Shown piece by piece: positions 1 through 64,000 of a stretch of 64,000 nucleotides of DNA. The position numbers and the translations under genes are program-made. The stretch's first letter is position 1. Every line of letters begins with the position of its first letter. Under the pieces are notes generated by a model, which saw only the letters and a program-made list of their open reading frames with translations, searched no databases and had not been told where the DNA came from. The DNA is from Chrysaora quinquecirrha (Eukaryota > Cnidaria > Scyphozoa > Semaeostomeae > Pelagiidae): NCBI GenBank assembly GCA_014526335.1, contig JACTAT010000108.1, positions 210,407 through 274,406 of the forward strand, read 5' to 3'.

Positions 1-1226
1 ATAACCTTGTATTCCCATTGCTTTAACTTTGCATTCAGCAAAATGTGTTCGGTAGCTTAGAGTAGATAGGATGATCGTTAGGGATAGTTTCACCTAAATT
101 CCCCTAACTGAATTTTTTCGCGTTGGATTTGTATTATAAATTCGCTTGCTTTTCTTTTACTTAGCATCCAGGGCCTTATACAAATGATAGGTCTGATCAT
201 TCATCATAGCTTTATACGCTAACCAGACTGCCTTATCAGGTAGTATTTCATTTCATGTGCTCCTTTTAGGTCTTGCAGGATTTCATTTGTATTCGCTGCA
301 CTGTCTACTACAATTATTTCAATTCAGTTCTTACTAAGGTTTCTGTTAACTAGGTTTAATTACGTTAGGTAAAATTAAGTTAGGATAACTTAGGTTAATT
401 AAGCTAAATCAAGTTAGGTTTTATTAAGGGTTACGTAAGGATTGGGTTAACTCGTTTCATCTTGATATTGTTTTTATGTCAGTCTGTTACTACTTTACTG
501 AGCAAAGTGCCATGTGCATTTCGATCTTATCCGTCCTCCGCGGGGGTTTTACTCTATTTTTGTAACCCCTTAGAAGGGGGTAACTTCTTTCAACCCTTTT
601 AGGTTTTCGTCGTGTTACTTAACTTTTATCTTGTTCCATTAATTTGTTTTGTTATCTTTTATCTTCTTATTTTCTTGAGGAATTCGGTGAGTTCCTCTCG
701 ACACCCTTCACGACAGCCAGTTGATGCCGATCGAAACTTCATCATCATTTTCTCTTTCAGCCTTATGTCTTGTCAGCAGAATTCCATAGCTGGCCATTTC
801 CCAGCCAGCTAACATTTCTTTTCCTAGGTTTGGCTTGCTCCTATTCCAATGTTTGCTGGCAGAATGCTGATTCTCAGTTGGAGTAATGTATTTTTGCTGG
901 CGTACATTGTTTCTTAGAATGTTATTTTTAGTATAAGATTTTTTCGTTGTGAATGCTGTGTCTTCTTTCTCTGCTGGATACTATACAGGGACTCCAACAT
1001 ATTGGAGATTTTAATCACGGCACTTTTTATCTTTTCTACAATCCTTATTCGGTTTCGGGCTTATCCCTATGTGGATTTTTCTCTTACCCCTACTTCTAAT
1101 ACCCCTACTTTCTAATGCTCCTATTCTATTTGAGTTATGGATATAAGGTGTCTTTTCCTATGCTGTCCCTTGCGGTAATCTTAGTATATTGGGGTATTCT
1201 GCCTGTATCATACTGCTGCCTCCGGA
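1..1226. other. no gene seen; low-complexity stretch
   Basis: No convincing coding region. About 340-440 is a run of TTAGGTT/TTAATTA-like words that look like degenerate simple sequence, and 1080-1120 has short CCCCTACTT repeats. The open frames are short and match nothing I recognise. Confidence 0.5.
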
Positions 1227-1593
1227 GCACTCTCCATATCTTAGCCAATTGGAAGGAAGAGAATAGGATTCGGTGAGGATAGATTACTATTCTCACCGGA
1301 TGCAAATCTCTGAATTTGTAACGAGGCTAAGATAAGACAAACTAAAGATCCCCTGGGGATACATTCAGCAAGGCAGTGACATCCTATGGGATTTGTTTGG
1401 TTATAAAACTCAATGCATGTGATTTAGCCATCCTTCTTCAGCAACTCGCAATATAAGATAAGCTGCCCCTCCACTCCTCCCGCAGCGACGGTCTCGCCTA
1501 CTCTCTACCTTTCAAACAGCGAAGCCTCCTTCGCACTCTCCATATCTTAGCCAATTGGAAGGAAGAGAATAGGATTCGGTGAGGATAGATTAC
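1227..1593. repeat. 61-bp perfect direct repeat pair
   Basis: The 61 bases at 1227-1287 recur without a mismatch at 1533-1593, 306 bases apart. The segment starts GCACTCTCCATATC and ends GGATAGATTAC. The spacer has no coding frame I recognise. A 79-codon minus-strand frame (1498-1737) runs through the second copy but resembles no known protein. It could be a terminal repeat, a local duplication or two copies of a short mobile sequence. Confidence 0.7.
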
Positions 1594-1792
1594 AATTGAA
1601 TTTCCACCTGAAAAGTAAAGCTTCACATATAGTTCCTGTGATAGTCGTATCCGTAACAAAAACACACCGGAAATTCTCCTTGATCTCTTGATTACTGATT
1701 TTTCGATTTTTTGACAGAAATAGTCAATAATAAGCATTTAATGAGATAAATTTATATGATATCAATAAAACTATAAATTTATTTCTAGTAGA

Positions 1793-2104
1793 TCATCTTA
1801 TTAGTTTGTGGTGTCCGTCCAAGTCCCAAAGAGACAATATTCCCGGAACGCTATATTTTCTACAATTTACGGTCGTTATTTGCAGTGCTCTCATCAACAG
1901 ACCCTCAGGGTCAACTTGGTTCATTGAATCTCGAATCCTTCGCTCAGACACTTTTACTGACCGACCCATTAATAATCCAAACATCTGTCTGTATCCGCAG
2001 TTGGGATTTTCATGCAAAAGTGTCTTTACCTTCAAGCTCTTCATTGCAAATTCGAGTGTAAATTTTTCCAATGGACAATCCAAACTCCTGCAGTCTTCGC
2101 TTTA
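1793..2104 (-). pseudogene. integrase-core (rve-like) transposon protein fragment
   Basis: The minus-strand frame encodes about 100 residues resembling the animal transposon-derived integrase-core family. It has the GYR..F G L L segment, then the conserved RRIR-S...VDPEG block, a YSVPG block and finally LWDLDGHHKLIR, where the D of DGHHK is the expected first catalytic Asp. In relatives the R is followed by Trp; here the codon is TGA (a TGG to TGA change would do this), and the sequence beyond it no longer resembles the family. Upstream it starts right after an in-frame TAA. It is a 5'- and 3'-truncated relic, not a working gene. Family recognition is from motif memory and has not been searched. 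Confidence 0.6.
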
Positions 2105-2879
2105 CAGTTCACTCACTGACAACTGCCGTAGCAGCAGGGAAAGCCGGACTGGCTGATTAGGTCCCTGGTCGCTGGTCAAGTGCGACTGTTACCGGCAGTA
2201 TATAACAACCCCCATATCGTCCATGTACTTGATCCCTAGAATCTTAGCGACAACCAAAGCTAATCCTTGCCTCTCATGGAGTGACTACTAATTCAGAGCA
2301 TTGGTTGGGGTCAATTTTTGGCATTTTATTTGGCGTTATGGTCGCATATTTGTGACTTCATGCTCGGCATCTAACTAGATTTAGTCCTCCTTTATTTCAT
2401 TATCACCCTATGCCCCACGTAGGTGCAGTTATAGTTCGACAAGAGTGAATTCTGTAAACAAAATGTTGTTATTTGTATATATATATTAGCTTATCGTTTT
2501 GTTCAGTTTGTATACTCACGTGAGGTAACTATACTCACTGAGAAATATGTTTACTTCAACGACGAGGAATCCCTAATCACTAGGAAAGTCTACTAGTGTG
2601 GAATCCCTTCGGTGTTGATATCATCAGATTGTTATGTTGCTTATATAATGGTTTTTCATTAATACGACCCCAATACCGCCACTGCCTTTGTCTTTTCTTC
2701 GTTGCATCTAGAGCCTTAATATTATTATCAGTTGGTAGGCAATGTCTAGCAACGCATTTACCAGGTGTCGTGAATAGTCTAGGTTCATTAATTGCTCCGG
2801 ATTGCCTTGTGGCCGCTGGGCGCTAATCTATATTCAGACAATAATCAAATACTTGGTGGCAGGTCAAGGCTATGGGTAA
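2105..2879. other. no gene seen
   Basis: Only short open frames of unconvincing composition. I see no RNA gene or repeat. Confidence 0.45.
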
Positions 2880-3035
2880 GATTCGATTAAGAAACCGATA
2901 TTGCTGTCGTCAAAGTGTCGTTATTCCGAGTTATTAATTCAAGATTGTCATGATAAGGTATTTGATAATGGCACACTAGATATGTCGAATTTTTTAAGGC
3001 AGCAATATTGGGTTCTCAGAGGGAGGGAAAGGTAG
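2880..3035 (+). pseudogene. Bel/Pao-type integrase zinc-binding fragment
   Basis: An open frame of about 51 codons reads from just after a TAA to a TAG at 3033-3035. It has the usual Pao/Bel integrase N-terminal pattern: a KKPILLSS-like start, ELLIQDCHDKVFDNG, then LRQQYWVLRGRER. The H of CHDKV and the YW..RGR block match the HHCC zinc-binding region of that family; the CxxC half is missing because the frame stops. Nothing downstream continues the integrase core. It is a small fossil of an LTR retrotransposon; the rest of the element is not seen nearby. Confidence 0.6.
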
Positions 3036-3807
3036 ATTAGAATGGCATTGTTACTATCAGAAACGAACAGGTCAAAGAAAGCTTTTGGTAGCGTAGTGCA
3101 GTTATTGACAGGAAGAGACAATCCAACAAGAGCAGCAAAAGTGGGGGTAGGCACAACCAAAAAAGTAAGTTTTCACTAGATCTTTGAACCATTTAGTACA
3201 CTTAGAAATTTGTAATAATACGCGGCAGCATGCAGCACCAGTCAAGCCGCAGCCGCAATCATTAGCACCGCAACAGTCGCCGCAAGCATCGCATTCGGCA
3301 GCATCCGCCGTAGCACAGCATGGGCACAGAGCCAGAAGGAATGCAGTGGTTATCGGAGAACTTCTGAGACAATGTAAGACTTAGAAAGCTGTAGTATTCA
3401 TTTTTTATTCTTCTTATTACCTTTAATATTTCCACGTTTTGTTGAGAAATGGACTCTTAGTGTGTAGCATTTAAACGTTTTATTGTTATTGCAATAGCGA
3501 AAGAAATATTTTCTATGTTAGCATTGCTTATGATGTAAGAAATTAATATTGTGAAACAGTGTCGTTTGATCAAACCGGGGAGTGTGTGGTTAAGTGTAGT
3601 AGCTCCTTATGTATTCAGGCCAAGGCCCCCTTCACACCACATGTTTGTAAAAAGCCTCACTGGGTGTGTGGTGTAAGAGATCAATGAAAAAGTATGAAAT
3701 GAAGTTGGAAGTAATCATGTCAAGTAAGCAAGCTTGATTATTTTGTGAATCGTTATTTCTGTAGTTTGTTAGTTATTATGTTATGAAAACTCACAGAAAG
3801 ATTTTTT
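3036..3807. other. no recognised gene; Gln/Ala/Pro-rich frame
   Basis: 3184-3384 (+) is an open frame rich in Gln, Ala, Pro and His (66 residues) and more GC-rich than its surroundings, but it matches no family I know. 3590-3680 contains GTGTGTGG and CACACCAC words that could pair. No gene is supported. Confidence 0.4.
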
Positions 3808-4215
3808 TTGCTTCCACCCCATTCACTACAACATCCTGGAACTGATAATGAGCTACAGTTGCATAACGATAAAATGGTTGAAGGAATGGATTTTCTGAAA
3901 CTTGAAGAAAGAAAATCATTATTGAATGGTTGTATTATGGGTAAGCAACACCGTACTCCATATCCTAAAGGGTTCTCTGTTAGTGTTAATGACACTGAAG
4001 CTCTTCAAATTATACACACTGATGTATGTGGTCCAATGAATGTTCCATCTCTAAGATAATCAGTTTATTTTCCTACCTTTATTGATGATTTATCCCGCTT
4101 TACACATACTTACTTCATGAGTCGAAAGTCTTAGAGAAATGCAAGGAATTTGTGAACATGACTAGCAAGGAACACTGCTAGTAAACAAATTAAGATATTG
4201 CGTTCTGAGGATCAT
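3808..4215 (+). pseudogene. Ty1/copia integrase fragment
   Basis: The frame to 4059 resembles the copia GAG-pre-integrase and start of the integrase core. It reads HNDKMVEGMDF, then NGCIMGKQHRTPYPKG, then IIHTDVCGPM, whose Asp is the first catalytic residue. A TAA at 4057-4059 interrupts it. Reading on in the same frame gives FIDDLSRFTHTYF, the next copia block with its conserved Asp pair. Further matches (CKEFVNM, LRSEDHG-like) appear in other frames up to about 4215. At least one stop and one or two frameshifts make it dead. No LTR, gag or RT is visible around it. Confidence 0.7.
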
Positions 4216-4814
4216 GGAGATTGCAGCGATAAAAATAATCGTTCAAGCCAGAGAGATTAAGTTGGGAGAGGAAACGCACACTGGTGCGTGTGAGCGATGT
4301 GTTATGCGCCTCCTCAGCAGTGCAGTGCGCTTTTGCTGTGTATCAAATCAGGAAAATGGCAAAGAACTGGCTGGCGAAGGACTTCCACTTGGATTGGATT
4401 TTCTCAAGGTGTGTATCATCCATATGTTTTTAGAAATAAACTTAATCTTGTATTGCTATTACATTCGTAAAATGGCGACCGGAGGCATTCTCGATATTCT
4501 CTGCTTATTTTTGATGTTTTCTTTCTCGTTCTCTGCTCGAAAGCAAGCTTTTGTTAGCACAAGCTGTGCTTACGAATCTACTTCCATCTTTGATGTTTTG
4601 AACGCAACAACTATGGAGGAAAGCCATGCTTATTCCACTCTTTGGTCTACAAATTTCATACACAAGAAGCTGAGTCCACATTAAGGCCTACAAATCATCT
4701 CCAGAAAACGATTCCTGTTGCTCTTATTGCTGATGGCTGGAGACACAGAAACTTGTCAAGGACCAGCCTCTTTTTGAAGATGTGAAGAAATTTATTTGTA
4801 GCAGGGGATTATAG
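4216..4814. other. no recognised gene
   Basis: A 156-codon plus-strand frame (4214-4684) opens here with an ATG but matches nothing known. Its C-terminal half is hydrophobic. I cannot support it as a gene. Confidence 0.35.
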
Positions 4815-5413
4815 ATATTTCATCAGAATGTAAGACGTTTGCACTGCCTCCAAGAAATTGAACAGTTGAGATCATTTATGGCTGAGACAAGAAAGGAGAT
4901 TCAAATTTTGGGTGTGACTGAGACGCATTTGAACTGCAATATCACTGATGAAGAAGTATCGATTCCGGGATACAGAATAGAACAAAAGGATAGAGCAAAA
5001 GGTTCAGGTGGAGGTGCAGCTATTTACATTCGTGATGATCTTCAGCCACAGACAAGACCTCGAATTCAATGGAATTGAATGTCTGTGGATTGAGTTAATG
5101 ATAAAAAAATCCAGACCACTCTTGCTTTACCCCAGATACCTCTAAACATCTCGATTCAGATTTAGAAGCCAAATTCGAGCAGACGTTAAATGTTGACCTC
5201 ACTGAAAGAAAAGAGGTTATTTTGGCAGGAGATATGAATTGCAATTATAACATAAAATCAGACAACAAAGCATTGAAGGATATTGTCCAAGTTAATGGTT
5301 TTAGTCAAGTCATAAAGGAATCAACAAGAGTGACCCAGGATACAAGTACTCTTGTAGATGTTATTTTGACAAATGATATCTCAAAAGTGCTGAAAAAATT
5401 GTTAAAAATGTAA
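4815..5413 (+). pseudogene. LINE (CR1/L2-like) endonuclease domain fragment
   Basis: Two frames together give most of an apurinic-like endonuclease (EEP) domain. The first (to 5078) has HQNVRRLHCLQEIEQL, then GVTETHLN with the catalytic Glu, then IPGYRIEQKDRAKGSGGGAA and YIRDDL. A shift follows. The second (about 5130-5413) has DTSKHLDSDLEAKFEQ, ILAGDMNCN with the catalytic Asp, and LVDVILTND. No reverse transcriptase follows. The 5' start lacks ORF1. It is a dead, truncated non-LTR retrotransposon ending about 80 bases before the next element's left end. Confidence 0.75.
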
Positions 5414-5492
5414 GGTAGGATAGGTACTTCTCGAATTTTGATGATTTTTGACCTCCGCAATCGATGCTATCCTTCTTCAAGTTTCAAGCTAG

Positions 5493-5603
5493 ACTTATTA
5501 CACGAGTCCCACTATTCGCAAACAGCAACAACAACAACAACAACTACCCTACAGCTGTTTGCTCAAAGTGGGACTCATAATCTTCAAGCAAAAAAAGTGG
5601 TCA
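5493..5603. repeat. left terminal inverted repeat with internal hairpin
   Basis: Matches the right end in inverse orientation. Inside it, GAGTCCCACT...GCAAACAGC (5504-5526) and GCTGTTTGC...AGTGGGACTC pair as a stem, 20 of 23 positions. The loop is a (AAC)n run that is absent from the right end. Hence 79 bases separate the two conserved blocks here against 56 on the right. Confidence 0.65.
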
Positions 5604-5769
5604 CGGCTCCAACTTTTTGGACTCCAATCAGATTGCAGATCGGAAAATTCCGCCAGTTTGATTGGTTAATCCATTTTTTCTTCAAAGAGAGGCATGTTTG
5701 AATTTTCTGTGATCTACGCGCATCTTTTTGGCGGGCTTTCCAGTTGTCAAGGTTGTTGTTTATTCTAAA

Positions 5770-8700
5770 ATGGAGGAAACTTTAATAGCAGCTGTGGAGA
5801 AAAGGCATGGAATCCGCTTCAAACCTTTTCAATGCAGCGTTTGTGAAAAAGTTTTCAAGCGGGAAGACATATGTGCACCAACTGGGTCTGGTTCATCACG
5901 TTGGTTGTTTCTCCGTTGTCAAGTTTAATGGTAGAGCAAGCAGAAAGACTAAATGAATTGGGCATACATGTCGGTGAATTGCAGAAAGATAAAGAAGAAA
6001 AGAGAAATGTTACAGCTGGCTGCTATGAACTCATTCTGATCACACCAGAATCAGCATTGGACTCAGAATGGCGTAAAGTTTTGAGTTCTGAGAACTATCG
6101 AAGTAAAATCAAGTTTGTTGTTGTCGATGAGGCACACTGTGTTTCCCATTGGTAAGTTAGTGATTACGGAGCAAGGTTGTCAGGCACGGTTAAAGTTTCA
6201 GATATAATCCTCACATACACATCTTTCAGGTTTGTTTGATAATTTCAATTCTAACAAAATTTAATATAAATATACAATTAACATTTATAGTAACTAAAAA
6301 CCCTTCAAATTAACATCTAAATACATAATATCATGCAGAATGCTAAAGGCAAAAAAGTTTAGGCCCTACCTACCCAATCTTTTAAACTCACAAATCAAAT
6401 CTGAGATGATATAGTAATATTTATTAACTATCTACACAGTTACTATTCAGTTTCTTATTTTGCCACCAAGCTCAAAAATCCTTCTGTTATTTCAGACCAA
6501 TCTAATTTCAAATGTTTTTAACTTAATTTTCAATCTTGAATTGTATAAAAAAAATAAACTTTTTAATACTAATGGTGAAATAGTTTGATAATTAAAATGA
6601 AATAAATACCTGTTGAGGAATAACAAAAATTCTAAACACTAATGTTTAATAAGAATACCCTTGCAAGAAATTATGGTAGCCTACATTTATAATTTGAAAA
6701 TCAAGACACACTACTGGAAGGATCGATCAAGTCTGATTTTGAGATTCTCTTTACTACAGCATTTTATTATTGGTGTTCACAGCTTTTCAAGCCAAATTGA
6801 AATTTGGCAGGAGAATACACTCTTTCTTATGAACAACTTATTTTTTGCATTTTACCCCAATCATTGCTTAGGTACTTATATGGAAAAATGCCCCAAACAT
6901 TTATTTAGTCAATCTCACACAGGGCAAGTTCAGATGGGGAATGGGGTAAGCTGATGTGGGGCAAATGGTTTGCTTTATAAGTATTTGATGTGAGTGAAGC
7001 ATTACAAGCTATAAGCATTTTGAGACAGTGACTCACTTTAAGCACTTAAGGGGTATCTTTCATTAAATTTATTTTATGACCATTTATTTGCCCCTGGCAA
7101 ATTGTTTAAATATTGTTTAAAATTTACGAAATTTTTGGGACGATTGTTTTAATTTTGCACTGTTTATAAAAAAAGAGTGTAATCCTATCTTAAATAATTT
7201 CAGGGAAAGTTTCTAAAGAAAATGATAATATTAAAATAATTATTTAAATTATTAACTTGTATAATAGAATAAGACTTTTAAAACAACCTTTAAATCTAAA
7301 AGGTTCGATGATATTCCTATTTATTCATTCTGTGTGATTTTTTCAATCTCTTGGGTTTTAGCTAATGTTTTTATGTTCTTCATGAGCCATTTTTGAGCTT
7401 TTTCCAGTTTACTTTTCTTGTTGCTTGGATATTGGAAAAGCTTTAATTATGAGCTCTGTTAGGGATGTTACTGAACAACTTTTCATCATTTAGTTCTTTG
7501 GCAAAGGCTGCAATTTCTTCTAAGTAATAATTTTCCTTGTGACGTCCAATGGCACTGAACTTTTCCAGTTGGATGTCAAAATTATTTTCAAATTCTTTTA
7601 GTATTTTGATGGATTTTCCAACTCTGTCAATAGTTTCCTGTGTCAATGCCCCATATCTTTGTCGAAGATCAGGCTTAACACAACCATTTGACAATTCAGG
7701 CGCATAATCAAGTGGAATGTTATTTCCTTCACCTCCATGTAGATTTACAGTTCTGTTATGTAAGAGTTGTGCAACTTTTCTTTCGCTAAGTAGAAATTCC
7801 ACTTGTGTGATAAAATGAAAACTCAACTGGGCATAAATGGTATGGCCAGTCGTAGCAAATGACAGGAAGTCATGTTTCCAAATCAAGTAAAGCCATTACC
7901 TGCTTTGCTTGCATTTTCTCTTGCCATATCTAAAAGGCCTTCCTTTAAGATCTTTCTGCTGTAATTTAAAACTCTATCCACTGACTTGATTGCAGCTTTA
8001 TCTTCTTCTTCATCAACACCAATGTCATCCAAATAAACCTCGTTATCTGCTTTCTGCTCTTCGTGCCTGGCAAACTCACACGATGCCATATGACGTCTTC
8101 TTGCTGCTGTATGGGATTTGAATATTTTCTTGCAGCCAGGATTTACACAAGGGTATGACTTTTTTTTGGACTTATCGTCATATTCTTCTTGAACGGAATC
8201 GTATATGATCTCAGGAATTTCCCTGTCAGGGAGTACATATTCTTTAGTGATTTTTCTTGCCAGTTTATCCAAGTATTCTTTTTTTGCCCCTTCGTCATTT
8301 TCGTCTGGAGTATCGGCAGGTTTGTCGTCTTTGTTTTTGATGTTGAGCGTCTCCATCGCCGCCAAAACCGTGTAGCCATAGGTTACGAAGTTAATAAATT
8401 CACGACAATCCTGCACTGCATCTTTTACCGATTTCTTGACATTTCTTCGGTCAAATCTTTCCTTCAGTTGGCATAGAGTGCCTTTCTCGGAAACTGAGTT
8501 GCCACAATATAGATCGTTGAATAGCATCTACAATAATGTAGAAAAAAAGTTTTATGTTCGAGATAACGAATGTTCGAGATAACCGGCAGCCGATATAGCG
8601 GATGTCAACTTTACTTACTTGCAAACATATAACAGCCTCATGCCAGTCTTCTGATTTCATTATCAAACCCTGGAGCTTTTTCAATTGATTTGGTGCATCA

Positions 8701-10629
8701 GCTCTGGCGTCTGGGCTTCCATTCCCCTCTTTGTTGACAATCCGTCGCCGCCACAGAGTATCTTCTCCACACAATCTTTGTCGATTGAAGGACAATATTG
8801 CTGAAAATGTTCCAGGATATAAATCATATCTTCAGTCTTCATTTCATTCTTTTGCAAGATACCAAGTGGAACCTGTAAGATAGTCGTGGAAAAATGCGAT
8901 TAATTGTTATTCAAATAGTTTCATTTAGATCTGAAAAATACAAAAGGCAAAGCAAATTTTTGAATAATATCAAAGGAAAGACATATCTACTTACAATGGT
9001 TGATTTTTGTGTCATTTCCTTTGCGAATTCGTTTTTGCTAGTTTGCAAGGTGCTGGTAACCATCTTTAAAATATTTCATCTGCTTACAGACTATATTCTT
9101 TATAAGTCCTTCCATCAATGATTGTAGCTTTTCATATTCGTTCTTTGAAAGAATAAACAATTCAGGTTTTGCCGCACTTATTGTGAAGTTGCGTTCTGCA
9201 TCTGACAAATGCTGAACATTGACACGATCTTTCACCGCCATTGCCTGTACCATGTTGTATCTTTCATTTTTGTTTTCTGATGTTTTTTGTCTTGCATGTC
9301 TTTGCAAATTGACGTTGTCAAAAATAATTTGAAATCCAGGCTGTTTTCTTTTGACCTGTTGAAAAATGTTAAGATCATCAGATTTGGTTACGCATGTAAA
9401 AGCATTTTCTGTGCGAATACGAGAGCCAATGTTTGTTTATTGCGGTTCATTTTAATTTTAGGGGAGACAACTTCAGGCCAAGTTACCATAAACTTGGGTA
9501 CTTGCGATCTTTTCTGTCTAAAGATGTTTGTTTTGTTGCGCTTACAGCAACTGCAACGCAGAAAGTCAAAGATCAGGTATGCCGGAGTCTAATTATGCAT
9601 AAACCGAGCACTATATATCTACCACCTGAAAATTACAATATATATTATGGAGTTCTTACTCTATCATCAAGAAGTTCTTATTTTCTTGACTGGCTGGTGG
9701 GAAGTCTGCGAAAAAACAAACAAGAATCCGTGAAAACAATTATTTACTGTCGTAACGTGGGCACTGTCTCGTCTATTTTTCAATATTTCAGCCATGCTCT
9801 TGGACCGTGTCAATTCTCTGACAGTAACACCTCTTTTAAAAACAGGTTATTTGCCATGTTTCACCGTGCAATGGATGAACTAAACAAGATGTATGTCCTT
9901 GATGAATTTAAAAAGACAGACTCTACTATCAGAGTTGTTATTGCCACAACGTCATTTGAAATGGGACTTGACTTCCCTGAGGTCTTGTTAATTGTAAACT
10001 TCTCTGTCCCAAGAAGCCTTGAGTCATTTGCCCAACAAAGTGGCAGAGGTGGAAGAAATATCAACCAGGCATACTCGTTGATAGTATGTTCTGGTAGAAT
10101 TGGAAAAAGCTCCACAACTGAGGAGATGAAAATGTACGCGGATAACACTGCCGTTTGCAAAAGAAAGATTCTTTCGGAGCATTTCAGTCTAAAAATCACA
10201 GCAAACGATGTTGCATTTGATCCTGGCTCCACCACACCAACAGGCTGTCGTTGCTGTGACGTTTGCAGGAAATCTTGCCAATGTGGCGATTGCTCGCCAC
10301 TTCCCTGGCAATCGGTGATAAATGCTATTCAACGCAGTGAAGAATTTGAAAGTCTGTGGTTAAGTGATCTTTTTGACCACCACTCATTCTCCTCTGAAAT
10401 GTCTGAGTTGCTTAAGGCTAGTTTAGGCGAATACAAGTCTGAAGTGTTCGAAGTAGATAATGGTAACGATCAAATTGCGATGAAACTCTGGGAGTCCATA
10501 GTTGATCAAGTGATGATTTCAGCTGATTTCATCTTCAGCGTTGACGATTTATTATTTGAGCTGCAACTGTCTGATGTTGCATTGGCAGAGGATTTGTTCG
10601 AAGTTATTGAGGATGTTAGAAATCGTTGA
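5770..10629 (+). CDS. RecQ-like SF2 DNA helicase, two exons (exon 1 damaged)
   Basis: A 3'-5' type superfamily-2 helicase presumably serving the transposon. Exon 1 (5770-6151) starts at ATG 5770 and has a CSVCEKVF zinc-like pair, a degraded motif I (APTGSGSS; the Walker Lys is replaced by Ser), and, after a frameshift or deletion near 5890, VSPLSSLMVEQ (motif Ia), ITPESAL and VVVDEAHCVSHW (motif II, DEAH). Exon 1 ends CATTG|GTAAGT. Exon 2 begins 9462 after TTTTAG and completes the Trp codon to give HWGDNFRPSYHKLG, as in RecQ proteins. It continues with LTATAT (III), IIYCRN (IV), VVIATTSFEMGLDFP (V), QQSGRGGR (VI) and a Cys cluster CRCCDVCRKSCQCGDC, to TGA at 10629. The 3.3-kb intron holds the end of the transposase gene on the other strand. 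The lost Lys and the frameshift suggest an inactive copy. Confidence 0.8.
6152..7442. other. helicase intron, part without genes
   Basis: AT-rich sequence between the helicase donor at 6152 and the end of the antisense transposase gene at 7443. The 97-codon frame 6661-6954 has no recognisable features. Confidence 0.6.
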
Positions 10630-12365
10630 TTTAGAGTAAGGTTATTGTATGTTCATTAATATATTCGAAATTGTTTTCTCACCTCCCTTAAAGGTAACGT
10701 GTTCAAGTTGACATCTCGTTCTTCTTTGGAAATTATACAAGAATCCTTCTCTGTAGTGTTTTGACTATTCTATAGACAAAGGAAAATAAAATACACCTTT
10801 CAGCGCGTATTTTATCGTCGTCATTACCGTTAACATATTGCTAGAAGTTGAAAGCTATAACGACAGCAGCTGGAAATAAAAATTTATAATTTAACCTTTG
10901 CACCTACCGTTTCGATTTGATCTGTTTGCATACAATCTGTGCTGCTAAAGTAGAGCTTCAAACTTATATTTTTTAGCTGATCTTCAACCAATCTTTCATC
11001 AGAATTTGATGACTGTAAGAAATGAAAATTGACCATAAGTTTGTGCGTATGTCTAGACAACTCAAACTAGACTTACTGCGTACACACGTCTTTAATTACC
11101 TTTTTTATCTGCTCCTGCTTCAGCTGTCTTGCCAGGGTGCTCTTCCACTGCAGCACTTCTTTGTCAAATTTTTTTGAAATCTTGCTAATTATTTTCAATG
11201 TGGAAGGGTATGATAGGCTAATACCAAGAGGTTGTAGTCGTTTGTATATCTTTGAAGATAAATGAAATTTTTATCAATAAATTAAATAATCATAACAATA
11301 AAAGGCATGAAATGACCACCATGTAAAAATTTGAATATTTGGAAATTTACTTAGAGGGACCCTCTATAAGATCAAAAGGTGCTCATCAGAGAATCTTTCT
11401 ACGGAATGTAACAGAATAGCACTATGAGCTAATAATCAGTACTGCTTAAACAAAATACTGTATATGGTTGCTGTTCATAAACGATTATAAACCATATCTC
11501 TTAACCAATAGAGGTAAGATGAATGTTATTCTTCTTAACGATTTTCTAATTCATTCTAACAAAAACACACAGTTTCGTGTATAATAATCAATGGATACTC
11601 ACGTTTGAAAAGTTGTAAGATGTCAGTTTTAAGTTGAAAAATGAAATTGTTAAATAATTGAGAAAGTTTTATTACTGAGTGAGTTTGGAACTTTGTAACA
11701 GAAAACATGTAGAAATCTACCTTTGATCATGCTCTTGATTTGAAAAGAAGAAGACTTAATTAATTCTTTTATTTATGAGAATAGCAAATGATGTTGCAAT
11801 TCGAATCTTTGTCTTTTTATCTGTTTCCTTCTGCTTTCGATTTTTTTGGCATATTGAGGAGAGAACTTTGCAGGTAAGCGGTGCATTTGACTTTAGATCG
11901 TCATAGACTGAAATCAGCTTTACCTAACAAAATAGCAATAGCGAAATAATTTGATTAGATCGCAAAAGGTCTCCTCCTGTGCCCCCAAGACTAACTTCTG
12001 TATATATGGTAGGCTTCCTATAAAGCGATGCACCAGTTTCCAGTTTAATAAAATTTGGGTATCATTCTTGAGATTGGGTTGATGGATTTAAACCCTGGCA
12101 AATGATGAACAATTAAAATCTGAATTGATTACAAGAATTCAATTCAATGTGCACCCTACCTTGCTAAGATTGTCATCATTTTTAATTCTGTATTTAGTAG
12201 CGCACTTCGGGGATGACAAGAATCCACATTCTTCTGTTATTTTATGACATAGAGATTTGAGAAGCAATTCTTTCAGATTGTCGTCGCTGATCAAGTGTTT
12301 GCTTGCCAACTGATACCTCTTTCTTCCAAGTGCAGTGATTGCCTCTTCCTTATTTTGTTTGAAGA
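7443..12365 (-). pseudogene. DUF6589-type DDE transposase, eight exons, broken
   Basis: Exons inferred from splice sites and conserved blocks, 5' to 3': 12365-12160, 11917-~11757, 11249-11100, 11012-10908, 10748-10683, 9355-8995, 8872-8619 and 8527-7443. The donors GTAGGG, GTAATT, GTAGGT, GTGAGA, two GTAAGT and the acceptors fit the phases; the 105-, 66- and 150-base exons are whole codons. Blocks seen are LQPLGISLSYPSTL, IIFDNVNLQRHARQ (first catalytic Asp), AMAVKDRVNVQHLS, LCGGDGLS (second Asp), LQGLIMKSEDWHE, a CVNPGC..H...C finger, WKHDFLSFA and NRTVNLHGGEGNNIPLDY. These are typical of DUF6589 proteins of animals and basidiomycetes. Frameshifts lie near 9075, 8730 (CAGGAC lost a G) and 7887. 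One intron of this gene contains the last helicase exon. An N-terminal exon may be missing. Confidence 0.75.
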
Positions 12366-12827
12366 CTTTCACGAAATTTAAAATCTTTAGTTACCAAACC
12401 CTGCAACAAACTAGCAATTTTCTATCTTCAGAGTTAATTAACCCTAGTATGTGCATGTTGATGGGCAAAATTTACAACACCAAAATGAGCTTATTGTTAA
12501 ATTGGTGTATTTTATTCATTGTACCAGGCTAAAATTTCTGCAAGTACAGTCGTTACAAGATTAAATGAATATCCCCAAAAGTTTTCTGCTTCCATAAACT
12601 CGGCATATTGGGAAACCATCAACACAATTCATTTGCAAAAACTGCAATTCAATTACATTTGTTACAAGATTAAATATAAAACAGCACAGAAGATATTTAG
12701 ACCAGTATAACAAGTAAAAGAAATTTAGTCAGAAAATTCGTGTTTCCACAATATTCTTATGATTCAAACTTTTAAATCTCAATACACAATTGAAGAATTT
12801 GAAACAATAACAGTCTTTTAATGTTCA

Positions 12828-13504
12828 TTATTGCTGTATAGCTAAAATTCCTCCAAGCTCAGTTGATGACAAATCCTGTAAAAGAAAATATATGTCAAAG
12901 AAACAAATATGAATGAATTAGAAAATTAATTCACCTGAGAACTTCTATCTGATTCTGAACATGCTGAATCAATGAAAACTTCATCCAATTTTAATCTTTT
13001 TCTTGGAGGAGAAGCTCTTTCAGAAAAAAATTCTTGGTTATGTTGAGGGGGGAGTTGATTCAACATCTTGAATGTAATGTTCAAAAACATTTTTCTGAGC
13101 TCCTCTTGCACAATTCAGTGATTGGATAATATTTTAACTTTCTCTTGTGCCTTTCTCAAGCTTTGTGCTTTCTGGATGCATGTTTTACATATGAAATGTA
13201 GGTCTGGTTGAGTTTCCAACCATTTTTCGAAATCGGAGAAATTGCTACCATATATTTGTGATAACAGATTTTTTGGCACATCAGAGGCAAAGAACTTTGA
13301 TCTCTGTTTCTCTTTCGTTTTAACACAACAATTAACGCAAAGAACTTGCTTTTTCGACGTAGTATGCATAAATAATAATTTTTCCATGAAACTTCCAAAA
13401 TACACTGCACTTTGGCAACATGAAAACAAAAAAAATTCGTTACACTACTTACCTTCGCTACTAGAATCCAAAATAGAACTGAATCTATAGTAACAGGTCG
13501 CCAT
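12828..13504 (-). pseudogene. small zinc-finger protein gene, three exons, one nonsense codon
   Basis: ATG at 13504. Exon 1 (13504-13453) encodes MATCYYRFSSILDSSSEG and ends GAAG|GTAAGT. Exon 2 (13404-12935) carries CVNCCVKTKEKQRSKFFASD, then LETQPDLHFICKTCIQKA, a Cys4 pattern (CxxC ... CxxC), then a basic PPRKRLKLDE patch, ending CAG|GTGAAT. Exon 3 (12875-12828) closes at TAA. The sum is exactly 190 codons, so phases agree, but TGA at 13115-13117 interrupts exon 2 in frame. It sits head-in from the right terminal repeat, where the transposase promoter would be. It may be a stand-alone DNA-binding accessory protein or a 5' part of the transposase transcript. Intron 1 would be only 48 bases. 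Confidence 0.55.
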
Positions 13505-13610
13505 CCAGATGTCTGCAACTAAGAAGAAAGTACATATTAGGTCGCTGCCTCGTTGCCTTGGAAGCCAGTTCTAAATTTCGATATTTTTCAGAAACGAGGC
13601 TCAACGGTTT

Positions 13611-13698
13611 TGACCACTTTTTCTGCTGAAAAATTATGAGTCGTAGTTTCAGCGTCCAGCATAGACTCAATAGCGAAACAACGACTCATGTAATAAGT
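13611..13698. repeat. right terminal inverted repeat with short hairpin
   Basis: Reverse complement begins ACTTATTACATGAGTCG and repeats the left-end block GACTCATAAT..TT..AGCA.AAAAAGTGGTCA. GAGTCGTTGTTTC and GAAACTACGACTC form an internal stem, parallel to the left end's hairpin though different in sequence. Confidence 0.65.
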
Positions 13699-13729
13699 TT
13701 GTTCGTCTGTTTGTTCTCCGCTGTCACCT

Positions 13730-13890
13730 TTGGCTCCCACTTATTCCCACAGATTGCTACTTTGTTCCCATTTGTTCCCTCCAATTCCAAGGTATTCCCT
13801 TTTTGCCTCAGCATGTTCCATTTGTTCCCTTTAGTTCCGTTTATTCCCATTCATTCCAATTCATTCCATGAGTTCCCAGCTTGGCTCTCG
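13730..13890. repeat. degenerate TTCCC/TTTGTTCC tandem tract
   Basis: Repeated words TTCCCATT, TTTGTTCC and CATTCC over about 150 bases, with no fixed period. Low-complexity sequence. Confidence 0.6.
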
Positions 13891-13959
13891 CTCGTTTACC
13901 AAAATGGTCAGTTTTTCAGCAACAAATGACAGAAACTGGTTTTCCTTCTAGGCTGTGGC

Positions 13960-14450
13960 ATTTTGCTGTATTGGCTCCTGAAGGGCCTTGATGAATTGCT
14001 CAAAAACTTCCTCACGCTTTTTTTCCCATGATTTTTTGCATGTTTTTGGTGTTACTGCTGCTGTTTTATTTTAAATGTTACTGCAGCTAGAGCTATTATT
14101 TCCTGATTCACTTCCAGGTGAATCCTTGGTCCAAGATGAAGATATTGAATCCTTGCTTTCGACAGGCTGTATTACTGGCAACAGAAGTCGGAGATGCTTT
14201 CAATAGGCCCAGCTTAATAAAGTTCATTCCAACCTTGACCAGATTTGGTCTTAGTCATATTCATCATTTCTCTGCCGAGCTGTGCACGAAAGCCATGGAA
14301 TTTTATTTGGATTTCAGACACATACACAATATTCGGCTTTTCAGATATTTCTTTCAAGGCCTTTTCTTGCTGTTCTTTCAAATGGTATGTCTTGCTGGAA
14401 ACATCCAATAGACAGGGTCTTTCCTCCACAAGATCTGGCAATTTGAATAT
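13960..14450 (-). pseudogene. MADF (Myb/SANT-like) domain protein fragment
   Basis: Minus-strand frame 14441-14214 reads LPDLVEERPCLLDVSSKTYH, then QEKALKEISEK and FHGFRAQLGREMMNMTK. This is the three-helix MADF pattern (LVEERPCLWD... W/F R..F.RE) used as DNA-binding partner by PIF/Harbinger transposons and by many host factors. The frame then breaks. Later pieces in another frame (SSSWTKDSPGSESGNNSSS and KKSWEKKREEVFEQFIKALQ) look like the linker and C-terminal helix and are interrupted by a TAA. There is at least one frameshift and one stop. No Harbinger transposase is adjacent; the only one in the window is at 27.8-29.0 kb. Confidence 0.6.
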
Positions 14451-14837
14451 TGTGTTGTGTGTCCAAACATGCTTCGTTGAAATTGGTGTCTTCTCTCTGA
14501 AACTTGCACTTCTTGCTCTGTTTGTGTTTCTATTTTAGGGGACACGAGGTAGGGCCTAATTTTCCTTTGGCTGAAGATTGCTTCTATGTAGCCAAAACAC
14601 TCTTCATGATTTCGAAACCTGAACTACTGGTTTCTTCCACATCATCTTCAGTTACAAAATCATCTTCAGATACGTAAGATTCTTCTATTCTACCGTGATA
14701 ATTAATATAAATTTGGTTTTGCTTTGGAGAGACTTCTGACAATGCGCTGATTTCTTGTTTTGAAGTTTAACTTTGTCTTTTTCTTTGTGCTGCTTTTGGC
14801 GTGAAAAGTTCTTGCTATACACATGCTTGCATCTAAC

Positions 14838-15010
14838 AAATGTTGCATGAGCCAGCCAAACAATGTAACATCATGTTGCACGATGTAACAATTTGACTTT
14901 TTCAGACTTCTTGCACCATCGTGCAACAAATGTTGCATGCTGCAACATAGGTGGCCAAATGACACAACATCTGGTCGGTGACAAATGTTGCATCCAAATG
15001 CTGCATCATT
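14838..15010. repeat. TGTTGCA-rich MITE-like block
   Basis: Multiple copies of AAATGTTGCAT(G/C) and AACAATGTAACATC. CATGTTGCACGATG faces CATCGTGCAACAAATG in inverted orientation, and GGCCAAATGACAC is present. The style matches non-autonomous Harbinger-like repeats, but the exact ends are not defined. Confidence 0.45.
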
Positions 15011-15814
15011 TGGCCAGGGCTTAATGAGTTTGTTGTTGAAACTTGTGCCACATGTCCTAGATACAGAACAACCTCTTCCATTTTTTATTGTATGGATTTG
15101 AATTGCAATTGAAATAAATGACTCTGCTCGTTGATTGTTTAGATTGTGTGCAAAGAGAATGGAAATTCCTATCTTTTGTTACATTCCTGCTTTCTATCTA
15201 TCTAGGTAAATTTCATCTGGTTTGCAAAAAACTCCTGCATAATGTTTTCATTCTTCAAACATAAAAAGGACTGTCTCCTTGTCACTAGGACAACAGAATT
15301 GCTATAATAAGTTTGATTGGCTAACACTTCAGGCGTGTGATTTGATTGGCTAGATAAACAATGCATTTCGAAACCATCTCTTACGAGTCATGCAGTTTTC
15401 CTCCAAGCTCTGTAAAATTTCAAGAAGAGTGAATGAGAAAATAGTTTTCAGATAGTTTGGTCATAAAGTAATGATTCTTTGAAGACAAGACGGGAAAGGC
15501 AAAACTGCGAACATCTAGAAAATATGTTGGATGTCACAGGAACCGAAATCTCTCTAGAAAAACTAAATCCAAAACATGTGAAATTGATGAGGCTAGCCAA
15601 AGCCTAGGCCACAATAACACAACAGGGAAAATCTTTTTTTTCTTGGAAATTCAAAGCCTTTGGTTTTACAATGGATAAATGAACAAAAAGAGATGCCAAA
15701 GTTATAAGTTTCCGATTGTTATTTTTTCGTTCAGCTCAATTCTACACAACAGCTTGTAAGTAACCTACTTTGTACTTGTTGTAAACAAGGTGGAGTAAGT
15801 TTCAATTGATCAAA
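15011..15814. other. no gene seen
   Basis: AT-rich, no open frame of note, no repeat recognised. Confidence 0.5.
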
Positions 15815-16200
15815 GGATAAGTTTCAATTCATCAGACGCATATGCTGCCATCAGAGTAATGCCAGATGATAATGGTATTATCTAAATTGGTGTATCATAT
15901 GATGGGTCACAGCAAAGAAGGGGCCATTCATCACCTACTGGCAGCACATGTGTCATAGATTTGCTTACTGGTCTGCCTATAGACTATGAAGTTTTATCAA
16001 ATTTTGTTTGAAATGCCAGATCAAGTAGAAAGACCCCCAGCGCCAGCAGAATATGGACTATGGAAAAACAGCACAGCCCTTATTTTCCAAAAATCTTCCA
16101 TGGTATAGTTAAGCTATGGAGGTTGAAAGTGCATCAAGAATTTGGGCTAAGTCTGTGGAGAACCATGAGATGTCCTTTTGGTTATTAAGCTTTCAGGCCC
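15815..16200 (+). pseudogene. Mutator-like transposase domain remnant
   Basis: One frame reads DAYAAIRVMPDDNGII, a stop, then IGVSYDGSQQRRGHSSPTG, then CVIDLLTGLPIDYEVLSNF. This matches the start of the Mutator-like transposase domain in metazoans (VSxDGTWQKRGHxS..G...VID..TG...DYEVLS), with the D of SYDG as first catalytic Asp. Further on, in shifted frames, come HSPYFPKIFHG and MEVESASRIWAKSVENHEM-like pieces, the usual follow-on with the GAMEVEGA motif. The TAA before IGVSYDG and two or more shifts show decay. No terminal repeats were found. Domain assignment is from motif memory. Confidence 0.55.
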
Positions 16201-16583
16201 TTTTTCCACATTTTTCCCAAGTAGTGAAAATTTCTTAAAAAATGCCCTGGCTATAATCTAAGGTTTACAACCTTGTTTAAGTTAGATGTCTCTGGTAAAA
16301 AGAAAGTTGAAACATTTAAATGAATACATAACACTGTTGAGAAAAGTCAATAAAACAAACCTAATGATTTTATTTCAAATTATCATTTATGAAATTTGAT
16401 TGCTGTGCTGACAAATAGTCCACGGCCTCTTGAGAGATGTCATCCTGGTAAGACAATTGGGAGGGGGGAATGCAATAGCCTCCGCAGAAGAAGAATGGAA
16501 TCTTCTGGAATTAAAACTAAGCCACGCAACAGAGCTAAAGGAGCTAGAATCTTCATTAAAGACAAGACCTTCAAAGAGTAAAG
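16201..16583. other. unassigned; 5' part of an unknown frame
   Basis: A plus-strand frame (16430-16840) starts here and enters the duplicated segment described next. Its N-terminal half is Glu/Lys/Leu-rich (EEEWNLLELKLSHATELKEL), possibly coiled-coil. Not recognised. Confidence 0.35.
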
Positions 16584-16824
16584 GGGCTAGCAGTGCTAAA
16601 TATGCCACAACCAAAAAGCATATATCAGAAATCTCAATTTTAAGACATCAGCATAAGAATTCAGGCCAGGTAGGACAGTTAAAAAAGTTAGCCAAAATCA
16701 CATATGTTGCTTTAATTCACCAAATGAATAATGATATCAAGCAAGGCTTCCTTGAAAATGGGATTGTAGATGCCCTAATAAAAGCCATATCACCTCACAG
16801 CAGCGTCAGAAATTATATTCTGAC
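16584..16824 (+). repeat. first copy of a tandemly duplicated coding-like segment
   Basis: 241 bases that recur at 20112-20352 in the same orientation with only scattered differences. Both copies stay open in the same frame: ASSAKYA.TK.HISEISILR, then AKITYVA, GFLENGIV and ALIKAISPHSS.RNY. Subtracting the 3273-bp hAT insertion and its 7-bp duplication leaves a repeat period of 248 bases, so the two were adjacent. The encoded protein is not recognised. Confidence 0.75.
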
Positions 16825-16825
16825 T

Positions 16826-19800
16826 CAGGGCATCTTTTAGGAAAAATGACTAGTGGGCCAAGCTGGCGTCGAGGGCCCAATTTCCCGAACAAAACAAAAT
16901 ATAAAGTATAGACCTTTTTGGTATGGTATGACGTTAAAACAAGAGTGTTTTCACCCAGTAAATGTCGTGTGATCAATCTACTGGTAAAACTTCCCTAATG
17001 AATAAATGGATGCATGGGCTTCCTGATAATGTCTTAGGACAATGGTAACATTTCATCAGAAAGGTGAAAATAATCCCAAACCGAAAAGGTCTGTAAAATA
17101 CAAATTATAAAACAAATACAGCATACAGCGTAACCATGTGCTATAAAGGACAACTACAAGCTCAATATAATACATCCGAATCTAGAATGTTTCAAAAAAC
17201 AAGGTCTATTTAATAAATCTTTAATATTCCATCACAGGCAGCCATTGTCATCCCTGAAAAACTTCTTAATAATGTCTCTCTCCCTGTAAATTTCAGTAGT
17301 TGATTCTGTATTCTGTATTGTTTCCTTGTCAAAAACTCGTAGACTGCAGGTCTTGGGTCATAAAATGCAGTCCCTTTCCCATTGAGGGATACATGCATAT
17401 AGTGATTGATTGACTCTGGCTTTAGAGATGCTCTGGCTGATGTCTTCAAGTTGTTGTAATGGGAAACAGCCCTCTCCGTCGCCATGCTGTGTGGAGTCAA
17501 AGCTAAGAATGATGCAAGGAACTTAGCAGACCACAGCTGGCTTCTGTCATCTTTCGGAGCCTAAGAGGATATATGTACCAGTATCCTCTGCTTCTATGGT
17601 ATCAATTTTCCTCAATCTTGTCCAAGATTTGCAGACATCAGATACAAATTCTTCAACCTTATCTGCTCCAAAGATCTGACTCACAAGATCTCTACTGGCT
17701 GTTATCAATTGTGTTGTTGAATTTGCATCAAGTATCTTCATCAAACTATTAATGGTTCCATCTTCTTCAATATTCATTCTCTCATCCAGGAAATTGATGG
17801 CAGATTGGATGATTTCAATTCTGACTGCATTATTTTCTCTGTTCATTGAGGTTACGAATCTGTGAGCCTGGCAGCCCCTTCCTCAAGATCCTCTTCTGCA
17901 AGACCATTCAGGTATCTTTCTTCTTCTCCACCAGGAACAGGTATCTCTTTCAACACATTGAGATTGACAATTGCAGCATCTCTGGCTGTTAACACATTCA
18001 ACAAAATGAGATCTGACTTCTGGAATATCTATTGTAAATTCTTAAAGATTCTGCATAGATCATACATAACAGTGGTCAGCCATACCTGTAGAAAACAAAT
18101 ATTTGGAATTTTTTAATTCATAAGGTTGCAAGATAGCTTAATCGCACTATCTCTAAAAAGTAACATAATGTAGTAACATAATGTAAACCAAGTGTATGAT
18201 ATGAACACAATTTTTTTGCATGGTAGTAAATTTTAATTAGTTGATCATTAAAACCTACCTGTTATGTTCCTTTCTTCCACTTTGTGAGAAATCCCTTTGC
18301 AAGAGCCTTTTCTGTTCTGTAACTTTTGATTGTCTCATCTGTCATTTTTGTCCAAAGTTTTCTTGCAGCATCTAGATTCCTCAGTACAGCTTATAATAGA
18401 TTGAGAGTGTGCTCTGCCAATCTGACTTCAAAGTGCTTTGGAAAAGTGAGACATGCAGCATCTTCCTGTAATGAAGAGAGCAAGTTATGGATTAAAGCAT
18501 TTCAATATGAATAAAAATCTAAAAAAAAGACTGAAAATATGACTTCTTATTTTCCCTTAAGCAACCATTAAGAACATTTAGATCCAGATTTTGGCTGAAA
18601 AATAAGAAACTTGAGATCTGCCCAAAATCTTAACTTGCTAGCAAAAAAATCATGCATGAATTTAGTACCTTGTGAAGCAGCTTTGTTCGGCGTGGAGATG
18701 CTCTAAAAAATGCTGACATAGCAAGAATAGCGGACATCCAAATAGAGAGTTCAGGAACCCCGGCTTGTACAGATTCAAGAGCTAAATCTGATCTATGACA
18801 AACACACCATGCTGTTAAGATGTCTCTGCCAATAAGGTCTCTTAGCAGTTTCCACAAACCAGCATTCTTTCCAGTATTTGCATTCTCTCCATCAGTTGTT
18901 ACTCCCACTAGTTTTTCTGTTTCAACTCCAACATCTTCCAAACAGGACATCCCATCCATCTGTTTCAAACACACTTAGCAAGCTGTTGCTGTGCTCAGTG
19001 GCCAGAGACCTTGATGGCCAGCTTCTTGCACTAAGTGTTTCCACTCTACAATCATTGTACACATCCACAGCCATTCGTAAAAGAAATTCTAATGTCTGAG
19101 TTTTACATTTCTTCATGACCATTACCCAAGGATGGCTGGTAGATGAATTATTCCATGCTTCATCCATCTGTTTTAATCTCAACCCTTCATTGTGAGCAGG
19201 GGAAAGCAAATGATCCACAATCAATCTCAGCCTATCTTTACCATCAACTCGAACTCCGCTTGCAACTGGTATTCTTCCATTGACGTTGAACTTTCTCACC
19301 TCTGACTCATACTTTTTACAGAGCAAACAAGTGATGACTGGCCTTTGCCATTTGCCAAAAACTTCCCTGCTTGATTCTAGACAATCTTCAGCTAACAGTA
19401 GCCAATTCAGATCTAACTTTTTCCGTCTATACCAGCAACCTGTTTCATTGACTTGTGACGATGTGGAGGTAGAAGGACCTGGCTTGACACTCTTAGGATC
19501 GGTCGTTTCTGTTGATGGGCCTAAGCTGCCAGCATCAATATCATCTACATCTTTGTCGACAAGTTTTGACGTGGAAGACCCTTGTATTCTGACTTCATCC
19601 CCATACGTCGTTCTGCTGCTGCCACTTCCGAACATGTCAAGTAATGATTTTTGACCACTTGCTATAGCAATAACAGTCCATGCCTTATTCTTGCTCTCCA
19701 AACGTTTCTGGTGACCACTCTTTGCTTTTCGTTTCATTTTGACAACAGAAAAAATTTTCGCAGCTTTGTTGATTTAGACAGAATTTTTGAATGCTGTTGG

Positions 19801-20098
19801 TCTTTGTTTTTGTTGATGAAAGAGACAACCATGGCAACATTAGCAAACTCATTTTGTAACCCAAAAGGAGGCTGACGCTTACGTCATTCATTTCACTGAC
19901 GTTTATACCTTCGTTTATACGTATATATATTTCTTTGGGGCTTGAGGCTTGAAGGGGTGAAGTAAAATGATGAAATACAGTGAACGAAAAGGGCCCAAAT
20001 CACTGGGCCAAAAACCGGAATTTTTAGTTCACTACTGGGCAACAAAGAGGGCCCACTGGGCCAATGGCCCACTAGTTACAATGTTAAAAGATGCCCTG
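16826..20098. mobile_element. hAT-superfamily DNA transposon (3273 bp)
   Basis: Ends are CAGGGCATCTTTTA at 16826 and its reverse complement ending at 20098, 14 bases perfect. Both are followed inward by ACTAGTGGGCCA. TCTGACT flanks it on both sides (16819-16825 and 20099-20105), 7 of the usual 8-bp hAT target duplication; a further T on the left may be the lost eighth base. GGGCCC/GGCCCA words cluster just inside both ends. A minus-strand hAT transposase lies within. Confidence 0.85.
17210..19737 (-). pseudogene. hAT transposase, fragmented
   Basis: The frame from ATG 19737 starts with a basic MKRKAKSGHQKRLESKNKAW and a Ser/Thr-rich linker. It then has a TTF/BED-like zinc region (CLLCKKYESEVRKF ... 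HLLSPAH). A one-base shift near 18970 leads into LVGVTTDGENANTGKNAGLW, with the catalytic Asp, and AWCVCHRSDLALESV, with the hAT C..H motif. Later blocks are FPKHFEVRLAEH and LRNLDAARKLW (an internal TAA lies between), a helical segment (17846-17547), and the hAT dimerisation end MTPHSMATERAVSHYNNLKT with SLNGKGTAFYDPRPAV. Stops and shifts separate the blocks; some could be introns. The element carries its own gene but this copy looks non-autonomous now. Confidence 0.8.
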
Positions 20099-20111
20099 TC
20101 TGACTATCAGT

Positions 20112-20475
20112 GGGCTAGCAGTGCTAAATATGCCATAACCAAAAACCATATATCAGAAATCTCAATTTTAAGACATGAGCATAAGATTTCAGGCCAGGTA
20201 GGAGAGTTAAACAGTTAGCCAAAATCACATATGTTGCTTACATTCACCAAATTAATAATGACATCAAGCAAGGCTTCCTTGAAAATGGGATTGTGAATGC
20301 CCTAATAAAAGCTATATCACCTCACAGCAGCATCAGAAATTATTTTCTGACCATTCCAGATATATGTTTAGCAAAATTGCCAAAGAATCTCCGTTTATTA
20401 TTCCAGGAAAAGAATGCCTCTGAGTTATATCAAGAATTTATTTCCACTTGTCAACACCAAAGAGAAACAGTTTAA
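20112..20475 (+). repeat. second copy of duplicated segment plus its 3' continuation
   Basis: 20112-20352 repeats 16584-16824. Downstream the unbroken reading continues to 20475 (IPDICLAKLPKNLRLLFQEK ... FISTCQHQRETV), which the first copy lost because the hAT element inserted inside its last codons. This copy has a frameshift around 20210. The protein is unknown. Confidence 0.6.
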
Positions 20476-20479
20476 CGGT

Positions 20480-23400
20480 TTCTTCTGCGAATTGTTTTTG
20501 CTTTGAATAAGGTAATGTTTGCCAGCAAAGAGGAAGGGACTGAAGGAGATTATAGCCCCAGCTTCTACAAAGTGCGTTCTGAAAGCATTTGAAACAGGGA
20601 TTGGATATGAACGTCTGCTCATGAGCCTTTGCCCAGTTTTGGCAGTTACACAGGTGGAGAAAAATTAAAATAGGATCAACATCAGTAATATTCAGTAACA
20701 GCTGTACTAGACCAAATATAAAAGCAGAATCAAGACTTGGCTCTCGAAATAAAATTATCAGAAAGTCCGGAAAATCTCACACGAAGAACCAAAGGCTCAA
20801 ATCCAGAAAAATAGACAATGTGGCAACAGAAACCAGCAGCCATTTCCATCCAAAAGGAAGTGTACTCTCCACAGGGAAGGAGATAGACAGAAAGAGTGAT
20901 AGCCTACTAAAGATGCAGCTCATGTGAGCCCAAGAGACCATGCTAATCTTATACACTCATTTTTTTTATCAGAAACGTACTAGAAAAAACCTATATATGC
21001 CTTTTCTAAAAAATAAAGAAACTCTTCTATATGGTCTAAGAAATAGCTAAAGCAAAAACTAAGAAATTAGTTCTGCCGTTTAAGTCAGCCGTATATTTTC
21101 TGAATTGAATTTTGTAATGAGTGCATAAAAATAATGCCCCCGCTCCCCAACTATCATACCTAGGGTTCATTCTAGAAAAAGTCAATTTTTAACTGCTAAG
21201 AGTATGATACTTCATATCGAATCACATTATTTTACTAATTGTCCAAAATTGCAAATTAAAAGTTAAGAAACTCTGCAAGAAACCTTTACTATACAAATTA
21301 TGGTCAAATTTATGAAACCCTACAATATGGCTCACAGCATTCTTTCTTAGAAAATAATGAGTGCACAGTGAGTAGGAGGGGAGTGCACAGTTTTATGCTC
21401 GCTGAATGACAGAACAGTCAAATGTTTTTGAGACTCTGGGTAGCAGAAATCTGTTTTATCAAAAGCTGATCAGCATATTTTGCCAAGAGAACAGGTTCAA
21501 TTGTCTGTTTTAACTGATGAACAATTATGTTTAACCACAAAAAATGGTACTGATATACCCAACATTGGTTTGGTCAATCTCAAATTTAACTACCAGAATC
21601 AAATGATGCAGCCATTTCTGTTCAATTTTTAGCCACAAAACAGAATCTTGATATGCCTTCGATAGGATCAAATGTCATTGAGCAGATTAAATCAAGTTTC
21701 AGTGAAAATGGTCCATCTCATTGTGATATTTGTCTTCATTTTTGCGTTCACGTTGCTGATACTGGAAGAAGTGACAGGGTAAAAGCAGAGAGACAGCTGA
21801 ATGTGGCATATGCAAATGTTAATCTACGAGAAGCTCAAAAGTATTTTTGGAGAGCGCTGCATACGAAGAAGAATTCCTTTCTGATTTTGGAGTTACCTGG
21901 AGAATAGGGAAAATTTGTTGTGCATGTGTTTCAGCTATAAGAAGAGGGCCACAGGATAGTAATACGTATAGGATAATATATCTATGAGAAATATTCATGC
22001 ATATACACGTTCTTTATAAGAAACTCCTTTAAAAGCTTACAAAAATTAAGGAACTTAAGAGGGTCAGTTGAAAAAACTAAGCATAACGTTTTTCAAGAAC
22101 AAGACAGTTTGTCATTTTAGCCAACATATTTAACAACAATTTTCCCAAAGTAGTTCCCTAAAGAAAGTCCATTTTTATCTAAAGTTAGAAAGCAAAGCAA
22201 ATTTAAATGAATTCAGTTTAAAAATAATATCAAAACAAATTTCTCCAAAGGAGCACTATGATGAAGTTTCAGCTTTTTTGTTCAAAGTTGAGGAACTCCA
22301 GCCTCAACTGAGACCAAATGTTCTGTAAATAATGTAATATGATAATTGCAAAATTTACTCAAAAATGACATAGAGCAAGATAAATAAATCTAATAGAAGG
22401 TCAAGCGAATCTACCTACAATATATATATATAAAAAACAGATGTTCAGATGCAAAGTTTATTCATTTCACAATACACTTTCTACTTCATTCCCTTCAAAT
22501 TACTATTCTTAAACCCCATTGAAAAAATTATTTTCAGTATGTTGAAAGATTTCATGAAAAGTCTTTAAATACTCATGATGAAACGCCTCAATATTCTACA
22601 GCCAGACTAGAAGACACCAACCAAATCCAGTGTAGAACAGCCTTATTGTTTGAAGGTATTTTTTAGTTTCTCTTCAATAAAAGAAAAGAAACTCTATTGC
22701 TGTGGTGTTTTGGTATCTTACATTCTCACACACATTGTATGAAAACATTTTAAATATGCCTTCTTCAGAAGTAAATCAAGCAAGCTGTCAAGATGATTTG
22801 AGTGACAGTATTATAAATGAAGCTGCAGCCAGAAGCAATACAAATTGAAACAGAGTTTCGTGTATACCAGCAGTTCTTTGATGGAAATATACTTGTCCCA
22901 GAAAAAATAATGCAAGAAATAATCAAAGACAATGAAATGTTAGCAAGAAGTATAAATTTTTACAACATTATTTAAAATATTTCCACATATTCTGACATAT
23001 TCATCTAACTGTTTACTTTCCAAATACTTCTGTTTGAACTGCAACAACTGACTTCAAAGCAGTGCTCCAAAAATTTAAGGAAGCAATGGTAATTGAATTC
23101 ACAAGCCAAGGACATCAGACAATATATGATCCTGACAAATTTGAAGAATTTTGTTCACAATATGGTCTGAACAGCATATCAATACCTTGGTAAATGTTGT
23201 AAGTACATCCAAGCAATCAAAGAAAAGGGTTGCTTACAATAAAAAATCATTGTTTCTGTATTGTACCAGTTGTGCTTTGCTATAAGCGAAAGATGCAACT
23301 ACATGTAGCGAGATAATACTTTGTTTATGGTTTCAAACAACTTGAATCAAGAAGCAATAAACACTCAGCGATCACTAGGATCATCTATGCATGATGCAGA

Positions 23401-25182
23401 AGTGTCATATTCTGATTTCGTCAATGAAGAAATTCAGCAAGCTATTGAAAATGGCTTGTTAATAGTTGTCACTAAAGACGACTTAACATCTGTTCATTCA
23501 CATCAGTGTCCAAAGAAAGATAAGGCATCCACAGCAATTAATATGTGCACAATAGTCATAAGAATTTTTATAAAGATCCCTGCTGTTCAGAGGCATAGCC
23601 CACTAGAGTTGCATAATCCCCTTGTTCTTATTAACATAAAATAAGTTATTAGATATAGACCACATGAGACTTACCAGATCAACATATACAGAATAGGTGA
23701 CGTAATCTTATTTATTCTTTTTCCAGGTGATCATCCAGCACAATTTTTTTGTTTTCAGCATGTAAATAACACCTATTCAATTACAATGCAATGCCAACAC
23801 AAATTTTACAAAAGACGACGGATTGCCAAGAAATATTCACCAAGAGACTCAGTTTTTAACTCAATGCACAAGAGGGTCTCATGCAGGTTTTTCATCCAAA
23901 TTTCAATAGCAGGGCCTAATCTTGGAAATAGCTTTATGAGGGTTGGCTACTTATAAGAGATTCTGTTTTGAAAACCTTCTGCTCGTTTCAAACAATCAAC
24001 TTAAGCAAGTTAGTTACTCTTCTTGATTATTATATTCCACTTTGCTTGTCAATATATGCTGTCACATTTAAACTCGTCAGAGTTCAAGAATTCAGAAGGG
24101 AAGTGTTTAAAGTTTGCATTATATTCTTGAACTTTTCCAGGAAAACTTACAATAAAAGACCTTTAGTCTTGTGTTCTCTCCTAACCTATTGGAAAACCAA
24201 AAATATTTTTCTATTTGACACTATTGCCAATAAAGCTTCCACTTTATATGAATATTAAGTGGGAAATATACACTCTATTATCAGGGAAATACAGCAAAAA
24301 GTGATTTGCAAGATGTAATAACTAGGAAGGCAAAGGCAATCATTTCATCAAAACTGTGTTTACATAATTTTAAAAGCATGTTCACTCCACCAAAAAACTT
24401 CAGTTTTTCTTGACATGACCTTGATGGATTGAAGCTTGCAGCTGCAAATATTCTATGCCAAATGTTTAAATTTGTTGGAGGAGTCAGGAAAACAGAATCA
24501 CAATCTCCAAATATTTTCTACAACGAAAATTTTATTGAACTGAAAATGTTACCAACTCACTAACCGCAAACAAAATTCAAATTTCTTCTGTGATCAGCCT
24601 GGCTGTTTAAGGAAACATAATTCTGAAAGCTCCTTTGTTTGCGTGGATGCACCAACTTGTATCAGGAAAAGTGTATTTCCAACAACACATGTAGCATGTT
24701 TAGGAAAGTACGTTTCTAGTAAATGAAATACATTGAATTGTCCAATAAGAGGAGGTGTGATACGAACAGAAAAAAGAAAAGAAAAAGGGTTTCTTTAGAA
24801 CAGGAAGTGATGAAATAGGAAAAGTAAACTATGATAAGATAAACAAAGAAGATGTCCAGTCAAAGGTTACAGACCTGCGTCACCATTATTTTACTTAGCC
24901 TGCCAACTATTTGTACAAAGTTCTTCACGATAGATTTTTCATAAAATTGCATATTTTGAATATTCTCACCCAAGAGTATGCTCTAAAATCTCAAAATAAC
25001 GCAAGCAAGCGTTGTCTGTTACACCCACAAGGTCGTGCTAGTCATCCGCGTGCCCCTTGGGGCATAAACAAGACAATAAAATCCAGGGAATGGTGTTTTC
25101 TGCCCATCTTCTACGCAACAAGACGTTAGACATTTCAAAGGGAATCTCGAACCTTGGAAGTGGCAAGAAAACCGTCGCCGAC
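20480..25182. other. 4.7 kb without a recognised gene
   Basis: AT-rich. Open frames at 21653-21907 and 23321-23644, and a short unframed stretch near 23050-23190 (FKAVLQKFKEAMVIEFTSQG), look mildly protein-like but match no family I know. The last three could be exons of one decayed gene. No repeats or RNA genes identified. Confidence 0.35.
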
Positions 25183-25332
25183 ATGGCCCAAGTACCTGAA
25201 CAAGTTCCAGCGAACGAAGTTGACAGAATTCTGAGAGCCCATGAAAACGAAGTTCCACAGCAGCCTGTTGAGCAGGCAGCTCACGTCCCGCAAGTTGTTG
25301 CGAACCAAGCCGATCAGGCGGCAAATGCCGTA
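25183..25332 (+). CDS. possible first coding exon of unknown gene
   Basis: From ATG 25183 a 50-codon, relatively GC-rich frame reads MAQVPEQVPANEVDRILRAH, then Gln/Val/Ala-rich sequence. It ends at GCC|GTAAGT, a strong donor. No acceptor or continuation was identified because a minisatellite follows immediately. It may be the start of the retroelement whose RNase-H lies beyond the repeats, or an unrelated host exon. Confidence 0.35.
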
Positions 25333-25414
25333 AGTTCATGGTATATTTTCTTTTCTTTTCATGCAGGCTGAACTGATTTTGACTCATTGATATCTTTACG
25401 TGCCAGCTATTAAT

Positions 25415-26100
25415 TCAATAGGGTACAGCACCGTTTCGTGTTTTTTCTTCCTTAGCTACGAAAGCTATTTCAAAACTTTTAATCAACAATTTTACAGAGC
25501 ACTGTTTAGCATATTTCTCCGTTATAGTAGCAATTTCAGAACTTTTACTCATGAAATTTTACAGAGCACCGTTTAGCGTATTTCTTTGTTACGGTAGCCA
25601 TTTCAGCACTTAAAATCATCAAATTTTGCAGAGCACCATTTCAAAACTTAGAATCATAAAAATTTTACAGAGCACCGTTTAGCATATTTCTTCATTACGG
25701 TAGCCATTTCAGCACTTAAAATCATAAAATTTTGTAGAGCACCGTTTAGCGTATCTTTTCGTTATGGTAGCCATTTCAAAACTTAAAATCATAAAAATTT
25801 CAAAGGGCACCGTTTAGCATATTTCTTCTTTACAATAGCCATTTCAGAACTTAAATCATCAAATTTTACAGAGCACCGTTTAGCATATTTCTTCGTTACG
25901 GTAGCCATTTCAGAACTTAAAATCATAAAATTTTACAGAGCACCGTTTAGCGTATTTCTTCGTTAGGGTAGCCATTTCAGAACTAAAATCATAAAATTTT
26001 ACAGAGCACCGTTTAGCGTCTTTCTTCATTAGGGTAGCCATTTCAGAACTTAAAATCATAAAAAAATTTTACAAAGCACCATTTAGCGTATTTCTTCATT
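25415..26100. repeat. 67-bp minisatellite, about ten copies
   Basis: Unit of 66-70 bases with the words ACAGAGCACCGTTTAGC, TATTTCTTCGTTA and GGTAGCCATTTCAGAACTTA. GCACC recurs at 25565, 25632, 25672, 25739, 25807, 25873, 25940, 26006 and 26076. One unit (25632) is truncated to 40 bases. It stops just before the DIRS-like reading frame. Confidence 0.85.
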
Positions 26101-26772
26101 AATATGGACAATACAAACCTGCTTTACCTTTGCAATAATCAAGGTGGTAAAAACATTGCCCTTACTCGAGTCATAAAAGACCTCTTAGATCTTTGTCTAA
26201 GGTTAAATGTTTCACTTAACCTGCACTATAGGTCTTCTAACGAAATTGCAGCAGATGCCCCTTCCCAAGTTGTGGCAGATCTCGACTGCACTCTTTTGCG
26301 CAGGATTTGGGGCCCCGTCGAAAAAGTACATGGCCCTCATGACATCAACTTAATGGCAATTCCAACAAATTTTCAATGTGGAAAATCTGGCTTAACTTTA
26401 AAGTTCTTTTCACCATTTCCATGCCTGCAATCAAGTGGTGTCAAAGTTTTTGCCCAAGAAATTCGGAGTGACGAGAATTGCTACGTTTTCCCACCCTTTG
26501 TCTTGATTGGGCCATTATGAAAATTCCTCAAAGACCACCCAGCAAGAGTTACATTGGTTGTACCCGACATATCTTCCAGAAAATATTGGTGGCCTGTGAT
26601 CTTTTCTCTAGCGGTGGATAAGCTCGCTCTTGGCGAAAAAGGACAGTCAGATGTGCTCCTTTCTCCCCTAACAATAAAGCTGGCTGGCATTCAAAGCCCT
26701 TACAATGGGATCTACTTGCATTTAGACTGTTCTTTTGACCGTTGCAAGCTGCTCCTACAATTGCTAGTCTAA
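26101..26772 (+). pseudogene. DIRS-type retrotransposon RNase-H/DUF fragment
   Basis: MDNTNLLYLCNNQGGKN is the DIRS RNase-H block with its catalytic Asp. Next come LTRVIKDLLDLCLRLNVSLN, then SSNEIAADAPSQ, with the final Asp of RNase H. After that the DIRS-specific tail follows: IWGPVEKVHGPHDINLMA, VFPPFVLIGPL, VVPDISSRKYWWPVI. A single TGA at 26518-26520 sits in an otherwise continuous 223-codon frame. RT lies upstream in intact elements but is replaced here by the minisatellite; no tyrosine recombinase follows. It ends against a Harbinger accessory gene. Confidence 0.75.
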
Positions 26773-27652
26773 TCAAGCTGGCCACAAGAGATTGTAGATG
26801 ACATGGTCAACATCATCTCTGATGATCATCTGGTGAAAAGATTAATATTCGAAAACACCAAAAACTCCCAAAATGCTACGTTATATGCCAAAATAATCAA
26901 GGACATCAAAAGGTATGTGCAGACAGAGATCAGGAATATCCATACAGTATAATACAAGACCGAAGTTTAAAAACTGTATTTCGATGTGCAAAGCCCCAGC
27001 TATGACAATAAAGACAGCATCTGGTATAAAGAGATTCCAAGATGATAAGAATTTGGGAAATTGGTTCAACCAGCTATTCCCATTGGTGAAATCAAGAGAA
27101 TTGGCACAACCAGAGCAGGCAATAGAGCCATCCTCAACAAATCATCAAGAAGCAAACAGCCCAACAGCCCAACAGAGAAATTTAGATGAGTTGGGTGATG
27201 ATAAACTCTTTGAAACAAGCACAGAGTTATAAACTTCATCTGATAGTCAGCCACCAGCCAAGAGGCCAAAGACAACCTCAGTGCAAAAAAGCTAAGAAAA
27301 TCTTTTCGTTCCAGTAAAGGAAAAAAAGACAGAGACAACAGGTGCTATGGCAGAAGCTGAAAAATGTTTTTAACCGCCTTATTGAAACGATCCAACCAAA
27401 GATCTAATTATGATTTTCAAAGAGGATAATGAGAAAAACAGAAAACATGAGATGGAGATGTGCAAACTTCAAATGCAATCTCAAATGGAAATGCAACTGC
27501 AGATGACGAGACACTTTTTAGGGTATAACCAAGGAATTCAAGGGCATCTAAATATGCCAGGCACTTCTTTCCAGAATAATACAAATCAAGGATATAACTT
27601 TGCTGGATTGCTAGATCCCTCAAATGAAAGAACATTTTTAAATCTGCAATAG
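26773..27652 (+). pseudogene. PIF/Harbinger accessory DNA-binding-like protein (broken)
   Basis: The first frame reads SSWPQEIVDDMVNIISDDHL and RLIFENTKNSQNATLYAKII. It shifts near 26915 to TRPKFKNCISMCKAPAMTIK, TASGIKRFQDDKNLGNWF and LFPLVKSRE, and, after stops near 27232 and 27290, to a Gln/Met-rich tail with a predicted coiled coil (EDNEKNRKHEMEMCKLQMQS) ending at 27652. The layout (DNA-binding-like front, Ser/Pro linker, Gln-rich tail, convergent with a Harbinger transposase) fits the second gene of PIF/Harbinger elements. I cannot name the fold with confidence. Confidence 0.5.
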
Positions 27653-27841
27653 TTTATAAATAGTTTGAGACCAAATACATAAACCAAATATCACAAAAAT
27701 GTGTTTATTTATTATTTTGAGTCTAATTGTCTCCAAGAATCTTAACTAACTCCCATTCCCTGTTTCTCAAGAAAAAAACCTCTTCTTCAAGGCCTCTCTG
27801 ACTTTTGTTGCTGCAGCATTATTTTCATTTATCTGTCTGCA

Positions 27842-29030
27842 CTAAGTCATATCATGGAGATCACACACTTGATTTGCTGGCCTAGTTTTGCCAGACACCT
27901 TTTCAAATTCCTCATACCAGTTGGGTGAAGAAGAGTCATCTATATCAATGCAAAGATTGTGCAAAACAAGGCATGCAAGTGTCATTTTCTTTGTTGTTGA
28001 TTTTTTGCTTTCGCATTCTCTCATGAAAACCCGCCAACGACCCTATAACCTCCCATAAGACCCTTCTGTAACCGTATGAGCCCTGCTCAACCTATAGTTA
28101 AAAAACAGTTGAGCATCTGAGAGGACTGCATTTGTATATAGTTTCAATAACCAGGTCTTGAATGGAAATGCAAAGTCTCCAAGGATTTCTGCATCACCTT
28201 CCTTTATTGCAATGTTAGGGATCACATTCCCCTTCACAATTTCACTATACAGATTTGTTGATTTGAAAATTAAAGTGTCATGACTGTTGCCAGGAAACTC
28301 ACAGCTAGACCAGATGAATCTGTAATGAAAATCTACAATTGCCATGAGCACTTGGAGTAGAAGAGTACTCTTTGTTCGATTCTCTTCCACCTGCAGGACA
28401 TTTAATTGGCATGTGGCATCCATGTATTTCCCCAAAACAACATGGGAACTGCCAACGACTTTCCATTTCCACCATTTTATCTAGGAATTCCTTTCTTGTC
28501 TTAGGAAATATATCTTCAACATGGTCACGCCACAAATTATTCACAATCGCTTTGGAAACTTCAATGACAATTAAACTGACCATGGGTTAAGCTATTCCTG
28601 TCATTTCACCAATCGTTGCTAAAAAATCCCCTTTTCCTAGCACGTTAAGGCAAACTGTCAGTCAAAGTTCTGGAGATATGGGCTCTTCCGTCACTGTCTC
28701 TTTTGCAATGTAATGTCTTATGCGCTCCAGTATGTAAAGAAAAGTATGTTTCTCAGAAAAGTGATGCCAAACTTTGTTCCACCACCCATCATTTCTGATA
28801 AGATGCCAGCAGGACCCTGGCAGTCTAGGATTTCATGCATCTGGACTACGCAACATAAATATTGTTAAAAAGACAGCATTTACAGCTATTTGCCATTTCC
28901 TCTTCAACTGCAGCAAAAGATAACACTGTTTCTTCCTGTCTTTTTTGCGTCAGGAATTGCTTCTGCGAAATGTCAACAACATGTTTTCTGGCTGCCAACT
29001 TGAAAGTATGTTTCCTTTTTTGGCGCCCAT
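27842..29030 (-). pseudogene. PIF/Harbinger transposase (DDE_Tnp_4), broken
   Basis: Starts at ATG 29030. N-terminal blocks include LERIRHYIAKETVTEEPISP, then FLATIGEMTG, a helix-turn-helix. Next is SKAIVNNLWRDHVEDIFPKT. The catalytic core reads FGEIHGCHMPIKCPAGG (usually DGCHIPIK; the first Asp has become His), then MAIVDFHYRFIWSSCEFPGN, SHDTLIF, ILGDFAFPFKTWL (second Asp) and FNYRLSRAHTVTEGSYGRL, with the conserved Glu. The tail reads CESKKSTTKKMTLACLVLHN. In-frame stops occur near 28925, 28660 and 28590 and shifts near 28400 and 28040. It converges with the accessory gene and leaves only 190 bases between stop codons. Confidence 0.75.
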
Positions 29031-29592
29031 AGAAATTTGGCGCTTAGACTCGAGCATGCGCACTGAATTATGTTCGACTAAACAATGAATTGAATGCCAC
29101 ATCTAAAGTCAAGTCGCATAATGGTTGCATTTAATAACATATTTAGTCGACTTAAATTAAATTTAATTCAACACGTCTATTATGTGACATATACGCTACC
29201 AAACTGGAAACAGCATCTGATTGAACAACACGGACCACCTTGGTTACTCAGTAGCAACTATCCAGACAGGCTTTTCTCATAATGCTGTTGCAGTGATTCT
29301 GAGGCATTCATTGTGATTTACGGCTTTTTGATTCAAATTTTACACAGAATTGTTCATATTTGTTGTCCTGAACCCTTGTTACATCTGTTTCAAAGTTATA
29401 ATTCTACATAGCAATCATTTTCTGGCCGTTTTTACGTAAGTTTTGTATCAAACTCTTTTAGGCCTAGGCTAGCTTGTAATCGTAACATGGTACTGTGTTT
29501 AAAGTGAAATCATGTGATCTCGATTCTGTGTTTTAAATTAATTTGGGACATATCGTTTTGTTATTTCATTGGTTTACTTGTTTGGATGGCAA

Positions 29593-31104
29593 AATGCCCA
29601 GCTACTGCTCTGTTTTTGGCTGATACCCATCTTCTTCAAAGAACCCAGAACCGTCTTTTTTTCTTTACCAAAAGATAAGAAAGTGCGGAATGCCTGGATC
29701 TGTCGTGTTAGAAGAGAACATTTTACTCCTTCATCAACATCATGTATATGTTCAAGACATTTCCTTGATAGATATATGACCATTCCAAATTCAGACACAC
29801 CAAGCATGTTTCAACAACGACAATTACGAAGAGGGGCAATTCCAAGTGTTAATCTTAGAGGCAATACACAAGATGAGAGGCAAGGAAATAGATCAACTTC
29901 TGTGCTTAATAGGAATCATTCTTCTGCCACTGAAGAAACAGCATCCAAAAATTCAAATGATTTTGATCTTCCTGAGGGCTCATTCATAGATTCTGAAATG
30001 CCATCAAGTGTTGATATTCCTCTTTTTTTTCTGAGCAACACAGTGTTGAAGAGCTGCTTAAAAAAGTTGAAATTTCTGAAAAAAAATGTTTTTTGTACAA
30101 AAATTTGAGTGAAACTGATATAAAAAATTATACTGGGATTGAAAAACCAAATTTTTGAAATGATGATTGATACAATTGATACATTTACTCTCGTCAATTA
30201 CTGGTCTGGGAAACCAGTAAAATCTATAAGCCCTGAAGACCAGCTACTGATTTTCTTAATGCGGCTCAGGCTTGATCTGCCTTATTTTGATCTTTCAAGA
30301 AGGTATTCAGTTAGCCAGACAACCATCCAGAATATTTTAATGACATACTTGCATGCAGTTCAAGAAATGTTTTTGTTGGGCTTATGTCTCAAATCCCTTC
30401 CCAAGAAAAGATCAAATGTAGTTTGCCAAGTTCATTTGGAGACATATCGAATTGCAGAATTATTACCGACTGCACAGAATTCAGGATTTCTACTCCCATG
30501 AAAGATCTTGTAGCTGCATCTGCTACATACAGCGACTATAAACATTTCTTGTCTGCCAAGTACCTGATTGGGGTAGTACCAAATGGAGCAATAACGTTTG
30601 TCAGTCATGGATTCCTTGGTAGCACCAGTGACTCTGGAGTGATAATATTTGCAAGTAAGATTTTGTAATACATATATAAGATGTGTTATCTCATTTATGT
30701 CTCTATATTTCTAACTTGCAGTACTTAATTCTGTAATCTTTCTTAACTTTTCAGGCAGCTGACTTAATACTTGCTGACAAGGGATTCACTATTCATGACC
30801 TCTTGCCAAAGAATGTCTTTTTAAATTTGCCAGCATTTCTTTCTGGAAAGAAAAAATTTTCAAAAGAAGAAGTAGTTTTTCAAGAAAAATTGCTGTTTGC
30901 AGGATACACATAGAAAGAGCAATAGAAAGATTAAGGAACTATAAGATTTTAGAGTATATCAATGCACCACTGCAACCTCTCATTGATAAAATTGTACAGG
31001 TGGGTGCCGTTCTTGTTAATATGCAGTCCCCAATCATTGCAGGGGTTTTGCAAAACTACAATAAAACTATGGCCAGTTTAGAGAAATCTGAAGAATGTAA
31101 ATGA
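29593..31104 (+). pseudogene. ISL2EU transposase (THAP + DDE), broken
   Basis: ATG 29593 begins MPSYCSVFG followed by TGA where the second zinc Cys of the THAP C2CH finger belongs. The rest of THAP follows: SFFSLPKDKKVRNAWICRVR, then TSCICSRHF. A linker leads to VEELLKKVEISEKKCFLYKN-like sequence and a helix-turn-helix block (SPEDQLLIFLMRLRLDLPYF, DLSRRYSVSQTTIQNIL). Core motifs are CRIITDCTEF (first Asp), IGVVPNGAITFVSHGFLG and STSDSGVI (second Asp). After an intron (donor GTAAGA near 30654, acceptor TTTTCAG at about 30755) come AADLILADKGFTIHDLLP and HIERAIERLRNY (Glu). Frameshifts occur in T runs near 30020 and 30155, near 30375 and near 30890. It ends at TGA 31104. Confidence 0.8.
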
Positions 31105-31145
31105 AAGTATTTGGACCAATAAAGCTTTTGTAACACAGTTGTTTA

Positions 31146-32467
31146 TGATGATTCTTTTGTGTAACATGTTGGCAATAGCTCTTCAAGATAAAGTGATTCT
31201 AACATTGGAACATATTTGTTCTCCCATTCTGGATCTTTTTCAACTCTTAAAATAAGGATATCAATGGTTGTCCAAATAACAAAATGTGCCCATGAACCCC
31301 CCAATGCAACCCATTCTGCTTGGACTTGGTGCCAATAGACATGGTCCCTGTTGAGCTTCTTTGATTTTGTTAGATAAAAACCACTTTTTTCTTCTTTCTC
31401 CTTAAACTCACTTGCTATAATGTCATCTATTTTGGCATTTCAGTGTGACCATGGAATTTACCTCTAAAACTCCCTTTACACCATTTTCAGTGACAATGCC
31501 ATCTGGACTGCTTCCCAAAAATCCACAGGGGAACAGCGCAAGCCCAATGGGCTCCACTGCATTTCCAGTTACCTCAGTGTATTTCTTTATTGCAACTTCT
31601 TCATGCATTTGGCCCCACATTATTGAATCCCTGGTGCCAATTGAATACTCTTCTCTTAACTTCTTTAAAAGGGAATATGCTATTGGGTTGTTAGTGGCTC
31701 TTTTCCTTTGATATGATTTTATCACATCACTGAAATTGCTGCCAGTAAGTCTTAGTCTTCTAAACTGACCCCATAGTGCTGATTTTCTTTGTCCATGTGT
31801 TTCTTTTGCCAGCCATTCAACCTGCTCTGGAGACACCTTACATTTATCAATAAACATGGTCTTATCATTAAAAAAGTCTTCCAAGATCTCTTCTATTAAA
31901 GTTGGTGCCAAAGGATTCAAAATTTACTTGGGTACTTGGGTACTTCTGGACCAACGATCCATCCATTCCACTGTAGCATCTGATATTTTGGACAATCGTC
32001 TTGCCACAGACTTTCTGTCTTCTTCTACAAATGCCCTTGATGTTGCTCTATATTCTGGTTTCGAGCTTGGAAAGAAGTCATCTTGGAAGAAAATGTATTG
32101 CTGTCAAGCTGCGCTGCTTTTTTTGGTTTGGCAATCCAGGCATTTGGCAAATCTGTCTTTCGACATTCCCTTTTTGTTGACAGTTGCTGCCATGGTGGCT
32201 GCAAATCCAGTTTGCCCTGGGGCACTCACGTTCTCCTTTTGAAATACCCCCATCTCCATTGACTTCAAGCATAACCCAATAGCTTTTATCTTTCATGGAA
32301 GCTCTTACTTTGGCTGTTATCACATGATCATTCAGTCTCAAGTCCAAAACAAAATCTGCCTTATATTTCAGTTCACCCTTGGTAATACTATTAACATTGT
32401 CTTTGAAAAACTCCATCATCCCCGAGATTGCTTTTATTTCTTTTGCCATTGTTGATATTGTAAACAT
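31146..32467 (-). pseudogene. YqaJ-family nuclease of ISL2EU copy 1, broken
   Basis: The 5' frame (32467) has KEIKAISGMMEFFKDNVNSI and a SWIM-like zinc patch (GGISKGERECPRANWICSHH). After a shift comes the YqaJ recombinase domain: WLAKETHGQRKSALWGQFRR, LRLTGSNFSDVI, IMWGQMHEEVAIKKYTE, FLGSSPDGIV (catalytic Asp) and KGVLEVNSM (the E.K pair; Lys is now Asn). After another shift the end reads IDDIIASEFKEKEEKSGFYL, VYWHQVQAEWVALGG and FVIWTTIDILILRVEKDPEW. YqaJ is a PD-(D/E)XK exonuclease related to phage lambda exonuclease. Two or more frameshifts and the E.K loss indicate decay. Confidence 0.8.
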
Positions 32468-32739
32468 TTATAAGAAATACTCCAAATACACTCAACCAAT
32501 GAAATAACAAAACGATGTGTCTAAAATGAATTTAAAACATAAAACAACTGAATAAGAACACGAGGTTTCACTATATACTGTAGGCCTAGCTATTAAAGGG
32601 TTCAACAAAACTTATGTAAAACGGCAAGGAAATGATTGCTTTGTAGAATTAAAACTTCGAAATAGATGTATCAACGGTTATATCTAAGCATGTAGGTCTA
32701 GGCTAGGTTTTTGTATTTTTTTCATATTTTGTTTTACAG

Positions 32740-32822
32740 GTCCTTAATTGATAGCAGCCAACTCATTGGCTGAAATAAGTCTACCTGTATAAATATTGTA
32801 TATTATTATTATTATTATTGTT
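32740..32822 (+). repeat. LINE 3' end with (ATT)n tail
   Basis: Ends with TAAGTCTACCTGTATAAATA and then six ATT units. This is how many LINE 3' termini look. It lies at the left edge of the foreign DNA within the right terminal repeat of ISL2EU copy 1. Confidence 0.5.
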
Positions 32823-33580
32823 CAGCACAAAAGATAAAGTACATGCCAAGTCAAACACTTGAAAAGATCTACTTCACTATGATTGTTCCAAAGATAACCT
32901 ATGGCCTGCTGGTGTGGGGCACATGTTCAAAGAACCTACTACAGAAGATCGAAAGTCAGCACATAAAAGCAGCTAGGGCTGTGAGGAAAATAAATGAAAA
33001 GGTGAAAGATATAGAAGTACTCCAAAGAGCAAACTGGAATAACATCGAATACATATATAAAAGGAAGATTGCTGTTGAGATGTATAAGATCGCCAAGGGA
33101 GAAGAAAAACATAGACTAGAAGAGATGTATACCATCAAATGTAATTCACGGAGAGGGGAGAAAGTAGAGATTGGAAGATTAAAATCAGAAACTGAACGAA
33201 ACACGTTAAAATACAGAGGATCAATATTATGGAACACTTTAAACTGAGATTTGAAGAGTGCTGACAATTTGTTAAATTTTAAGAAATCGTTGACAAAGAA
33301 TGGTAAAACAATCGAACAAATTTCGTTCAGTAAGGGAACCACTGTAAATATGAATAAAGATCTCGATACCTTTGTGTATTTTTAGTCATTAGCTATATTT
33401 GTATTTAAGATATTTAAAATAGAGATATGACACAAGGTTTTAAGTTAGGTATTAGGGTTTTGTATTGCAATTATTTTTGTTCAGAACTTTAAGTTGCAGG
33501 TCCACATCAGCCAACAAGAGGTTGCCAAACATTAAACCTGCGTTATAAAATAAAGAATGAATGAATGAATGAATGAATGA
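32823..33580 (+). pseudogene. LINE (CR1/L2-like) C-terminal RT region and 3' end
   Basis: A 135-codon frame (32843-33247) reads YFTMIVPKITYGLLVWGTCS, then QHIKAARAVRKI, later YRGSILWNTLN. This is the region after the RT palm in CR1/L2/Rex-type elements (IIPxLTYGixVWG...). After a TGA, NLLNFKKSLTKNG continues the family pattern. The 3' end is a (GAAT)n microsatellite at about 33556-33580, a typical priming tail. It is 5'-truncated, as LINE insertions usually are. Confidence 0.7.
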
Positions 33581-33889
33581 ACAACAAATATGAAAAATTC
33601 TGTGTAAAATTTGAATCGAAAAGCCAGAGAAAACTTTGTGAATCACGACGAACACCTCAGAATCACTGCAACAGCAATATGAGAAAAGCTGGTCTAGATG
33701 GTTACTTCCAAGAAACCAAGATGGTCCGTGTTGGCCAATCAGATGCTGTTTCCGGTTTGGTAGCGTATAAATCCAGCCTTATTTGCAAGCCCTTACATTG
33801 AGGAAACATATGTGTCAGTGAGCATAAGCAAACAATCATTTGAAAATTCTAGAAAGTCTACCAATTGAAAAAACTGCAGTTAAGATAGG

Positions 33890-35628
33890 ATTTGAGAAAT
33901 ATGAAAACCGAAATCATTGGTGATTCTGTTATAGAGGATATTAAAGGATACAAAATTAACCCTATTAGGTATGGGGGGGGGGGGCGTTTTTCGCCCCCCC
34001 TCCTACATTTGCTCAGATATCGTCTAGAAAAAGTCATCAGTATGGGTAGTAGGGTCTTGACTTTTCCTAAAATTTATCAAGGAAACTTGTGGTACAGGTG
34101 TTGGTATTACGGACTTGGTCACATGACCAGAAGATGCCCATATTTGGAAGCAAGTGTAGCGAATGATCCGTTAATTGGCTATATCTCTGTCAATATTTAT
34201 CGGATATGACTAAAACATGCATGGTTGGACTTCTCTTGGTGAGAGCTATCGTTTGATGTATCATGTGAATGATTTTGCAATTGTCAGCAGATTTTGTAAC
34301 TTGTCACGTGATCATTTTGTTAATTGAAGTTAATTAGCCTAATTAGCAAATTTTTTCATTAATTGGATGTAATCATACAGGACCCACTGTTAACTAATAC
34401 TTCTAAACGTTTTTGATGAAATTAAGGCTAGTTATTGGACTTTTTCAAAATGCTGAGTAAGCAAAAAATTTGTTCCTTCGCATTCAGGCATATCATTACT
34501 AATTAAAAATAGTAATTGGTCAGAAAATAGCTGAAATGAATGTAAAAGTTTACTATCTGTGGAAATTTGAAGGTTTTGAGTGTCTTTTACCTATTTCAGG
34601 GTGATTGAGCTTGATTTTCGGCAGCCTAGCTGAAATTGCGATAATTTCACACTTTCAACAGTTGCCAAGCAACGTGTCACGTGACTAATTAATAAACAAT
34701 AGTCTTAATTAACTGCAATTAGGTACTTGTACATGTCTACGAAGTTTCATCTCGATCAGACAAACAGGTGCTGAGATAACTAGGGGGGGGGGCGAAGAAC
34801 GCCCCCCCATACCTGAAAAGCAAAAAAATAGCCCATACCGAATAGGGTTAAGGAAGCAGCAAGACATCAGCAACAAATATTTGTAAAGTCATTCAGTGGA
34901 GCAACGATTGACTGCATGAATAGTCATGCTTACCCAACTATCAAAAGAAATCCTAAAAAAATAATTATACACTGTGGAAAAAATGACGTAAGGGGCCAAA
35001 CACCTGCAGAAAACATTGGGACTGAAGTTATTGAGCTGGCGAAATCATTGCAAAAAAAGGTAATGCTGTTTTTGTCAGTGGTCTAGTTGTTAAACGCCAA
35101 TACCAAGAAAAAATTTAAATTTATTGACAATTCAAACATTAATTCTAATCATCTAAACTGAGTCAAATTCACATTAACCCTGAGGGCACAAGAGTCTTAG
35201 CAAACAATTTCTTACGTGCATTAGGGTATTTTTGACAAAATATTCCAAATAGGGTTTTAAATACTCAGAGTGTTCCCAACATTTCTGATTCTGATCAGTT
35301 ATCAATTGACAAAAAAAGGTTACAGGTCGAGTTCCATTAGATGTTTCCTATGAAACTTGCTTGTTGGATCGCTCTCTGAATCCAACCTAGGAAATCTGTC
35401 AGAGTCTGAAGTTGACTCTTTATTAGCAACGCTATCCAATGATTTTGAATCCACTATATTGTCAATTGCTGACGACACCCCGAATTTCAATGGCGCTAAG
35501 GCTGAATTAAATAAACTGAAATCAAGAAAAGTTGGTCATATTACTGTTGGTTGTTTATCTGAATATCAATTCAAACAGGAATAAATTTGTTGCATTAAAG
35601 GAAGTTGGCAAAATATTGATATTTTAAT
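33890..35628 (+). pseudogene. LINE ORF1 with SGNH/GDSL-esterase-like domain (interrupted)
   Basis: 33892-33955 encodes KTEIIGDSVIEDIKGYK, the GDS block of SGNH hydrolases as found in ORF1 of some CR1-type LINEs. After the TTAA-flanked insertion the frame resumes at 34852 with FVKSFSGATIDCMNSHAYPT and KIIIHCGKNDVRGQTP (GxND block). It continues, shifted, with INPEGTRVLANNFLRALGYF, near the catalytic His. A degenerate ORF1 tail follows. Near 35545 the next reading (LNINSNRNKFVALKEVGK) is the start of the endonuclease, broken at 35628 by the P-type element. The role of the esterase in retrotransposition is not settled in the literature I know. Confidence 0.7.
33960..34847. mobile_element. 888-bp TTAA-flanked MITE
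   Basis: Begins CCCTATTAGGTATGGG and ends, reverse-complemented, CCCTATTCGGTATGGG, with TTAA on both sides (33956-33959 and 34848-34851). Inside both ends are G/C runs that fold back: GGGGGGCG...CGCCCCCCC at 33973-34007 and again near 34784-34808. There is no transposase. TTAA targets with CCC-starting ends suggest piggyBac-like mobilisation; Kolobok-like is the alternative. It interrupts the SGNH ORF1 between codons that read through once it is removed. Confidence 0.8.
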
Positions 35629-36190
35629 CACAGGTTACAGCGTATGCTTGAAGAAATAATGCAAATGCAAATAATGTTATATACAACTTTCTTTCTCTTT
35701 CTTATCGCTTGTTCTCTCTGTTATGATGTTCCTCCTGTCTCCTTGCTCCTTCCACTAAAATACTAGGCCAATCAGTCGACCCAATCCCCAACAAACGGAA
35801 AGGAGAAAAAGAGAAAGGTCGGCTGGTCCACACCAACTGTGGAGGCCACTTGGAACTTTTCCTGTCCAGCTTGCGGCTTGTGAGCATTCAACCCTTCAAC
35901 AAAGCCCACCAATACATGGCTCAACAACCCCTCTTCATCTTCAAATAGCCAAATCATACCCAAGCTACGGGCAAACCCGAAATCAGCCTCTTTTGCTGCG
36001 GCCACTCGACCTTCTGTTGAATCTCCAGACGATGGAGGAAAGGCAAGGGTCTTCTCGATGACGTAATTCGCATACTGCGCTTGCGCAACCGAAGGATGGA
36101 AACGAGACGCGCTTTCAAAACAGGGGGTTTCATGACCAAAAATAAGCACTGGATAGAAAAGTTATCAAAGGCGGGAAATTTGATCCTGTA
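35629..36190. repeat. left 562-bp terminal inverted repeat of the P-type element
   Basis: Pairs with 44868-45429. Differences seen: A/G near 35830, G/A near 36057, G/C near 36147. It is GC-richer than the surroundings and holds a 125-codon open frame reading outward (36149 to 35772) that is also present in the other repeat. I regard that frame as incidental unless a homologue is found. Confidence 0.9.
36059..36088. promoter_or_regulatory. CRE-like and NRF1-like sites in the terminal repeat
   Basis: TGACGTAA (36059-36066) resembles a CREB/ATF half-palindrome. TGCGCTTGCGCA (36076-36087) is one base off the NRF1 palindrome. Both are repeated in the right terminal repeat, upstream of the transposase on one side and of the helicase on the other. 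A promoter role is inference. Confidence 0.4.
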
Positions 36191-36216
36191 TTATAAATTT
36201 ATTCTTTCCAATCTCG

Positions 36217-39200
36217 ATGGACATGGAGGAAATTGATGACGATGTAGTAAAGCTTCAGGATCTTTTTTTCATCAAGCAGTGGTAAGTCCATTCATTTCAT
36301 CCATTTTTAGATCGATTGCTAGGTAGCATGAGAGTACGCATGCAAAAGTTTGAGCTCACGAGTTCAGTAGGCCCAGTGAGGCCAATTTGATGTGAAACTG
36401 AAGTAAATTAAAAAGTGATAAGCTATAATGTTACGAGTAACGATCTTCATCAAGAATTCATTGCTGCAACTAAATTTTATTATTTTATATCCTAATTTTT
36501 CATTCATACACCATGTATTTGTCTTAAATAAATAAATAATATTAAAGAAACTCAACTATTTGACTGTCACCAAAAAGGCCAAAAGTGCTGTACTGGAAAA
36601 TATTACTGAAGAAACATTATTAACAAGTATCATAATAGATAAAATTGTTAATTTTCTATTTCTTTCAGGCTATTGAGGAACTATATCGTAGAAAATGGAG
36701 CAGAAACTGGGATGGAGCAAATTTTAGAAAATTTTAAGCAAAATAAAGAAAACAGTCAATGCAGTATAGTGCCAAGCCCAAGAAGAATTGGAATTGAGTT
36801 GCAAGAGGTTTTTGGTAGTGAGATTGCTTCATTGAGACAAGTTGAAGGCAAAAGGAAGATACGGGTTTATAAGAATCTTTTATGCAAGCCATTTGTACCA
36901 ACTAACATTTCAAAAGATACTCTAAGCATCTATGGTTGGATTTTGCAAAATAGCTGTGCAGATGAGAGCAACCTTTCTTTCAGCAAAGTTACAAACATTT
37001 TCATTGATAAGAATCGCTACACGCTTGATTTAAAAATTGATCTTTTCAGGAAGACCTTGGTTGTACATGGCACAAATTTGATTGCTGTTAATGAGCAAGA
37101 CCTTGGCATTCCAAACTCAGAAATTCATTACAACAATGTGTCTTTTTTGCTGTACTTTTTGAGCAGATTACAACTTTGTTTTGGTTTCAAGCAAGGGCTG
37201 AAAGAAGAGAGGGTTGTCCGAACGGAAAATGACAGCATATGTCTCAATTTGTCAATTAGTGGGCCCTGTATAAAATCATCCAATGTAATCGCGAAAAAAT
37301 GCAAAGTATTTGTTTGGATAGGAAAATCTATGACACAGGGGAACTATTGTTGTGAATGCTCTTTGGTAAAGAAACGTTTGCAACACAGGAAAACAGAATA
37401 TTTATCAATAAAGAGCACAAAGAATTGCCTTTTGGGAAGAGATGAACTTCAAACTAAAATAGCTCTTTTGGAGAAAGAAAAGAGAAATGCAAATAAAAGA
37501 GTTGGATACTGGAAGGATAAGTTTGCCTCTGAGAGCGTTCAACTTGAAAGAAGTGATGATGAAGATCTACAAACCATATTCGATACAGTAGATAGGTCAA
37601 AAGCACCAGAAGGATTTGCATTGCTAATATCCCAACAGAAGAAAGCACTTGTTGCAAAAGGACCATCAGGAAGGAGATGGCATTTAAAGTAATAATTTTT
37701 TTCAGAAGCATCTAATTCTTTCTTGATTTTATATCTTTTCAACCATTTGTTCAATGCTGAAATAAGAATGAAAAAATTGTCTGTTGAGGAAAAATAGCTA
37801 TGAAATATGCATAAGAAGAGTCTGCAAGTAAGATTGATCTGATTATATATATTTTTTATCTCTAATTAGTAGGATTTTGTATCCCAGTAAGTCTATCTAT
37901 TTGCCTTCAGAATCATAAAGCTCTGCATTGACCTGTATGCATCATCACCAAAGGCTTATGACACTTTGAAAAAGCACTTAGTCCTTCCAAGCAAGAGGAC
38001 AGTCAGGTATGTGGTATCAGATAGCTTTGAAATTTCTTAGAGGAAAACGTAGCTGTGATACTGTCAGAGTTGGAGAGGGAGAGTTAGAACTTGATAAATC
38101 ATATGCTAAGTTCCAGGAGTTAATAAATGGGCAGAATTTGGTATTTAAATCCTAGTCCCATCCATGATCTCAATTAATGCCCAAATCTCCTCATATTTCA
38201 AACATGCCTGCAATTCTGGTCAGACAGGCAACAACTGCTTCCATGGATTTCATTGAATGGAACTGTCTTCATATCAACTCTTTGGATGTTTATATTTCAT
38301 GATGTGAATGACTTGACTTGTTAAACAGTTCATTGTTCAACCCTTTTCTGTTTACAGAGTTTACAAAAATGGTATTGAACCCAGTTCAGGTTGGAATCCA
38401 GAAGTTTTTGACTGGTTAAGGAGAGAGGGTAATCGCCTGAATTTGAATGAGGAAGATAGATGGGGTGGACTAATGTTTGATGAGGTTACAATACAGGTAA
38501 GTGATTCTATTATATCATTTATATACAGAAATGAATGACTGCTTGAACATTCTTAAGAATTCTTGAGAATTCTTGTCATGTGCATTTGCGCAAGGCCTGT
38601 ACTGTAATTGCATGCTGGTGTGGCACTGATAAAAGTACCATGTCAAATTGTCCAAGTTCAGCTCCAATCATGTTATTATGTTTCATTATCTTGACAATGA
38701 CAGTTTTACATATTTTCTTTCAACTATAAATGTTGTGTTGTTTATTTCATTTTTTCTCCAGGAAGATGTGGCTTACATTAAGTCTGGTTCGTTATTCAAA
38801 CTTGTAGGATTTGTAAACTTGGGAAGATCTTATGAAAACATAAATGTTCTGACCACTGGTAATATTCTAAGTTTCTTATATGCCATATGGACTGATAAAT
38901 TTTCACAAATATAAACCCAATATTATGTAATTTTTAATTATTTATAACTCCTGCAATTTTCAGCCATTTCTTTTGTATTTTGTTATTTCTCTTTTTCCTG
39001 AAACATCGTCAAAATTGTGGAATAAAATGGAGATATGGCCCTTGGTGTGTTATGTTGGAGAAATGCATGGATCCAATTGAATTTATATATCTTTATCATA
39101 AAACTGCCAGGTTTTTAAACACATACTTATTGACCTTTATTCTATATTGCACAAGGTAAAGATGAGATGGTACTTGCAAAAAAAGTAGTACAGTTTGCAC

Positions 39201-40856
39201 TGGTAACAGACAGTGGCTTCAGATTTGCCCTTGCGCACTTTGCCATCGGTAGTATGCCTGCTATAACTCTTGGTGAGAAGATATGGGAGGGTATTGAATG
39301 GATAATGAGAGCAGGATTTAGGTAAGGAGTCATTATCATTACGAAAACACGAAGTACACTTATACCGCAAAAAAACCAGAAAAACGAAAAACATGGACGG
39401 AATTATATGCCAGGCTGATTATTTGCTGTAGGAATTGAGAAAAATTACACACATTGAATTGAAAACAATAACTTTTATTTCATTACCAGGACTTACTGGT
39501 TGCTGTGTGATGGAGGGGAACCAAACCGCTCATTCATTAACATGTGCATCGAGAATCCTGATGAAGATAGGTTTGTCACCTATAACATCATGACAGGAGG
39601 ACCATTAGTTATCATGGTTGATTGTAAGGTATCTATCAATCATTAGGTATTTCAAAGGATGTTTAATTATTCTACAGTATCCTACATTATATCTACCATC
39701 TATTACCAGCAATACTATTTCTGTTTCTAGAATTGATTTCAGGAGAAAGACTTACTTATTTCTTAATAGATACGGAACAATGTGTAATAAGCACCTCTCT
39801 TTTGTAGCATAACTTTAAAAAGATACGCAATAACCTATTAAAGAGCTCATCGAGTGGGAAGACACCCAGACATCTGAAGGTCAATGGAAAAAGCATTTTA
39901 TTCCATCATTGGGTATCTGCCTTCAAATGGGATCAGTCGACTCACACAATGAAGCTTCATCCAAAGTTGACAAACAACCATTTCGAGCTTGATGCACGAT
40001 CAAAATGCGCAACAGTCTTGCGAAGATGTGCTTGATGGCAATATGCTGTATCTTATGGAGGTGAGTAAATTTGTAACCGATAACATGCTGAGAAAGAAAT
40101 TTGCTTCTTCGTTGTTGAAAATAGTTCCATTTCCTGAACCAAACGTTTGTACCAAAACTTCAGTGTTAAATTACACATTCCAACTTGACATCTGGTTTTG
40201 AAGGAAATTTTTCTACCCCAACTCTTGATAGATATGACAGCTCCCTCACAGACAAACAAATTAACTAAACTAATAAACTAACAGTGAATAACTTCTACCA
40301 GAAATAGTCTTTTTTCTTCGACAGGAATACCAAAAACATCTTGCTTCTGTTAATGGGAATCCCGACCAGTTGAACGAAACAGTAAATTTGCTGAAGCACA
40401 CAGCGCTTGATTTCTTTGTTCAATTGCACAAGGCATATTCTTGGAGCTGATGACGAGAGGATCTGCAAAGCCAAAGAATTTTTGGATTATTTACGAGAAT
40501 GGAAGAGCTCTTGTGAAGATGGGAAAAGCTTCTTCTCGCATCAACTGTGGCTTGATCTCAGATCAATGATATATGGACTTGAGCAAATGGTTGTAATAAA
40601 GAAGCGAAATTTCCCTTCTTGTGTTATCAAGCCGATCATAATCAATCAAGATGTCCTTGAGAATGTATTTTGCCAAATTCGTGGCTTTAATGCACACAAT
40701 GATCACCCTAACTATGGTCTTTACATGAGTACAATTAACACAGTTAATATAACCCAGTCCTCTGTAAGTAAAAAAGGAAACACAGGAGGGTCATCAGATA
40801 TGCCGAATGCTGAGCTACCAAACCCGCATCCATTCAAGAAGATGAAGACAATCTGA
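36217..40856 (+). CDS. P-element-type transposase, nine exons
   Basis: Exons: 36217-36281, 36669-37688, 37911-38006, 38358-38496, 38762-38858, 39156-39321, 39490-39628, 39808-40060, 40325-40856. All have GT donors and AG acceptors with matching phases. Motifs of the P superfamily: LCIDLYASSPKAYDTLKKHL; GWNPEVFDWLRRE; GLMFDEVTIQ (first Asp) and YIKSGSLFKLVGFVNLG; CDGGEPNRSF; VIMVDCKHNFKKIRNNLLKS (second Asp); HHWVSAFKWDQ and KLTNNHFELDARSKMR. The C-terminal VLENVFCQIRGFNAHNDHPN carries the Glu. There is no THAP domain at the N-terminus, which opens MDMEEIDDDVVKLQDLFF. Three single-base indels (near 39996, 40020 and 40405) break the last two exons; the young terminal repeats make sequence error as likely as decay. 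Confidence 0.8.
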
Positions 40857-41253
40857 CTCTTTGAATACTGAATTATACCGGCTGCGCCAAAAAAGTTCAC
40901 AAGTGCTAGATTACAGCTAGCTTCATGAAATCAAAGTTATCGAAATATGCTTTAATATAATATAATAAATTTAAGATCGTACATTTCTCGTTCAAAATGA
41001 AATTGTGTAAAGATTTAAGGTATATAGACAGAGATAAGATAGATGCGGCTTAAACTGACGGAGTAGCATCTTGATACAGACCGTACATGCCTTACCTAAG
41101 TACGCACTCTTCTGATTCGAATGCATATTCGTCCGTTTTCGTGCTGTTCATTGTTATTTACGATTTGTAAATCATCCAGGTAATAAGAATACATAAATTC
41201 GTTCGTGCCTTTCAAAACGGGCAATAGTAGGTTCGCTATATCGATCTTCCTCT

Positions 41254-42640
41254 TCACATTGGTAGGTATGGGCACATTAGATGCAGCACAGAGTCGTCAG
41301 ATTTCGGTACCTTATACACAGTCCAAAGAAAGGCATCACCAAACTTGAAGACCATTCCTTTTAACTTAGCATGTGAAACCTCCTTGTTTGGGGAAAGATC
41401 CTTCCCCATTTCCTCCATTTCAAGTTTTGCCTTTTTCCTTTCACTCTTTTCAGTCCGCATGAGAACCATGTGTCGATGGGCCATTGTTTTCTTCAAGAGG
41501 TAGCAACGTTTGAAGTCCTTTAGTACTTCTTTAGCGCCAACTCTGATGTACAGATCCAATCCGCTGTTGAATAGCTCACCTATTGGTATCTATAAAAAAA
41601 CAAGAAATCTAGCATGAGCTATATCCCAGCCTGTCTAAGCTACCCGAAAGGAGTTTTGAAGAAAGACATGAGATTTTGCCTTTATGAATTTCCAAGACAA
41701 CTTTTGTCAATTTACTGAACCTTTCATCAAATAGAAATGAGTAAAAATATCATTTCATCTACAACCTTCTGTAGAGAAGCTAAAAGGTCTATCGTTGGGT
41801 TAAACGATTAAATAGGAAATAATATTTACCCTTTCCACCTCTGCATCATGACTATCATTGTTCACCTGAAACAATTTAAAGAACTCTTCGCGTAGTTTGA
41901 ATTCTTGATCTTCTATCATTTCGTGCTTTATTTGAAAAAGAAACTTTTCTCCTACATCTTTGTATTTGGTGATTTTTAGATGCTTCACCCTCGCTTGCTC
42001 TAATTTCAGCATGAATTCATAAAACTCATCGGATATGTGCAATAAACCCGGGTAACAAACTGTCTTCTTTCTGTGTAATCTAGCGTGTGATGATATTTAG
42101 TGGTTTCGACCTTTTCATATGGTACAACTAATTGTTCCTTTAAAAGCTCTACTTTCTTCATTGAAACTTGCACACGCTCTGCAACATTTGGCTGTTGTGA
42201 ATAAACGTTATCATGCACATATCTTTTTGAATGATCAAGTAAATGATGTACTACGTATCCACCTAAGAAGCGAATCTTCGCAAGTCCTGCATTATCCATA
42301 TCTGAAACTTGTAAGTCCCGTATTGCTGCTTCCTGCATCTTCTGTCTGACAGAGGTGGCAACGATTTCTAAAATCTGATGATATATTCTTATTGCAAGAT
42401 CACTGCAGAAGCAAATATCTTCTTCTTGAAGCGAATTCTTGTTACTATCACTTGAAAGAGCAATGATTAGCAACGAGCGCACATCCTCATCACGTGTAAT
42501 AAACCATACCTTTGTGGTAACATCCTTCAAGAATCTCATCGTCATTGTTGTGTCACTCACTTGATCCTTGATGTGTGTCTTTAGCCAACAGAATATCTTT
42601 CTCCAAATAATTTTGATGAACAGTTCTGTTTTTGCATTTG
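41254..42640 (-). CDS. uncharacterised protein of the P-type element
   Basis: At least four exon-like pieces: 42625-42560 (ending CAA|GTGAGT), 42520-42060, 42040-41812 (ending GAAAG|GTAAAT) and 41590-41254 (after TTTTATAG). Readable segments: ICFCSDLAIRIYHQILEIVA, AGLAKIRFLGGYVVHHLLDH, then MSFMNSCDEFYEFMLKLEQA in two frames, VGEKFLFQIKHEMIEDQEF, ELFNSGLDLYIRVGAKEVLK and KKTMAHRHMVLMRTEKSERK. It is mostly helical and basic, with no catalytic motif I recognise. Cnidarian and mollusc genomes contain similar proteins, by my recollection. It lies just downstream of the helicase on the same strand and could be its C-terminal part or a separate gene. One frameshift near 42030. Confidence 0.5.
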
Positions 42641-42689
42641 ACTAAGGGCAATTTCAATGACCCTATTCTTATTTTAAAGCAAGAGAATC

Positions 42690-44779
42690 ACACATTATTG
42701 ATTTGTCTATCATTTCTGTTAGCAGCACATCAAAATCAAAGTTGGGCGGTGGTGCAGCAAGGTCTTCTTCTGCATCTTCTAAACCTTCCAAGACAATTTC
42801 AAGATGAAGAACTTTGTCATCTTCAGTCAGCGGACGTTCTCTCTTGTAAACTCCTCTCTTACATCTCCATAAGCAGCAATTTCTTCATCGAAATTTGCTC
42901 GTTGTTTGGTTTGGTACCTCCATTCTGTCGACTTTCGAAAATTTGACTTCATTACGACAGCATGACAGGTCGTCTTCGAATTCCCTAAAACATAAATTGC
43001 TCATTTCTCGCAGTTCTATGTCTCGATCCTTCAAATGACTCTTGGAGAAGCTAAGTAGCTGGGCATCTTTGCCACTTCGCACTCTGGAAAGGGCAACGTA
43101 CAACATTCCACCAGTGAACTCATGCTGAGAATGGATTCTAACCTTCGCCAGCTGGGAGCCCTGTGCCTTGTGTACTGTAGAGGCCCAGCTAAGCTTTAAC
43201 GGTATTTGACTCCTATACCCCGTTAGGATGCCGTTATTATCTTTGCTTGTCCAGCGCCATTTCTCCAAACGAAACTTACCACCATTCACTTCTACCACAG
43301 CTGTGGCATTGTCTGGTTTGGCCAGAAATTTGCAGGACGTTCCGTTATGTAAATGCTGATTGATGTTGGCAAGACACATCATAGGAGCATTCACCTTGGT
43401 GACAACCCTTTTTGGAATTATGGACTGATTTTCACGCACAGTCCCTTCATCTTGACAATCGTAATTGATTATACTACCTTCAAACACACGCAGCCTGCAT
43501 GCATTTTGAAAGGCTTCTTCAAGCCTAGTAAAACAAATCTCAGTTATCTCCTCATTGCCAGACACTTCCGGAGATTGACACAGAACATCTTGAATGTATG
43601 AAAAGCTTTTATCTGAGCATTTTCCCAGTCTGAAATCATTGAGCACGTCTATCAGCCCGTCATCCTCATTCTGTCTATAGATTGTCTCCAGCTCAATGGA
43701 ATGACACAAAATTTCACGAAATAGTGGTGTATTATACATCTTCGCATTTTCTTTTGTGACATACAGGTTATCAGGAACTGGAGGAAGTTGTAACCAGTCC
43801 CCTATGAGGATGAATTGCACCCCACCAAATGGGAGCTTCTTCTTTCTGGCCATAGAGCAGATGGAATGGATGATTTCTAGGTCTCTCCAACTATTCATAC
43901 TAAATTCATCCCACAGTACAACATCAACATTTGAAAGTTTTGATGAACATCTTGGAAGTGCATCATGAACTACTTTCTCAAAGGGTCTGTCAGGGATGCC
44001 AATACCAAAAAAATTATTCAGTACTAATGCATTTGACAGAGGCCACTTCTCAGCCTTGTATACTTCACAAGCAATGCCTGTAGAGCATACCAGTTGAATT
44101 TGCTTTCCAGCAGCAAGAAGTGAATGCATTATTTGTTTCTTAACAAATGACTTTCCCGTGCCTGCCTTGCCAGTGATAAGGAAATTGTGGCCCTGTAAAG
44201 CTTTGTTGATGCATTGTGCTTGTCTTTCAGATAAAAGTACCTGTTAATAATAGGAAATGTTTTAATTTTTCATCATGATCATATTTTTTTGCAATTATTA
44301 CCAATAACTACGAGGGGGGACTTGCTGCCAACATGTTTTGACCCATGACCCTTCCCAGAAACGAGCTACAATGGTATATTTCAAAATAGATTTAACAATA
44401 TTCCTAGATTGTATGAACACTAAAATTTAAAACGGATGTAATACTATGTACAAGGAAATTTGCGAGAAAATTTACCCTGCTAGAACTAGACATTCTTGTT
44501 CCGATAAACAGGGGGGGGGGAGGTACTACGAAGGGAGAATGACCAATATTTCACAAGGGAAGGGAGAACTCTGAAAAGGAGAAGGGAGAAAGTGTAAAAG
44601 AATTTGTGGGAGAAACTGTAATATTTTGAAAAGGAGAAATCATCTAATTTTGAAGGGAGATTTGGACCCCTGTTCCACCCCCCTGAATAAAAGCAGAGAG
44701 GGAGACTCCCCTTCGGTATCCTAGCCCCAATTTCTCCAACAGCCCAGAGTGTAAAAATTTAGTTTAAACTTACCGTCAT
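42690..44779 (-). CDS. PIF1-family helicase carried by the P-type element
   Basis: Superfamily-1B 5'-3' helicase. Exon 1 supplies only ATG ACG (44779-44774), then GTAAGT. Exon 2 begins 44240 after TTAACAG and continues in phase: VLLSERQAQCINKALQGHNF, LITGKAGTGKSF (Walker A), VCSTGIAC, DVVLWDEFSM (Walker B), FILIGDWLQLPPV (GD.xQLPPV), ELETIYRQ, and TVHKAQGSQL plus GMLYVALSRVRS (motifs V-VI). All catalytic motifs are intact over about 440 codons. A shift near 42900 is followed by an acidic tail (EEIAAYGDVREEF ... EGLEDAEEDLAAPPPNF). It shares the element's right terminal repeat as likely promoter. In Helitrons the PIF1-like domain is fused to a Rep nuclease; no Rep motif is seen here. Confidence 0.8.
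44241..44773. other. helicase intron with poly-G and A/G-rich tract
   Basis: Contains a run of ten G at about 44511-44520 followed by repeated AAGGGAGA words to about 44670. No coding. Confidence 0.6.
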
Positions 44780-44867
44780 GTTTAAACTTTACTCAGGCTT
44801 TCTGATGAAATCTTCATCTTTGTCAATCAATTCAGGCCATATCGAACTTCCAACTGAGCATATGAAG

Positions 44868-45429
44868 TACAGGATCAAATTTCCCGCCTTTGATAACTTT
44901 TCTATCGAGTGCTTATTTTTGGTCATGAAACCCCCTGTTTTGAAAGCGCGTCTCGTTTCCATCCTTCGGTTGCGCAAGCGCAGTATGCGAATTACGTCAT
45001 TGAGAAGACCCTTGCCTTTCCTCCATCGTCTGGAGATTCAACAGAAGGTCGAGTGGCCGCAGCAAAAGAGGCTGATTTCGGGTTTGCCCGTAGCTTGGGT
45101 ATGATTTGGCTATTTGAAGATGAAGAGGGGTTGTTGAGCCATGTATTGGTGGGCTTTGTTGAAGGGTTGAATGCTCACAAGCCGCAAGCTGGACAGGAAA
45201 AGTTCCAAGTGGCCTCCACAGTTGGCGTGGACCAGCCGACCTTTCTCTTTTTCTCCTTTCCGTTTGTTGGGGATTGGGTCGACTGATTGGCCTAGTATTT
45301 TAGTGGAAGGAGCAAGGAGACAGGAGGAACATCATAACAGAGAGAACAAGCGATAAGAAAGAGAAAGAAAGTTGTATATAACATTATTTGCATTTGCATT
45401 ATTTCTTCAAGCATACGCTGTAACCTGTG
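44868..45429. repeat. right 562-bp terminal inverted repeat of the P-type element
   Basis: Inverse of 35629-36190. See that entry for the differences. The helicase start codon lies 90 bases inside it. Confidence 0.9.
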
Positions 45430-45436
45430 TTTTAAT

Positions 45437-47165
45437 AGCCGCAGAAACGAAAATTGAAAACTCTTTTCCGAAGAATCTATTTTTCGTTCAAGGGTACGCT
45501 GAGCCACTGTGGCTAGATGGAAACGCTCAAGGTCTTTTGATATACGTTAGAAATGATATCCCAACAGGTGAGTTGAATTCCTTCAGATTTATGATGATAT
45601 AAACTTCTTATGTTTTGAAATCAATTTAGGGGTAAAAAATGGGCACTTTTAGCATCTACCAACCCACCGTTACAGTAACAATCATTACAGTGAAAAGTAT
45701 GACAAGCATCTGTTTGTAAGTGACTTTAATACAGAGGAGTCAGATCTTATGGTCCATAATTTTATGAATGGGTATCGACTTAGAAATTTAGTGAATGAGT
45801 CAGCTTGTTTCAAAGCAGATAATCTTAAGTGTATTGATATTATTTTAATAAACAAATATAGGCGCTTCCAAGATACCACCACAATCAAGACAGGAGTTTC
45901 TGATTTCCAAAAATAGGTTATTACAGTTCTGAAAACAACATACGAAAAACCTGGACCAATTATTGAAATTATAAGAATTTTTCTGAAGAAACTTTTGAAC
46001 AGCATCTTTGTGAAAAGCTGCAACAATCAAATCAATGGACCTGAATTATGATTCATTTCAAAATTGTTTCAAAGAAGTTTTAAATCAACATGCCCATATG
46101 AAAAAGACATATGCAAGGGCAAATGATTGTCCCTTCATGAATCAGACCCTTCGTAAAGCTGTCATGATGTGTTCAAGGTTAAAGAATAAATTTAATAAAA
46201 GTCGCACAGCCCCAAATTTGGAGGTGTTTTGCCAACAGCCCAACTTGCGTGTAAAATGATTTAGGACTGAGAAAAGAAATTTTTATATATTTCTCAAATC
46301 ACAGATAATGAAATTTTCTGGAAAAACGTGAAACCTTTTATTTCTGATAAAAACAAAGCAAATGAAAAAATTACTCTGATCAAAGAGGAAAAAATATTAT
46401 CAAGACAAAGAAGTAGCTGAAACTCTAAATTGCTACGTTGTGAACATTACTGACGCACTTGGTCTTAAAGAAAATCAAGACATCATCTCTAGCACAAAAG
46501 GTGTCTCAGATCCTATTGATAAAGCTGTGATTAAATATTCCAACCATCCCAGCATGAGAAAAATTCAGTCTTGCTCTAATTGAAAACAAGTTCCAATTTG
46601 ATAAAGTCTCTGTTGAAGAAATAAAAATGGAAATTAGTAGACTTTGAAATTTTATAAGGTAGCTCTGAGATTTGTGCATGCCATTAAAGACTTTACTGAT
46701 GGTGTTAAAAGCTTTTTTTTCCCAGGTGAGCTTAAATCTGCAGATGTTACATCACTTAATAAATCTGGGGCCAAAACTTCCAAGGAAATATATAGACCTG
46801 TAAGTGTACTTCCAACTGTTTCTAAGATTATTGAAAGAATTATGGATAGGTAGATAGTAGAATAGATAACCCCATTTATATAGATTATATAGAAACTTTG
46901 TGGTTTTCGCAAAAGTTTTAATACACAACATGCCTTGACCCGTATGCTTGAAAATTGGAAAGTTAGTTTAGACAATGGGGAAACATTGGTGCAATCTTAA
47001 TGGATCTCTTGAAAGTGTTCCGCAAAACTAACTGACCTCCTTTTGGCGAAACTAGACACTTACGGCTTTAGTTGTGAAGCTTTATCTCTTATTGATAACT
47101 TTCTAGAGGGCAGGCAACAAAGGGTAAAAATCAATGGATCTTTCAGTACCTTTACAAAACTTGAG
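45437..47165 (+). pseudogene. LINE endonuclease/reverse transcriptase, continuation after the P-type insertion
   Basis: Continues the LINE of 33.9-35.6 kb. The endonuclease resumes with AAETKIENSFPKNLFF and GLLIYVRNDIP, then, shifted, CIDIILINKYRRFQDTTTI and TGVSDFQK. The RT region has HMKKTYARANDCPFMNQTLR, RPVSVLPTVSKIIERIMD (fingers) and LLAKLDTYGFSCEALSLIDN, then FLEGRQQRVKING. Many stops and small indels. The YxDD-bearing part is missing: sequence ends at a satellite-like block at 47.17 kb, and a detached GVPVGSVLGKILFNFYINDF piece appears at 49.3 kb. Confidence 0.75.
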
Positions 47166-47170
47166 AGTGA

Positions 47171-48130
47171 CATGTTCGTTTTTTATACTCCTGTCCCTAG
47201 CTGTGTATTTCTACTTAGGCCATTGTTTCTGGTCTCAAGTCTTTTTGGTTGGTCCTAGTCCAGGTTCCTGTTTGCTTGTGCCACCAAAGGTCCTGTAATT
47301 CTGTTTAAGTCCAGGGTCTCTAGGCCACGATGATGTTCCCTAGTTTCAAATTATTAAATGTAATGCATTGCTCTTTCTCTGTGTTCTATTTCTTAGTTCT
47401 AAGATTATTTGCTATCATGTTCCTAGTCCTCAAATCATTAATGATCTTCTATTGTGTACCATTCCTTGGTCCTGTTCCATAGTCCTGTTATTGTTCAAGT
47501 TCCTTAGTTCTGAAAATATCCATGGTCTTCCGTCCCAGTACTTAATCCTGTTGCTTAGTCTTGTTACTGTCTGTGTTCCTTATTCCATAGTTATTCATGC
47601 TCTTCAGTGCGATTCCTTAACCCTGTTCCTTAGTCTTGTGACTGTTCATGTTCCTCAGCCCTGAGATTATTTGTGGTCTTCAGTCCTATTCTTGGTCCTG
47701 TTGCTTAGTCTTGTTATTGTCCATGTCCCTTAGTCCTGAAATTATCCATGGTCTTCAGTCCCATTCGTTAATCATGTTCCTTAGTCTTGTAACTGTTTGT
47801 GTTCCTTATTCCAAAATCATTCATTGTCTTCAGTGCCATTCCTTAATCCTGTTCCTTAGTTGTGTTACTGCTCATGTCCCTTAGTTCTTAAATTACTCAT
47901 GGTCTTCAGTGACATTCCTTAATCCCATTCACCAGTCCTGCTATTACTCATGTTCCTTGGTCCCAAATTATTCATGGCTCCTTAGTCCTAGTCCCTGGTC
48001 CTATTCCTCAGTCTTGTTATTGTTTAATGTTATTTTCTCTTGCAATTATTCATAGTCTTTAGTTCCATTCCTTGGACCTGTTCCCCAGTCTTGTTACTGT
48101 TGATGATCAGGAGTCCTGTTCCATATGGTG
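47171..48130. repeat. degenerate ~75-bp satellite-like array
   Basis: Repeats of CATGGTCTTCAGTCCCATTCC and TTAGTCCTGTTATTGTTCATG type words; GGTCTTCAG recurs at 47675, 47750, 47825 and 47901. The same family is found inverted at 56041-56700, including the non-repeated flank (TTTGAAACTTAGGAACATCA-like). Confidence 0.75.
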
Positions 48131-48639
48131 TTCCTTGAGCCTAGTTTGTTGATCCTGTATTTTTGTTGCAATGAATTTCACCTTTCTAGAGGTCCTTTTT
48201 TCTTTTCTTCTGGAAACATCCATAATAGAAAACCTAGCAATAAACTAGATTCAATGCATTCTCCATCTGATTGGGGAGAAGGCTAACTGCAGAATCTTGT
48301 TTCTTGGTCTACTGGTAGCTGTTAATCTTTCCACGTCCTGTTTAGGCAGGGAATTTCCATGAACAAACTAATAAACCACCTAGCCAAAAATTTTTTTCGG
48401 AATTCCCACTAATTGAAACAGGGAGATTCCGATTCCGAGACATGCCTTTCTGAACTTTGACCGGAAGTTGCTGATTTTGATAAGGTCGAAAGATACTAAG
48501 AACTAACACATTAAGCCATTTCACAGTCTCTTTATTATTGGCCAACAAAAAGTAGGCCCATATTCGGACTTGCTACCAAAAGAGCATTCACGTGATATAT
48601 AAAAATATTATTTTTGCTTGCATTGGAACCTAAGAAATG
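48131..48639. other. no gene seen
   Basis: No recognisable coding or repeats. Confidence 0.45.
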
Positions 48640-49115
48640 ACAATGATCTTTTCTTACAAAGGATAAAACCGTACAGTTTGGCACTGAAACTGTACAGTAT
48701 AGAGGGCGTCAACTTTGGTATCGCCTCCCTGAAGGGATAAAAAATGCTGAATCTTATTTGCAATATAAGGCAAGAATAAAACAATGGGGCAGTGATGATT
48801 GTACTTGTAGACTCTGCAGAACTTTCGTTGAGAACCTTGGTTATTTATGATTGCAAATTTTAGTTTTACCATTTAATTCTAATTTACGATTTAATTTATT
48901 TTATTGCGTCATACAATGCTCTTTTTATATAAATTATTTTAGCTGATTTATTGTATTATACACTGCTCTTTTTATATGTATCATCTAAGCTTAATTTTAG
49001 AAATCATCTAATTTTAGAAATTATCTGGCCTCTGTATTGTAAGTAGATCTTTAAAATTTTTGAGTATTTTGTAACCTAAATAGGTGGCTCTGATTAGCAA
49101 AGTTAATTAATTAAT
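48640..49115 (+). pseudogene. LINE 3' terminal fragment
   Basis: Frame near 48665-48850 reads GTETVQYRGRQLWYRLPEGI, then CRLCRTFVENLGYL, the Cys-containing C-terminal end common to many CR1/L2 LINEs. An AT-rich 3' UTR follows and ends in (TTAA)n near 49095-49110. It is separate from the LINE upstream in sequence continuity but possibly the same family. Confidence 0.6.
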
Positions 49116-49299
49116 TAAGCTATATATATCTAAGCCAACTTTAAAGAAATTGATTATTATTTCTATAAAGCCTTGACTGTATACCCTATGATTTGCTAGT
49201 TACAAACTTACATGCATATGGTTGTCATTACCTATTCGTACCTAAAACGACAAAAACAGAGCTTAGTGATAAACAACATGCAGTCCTTTCAGCAGTTGA

Positions 49300-49372
49300 T
49301 ATCTGGTGTTCCCGTAGGATCTGTCTTGGGCAAAATACTATTCAATTTTTATATAAATGATTTCTGTATATA
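49300..49372 (+). pseudogene. LINE RT motif fragment
   Basis: Encodes LISGVPVGSVLGKILFNFYI, RT motif with GVPxGSxLGPLLFN signature, and then NDF. Only about 24 codons remain, bounded by repeats. Confidence 0.6.
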
Positions 49373-50740
49373 TTAAAATAGGGGTAGTCAAGGAAACAAA
49401 ATTTCTGGTTATGCTGAAGTTGGCAATGGCACACTTTTCTGACCTTCCCTCTGCTCTGCCAACAGTGGGGTAGGCCTGTCATCACCCTCTCGTTTGCTTC
49501 TGGGTTAATAAGAATTGCCTTTGCTTCTGGGTTAATAAGAGCTTAATCTTCTTTGATGTGCGTCATTGATGCCTGTTTCAATAATCAATAATCACCCTTA
49601 AATTTATTGATTCGGGCATATATTTCAATGATAAATAAGATCACAAGAAGCTTCATGATTTGAGACAGTAAAAACAAAAAGAATAAAAACAAATAAAAAC
49701 AATTTCTGCGGTTGGGGTTAGGTGATGTCATTCCCATTCTTTTTCTGTATGTGTTTCTTTCTGCTGTCCTCCTTACCCTGTGGCTAATTTGTTTTGCTCT
49801 TAAACTTCCCTGTCTTCAAAATAATCGCAAAAAAAAACAAAATAGAGAAAGAATGGAGCAGACGAAAATCTTGGTGTAAAGTTTTTTATCAACACACAGG
49901 AATGCACGGGAATTTTGTACAAAATTTCATATCCACCTTAAACATTCACTACCCATTCTACAACATCATTTACTGAAGTGGTACTTCCTTTTTTGATAAA
50001 GTATTGCATGCGAACTGATTAAGACTCCCTGCAATCTCCTTAATGGAGTTAACATTTGACTGGGCTCTTGAAACTAAATTAGAACTTTTATAAGACATAA
50101 TTCCACTGGTATTATAAGCATACGTGTAAGCAGTCTTTGTTACAGTTTCCACCGCAAATTTGACACTGTACCGAGAGGGATGGCTCGATTCTGCCTTCAA
50201 TTCATCAGAAATACTCTAAAACATCATCTAATACTTCCAGGCGTTCATCAGGCATTTCAAGAAATCTTTAGCTGCTATTGAAGAAATCCCAAGCTTTTCT
50301 ACAATTCGTTATAAAATTTGAGTTTCACCTGTTGCTTCTCTTTCATTCTCCCTCATTTCTTTTGAAACATCAAATGACAGGACATTAACTGCAAGTCTAA
50401 CTTTCATTTTCCTAGAAGAATCTAGATTTCTGTGACAATTTTGTAAAGGTGTTGCAAAGCAATATCTCTTTTTATCACAGTTAAAAACTGACTGTACATG
50501 ACTATATAGACCATTTATCATTTACCATCTGTATATACTAAAATGAGAATAGTCATGGGAACCGATTTTGTCACAGTCGCTCTGCCCCTGTGGGAAGTGG
50601 TGCGATTTCCGACTTTCCCCCTGCCCTGCTCTGGGTAGGCAAGCCATCATCTTTTGTTTTTTGTCAACTGCTCTCGCTTCTGGGGTAACTGTGGCTAACT
50701 CTTCTTTGAAGTGCGTCATTGGCGCCTGTTTTAACCATCG
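49373..50740. repeat. pair of related interspersed repeats
   Basis: 49373-49590 and 50537-50740 share TAGTCA.GG.A.C.AATTT, CCTTCCCTCTGCTCTGCC-like and GATGTGCGTCATTGATGCCTG-like segments in the same orientation, moderately diverged. The second is followed directly by a tRNA-like block. The 950 bases between them show no gene. Confidence 0.55.
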
Positions 50741-50782
50741 CCCGATTGTTTTCTGTAGGAGGATTCTCACTGAATTGCAACA

Positions 50783-50862
50783 AGGCACTGTAGCACGGTC
50801 GGTAAAGCGGCGTGTCTTGTGAGCTGAGATGCAGAGTTGGGAGTTTGACTCCCCACAGGCGA
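50783..50862 (+). repeat. tRNA-like pol III promoter block (SINE head or pseudo-tRNA)
   Basis: TAGCACGGTCGGTAAAGCGG resembles box A/D-arm, and GGGAGTTTGACTCCC resembles the T-arm with box B. The acceptor ends do not pair convincingly, so I do not call a functional tRNA. Confidence 0.4.
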
Positions 50863-51049
50863 AAATCTTTTCCTTTCAAATTTTTTATTCTCTTATTTTC
50901 GTGTTTCAAAAGGCCAAGGAGATGCCTGGCAACTAAAATTTGCCTTTGGTTCTAATTTTTAATTTCATTAGACATTTTTTAACATGTTTTTGTTGTTCCC
51001 TTCCATGAATATGAGGACCACTAAGAGATTATCGTCGAATGACCAATAC

Positions 51050-51119
51050 GGCTGTGTAGCTGAGTGGTTAAGAGCTCCTCTGCTACCCAGAATGGCTGGA
51101 GTTCAATCCCCTCAAGGGC
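51050..51119 (+). repeat. second tRNA-like block
   Basis: TAGCTGAGTGGTTAAGAGC fits a tRNA D-arm/box A very well, and GGAGTTCAATCCCC fits box B. The anticodon arm CTCTGCTACCCAGAATGG pairs poorly and the acceptor stem does not close. It is most likely a tRNA-derived SINE or pseudogene. Confidence 0.45.
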
Positions 51120-51919
51120 AAATTTTTGGTGTTTTTGTTTTTGTGATTTAAATAGTTTACAATCCTTTTCAATGTCTTAAAGTCACTTCGACAGAACTAG
51201 AAGGCTTTTTGGAATGACTCAAATCTTTAGATTTTATTAATTTATCTCTCAACACTAACTTTCATTTTCATTTTGTTTTTATTTCAATTTTAATTTTATC
51301 TTTGATTCTAATTTAAAGTTTTATTGCACCTGAAGAATTTAGAATAATATTAAAATTTATTTCACATTAAAGATTAATTTCACTTTCACTAATATCAACA
51401 TTAAGGCCAATACTCTTAGGTACCAAAATAAATGGGGTGTCCAAATAAACAGGGGGTTGGGGAGTTCAGCGGAGGCGGTGGTCCTCATGAGGCGGTGGTC
51501 TTACACGGGCAAGGGCTGGTCTTATATACTAATTTTGTAGTAATCAAGGCAACAATTTTGTCAGAGCATCTCCTCCATGGCCGTTTATGTTACGCTTCTC
51601 AAACCTGCACCCTTCTCTGCAATCTTTTCTGAAGTTGAGCCATCGCTTGCCATATCTTTCCTAACTGCTACTGTTTCTGGGATAAACGGGGGAAAAGCCC
51701 CCTCCTTTGTCACAAGGCACTGTCTTGCCCCATTAGAATCTTTTGTCTACACCCCAGAGGTAGATTGCTCGCTTACTGTATGTTAAATTCTTCTTACTGC
51801 ATAACAATGACTACAAGTAATGAAATTGACTGAATATATCTAAAAGACAAGAAGGGCTGCTAAACTACCAAAAGACAAACAATATGCTGCAGTAAACCCG
51901 AGTTCCTCACACGGGAAAT
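51120..51919. other. no gene; GGCGGTGGTC-containing repeat edge
   Basis: 51440-51560 (AGGCGGTGGTC ... ACGGGCAAGGGCTGGTCTTAT) resembles 56795-56880 and may be an end of the same repeat family as the satellite block. Nothing else is identified. Confidence 0.4.
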
Positions 51920-52244
51920 ACACCAATTCAAAATAAAACCCTGTCCCTTAGCCTCGATCGCGTGAAAAAGGTTCCGGGTGAAAAGTGAATTCCTTCATTT
52001 CTGTGTTGTGTCTTTCTCTCGTTGTCATCAAAGGTTAACAGAGGTGTGCTCGTTTGTTGTCATTTTTTTTGCTCAAAATCTTTGCGTAACAAAACCTGTT
52101 CATAGATTTTGTTGCTTACTCCTGTTGCTGGTATATTCTGTCATCTTTGGAACAGCTTTTTTAAAAGCTTTTATAAGTACGAAGCTCTGACACAGCGCAG
52201 ACTTGCTTGTGTTTGATAAACAAACAGAAACAAAGGCCTTCATC

Positions 52245-53912
52245 ATGGATTTAGACATGATTTCGACAATGAAAGTTGATGAACTGAAGAACTTTTTACG
52301 CTTAAGAGGACTGAAAGTATCAGCCCGAAAGCAAGAGCTAGTAGCAAGGGTATTTGTGGCCATGGAGAATGATGTGCCGATTGTAAAAACTGCGGAAGAG
52401 GTTGAAAAAGAAATTGCTGATGCATACGCTGGAAAATTGTCGTTGGGTGATGAAGTCATACCTGACCCCTTCAAAATCACAGATGGCTGGCTTGAAGAAG
52501 ACGAAGGAATAACCCAATGGCCAACAACCCTTTATCCTGATATATTCAATTTTCTTGCCTTCCATCCATCAGAATTAAAAAGTCAAGATTTGAGTGATTA
52601 CAAGACATCAAAAGGTTACAGCTATTTTGCTTCAGGCTGGCTCCAAAAATTGTCTTACCATCAAGTGTCAGAGAAAAGCAGATATTGTTTGCTCAAGACA
52701 ACATGTAGACCTTCTCAGAAAATTTCTGATGTTCCCCATAAACTGTGGATCTGTCTCATAAAAGACAGTGGAAAAATAGTGAATTCTCATTGCTCATGCA
52801 TGGCTGGCCTGTCACAAGTGTGCAACCATGTTGCCGCAGCTTTATTCCGGGTAGAAGCAGCAGTACGATTAGGATTGAACAATCCATCATGCACATCTCA
52901 AGCATGTGCATGGTTGCCAAATAACAAAGAAGTGAAGTCAGTGAAAATAAAGGATTTGAAGTTAGGAAGGGCTAACTTTGGTACCCGAGGTAAAAAGAAA
53001 ACAGAACTCAATTGCTCTCCCAAGAAAAAGTTTGACCCATTGTGGGAAAGTGAAGCTGATTTGACATTGAAGGAAGTTGCTTCTGCTTTGAGACCCGTGT
53101 GTGATGAAAATGATTCCATCATTTTTACAGCAGAGGAAAAGAAAGAGACGTTGCCTGTGATAACCAGCAAGAAAGATGATCTTTGCACCCTTACTGACCT
53201 TTTGTCAAATTCAAGCTCACCTGAGGAATTTCTGATGAAAATGGAATCTTTGCCATCAAAATTCTCTTTAATTGAGTCAAAGACACAAGGACAAGCAGAA
53301 AATCCTTTTTGGGTTTCAATTAGGAAACACATGATCACAGCATCAATGGCCCATGATGTGAAAACAAGGATTGAAACACAAAGAAGGCAAGCTCAGAAAG
53401 GAGCAGCAGGAGTTGACATGAAATCAATTTTTCAAACAGTTTCTGGAAACAAAAAGGTGAATCCTGAGCTCCCTGCATTAAAATATGGCCGTGCAATGGA
53501 AACTGAAGCAGTGCACACATTTATTTCAGACTACAAACACCATGATAAAGATGTTACTGTCAAAGAGTGTGGAATTTATATTTGCAAAGATGCTCCATTT
53601 ATTGGAGGCAGCCCTGACAGAGTGGTCAGCTGTAAGTGTTGTGGAGAATTCTGTCTCCAGGTCAAAAGTCCTTTCTCAATCCGAGACAAATCGCCCCTTG
53701 ATGATGATGTAAACCTGCCATATCTCAAGAGAGACAAGGAAAGTTTGGTCCTTAACCCAAATCATAAATATTACACCCAATGTCAGGTGCAAATGGCCTC
53801 ATCAGGAATCAAAACTTGTTATTTTTATGTATGGACAGCACATGGGGCCTTCACACATAAGGTCAATTTCGATGAGAAATTCTGGTTTGATCTAAAAAAA
53901 ACTTTTAGTTGA
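52245..53912 (+). CDS. SAP-SWIM-YqaJ nuclease of ISL2EU copy 2 (intact)
   Basis: Uninterrupted 555-residue frame from ATG 52245; an upstream in-frame non-ATG stretch is in the terminal repeat. Residues about 5-40 form a SAP DNA-binding motif (MKVDELKNFLRLRGLKVSAR). About 180-210 is a SWIM zinc finger (HCSCMAGLSQVCNHVAAALF: CxCxnCxH). From about 360 comes the YqaJ domain: MITASMAHDV, LKYGRAMETEAVHTFISDY, FIGGSPDRVVSCKCCGEFCL (catalytic Asp), LQVKSPFSIRDKSP (E.K counterpart Q.K), and YTQCQVQMASSGIKTCYFYV. Lambda-exonuclease-like PD-(D/E)XK nuclease presumed to act with the transposase. It is the best-preserved gene in the window. The Glu of E-x-K reads Gln here (FCLQVK), which may affect catalysis. 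Confidence 0.85.
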   Translation: MDLDMISTMKVDELKNFLRLRGLKVSARKQELVARVFVAMENDVPIVKTAEEVEKEIADAYAGKLSLGDEVIPDPFKITDGWLEEDEGITQWPTTLYPDIFNFLAFHPSELKSQDLSDYKTSKGYSYFASGWLQKLSYHQVSEKSRYCLLKTTCRPSQKISDVPHKLWICLIKDSGKIVNSHCSCMAGLSQVCNHVAAALFRVEAAVRLGLNNPSCTSQACAWLPNNKEVKSVKIKDLKLGRANFGTRGKKKTELNCSPKKKFDPLWESEADLTLKEVASALRPVCDENDSIIFTAEEKKETLPVITSKKDDLCTLTDLLSNSSSPEEFLMKMESLPSKFSLIESKTQGQAENPFWVSIRKHMITASMAHDVKTRIETQRRQAQKGAAGVDMKSIFQTVSGNKKVNPELPALKYGRAMETEAVHTFISDYKHHDKDVTVKECGIYICKDAPFIGGSPDRVVSCKCCGEFCLQVKSPFSIRDKSPLDDDVNLPYLKRDKESLVLNPNHKYYTQCQVQMASSGIKTCYFYVWTAHGAFTHKVNFDEKFWFDLKKTFS

Positions 53913-54288
53913 ATTTTACATTGACTTTTATTTGCCATCATTATTTTAAATTGCTTGTAAAAGATGTGTTTGATAACAAGGACCATACACAAGATATGAC
54001 ACAAGGAAGACTTAAAAATTTTTCAAACCCTCCTATTTCATAAAGACAAACATCAATAAAAATTCTCATACATGTCATGAAAGTATCATCCTCTAACAGT
54101 TATTTGCCTTTGTTAAATTTATTAAAAGAAAACACTTGCTTAATCGTTACTTCAGGATAAATGTATATTTAATCTCGAATTAAGGGTGGTTGTATATTAC
54201 AAATTGCAGCACAAACTCTGACAGTATCATCAACTAAAGGCAACATTGTTAAGGAAAATGTACTTTTTAAAATGTGAAATGTTTTAAG

Positions 54289-55704
54289 TCAGTTTATTGC
54301 CCGCTCAACATGAATACGTAGATTGGCAATTTCTTTGGTATTTTTGCATTCAGCTGCAGTCATCTGCGATTTCACTCATGCGCCAGGTGGGACACTGAGT
54401 GAGCAATAGTGATGCAACAAGTCTTCTTTGATTTGGAATCCTCTATCTGCCATTACCTCATCTCCACGTTCCAAATAATTATAAAAGCCACTGTTTTGAC
54501 AAATTTATTGGTCAGTGGTTCGACCCCCATAGCAGTCGGAGATAAACATTATATATCCTGTTGGGGAAATTGCAATTAAAAATTTGCAAGTGTTATGCTT
54601 TTTATAATCAGACCATGTTGCAGCCTGCACATCCAAAGACGTTGGCCTCTCGATAAATATTTCATAACAGTCGATTATGCATCGCACCTTTCTATTCTTT
54701 CCCTTGAACACTGATGGCATGTTTGATAAAATGACCTCCTTTGGGAGCCAAACAATTAAGGCATCACCAAAAAACTTGACCCATGTGGCAAAAATGCTTC
54801 AACATGTGGCTTCCGAAACTTGAAATCTGTCAGCCAGGTCCTGGTTCAATAAACCAAGACGGAGTCTCATCAGAACGAGCAGAAACTGGTCTTTTCCACA
54901 GAGCTTGACTTGTCTGGTGCGGTTTTTTTTTTACCATTGAAGAGTAAACTTTCGCCCTTCTCCAATATGATAGCTTTGTAACATGAGGCTTTATCAGTGA
55001 AAACAATGCATTGAATATTGCGATTGTTTGGATGCCAGTGTAAAACCTCATTTTTTTGTCAGAACTCAGAGCTGCTGCTGACACTGGCTTGCTTTGATTT
55101 CTCTTTATGGACATTTTTGCCATTTTGAGTTTAACTGTTCCAGTTGATCTTTGAGATCCTTTTTTTCCCCATTTAACGTTGAAATTTCAGATGCCATTGA
55201 AGTAATTACTTTGTTCTTATCTAAGCAAGCATTTCATTTTTGTGAAAAGGAGCAATAGTCATGGTCATATAAAACAATTTTTTTCCTAAATGTTTCACAT
55301 TCCTCTACGTGCTTCTGAGCTTGTGGAATGCCTGGAGGAATAACCTCGCAAACAAGTTTTGGCCTTGGTACCTTGGCTGGTTTTTCATATCCAAGATTCA
55401 GTGTTGGTGTGGGGTTTTCAGGTGTTGGTTTTCCATCAACAAAGTGATTAGAACACACCATATCACTCTGACCATGTGACCAATTGGCTCCACGTTTTGT
55501 TGTTCGTTTCATCAATCTGATCCATTCCTTTCTTTTCTCCTGATTCTTCAGACTACTAGGAAACCAGTGTAAGGTGAAAGGCGGTTTGCACAGGCAATCC
55601 TTCCTTTTCTGTCCGAGGTGCTCCTCGCAATCTTCCTTTTCCCATTTTTTCAAACTGTAACGACTGTTCGTACAGCCAACAACGGCGCAATTTCCATTGA
55701 CCAT
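54289..55704 (-). pseudogene. ISL2EU copy 2 transposase (THAP + DDE), broken
   Basis: ATG 55704 begins MVNGNCAVVGCTNSRYSL with a large THAP finger (C..C ... CKPPFTLHWFPSS ... W..LMKRTTKRG ... DMVCSNHF). A second part (55123-54830) has KKMRFYTGIQTIAIFNALFS. Then, shifted, come FLLVLMRLRLGLLNQDLADR (HTH), IIDCYEIFIERPTSLDVQAA (first Asp), FLIAISPTGYIMFISDCYGG (second Asp) and ECKNTKEIANLRIHVERAIN (Glu), ending at TGA 54289. At least four frameshifts. It converges with the nuclease gene, leaving about 380 bases of AT-rich sequence between them. Confidence 0.8.
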
Positions 55705-56040
55705 TTTTAAATTTTAGGCCAAACGATTCTTCGGTGTGTAATCAAGTCTGCACTGTGTCAGAGCTTCGTACTTATAAAAGCTTTCAAAAAAGCTGTTCGA
55801 AAGATGACAGAATATACCAGCAACAGGAGTAAGCAACAAAATCTAGGAAAATCTAGGAACAGGTTTTGTTACGCAAAGATTTTGAGCAATAAAAATGACA
55901 ACAAACGAGCACACCTCTGTTAACCTTTGATGACAACGAGAGAAAGACACAACACAGAAATGAAGGAATTCACTTTTCATCCGGAACCTCGTTCACGCGA
56001 TCGAGGCTAAGGGACAGGGTTTTATTTTGAATTGGTGTAT

Positions 56041-56700
56041 AGGAATAGGACTGAAGACCATGAATAACTTCAGGACTGAGAAACAGGAATAAGGAACAGG
56101 ATTGAAGACCATGAGTTTTTTCTGGACTGAGAAACGGAACTAAGAAATGGGACTAAAGACCACGAGTAATGTCAGGATTGAGGAAGAGGACTAAGGAATT
56201 GGATTGTAGACCATAAGTAACTTTAGGACTGAGGAACAGGACTAAGGAATGGGACTCAAGACCATGGGTAATTTTAGGACTGAAGAAGAGGATTAAGGAA
56301 TTGGACTGAAAACCCTGAATAATTTCAGGACTAAGGAACTGGATAAAGGAACGGGAGGACTGAAGACCATGAAAAATTTTAGGACTAAGAAACACGATGA
56401 AGGAAGAGGACTGAAGACTATCAATAATTTCAGGAATAAGAAACAGGACAAAGAAATGGGACTGGACCGCATGAATAATTTCAGCACTAAGGAACATGAA
56501 CAATAACAAGTCTGAGGAACAGGAGCAAGAAATGGGATGGAAGACCATCAATTATTTCAGGACTATTTAAAGAACAGACCATAGACAAAGAGAACTGCTG
56601 TACACTAACTAATTTGAAACTTAGGAACATCATTCTGGACTAAGGACCTTGGACTTAAACAGAGGAACAGAACTGTGATTTGCACTAGGAAAAGAGACCC
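56041..56700. repeat. inverted copy of the satellite-like family
   Basis: Words GGACTGAAGACCATGAATAA and TTCAGGACTGAGGAACAGGA recur about every 50-65 bases, the reverse complement of the block at 47171-48130. It starts directly at the right end of ISL2EU copy 2. Confidence 0.75.
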
Positions 56701-58627
56701 TTGACAAGGAGCAAGGACAAATACTCGAGATTAGAAACTAGGAGCTAAGTGACGAGGCAGATTTTGTTGAGGTGGAGTTTCTTAGGCAGAGGTCCTTGAA
56801 GCAGAGGTGCTTGAGGTGGAGGTTCTATGAGGGATAGTCAGAGACGGGCATGGGCTAGTTCTTAGTTAATTTTGTTGTGAACCTATTTGATGAATTATTG
56901 TCTCCACTTCCACTATTAAAGCCATTGTTTCCGAGTTTCTTAATCATATGGGGTAGATCAAAAAGAGAAAATATTGGCTGCTTTGAAAATCTATTACTAA
57001 ACCCCTTGCAAGTTCAGCCTTCATTACCAGTGTATATGTCAATTTCTGAGGCCAAAACACAACATGCAAGCAGCACCTTAAAACCGAATCCATGAAGGAC
57101 TGGAACACCTTACCGAAAAATTCAGCTTATCAAATGATGCTGTGATATAACACGCTCTCCTGCCCCTTTTTGGTAGATTACAGTGCTGTTGACTTGAGCA
57201 GAATCTAACAAACTCAAAAACTGTTCATAGGAATATCCATGGCAAACTTTTGCACGTTCTAGTACTGCAATGAGATCTTTAAGCAGTCCTACAGTCATGC
57301 TATTCTGAGAAACAATTTGCAAATAAATATTTCCCAATGACAACTTAAAACCTTAAATTATCAAACTCCATTACCTGTTGCTTTGAAAAATCACTTCAAT
57401 GGAGGGATAAACTTTGAATGTTTTCAACAAATATAAGAGAGCCTCCTTCTTTCCTCATTAAATAAAAATTGCCATCTCTGATATGTTTCCAAAATTCTTT
57501 AAGAATCCAGCTTCTCTATAACCAATATGTTATTGTTAGACAAAGCACCTTCTTGATGTTGACTTTCTGTCTGTTTATTTTTTTTGCTTGCAAACCCTGC
57601 TCATGGGGACTCTCCTTTAGTTTGCAAAATAGGATTGAGATACTGGATTTGAATCCAAAATATCGTTTAGCAAATCTGCATATTCTATGCAAATATTTCT
57701 GATATAGCTCTTATAAAACTTCCACCTCAACTAACCTTTCATTTAACTTAAACCTTGAACAACATTGTAAGTTGCCCTGTAGAAGTAAAGTTGTGTTTGC
57801 AAATTTCTATTTGAAGTCAAGAATCCTTTTTCAATTGCCTCATTTATTTGCTCATATTTCTCTCCACTCCATGATTAAAATGATGCACTTGGATGTTGTA
57901 GTCTTATTACTGTCCTTTGAAGGCTCAGCAGCTGGAAGGCGTTGTTTCTTTTCATTTTCTAGCAATGAATTGTTGTCTAAAGTTGAACAAGAGGGGGTAG
58001 CTACAGGATATTCTATTTTGAACACGCTCATACTCCTTAATTCCTTCAGTACTATTAAACAGCTCTTGAAAAATCTTGCTCAAATTTAGCCTTGTCATTG
58101 CCAGTGAATGACCAGCTACAAAACTTCTTTTATTTGTTGTATAATTTGGTGTTTCGTCATAAAAATTTTTACATTAAGAAAAGATTGTTCAATTCCCACA
58201 TAAAATGGTACCCTGACCCCATGTCGTACCATGAAAGCTGAGAAAGAGAAAAATTCTATTGCACAGAGTGACCCCTCCAGATTGAAGCATTGGGTTACCC
58301 AAAAATAGCAAACATGTTATCAGTGTCAGACTCAAAGACTCAACTGTCATTATAATTTTTTTATCTGAACAAACAAAAAGCAAAGGCCTTGCAAAAAATG
58401 ATATTTTTAGACAGGTATTAGTGAGATCTTTTCTATTTATTTTATTGGGTGTAATTAAGAACATTGGTTCACTTCTGCCTGGTTTTGCATTTATCTTTTG
58501 CTGCGTAAATATAATGGATGAAAGCCCTAAGGATTCGCAAGCTTTGAGGGGGCAAGAAGTTGATAAATGACTCTCCACAGTTGAATCTTCTTAACAAGAC
58601 AATAGTAAAACTTTAAAGCACCTAGTT
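56701..58627. other. no recognised gene
   Basis: Open frames at 57122-57343 (-), 57772-58089 (+) and 58189-58578 (-) match nothing I know. No repeats recognised beyond the first 170 bases. Confidence 0.4.
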
Positions 58628-59591
58628 AAAACTCAAGGCCAGAATCAAGCATTGGTTGTCTCAAAAAATCAAGGTCAGAGGTCGTCTATGTCTCAGCTCC
58701 CTGCTCAAGGACGCTATGGCCTTGGCCTTCCTGTACAAGTTCCGAGTTTAGTTTCGGTATCCAGTGGAAAGTCCTTGCCAAAAGCCTCCACCTCTGACAT
58801 TTTGCCGCCTCCCAGCTCTGTATTTAACAATCTTTCTGTGTTCACTGTGCCTTTAGAAGCGTGGGCTGCAAACCCAGAGAATTCCTTTTTGCTAAACGCC
58901 GCACATGTAGTAGGCCATAACTTAGCACCTACCGTTTCAGTCATGGGAGGTTTACCACCTTTGCCTGGATATATTGTCAAGATGATCCAAAAAAGGCCAA
59001 TATGTGGACTTCTCTTTGCTGCGTTTATGTAACCTGAAGGCCTTGCCCACCATCCTGCCAACTGGGGCTCAACTTGCCAGACTTCAGATCGGAGTTGCAG
59101 CCAGTTTCAACTTTTGCTGATTGGGCTGATGCTTGGCCCATCTATTCTTCAATTGTGGGGCAGCAAAACACCAACAAACTTGCTGATTTCTTGGGCTATT
59201 TTTCACTAATCCAAAAGCGAATTGGGGTGTGAAAGGCAAAGGTTGGTTATCTTATGACCAAGCGTTTCGCAAGCATGTAGCAAGCAACCCCAATTTGTCA
59301 TGGTAGACATTGGACCCAACTTTGTACATATTGTGGCACATAATGTAACCCTGTCAACTAGAAATACGGCGCCTCAAGCTGAGGCCCCGCTGAGCAAAGC
59401 ATGCCAGCGGTAAATTTGCTACCCCTGGAATTTTGGTAGCTGCATGTACCTGCAGACTTGCAATAATCAGCATTTGTGTGTCCTGTGCAGCGGGGAACAC
59501 AGAAGACGAGATTGCAAGCAGCCAAAAGATGTAGTGCAAGAAGCTTCGTCATTGGTAGCGTCTGCCACTAAGAGATCAACAACTATTTGAC
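58628..59591 (+). pseudogene. DIRS-type gag-like ORF remnant
   Basis: 58652-59032 reads GQRSSMSQLPAQGRYGLGLP ... SLPKASTSDILPP ... GGLPPLPGYIVKMIQKR. Later, in other frames, come LPTGAQLARLQIGVAASFNF-like pieces, NKLADFLGYFSLIQKR and LSTRNTAPQAEAPLS. The end is a zinc-knuckle-like CVLCSGEHRRRDCKQPKD with an Ala/Ser-rich tail. This order fits the first ORF of DIRS retrotransposons. At least three shifts and several stops. It may belong to the same family as the RNase-H fragment at 26.1 kb. Confidence 0.6.
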
Positions 59592-59607
59592 TAAATAACA
59601 GTTTTGT

Positions 59608-60165
59608 TTATATTAAAGATGTTGTGTTACCTTTTCCTGTTGTTGTTTCTCCGCTTAATGTTATTTTATGGCGTGATTTCTTAAAGTGTTGCAAACACCC
59701 TAATGTGTCCTGGGTGCTAGACAGTGTATTGTATTGTTTTAGCATTGAGATTGAAAGAGGACCCTCAAAATCAGCCTCCCGTAAAGGCAGCAAGCATCCT
59801 CTCACTGTTTTGAGGCATCCTTCAATGCACTTTTTTGCACCAATGTTTATTGTGGTGAGCTGCTCCTCTTCCTTCTTTTTCTTCGCACTTTGCATGAAAT
59901 GCTCCCAGCGATTTTCTTCCTTACCCTTGCAAAATTCATTGAAAGTTAACAGTTGTTTCTCTCCCTTTGATATGTCAGGCACATGCCTAGACAAACTTGA
60001 AGATGTGCTGGCATCGGCATTATTGCTTGAAGGTCGTCCTCCTGTGGATGTGGAAGGCCTATTTTGCACTGAGTTGCTTGATAATCATGACAACTGCACT
60101 CCACAGAAAGAACAAAACTTTGCATGAAGCTCCACAGCTTCTCTCCCGCAAACCCTGCAAAACAT
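59608..60165 (-). pseudogene. zinc-ribbon protein fragment
   Basis: ATG 60165 starts MFCRVCGREAVELHAKFCSF and CG, a double CxxC zinc ribbon. TGA at 60085-60087 is followed in frame by a Ser/Thr-rich linker (RPSTSTGGRPSSNNADASTS) and LLTFNEFCKGKEENRWEHFM, then a Lys-rich helix QSAKKKKEEEQ. The frame closes at 59608. The layout resembles a zinc-ribbon plus LTFNEF-type protein found repeatedly in cnidarian genomes (from memory). Function unknown. One nonsense codon and no continuation identified. Confidence 0.45.
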
Positions 60166-60339
60166 GGCTGCTCGCTGTGGAAAGATGGAAATGACCCAAG
60201 GCAAAGAAACTTTTCATGTCATCCAAGGTGCCACTTTTCATGGTGCCAAAATGAGGCAAAGACAGAAATCAATTCTGGTATCCCCTACCCCGTCCCCCCT
60301 ATTTGTACCTGTGCTCCTAGGGTCTGACCCGGTCTTTTG

Positions 60340-60545
60340 TATATGCAGAAAAACAATTTCCGTAGTTGCTGCAACTTTTTTCTGTATTTGAAGCAACTTA
60401 TGTGTTTCCAGCAACTTATCTGTATTTTCAGTATGGTTATTGGATTTGGAACAAGTGAATTGTTTTTACAGCAAGTAGTTTGTATTTGTAGCAGTTTTCA
60501 TTTTTATTTGCAGCATTTTAAATTTGTATTTGTGGCAAAGTATTA
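60340..60545. repeat. degenerate ~24-bp tandem repeat
   Basis: Repeated GCAACTT/GCAGTTTT with TCTGTATTTG words (CAGCAACTTATCTGTATTTT), about eight imperfect units. Confidence 0.6.
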
Positions 60546-62796
60546 CCTACTTGCTTGACCCTTATCGGTTACCATAGCTTTAGACCGAGAACCTTCTGTC
60601 ACATCTTTGACAAAACGACATGGTATTTATTTTTGTACAAAGGATTTATAGTTTCGTGAATGCCCCTACTACTTAGCAAGAATACCTCTTTGCAATACCA
60701 GTGATACTGCTCTTATCTGATTGTCCTTGCCGTATAAACCGATCTGCAAGATGAAGTATCCATCAGATTTTTAGAAGCTAAGGTATATATGGGGTTGAAC
60801 ACTTTATTGAATGGGTTACCCACTTTCTTGAATTCTTCCTGTAAAGCTCTAAAGTTCTTTCAAAACCGAATTTCAAGTGAATTAGTGTTCTCGTGATGTT
60901 TAGATCCCTCATCGACTGGCGCTAACACGTTTGTAGAATCTTCAAAATCTGTTAGCGGTCGAGCCATGTCAGTTCGTCAGTTCTAGATATCATCCATTTC
61001 GCTAATGAGGTAGGAATGTCAAAAATTTCCAGTTGATCCTCTGCTTATTTTATATTCTGCTCATGCGCCTGATCATTAGACATTCAGGAAAACTTGTGTG
61101 TTGTTTTCTGCACTGTGAATCGATCCATTAAGAACTTTTCATAGATTTCTGGATGCTCTTGTGGTTATTTTTTTAAGTGATTGAATAAGTTGGGAGCCAA
61201 CAAGCATAGTTGGTATGGTCCAGTGCAAACATCCAGGGTGGAAACAGGTCCAAAGCATCTATGAACATCTCAAAGTCACCTTTTCTAATGCTTTTGATGA
61301 ATAGTTTAAATCTAATTGTAATCCCGCTTGATTTTCGTGTTAAAATCTATCTTTTTGCACCTATCTACTCAAAATTTTATAAGGAATCCCCAATTGATGT
61401 CGCCAAAATTATTCATTAGTACCGTTTAGTGACGTAATAATGACGTCATATTTATTTTAATGGCTTTCTCGCTTATTCAACCACTTTTGCTTGCCTACCT
61501 TGATCAAACACCAGCAGTGAAAGTATAAAACCATCCTTCCAGATCCCCAAAGATAGAAAAGTAGGTAACAAATTCTAAACAAAGGGTAAAAATGACATCA
61601 TCAAATAACATTTTCTAGTATCAACAATATCTGTGGCACTCTTTTTCTCAGTATGAGAACTAGCATTTTAAAAGATTTATTATGATGTCAGGTTTTACTA
61701 AAGAGCTACAACTGTTTTCTTTATTCTTTAAGACATTAGTTACTTTACCAAATTGTCACTAAATTCTAGAAATCGCTAGATATGCCAAAACACAGCTGAA
61801 AATTCACATTATTCCTGATAGTCGGAACTATCAAAGTGATCATTTTCTAAAGTTTCTGAATTTTCGCATTGTTCATGCATGCACATGTCCACACATAACA
61901 TATTTATTGTTTACAGCTGCATCGACTTGTGACACAGTTGATGCAGCTGTAAACAGTGTCTTGCATTTGCAACTTGTGAGCTGTGGGAGCAATGTTGTTT
62001 ATGAATCCTATTGGCTGGAAGCCATCATTACTAGATTTCTACCTGAAATCACATAGATCCAAAACTGGTTGTTTTGCACAGTCTGAGGAATACTAGACAA
62101 TTGCTTGCATTTGTGCCTGTAGAAGGTGCTGCTGATATGTATCGGATGTTGGTGGATACTTTTCAGTCTTCAGGATTTTTGCAAAACAAGTACCATCTCG
62201 CCTCTGCTAATGTCAAAATTGTGTTGGTTTTGGGACAATAAGCAGCCACTATAAAATTCTCTATCTCCAGCGCAGATTCTATTGGTCTGTTCTGAAGAGA
62301 TTTGACCTTGAAAAATGACTGAGGGTGTAAAATTTCACCCCGAGCGATTTTTCACGGTCAAATCCTTTATAGATTTTCAAACTTTTCGTCGCAATAAAAT
62401 GGACATCGTAGGGACTAGAAGCGTAAAAATTTGCGTCAGCTCTAAAATGAAGGTGCTCAATCTGAATATGGGGTCAAAATTTTCGTACGGACAAATTTTC
62501 GTAAATTTTGAAAACGAGGCTCTTAGTTGAAAAGGGGGGCTATTCCTCGACTTATCAAGGAATGAAATCTATTGTCCTCCTCCTGCGCAATGCAGTGAGT
62601 GGTACTTGTATCCTTCTGTTACGTGTACCTTTTGTCTACAAAGCTAAAGCAGTTCAGGCGCTTGCATACAGTCAAATTACCTCATTAATTATTGAAAACC
62701 ATAGCATAATGACACCCTGGCTAAATGATAAGTCTGTACAACAAACCATTCCTTACTACGGATGAACCGTCATGTAGAGATACCTCATGAAAACAT
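60546..62796. other. no recognised gene
   Basis: Includes a TGACGTAA/TGACGTCA pair near 61430-61447 and a perfect hairpin (separate entry). No coding frame with recognisable content. Confidence 0.45.
61908..61955. repeat. 16-bp perfect inverted repeat (hairpin)
   Basis: TGTTTACAGCTGCATC (61908-61923) and its exact reverse complement (61940-61955) enclose 16 bases. A G-T wobble and ACT/AGT would extend the stem to 20 pairs with an 8-base loop. Confidence 0.8.
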
Positions 62797-63350
62797 AAAC
62801 TCCGACAGAGCTGAAAATAAGGGTGACCAGGGTGATTAGGTGATCAGAGATACGTCACGTAAATATAAAACTCCCATACAGCTGCAAATATGGGTGACGA
62901 GGGTGATCGGGTGATTGGAGATACGTCACGTAAATATAAAACTCCTAAAGAGCTGAAAATTAGGGTGACAAGGGTGATTGGGTGATCGGAGATACGTCAC
63001 GTAAATATAAAACTCCGAAAGAGCTGGAAATATGGGTGACGAGGGTGATCGGGTGATCAGAGATACATCACGTAAATATAAAACTCCGATAGAGCTGGAA
63101 ATATGGGTGACGAGGGTGATCGGGTGATTGGAGATACGTCACGTAAATATAAAACTCCCAAAGAGCTGAAAATTAGGGTGACGAGGGTGATCGGGTGATC
63201 GGAGATACGTCACGTAAATATAAAACTCCTATAGAGCTGGAAATATGGGTGACGAGGGTGATCGGTGATCAGAGATACGTTACGTAAATACAAAACTCCG
63301 ATATAGCTGAAAATAAGGGTGACCAAGGTGATCGGGTGATCACAGGAATG
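62797..63350. repeat. 71-bp minisatellite, seven to eight copies
   Basis: GGGTGAC recurs at 62821, 62892, 62963, 63034, 63105, 63176, 63247 and 63317, a period of exactly 71 (70 for the last). Each unit contains GGTGATCGGGTGATCGGAGA, TACGTCACGTAAATATAAAA and an AGAGCTG word. Confidence 0.9.
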
Positions 63351-63849
63351 TAATGTTTTGGAAACAATACTGTATAGGAAGTTACTGTTCTTGCTAGTGA
63401 TGCCGTGTGAACAGAATGAATTTGTGTCAAAAAATTGTGAGATAAAACTTAAGGTTATATTTTGGTTTTTTAATTTTGCAATTGCGAGTTTGATGTTTTT
63501 GCGAAGATGAAAAATTGCAGCTCTGTGAAAATTAATATCGAAAAACAAGTGAGCTGGAAGAGTTCATATGTATATTAATTGTGTTTACAAATAATTATCT
63601 TTTTTAAAACAAATGTAAAAAGTACTTAGCTTAAAATTTGTAATGCTAAAGATCAGTGTAGATTACATATATGCTTTTGAACTTGACCAAGTGCCCCTCT
63701 TCCTGAAGAGCGCCTCCCCCAAACGTTTGACTCTTGAGTTTGGGTTAAAAGGGGGCGCTCATTGCTCATTTGAAAATAAAATTGCGACTTTAAGAATGTG
63801 GGTTAATTTAGTTGGAAAATTGTTTATTTAGTGAAACTGAGCAAAAAGA
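63351..63849. other. core between inverted minisatellites
   Basis: About 500 AT-rich bases with no recognised gene. They would be the loop of a foldback structure formed by the two arrays. Confidence 0.5.
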
Positions 63850-64000
63850 AAGACACCCTTATTTAAAGAAAGTCACCCTTATTTCCAGCTCTATAGGAGT
63901 TTTATATTTACGTGACGTTTCTCTGATCACCCGATCACCCTCGTCACCCATATTTCCAGCTCTTTCGGAGTTTTCTATTTACGTGACGTATCTCCGATCA
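63850..64000. repeat. inverted copy of the 71-bp minisatellite, cut by window end
   Basis: Reverse-complement units (CACCCTTATTTCCAGCTCT, TTTATATTTACGTGACG, GATCACCCGATCACCCTCGT) run to the last base, so the array continues beyond the window. Confidence 0.9.

Follow-up and report, generated by a model that had tools for sequence, protein, structure and literature searches.

A helicase-bearing lineage of P-superfamily transposons in Chrysaora quinquecirrha and a candidate role for its PIF1-family helicase in donor-site gap repair

The window, a stretch of 64,000 nucleotides from Chrysaora quinquecirrha, contains a 9801-bp transposon (35629..45429) in which a P-type transposase gene and a gene for a PIF1-family helicase converge from opposite ends (Table 1). 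Sequence comparison indicates that the helicase belongs to the element, the same convergent pair being found in three families. The helicase probably contributes to the spread of these elements, and its likeliest role would be to aid the gap repair that rebuilds the ~10-kb element where it was excised.

Table 1. Features of the window element, in window coordinates
Feature	Position	Strand	Remark
Left target site duplication, TTTTAAT	35622..35628	.	Flank comparison
Left terminal inverted repeat, 562 bp, starts CACAGGTTACAG	35629..36190	+	
Transposase exon 1	36217..36281	+	Start codon 26 bases past left repeat
Transposase exon 2, N-terminal region	36669..37688	+	No THAP match
Transposase exon 3	37911..38006	+	
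Transposase exon 4, first catalytic D (FDEVTIQ)	38358..38496	+	
Transposase exon 5	38762..38858	+	
Transposase exon 6	39156..39321	+	
Transposase exon 7, second catalytic D (CDGGEPNR)	39490..39628	+	
Transposase exon 8 (HNFKKIRNN)	39808..40060	+	Two frame breaks in window copy
Transposase exon 9, catalytic E (LENVFCQIRG)	40325..40856	+	One frame break in window copy
Last helicase exon: conserved segment, SAP-like stretch, RIRR tail	41096..41590	-	From relatives' tails; ends read from sequence
Helicase linker and C-terminal helical domain (..KIRFLGGYVVH..GLLHISDEFYEF..)	41806..42880	-	Frame breaks in window copy
PIF1 helicase core	42885..44243	-	Frame open
Helicase exon 1 (Met-Thr), donor GTAAGT	44774..44779	-	Proposed from sequence
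Right terminal inverted repeat, 562 bp	44868..45429	-	
Right target site duplication, TTTTAAT	45430..45436	.	

The original prediction described near-identical 562-bp inverted repeats bounded by a TTTTAAT duplication. The two repeats indeed differ at 3 positions with 0 gaps, and the 7-bp TTTTAAT is present at both flanks. When the flanks are fused with a single TTTTAAT, an uninterrupted frame, SWQNIDILIAAETKIENSFPKNLFF, spans the junction; the ends assigned to the element are therefore exact. This frame looks like a LINE endonuclease domain, and the insertion site seems to be an older, decayed retrotransposon. Each long repeat lies directly upstream of one gene, such that the transposase reads from the left and the helicase from the right. 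The repeat has no match among plasmids.

The left repeat was used to search the same genome (328 Mb), giving 17 matches, six of them full-length and forming three copies. Family 1 comprises the window element, C268 and C508. C268 is a further full copy with both genes: it is 99.2% identical over 1-9801, lies at a different site, and has its own duplication, AACAAAC. C508 has the duplication GAGTAAT and lacks the left end; it runs from element position 9801 to 1983 in reverse and then into a second, inverted helicase end (7428-9801), and a 16-bp repeat marks the point where the two parts meet. Family 2 is represented by C192, an 11.5-kb element with ~975-bp repeats (99.7% identical), the duplication GGAATAC, and a helicase frame open for 833 aa. 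Outside the repeats, its matched DNA is 66-85% identical to family 1, and the proteins P0003 and P0243 match this element by sequence. Family 3 (C259, C534, and C246) measures ~10.4 kb, with repeats of ~1160-1170 bp at 98.9-99.6% identity and the duplications CCTAAGC, TCGAAAT, and TTCTGCG, respectively. Helicase core identity to the window element is about 70% for family 2 and about 55% for family 3.

All seven copies start with CACAGGT, and the target duplication is 7 bp in all seven, both flanks having been read in each. The convergent layout spans both genes in six; C508 retains part of the transposase only. C268 and families 2 and 3 keep both genes within their own ends, which supports the prediction that a P-superfamily element owns the helicase. 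Among copies found via the repeat or the helicase, a set that may miss helicase-free copies with diverged ends, none combines a complete transposase with an empty helicase position. Reduced derivatives do exist: little of either gene is left in C290, which is 99.4-99.7% identical to family 2; C348 is 97.8-99.6% identical to family 2 and has lost the transposase, for which there is no match in 3.7 kb, and most of the helicase, of which ~230 codons of the core remain. A nested insertion of the helicase was also considered and rejected: internal inverted repeats of at least 25 bp are absent, leaving the helicase with no inverted ends of its own, and the gene is conserved in three families.

The reach of this pairing was assessed from long flanks on the transposase side, read at 12 loci: the seven copies, C155, C213, C282, C272, and C102. 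P transposase sequence is present at 11 of these 12 loci, or at 11 of 13 if C348 is counted. At C102, a decayed helicase locus, it is absent within the 8 kb read; at C272, P transposase and helicase pieces are rearranged. C213 and C282 both face P transposase sequence, and both were chosen for a nearby P-transposase match, hence neither is unbiased. C192 was found by the repeat. The remaining loci C259, C534, C246, C155, C272, and C102 were chosen on the helicase alone, and P transposase is present at five of the six, including C155, a distant helicase chosen for its long frame. No P transposase match was found in six 8-kb control stretches from the window.

Genome-wide, the helicase search gave at least 98 matches, with 93 of 257 candidates scored. 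Among the matches listed, four helicase-PF21787 pairs lie within 20 kb and all four are convergent, against a chance expectation of 0.34 convergent pairs. Co-localisation by PF21787 has low sensitivity, as the domain is divided by introns; families 1-3 and C155 are not among the 150 PF21787 matches listed. At 141 of 145 PF21787 places among the matches listed, there is no listed helicase within 20 kb; P-type transposases thus need no helicase partner in general, and most of those listed apparently fall outside the helicase-bearing lineage. A transposase scan of 1.5-kb flanks at 25 helicase loci matched only at L175 (C508) and L176 (C272), and is powerless at this length: the proven pairs C246, C534, C259, C155, and C213 are also unmatched.

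The transposase gene has nine exons with GT-AG introns, and 574 aa are open across exons 1-7. As predicted, its start codon lies 26 bases beyond the repeat, with exon 1 beginning at 36217. The nine exons and all three acidic positions also stand; exons 8 and 9 are not intact in the window copy, where comparison with relatives and other copies reveals three frame breaks. The catalytic D, D, and E are present in each of the six copies checked (window, C268, C192, C259, C534, and C246). Exons 1-7 of the window match Pfam TNP-like_RNaseH_N (PF21787) at 44.5 bits (cut-off 24.6). Further models match below their cut-offs: the P-element HTH model in the window; PF21789, at 20.4 in the window and 19.5 in C259 (cut-off 24); and PF21788, the GTP-binding domain inserted between the two RNase H halves, at 15.8 bits for a C213 exon (cut-off 24.8), with the C155 exon unmatched. 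No THAP domain was detected in window exons 1-7 at E<=1 or in exon 2 of C259 and C155 at E<=0.05, and the single match to a THAP regular expression in the window lies within the repeat. An RFX-like winged helix at the N-terminus is weak (19.4 bits, cut-off 27, in one distant copy), and the 2 PDB matches of the exon-2 profile include no RFX chain. A protein search with candidates confined to 0.55-1.75 times the query length returned 9 transposase relatives at E<=0.001, which are 99 to 26% identical.

The helicase core matches the PIF1 profile at 81 bits. Its start codon, predicted ~90 bases inside of the right repeat, is read from sequence at 44779, the repeat beginning at 44868. The predicted PIF1 motifs are likewise present, in an open core; the gene as a whole is not intact, as around six frame breaks, all after the core, separate the window copy from relatives and other copies. 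One break falls in the last exon (41096..41590). The gene also proves longer than originally described. It extends past the core to about 41096, taking in a C-terminal helical domain and a SAP-like tail. In the uninterrupted relatives P0003 and P0006, the PIF1 core is followed by a second domain, which the window encodes on the same strand to 41806. The last exon resembles the tails of P0140, P0142, and P0194, with a stretch that looks SAP-like and a short basic end; Pfam gave no match for this exon of C259. The helical domain is without a Pfam name.

Long helicase relatives, at 834-1002 aa, are named from Paramuricea, Oculina, and Mytilus. In the predicted structure of one of these, P0142 (mean pLDDT 74), the PIF1 core is accompanied by a C-terminal region that is entirely helical and for the most part confidently modelled. 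VIA-align matches to this model span residues 1-314, corresponding to the helicase core, and Foldseek matches in a viral library are mostly named helicases. By domain and fold, the helicase belongs to the PIF1 family.

In the window copy, neither gene is intact when set against relatives and other copies; the breaks may be mutations or assembly indels. C268 is open at most of the window break sites and shares one helicase break with the window; its transposase has two breaks not shared with the window copy, one in exon 2 and one toward the end of exon 9. In C508, the helicase frame is open for 774 aa, with a break close to its end, and the transposase has lost exon 1 and most of exon 2. Within family 3, the helicase is broken in C534 and C246, and C246 is also broken in transposase exon 2.

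Between families 1 and 2, where synonymous sites are close to saturation, pN is well under pS in the helicase core (0.158 and 0.714), in the helicase C-terminal part (0.191 and 0.743), and in transposase exon 2 (0.266 and 0.697). By this measure, both genes look maintained by selection. Amino acid identity between the two families is higher in the helicase core (71.5%) than in transposase exon 2 (55.9%).

The original prediction had proposed placing the helicase against Helitron and host PIF1 proteins. A tree of 35 helicases, which leaves out C213 and C282 and is midpoint-rooted for drawing, is split by one fully supported branch into 23 and 12 rows, and the element helicases fall apart from Helitrons and human PIF1. 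The 23 rows include the element helicases, C155, C390, and proteins of Paramuricea, Oculina, Mytilus, and Ostrea, among others. The 12 rows contain two Helitrons, two near-identical pieces, human PIF1, five bacterial or unnamed rows, and the helicases C290:2082802 and C442:1877976 of the same genome. C442:1877976 lies 18 kb from a P-transposase match and converges with it, hence the helicase-transposase pairing may not follow the helicase tree. Helitron_like_N (PF14214) is joined to PIF1 in two Helitrons of this genome (C347 and C442) and is absent from the window helicase core and the C192 helicase. A Helitron origin of the helicase was rejected on its tree position and on the joining of Helitron_like_N to PIF1 seen in C347 and C442. 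Some searches of viral and prokaryotic collections found no relatives; helicases at 24-31% identity were seen at 68 viral loci and among the best 80 of 163 prokaryotic ones.

Several features align these elements with P elements as described in Drosophila (P), zebrafish (Pdre2/THAP9), and Anopheles (P): the P-type RNase H domain with D-D-E; inverted repeats that start with CA (CATACC... in Pdre2); and the occurrence of internally deleted derivatives. Others set them apart. The target duplication is 8 bp in the three published descriptions and 7 bp here, and the repeats are 13-31 bp in those accounts as compared to 562 to about 1170 bp here (PMC7776569, PMC10983969, PMC1562414). Known P proteins are described with an N-terminal THAP domain (PMC1562414), for which no match was found here. 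Unlike the P elements so described, the present elements are 10-11 kb long and have a second gene, for a PIF1 helicase. The 7-bp rather than 8-bp duplications argue for a helicase-bearing lineage that is assigned to the P superfamily by its transposase sequence and is not a canonical P element.

Helicases have been described in other DDE DNA transposons, AcademH and KolobokH (PMC9587614, PMC10045372), and in Kolobok-1_CCri the helicase is reported on the complementary strand, as in the window element (PMC9587614). These belong to other transposase superfamilies, and the KolobokH helicase is RecQ-type; the helicase-bearing P lineage is, by analogy, parallel to both. Helitrons also encode a PIF1-family helicase. 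There it is fused to Helitron_like_N (Rep), whereas here it is a separate gene without Rep, located elsewhere in the tree, in an element with inverted repeats and a target duplication. The element helicases also resemble 'PIF1-like' proteins of cnidarians and bivalves (Dendronephthya and Ostrea also among them), which were compared here as proteins alone. Those of Paramuricea, Oculina, and Mytilus align over both the PIF1 core and the C-terminal domain, and the helicase cores of Ostrea and Mytilus fall in the same wider tree group as the element helicases. In Hydra, a 'PIF1-like' gene family located beside transposases is described as having grown to 204 and 130 copies (PMC7642931); these could be the present elements or different ones. 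No report of a P element with a helicase was found among the titles and abstract openings listed from the open-access literature.

Breaks left by P excision are described as repaired via homologous recombination or end joining (PMC7776569), and Drosophila PIF1 is described as needed for efficient P-induced gap repair when POL32 is absent (PMC8951532). An element-encoded PIF1 could raise the likelihood of copying back a 10-kb element. With moderate confidence, we favor a two-gene P-superfamily transposon whose PIF1 helicase would drive copy-back at the donor gap. The long repeats would serve as promoters for both genes, and the transposase would excise the element and insert it at cuts staggered by 7 bp. 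Presumably the helicase unwinds 5'-3', as other PIF1 enzymes do; it would act on the leftover gap and drive D-loop extension over ~10 kb, with the sister chromatid as template for recopying the element. In this way, cut-and-paste transposition would add one copy per jump. Rearranged and internally deleted copies would represent aborted repair, which the forms of C508, C290, and C348 look like. A bolder version, which we put forward tentatively, is an ancient animal P lineage with its own break-repair engine, the transposase making gaps that PIF1 and its lineage-specific C-terminal domain refill; such an element would replicate by way of repair, its processivity independent of the host.

Donor-gap copy-back is weakened because all three family 1 copies (window, C268, and C508) are broken, and because Drosophila P elements, described without such a helicase gene, likewise give rise to internally deleted forms (PMC7776569). 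Also counted against it are the lack of P transposase in the 8 kb read at C102, the rearrangement of C272, and the 141 of 145 listed PF21787 places with no listed helicase within 20 kb. It is further weakened because a helicase acting in transposition itself, through transpososome disassembly after strand transfer or by steering integration to replication forks, predicts the same sequence evidence. We consider such a role unlikely, and the ability of purified P transposase to work without a helicase counts against it. Favoring it, the extra C-terminal helical domain (in the P0142 model) and the SAP-like tail could bind transposase or DNA, and the duplication length departs from the 8 bp described for P elements of Drosophila, zebrafish, and Anopheles; in Academ, too, lineages that differ in accessory enzyme are described as differing in duplication length (PMC10045372).

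Conservation of the helicase shows use, not the kind of use, and would equally suit a long-kept regulatory or host-manipulation gene, acting for example against silencing or replication stress, with no direct part in transposition or repair. This we regard as improbable, as PIF1 chemistry and repeated pairing with P transposase indicate transactions on element DNA. An accidental passenger, whether from a nested Helitron, capture of a host PIF1, or an artefact of assembly, is barely credible: PIF1-bearing Helitrons do exist in this genome (C347 and C442), but the same gene pair recurs in three families on several contigs, the helicase is under purifying selection between families 1 and 2, internal inverted repeats of at least 25 bp are absent, and the fully supported branch separates it from Helitron helicases and human PIF1.

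Copy gain by cut-and-paste elements is usually credited to host gap repair. An element-borne PIF1 makes the gap-repair step testable from the side of the element, and the P-excision gap in flies offers a ready assay. The lineage adds a third superfamily with a helicase among DDE transposons, beside Academ and Kolobok, and may explain some of the annotated 'PIF1-like' genes in cnidarian and bivalve genomes.

When the sequences flanking the window element are joined, the reading continues through an endonuclease-like domain. The host sequence of this insertion thus seems to be a decayed non-LTR retrotransposon.

Two types of altered copy are found. The first is a rearranged family 1 copy, which carries the helicase end at both termini and contains a junction with a 16-bp repeat. 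Judged from its sequence, this structure is the form expected if gap repair, the proposed copying back of the element into the donor site after excision, were interrupted and followed by end joining. The second comprises two family 2 derivatives of foldback-like form, in which internal sequence is deleted between long inverted ends.

Features and their locations (C, contig of the same genome; L, DNA stretch read)
Feature	Contig	Stretch	Coordinates
Joined flanks	window		35400-35628, 45430-45660
Rearranged copy	C508	L157/L158	404400-414613
Family 2 derivative	C290	L163	
Family 2 derivative	C348	L164/L174	
Minisatellite-like array	C508	L165	726900-728900
Helicase relic	C111	L186	
Helicase relic	C424	L188	
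Helitron	C347	L202	
Helitron	C442	L203	
Decayed helicase locus	C272	L210/L176	
Decayed helicase locus	C102	L209/L177	
Convergent pair	C442		1859399-1879166
Convergent pair	C272		137753-151968
Transposase N-terminal exon	C155	L206	5130-6317(-)

Two relics match the family 1 helicase gene in its 5' part at 82-91% identity; neither shows a match to the outer repeat in the 3.2 kb of sequence covered. Separately, a GGTGGT-rich, minisatellite-like array is flanked on both sides by diverged pieces of family 1 repeat ends.

Two further helicase loci are decayed (45-46% identity): on C272, rearranged P transposase pieces are present; on C102, no P transposase occurs within the stretch read. In another two helicase/P-transposase pairs in convergent order, known as search matches, the partners lie 18 kb apart on C442 and 13 kb apart on C272. 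The genome also contains two Helitrons in each of which a single frame holds Helitron_like_N and PIF1.

The N-terminal exon of the C155 transposase weakly resembles an RFX-like winged helix, scoring 19.4 bits versus a cut-off of 27. This below-threshold match possibly stands where THAP, the N-terminal domain of canonical P proteins, would.
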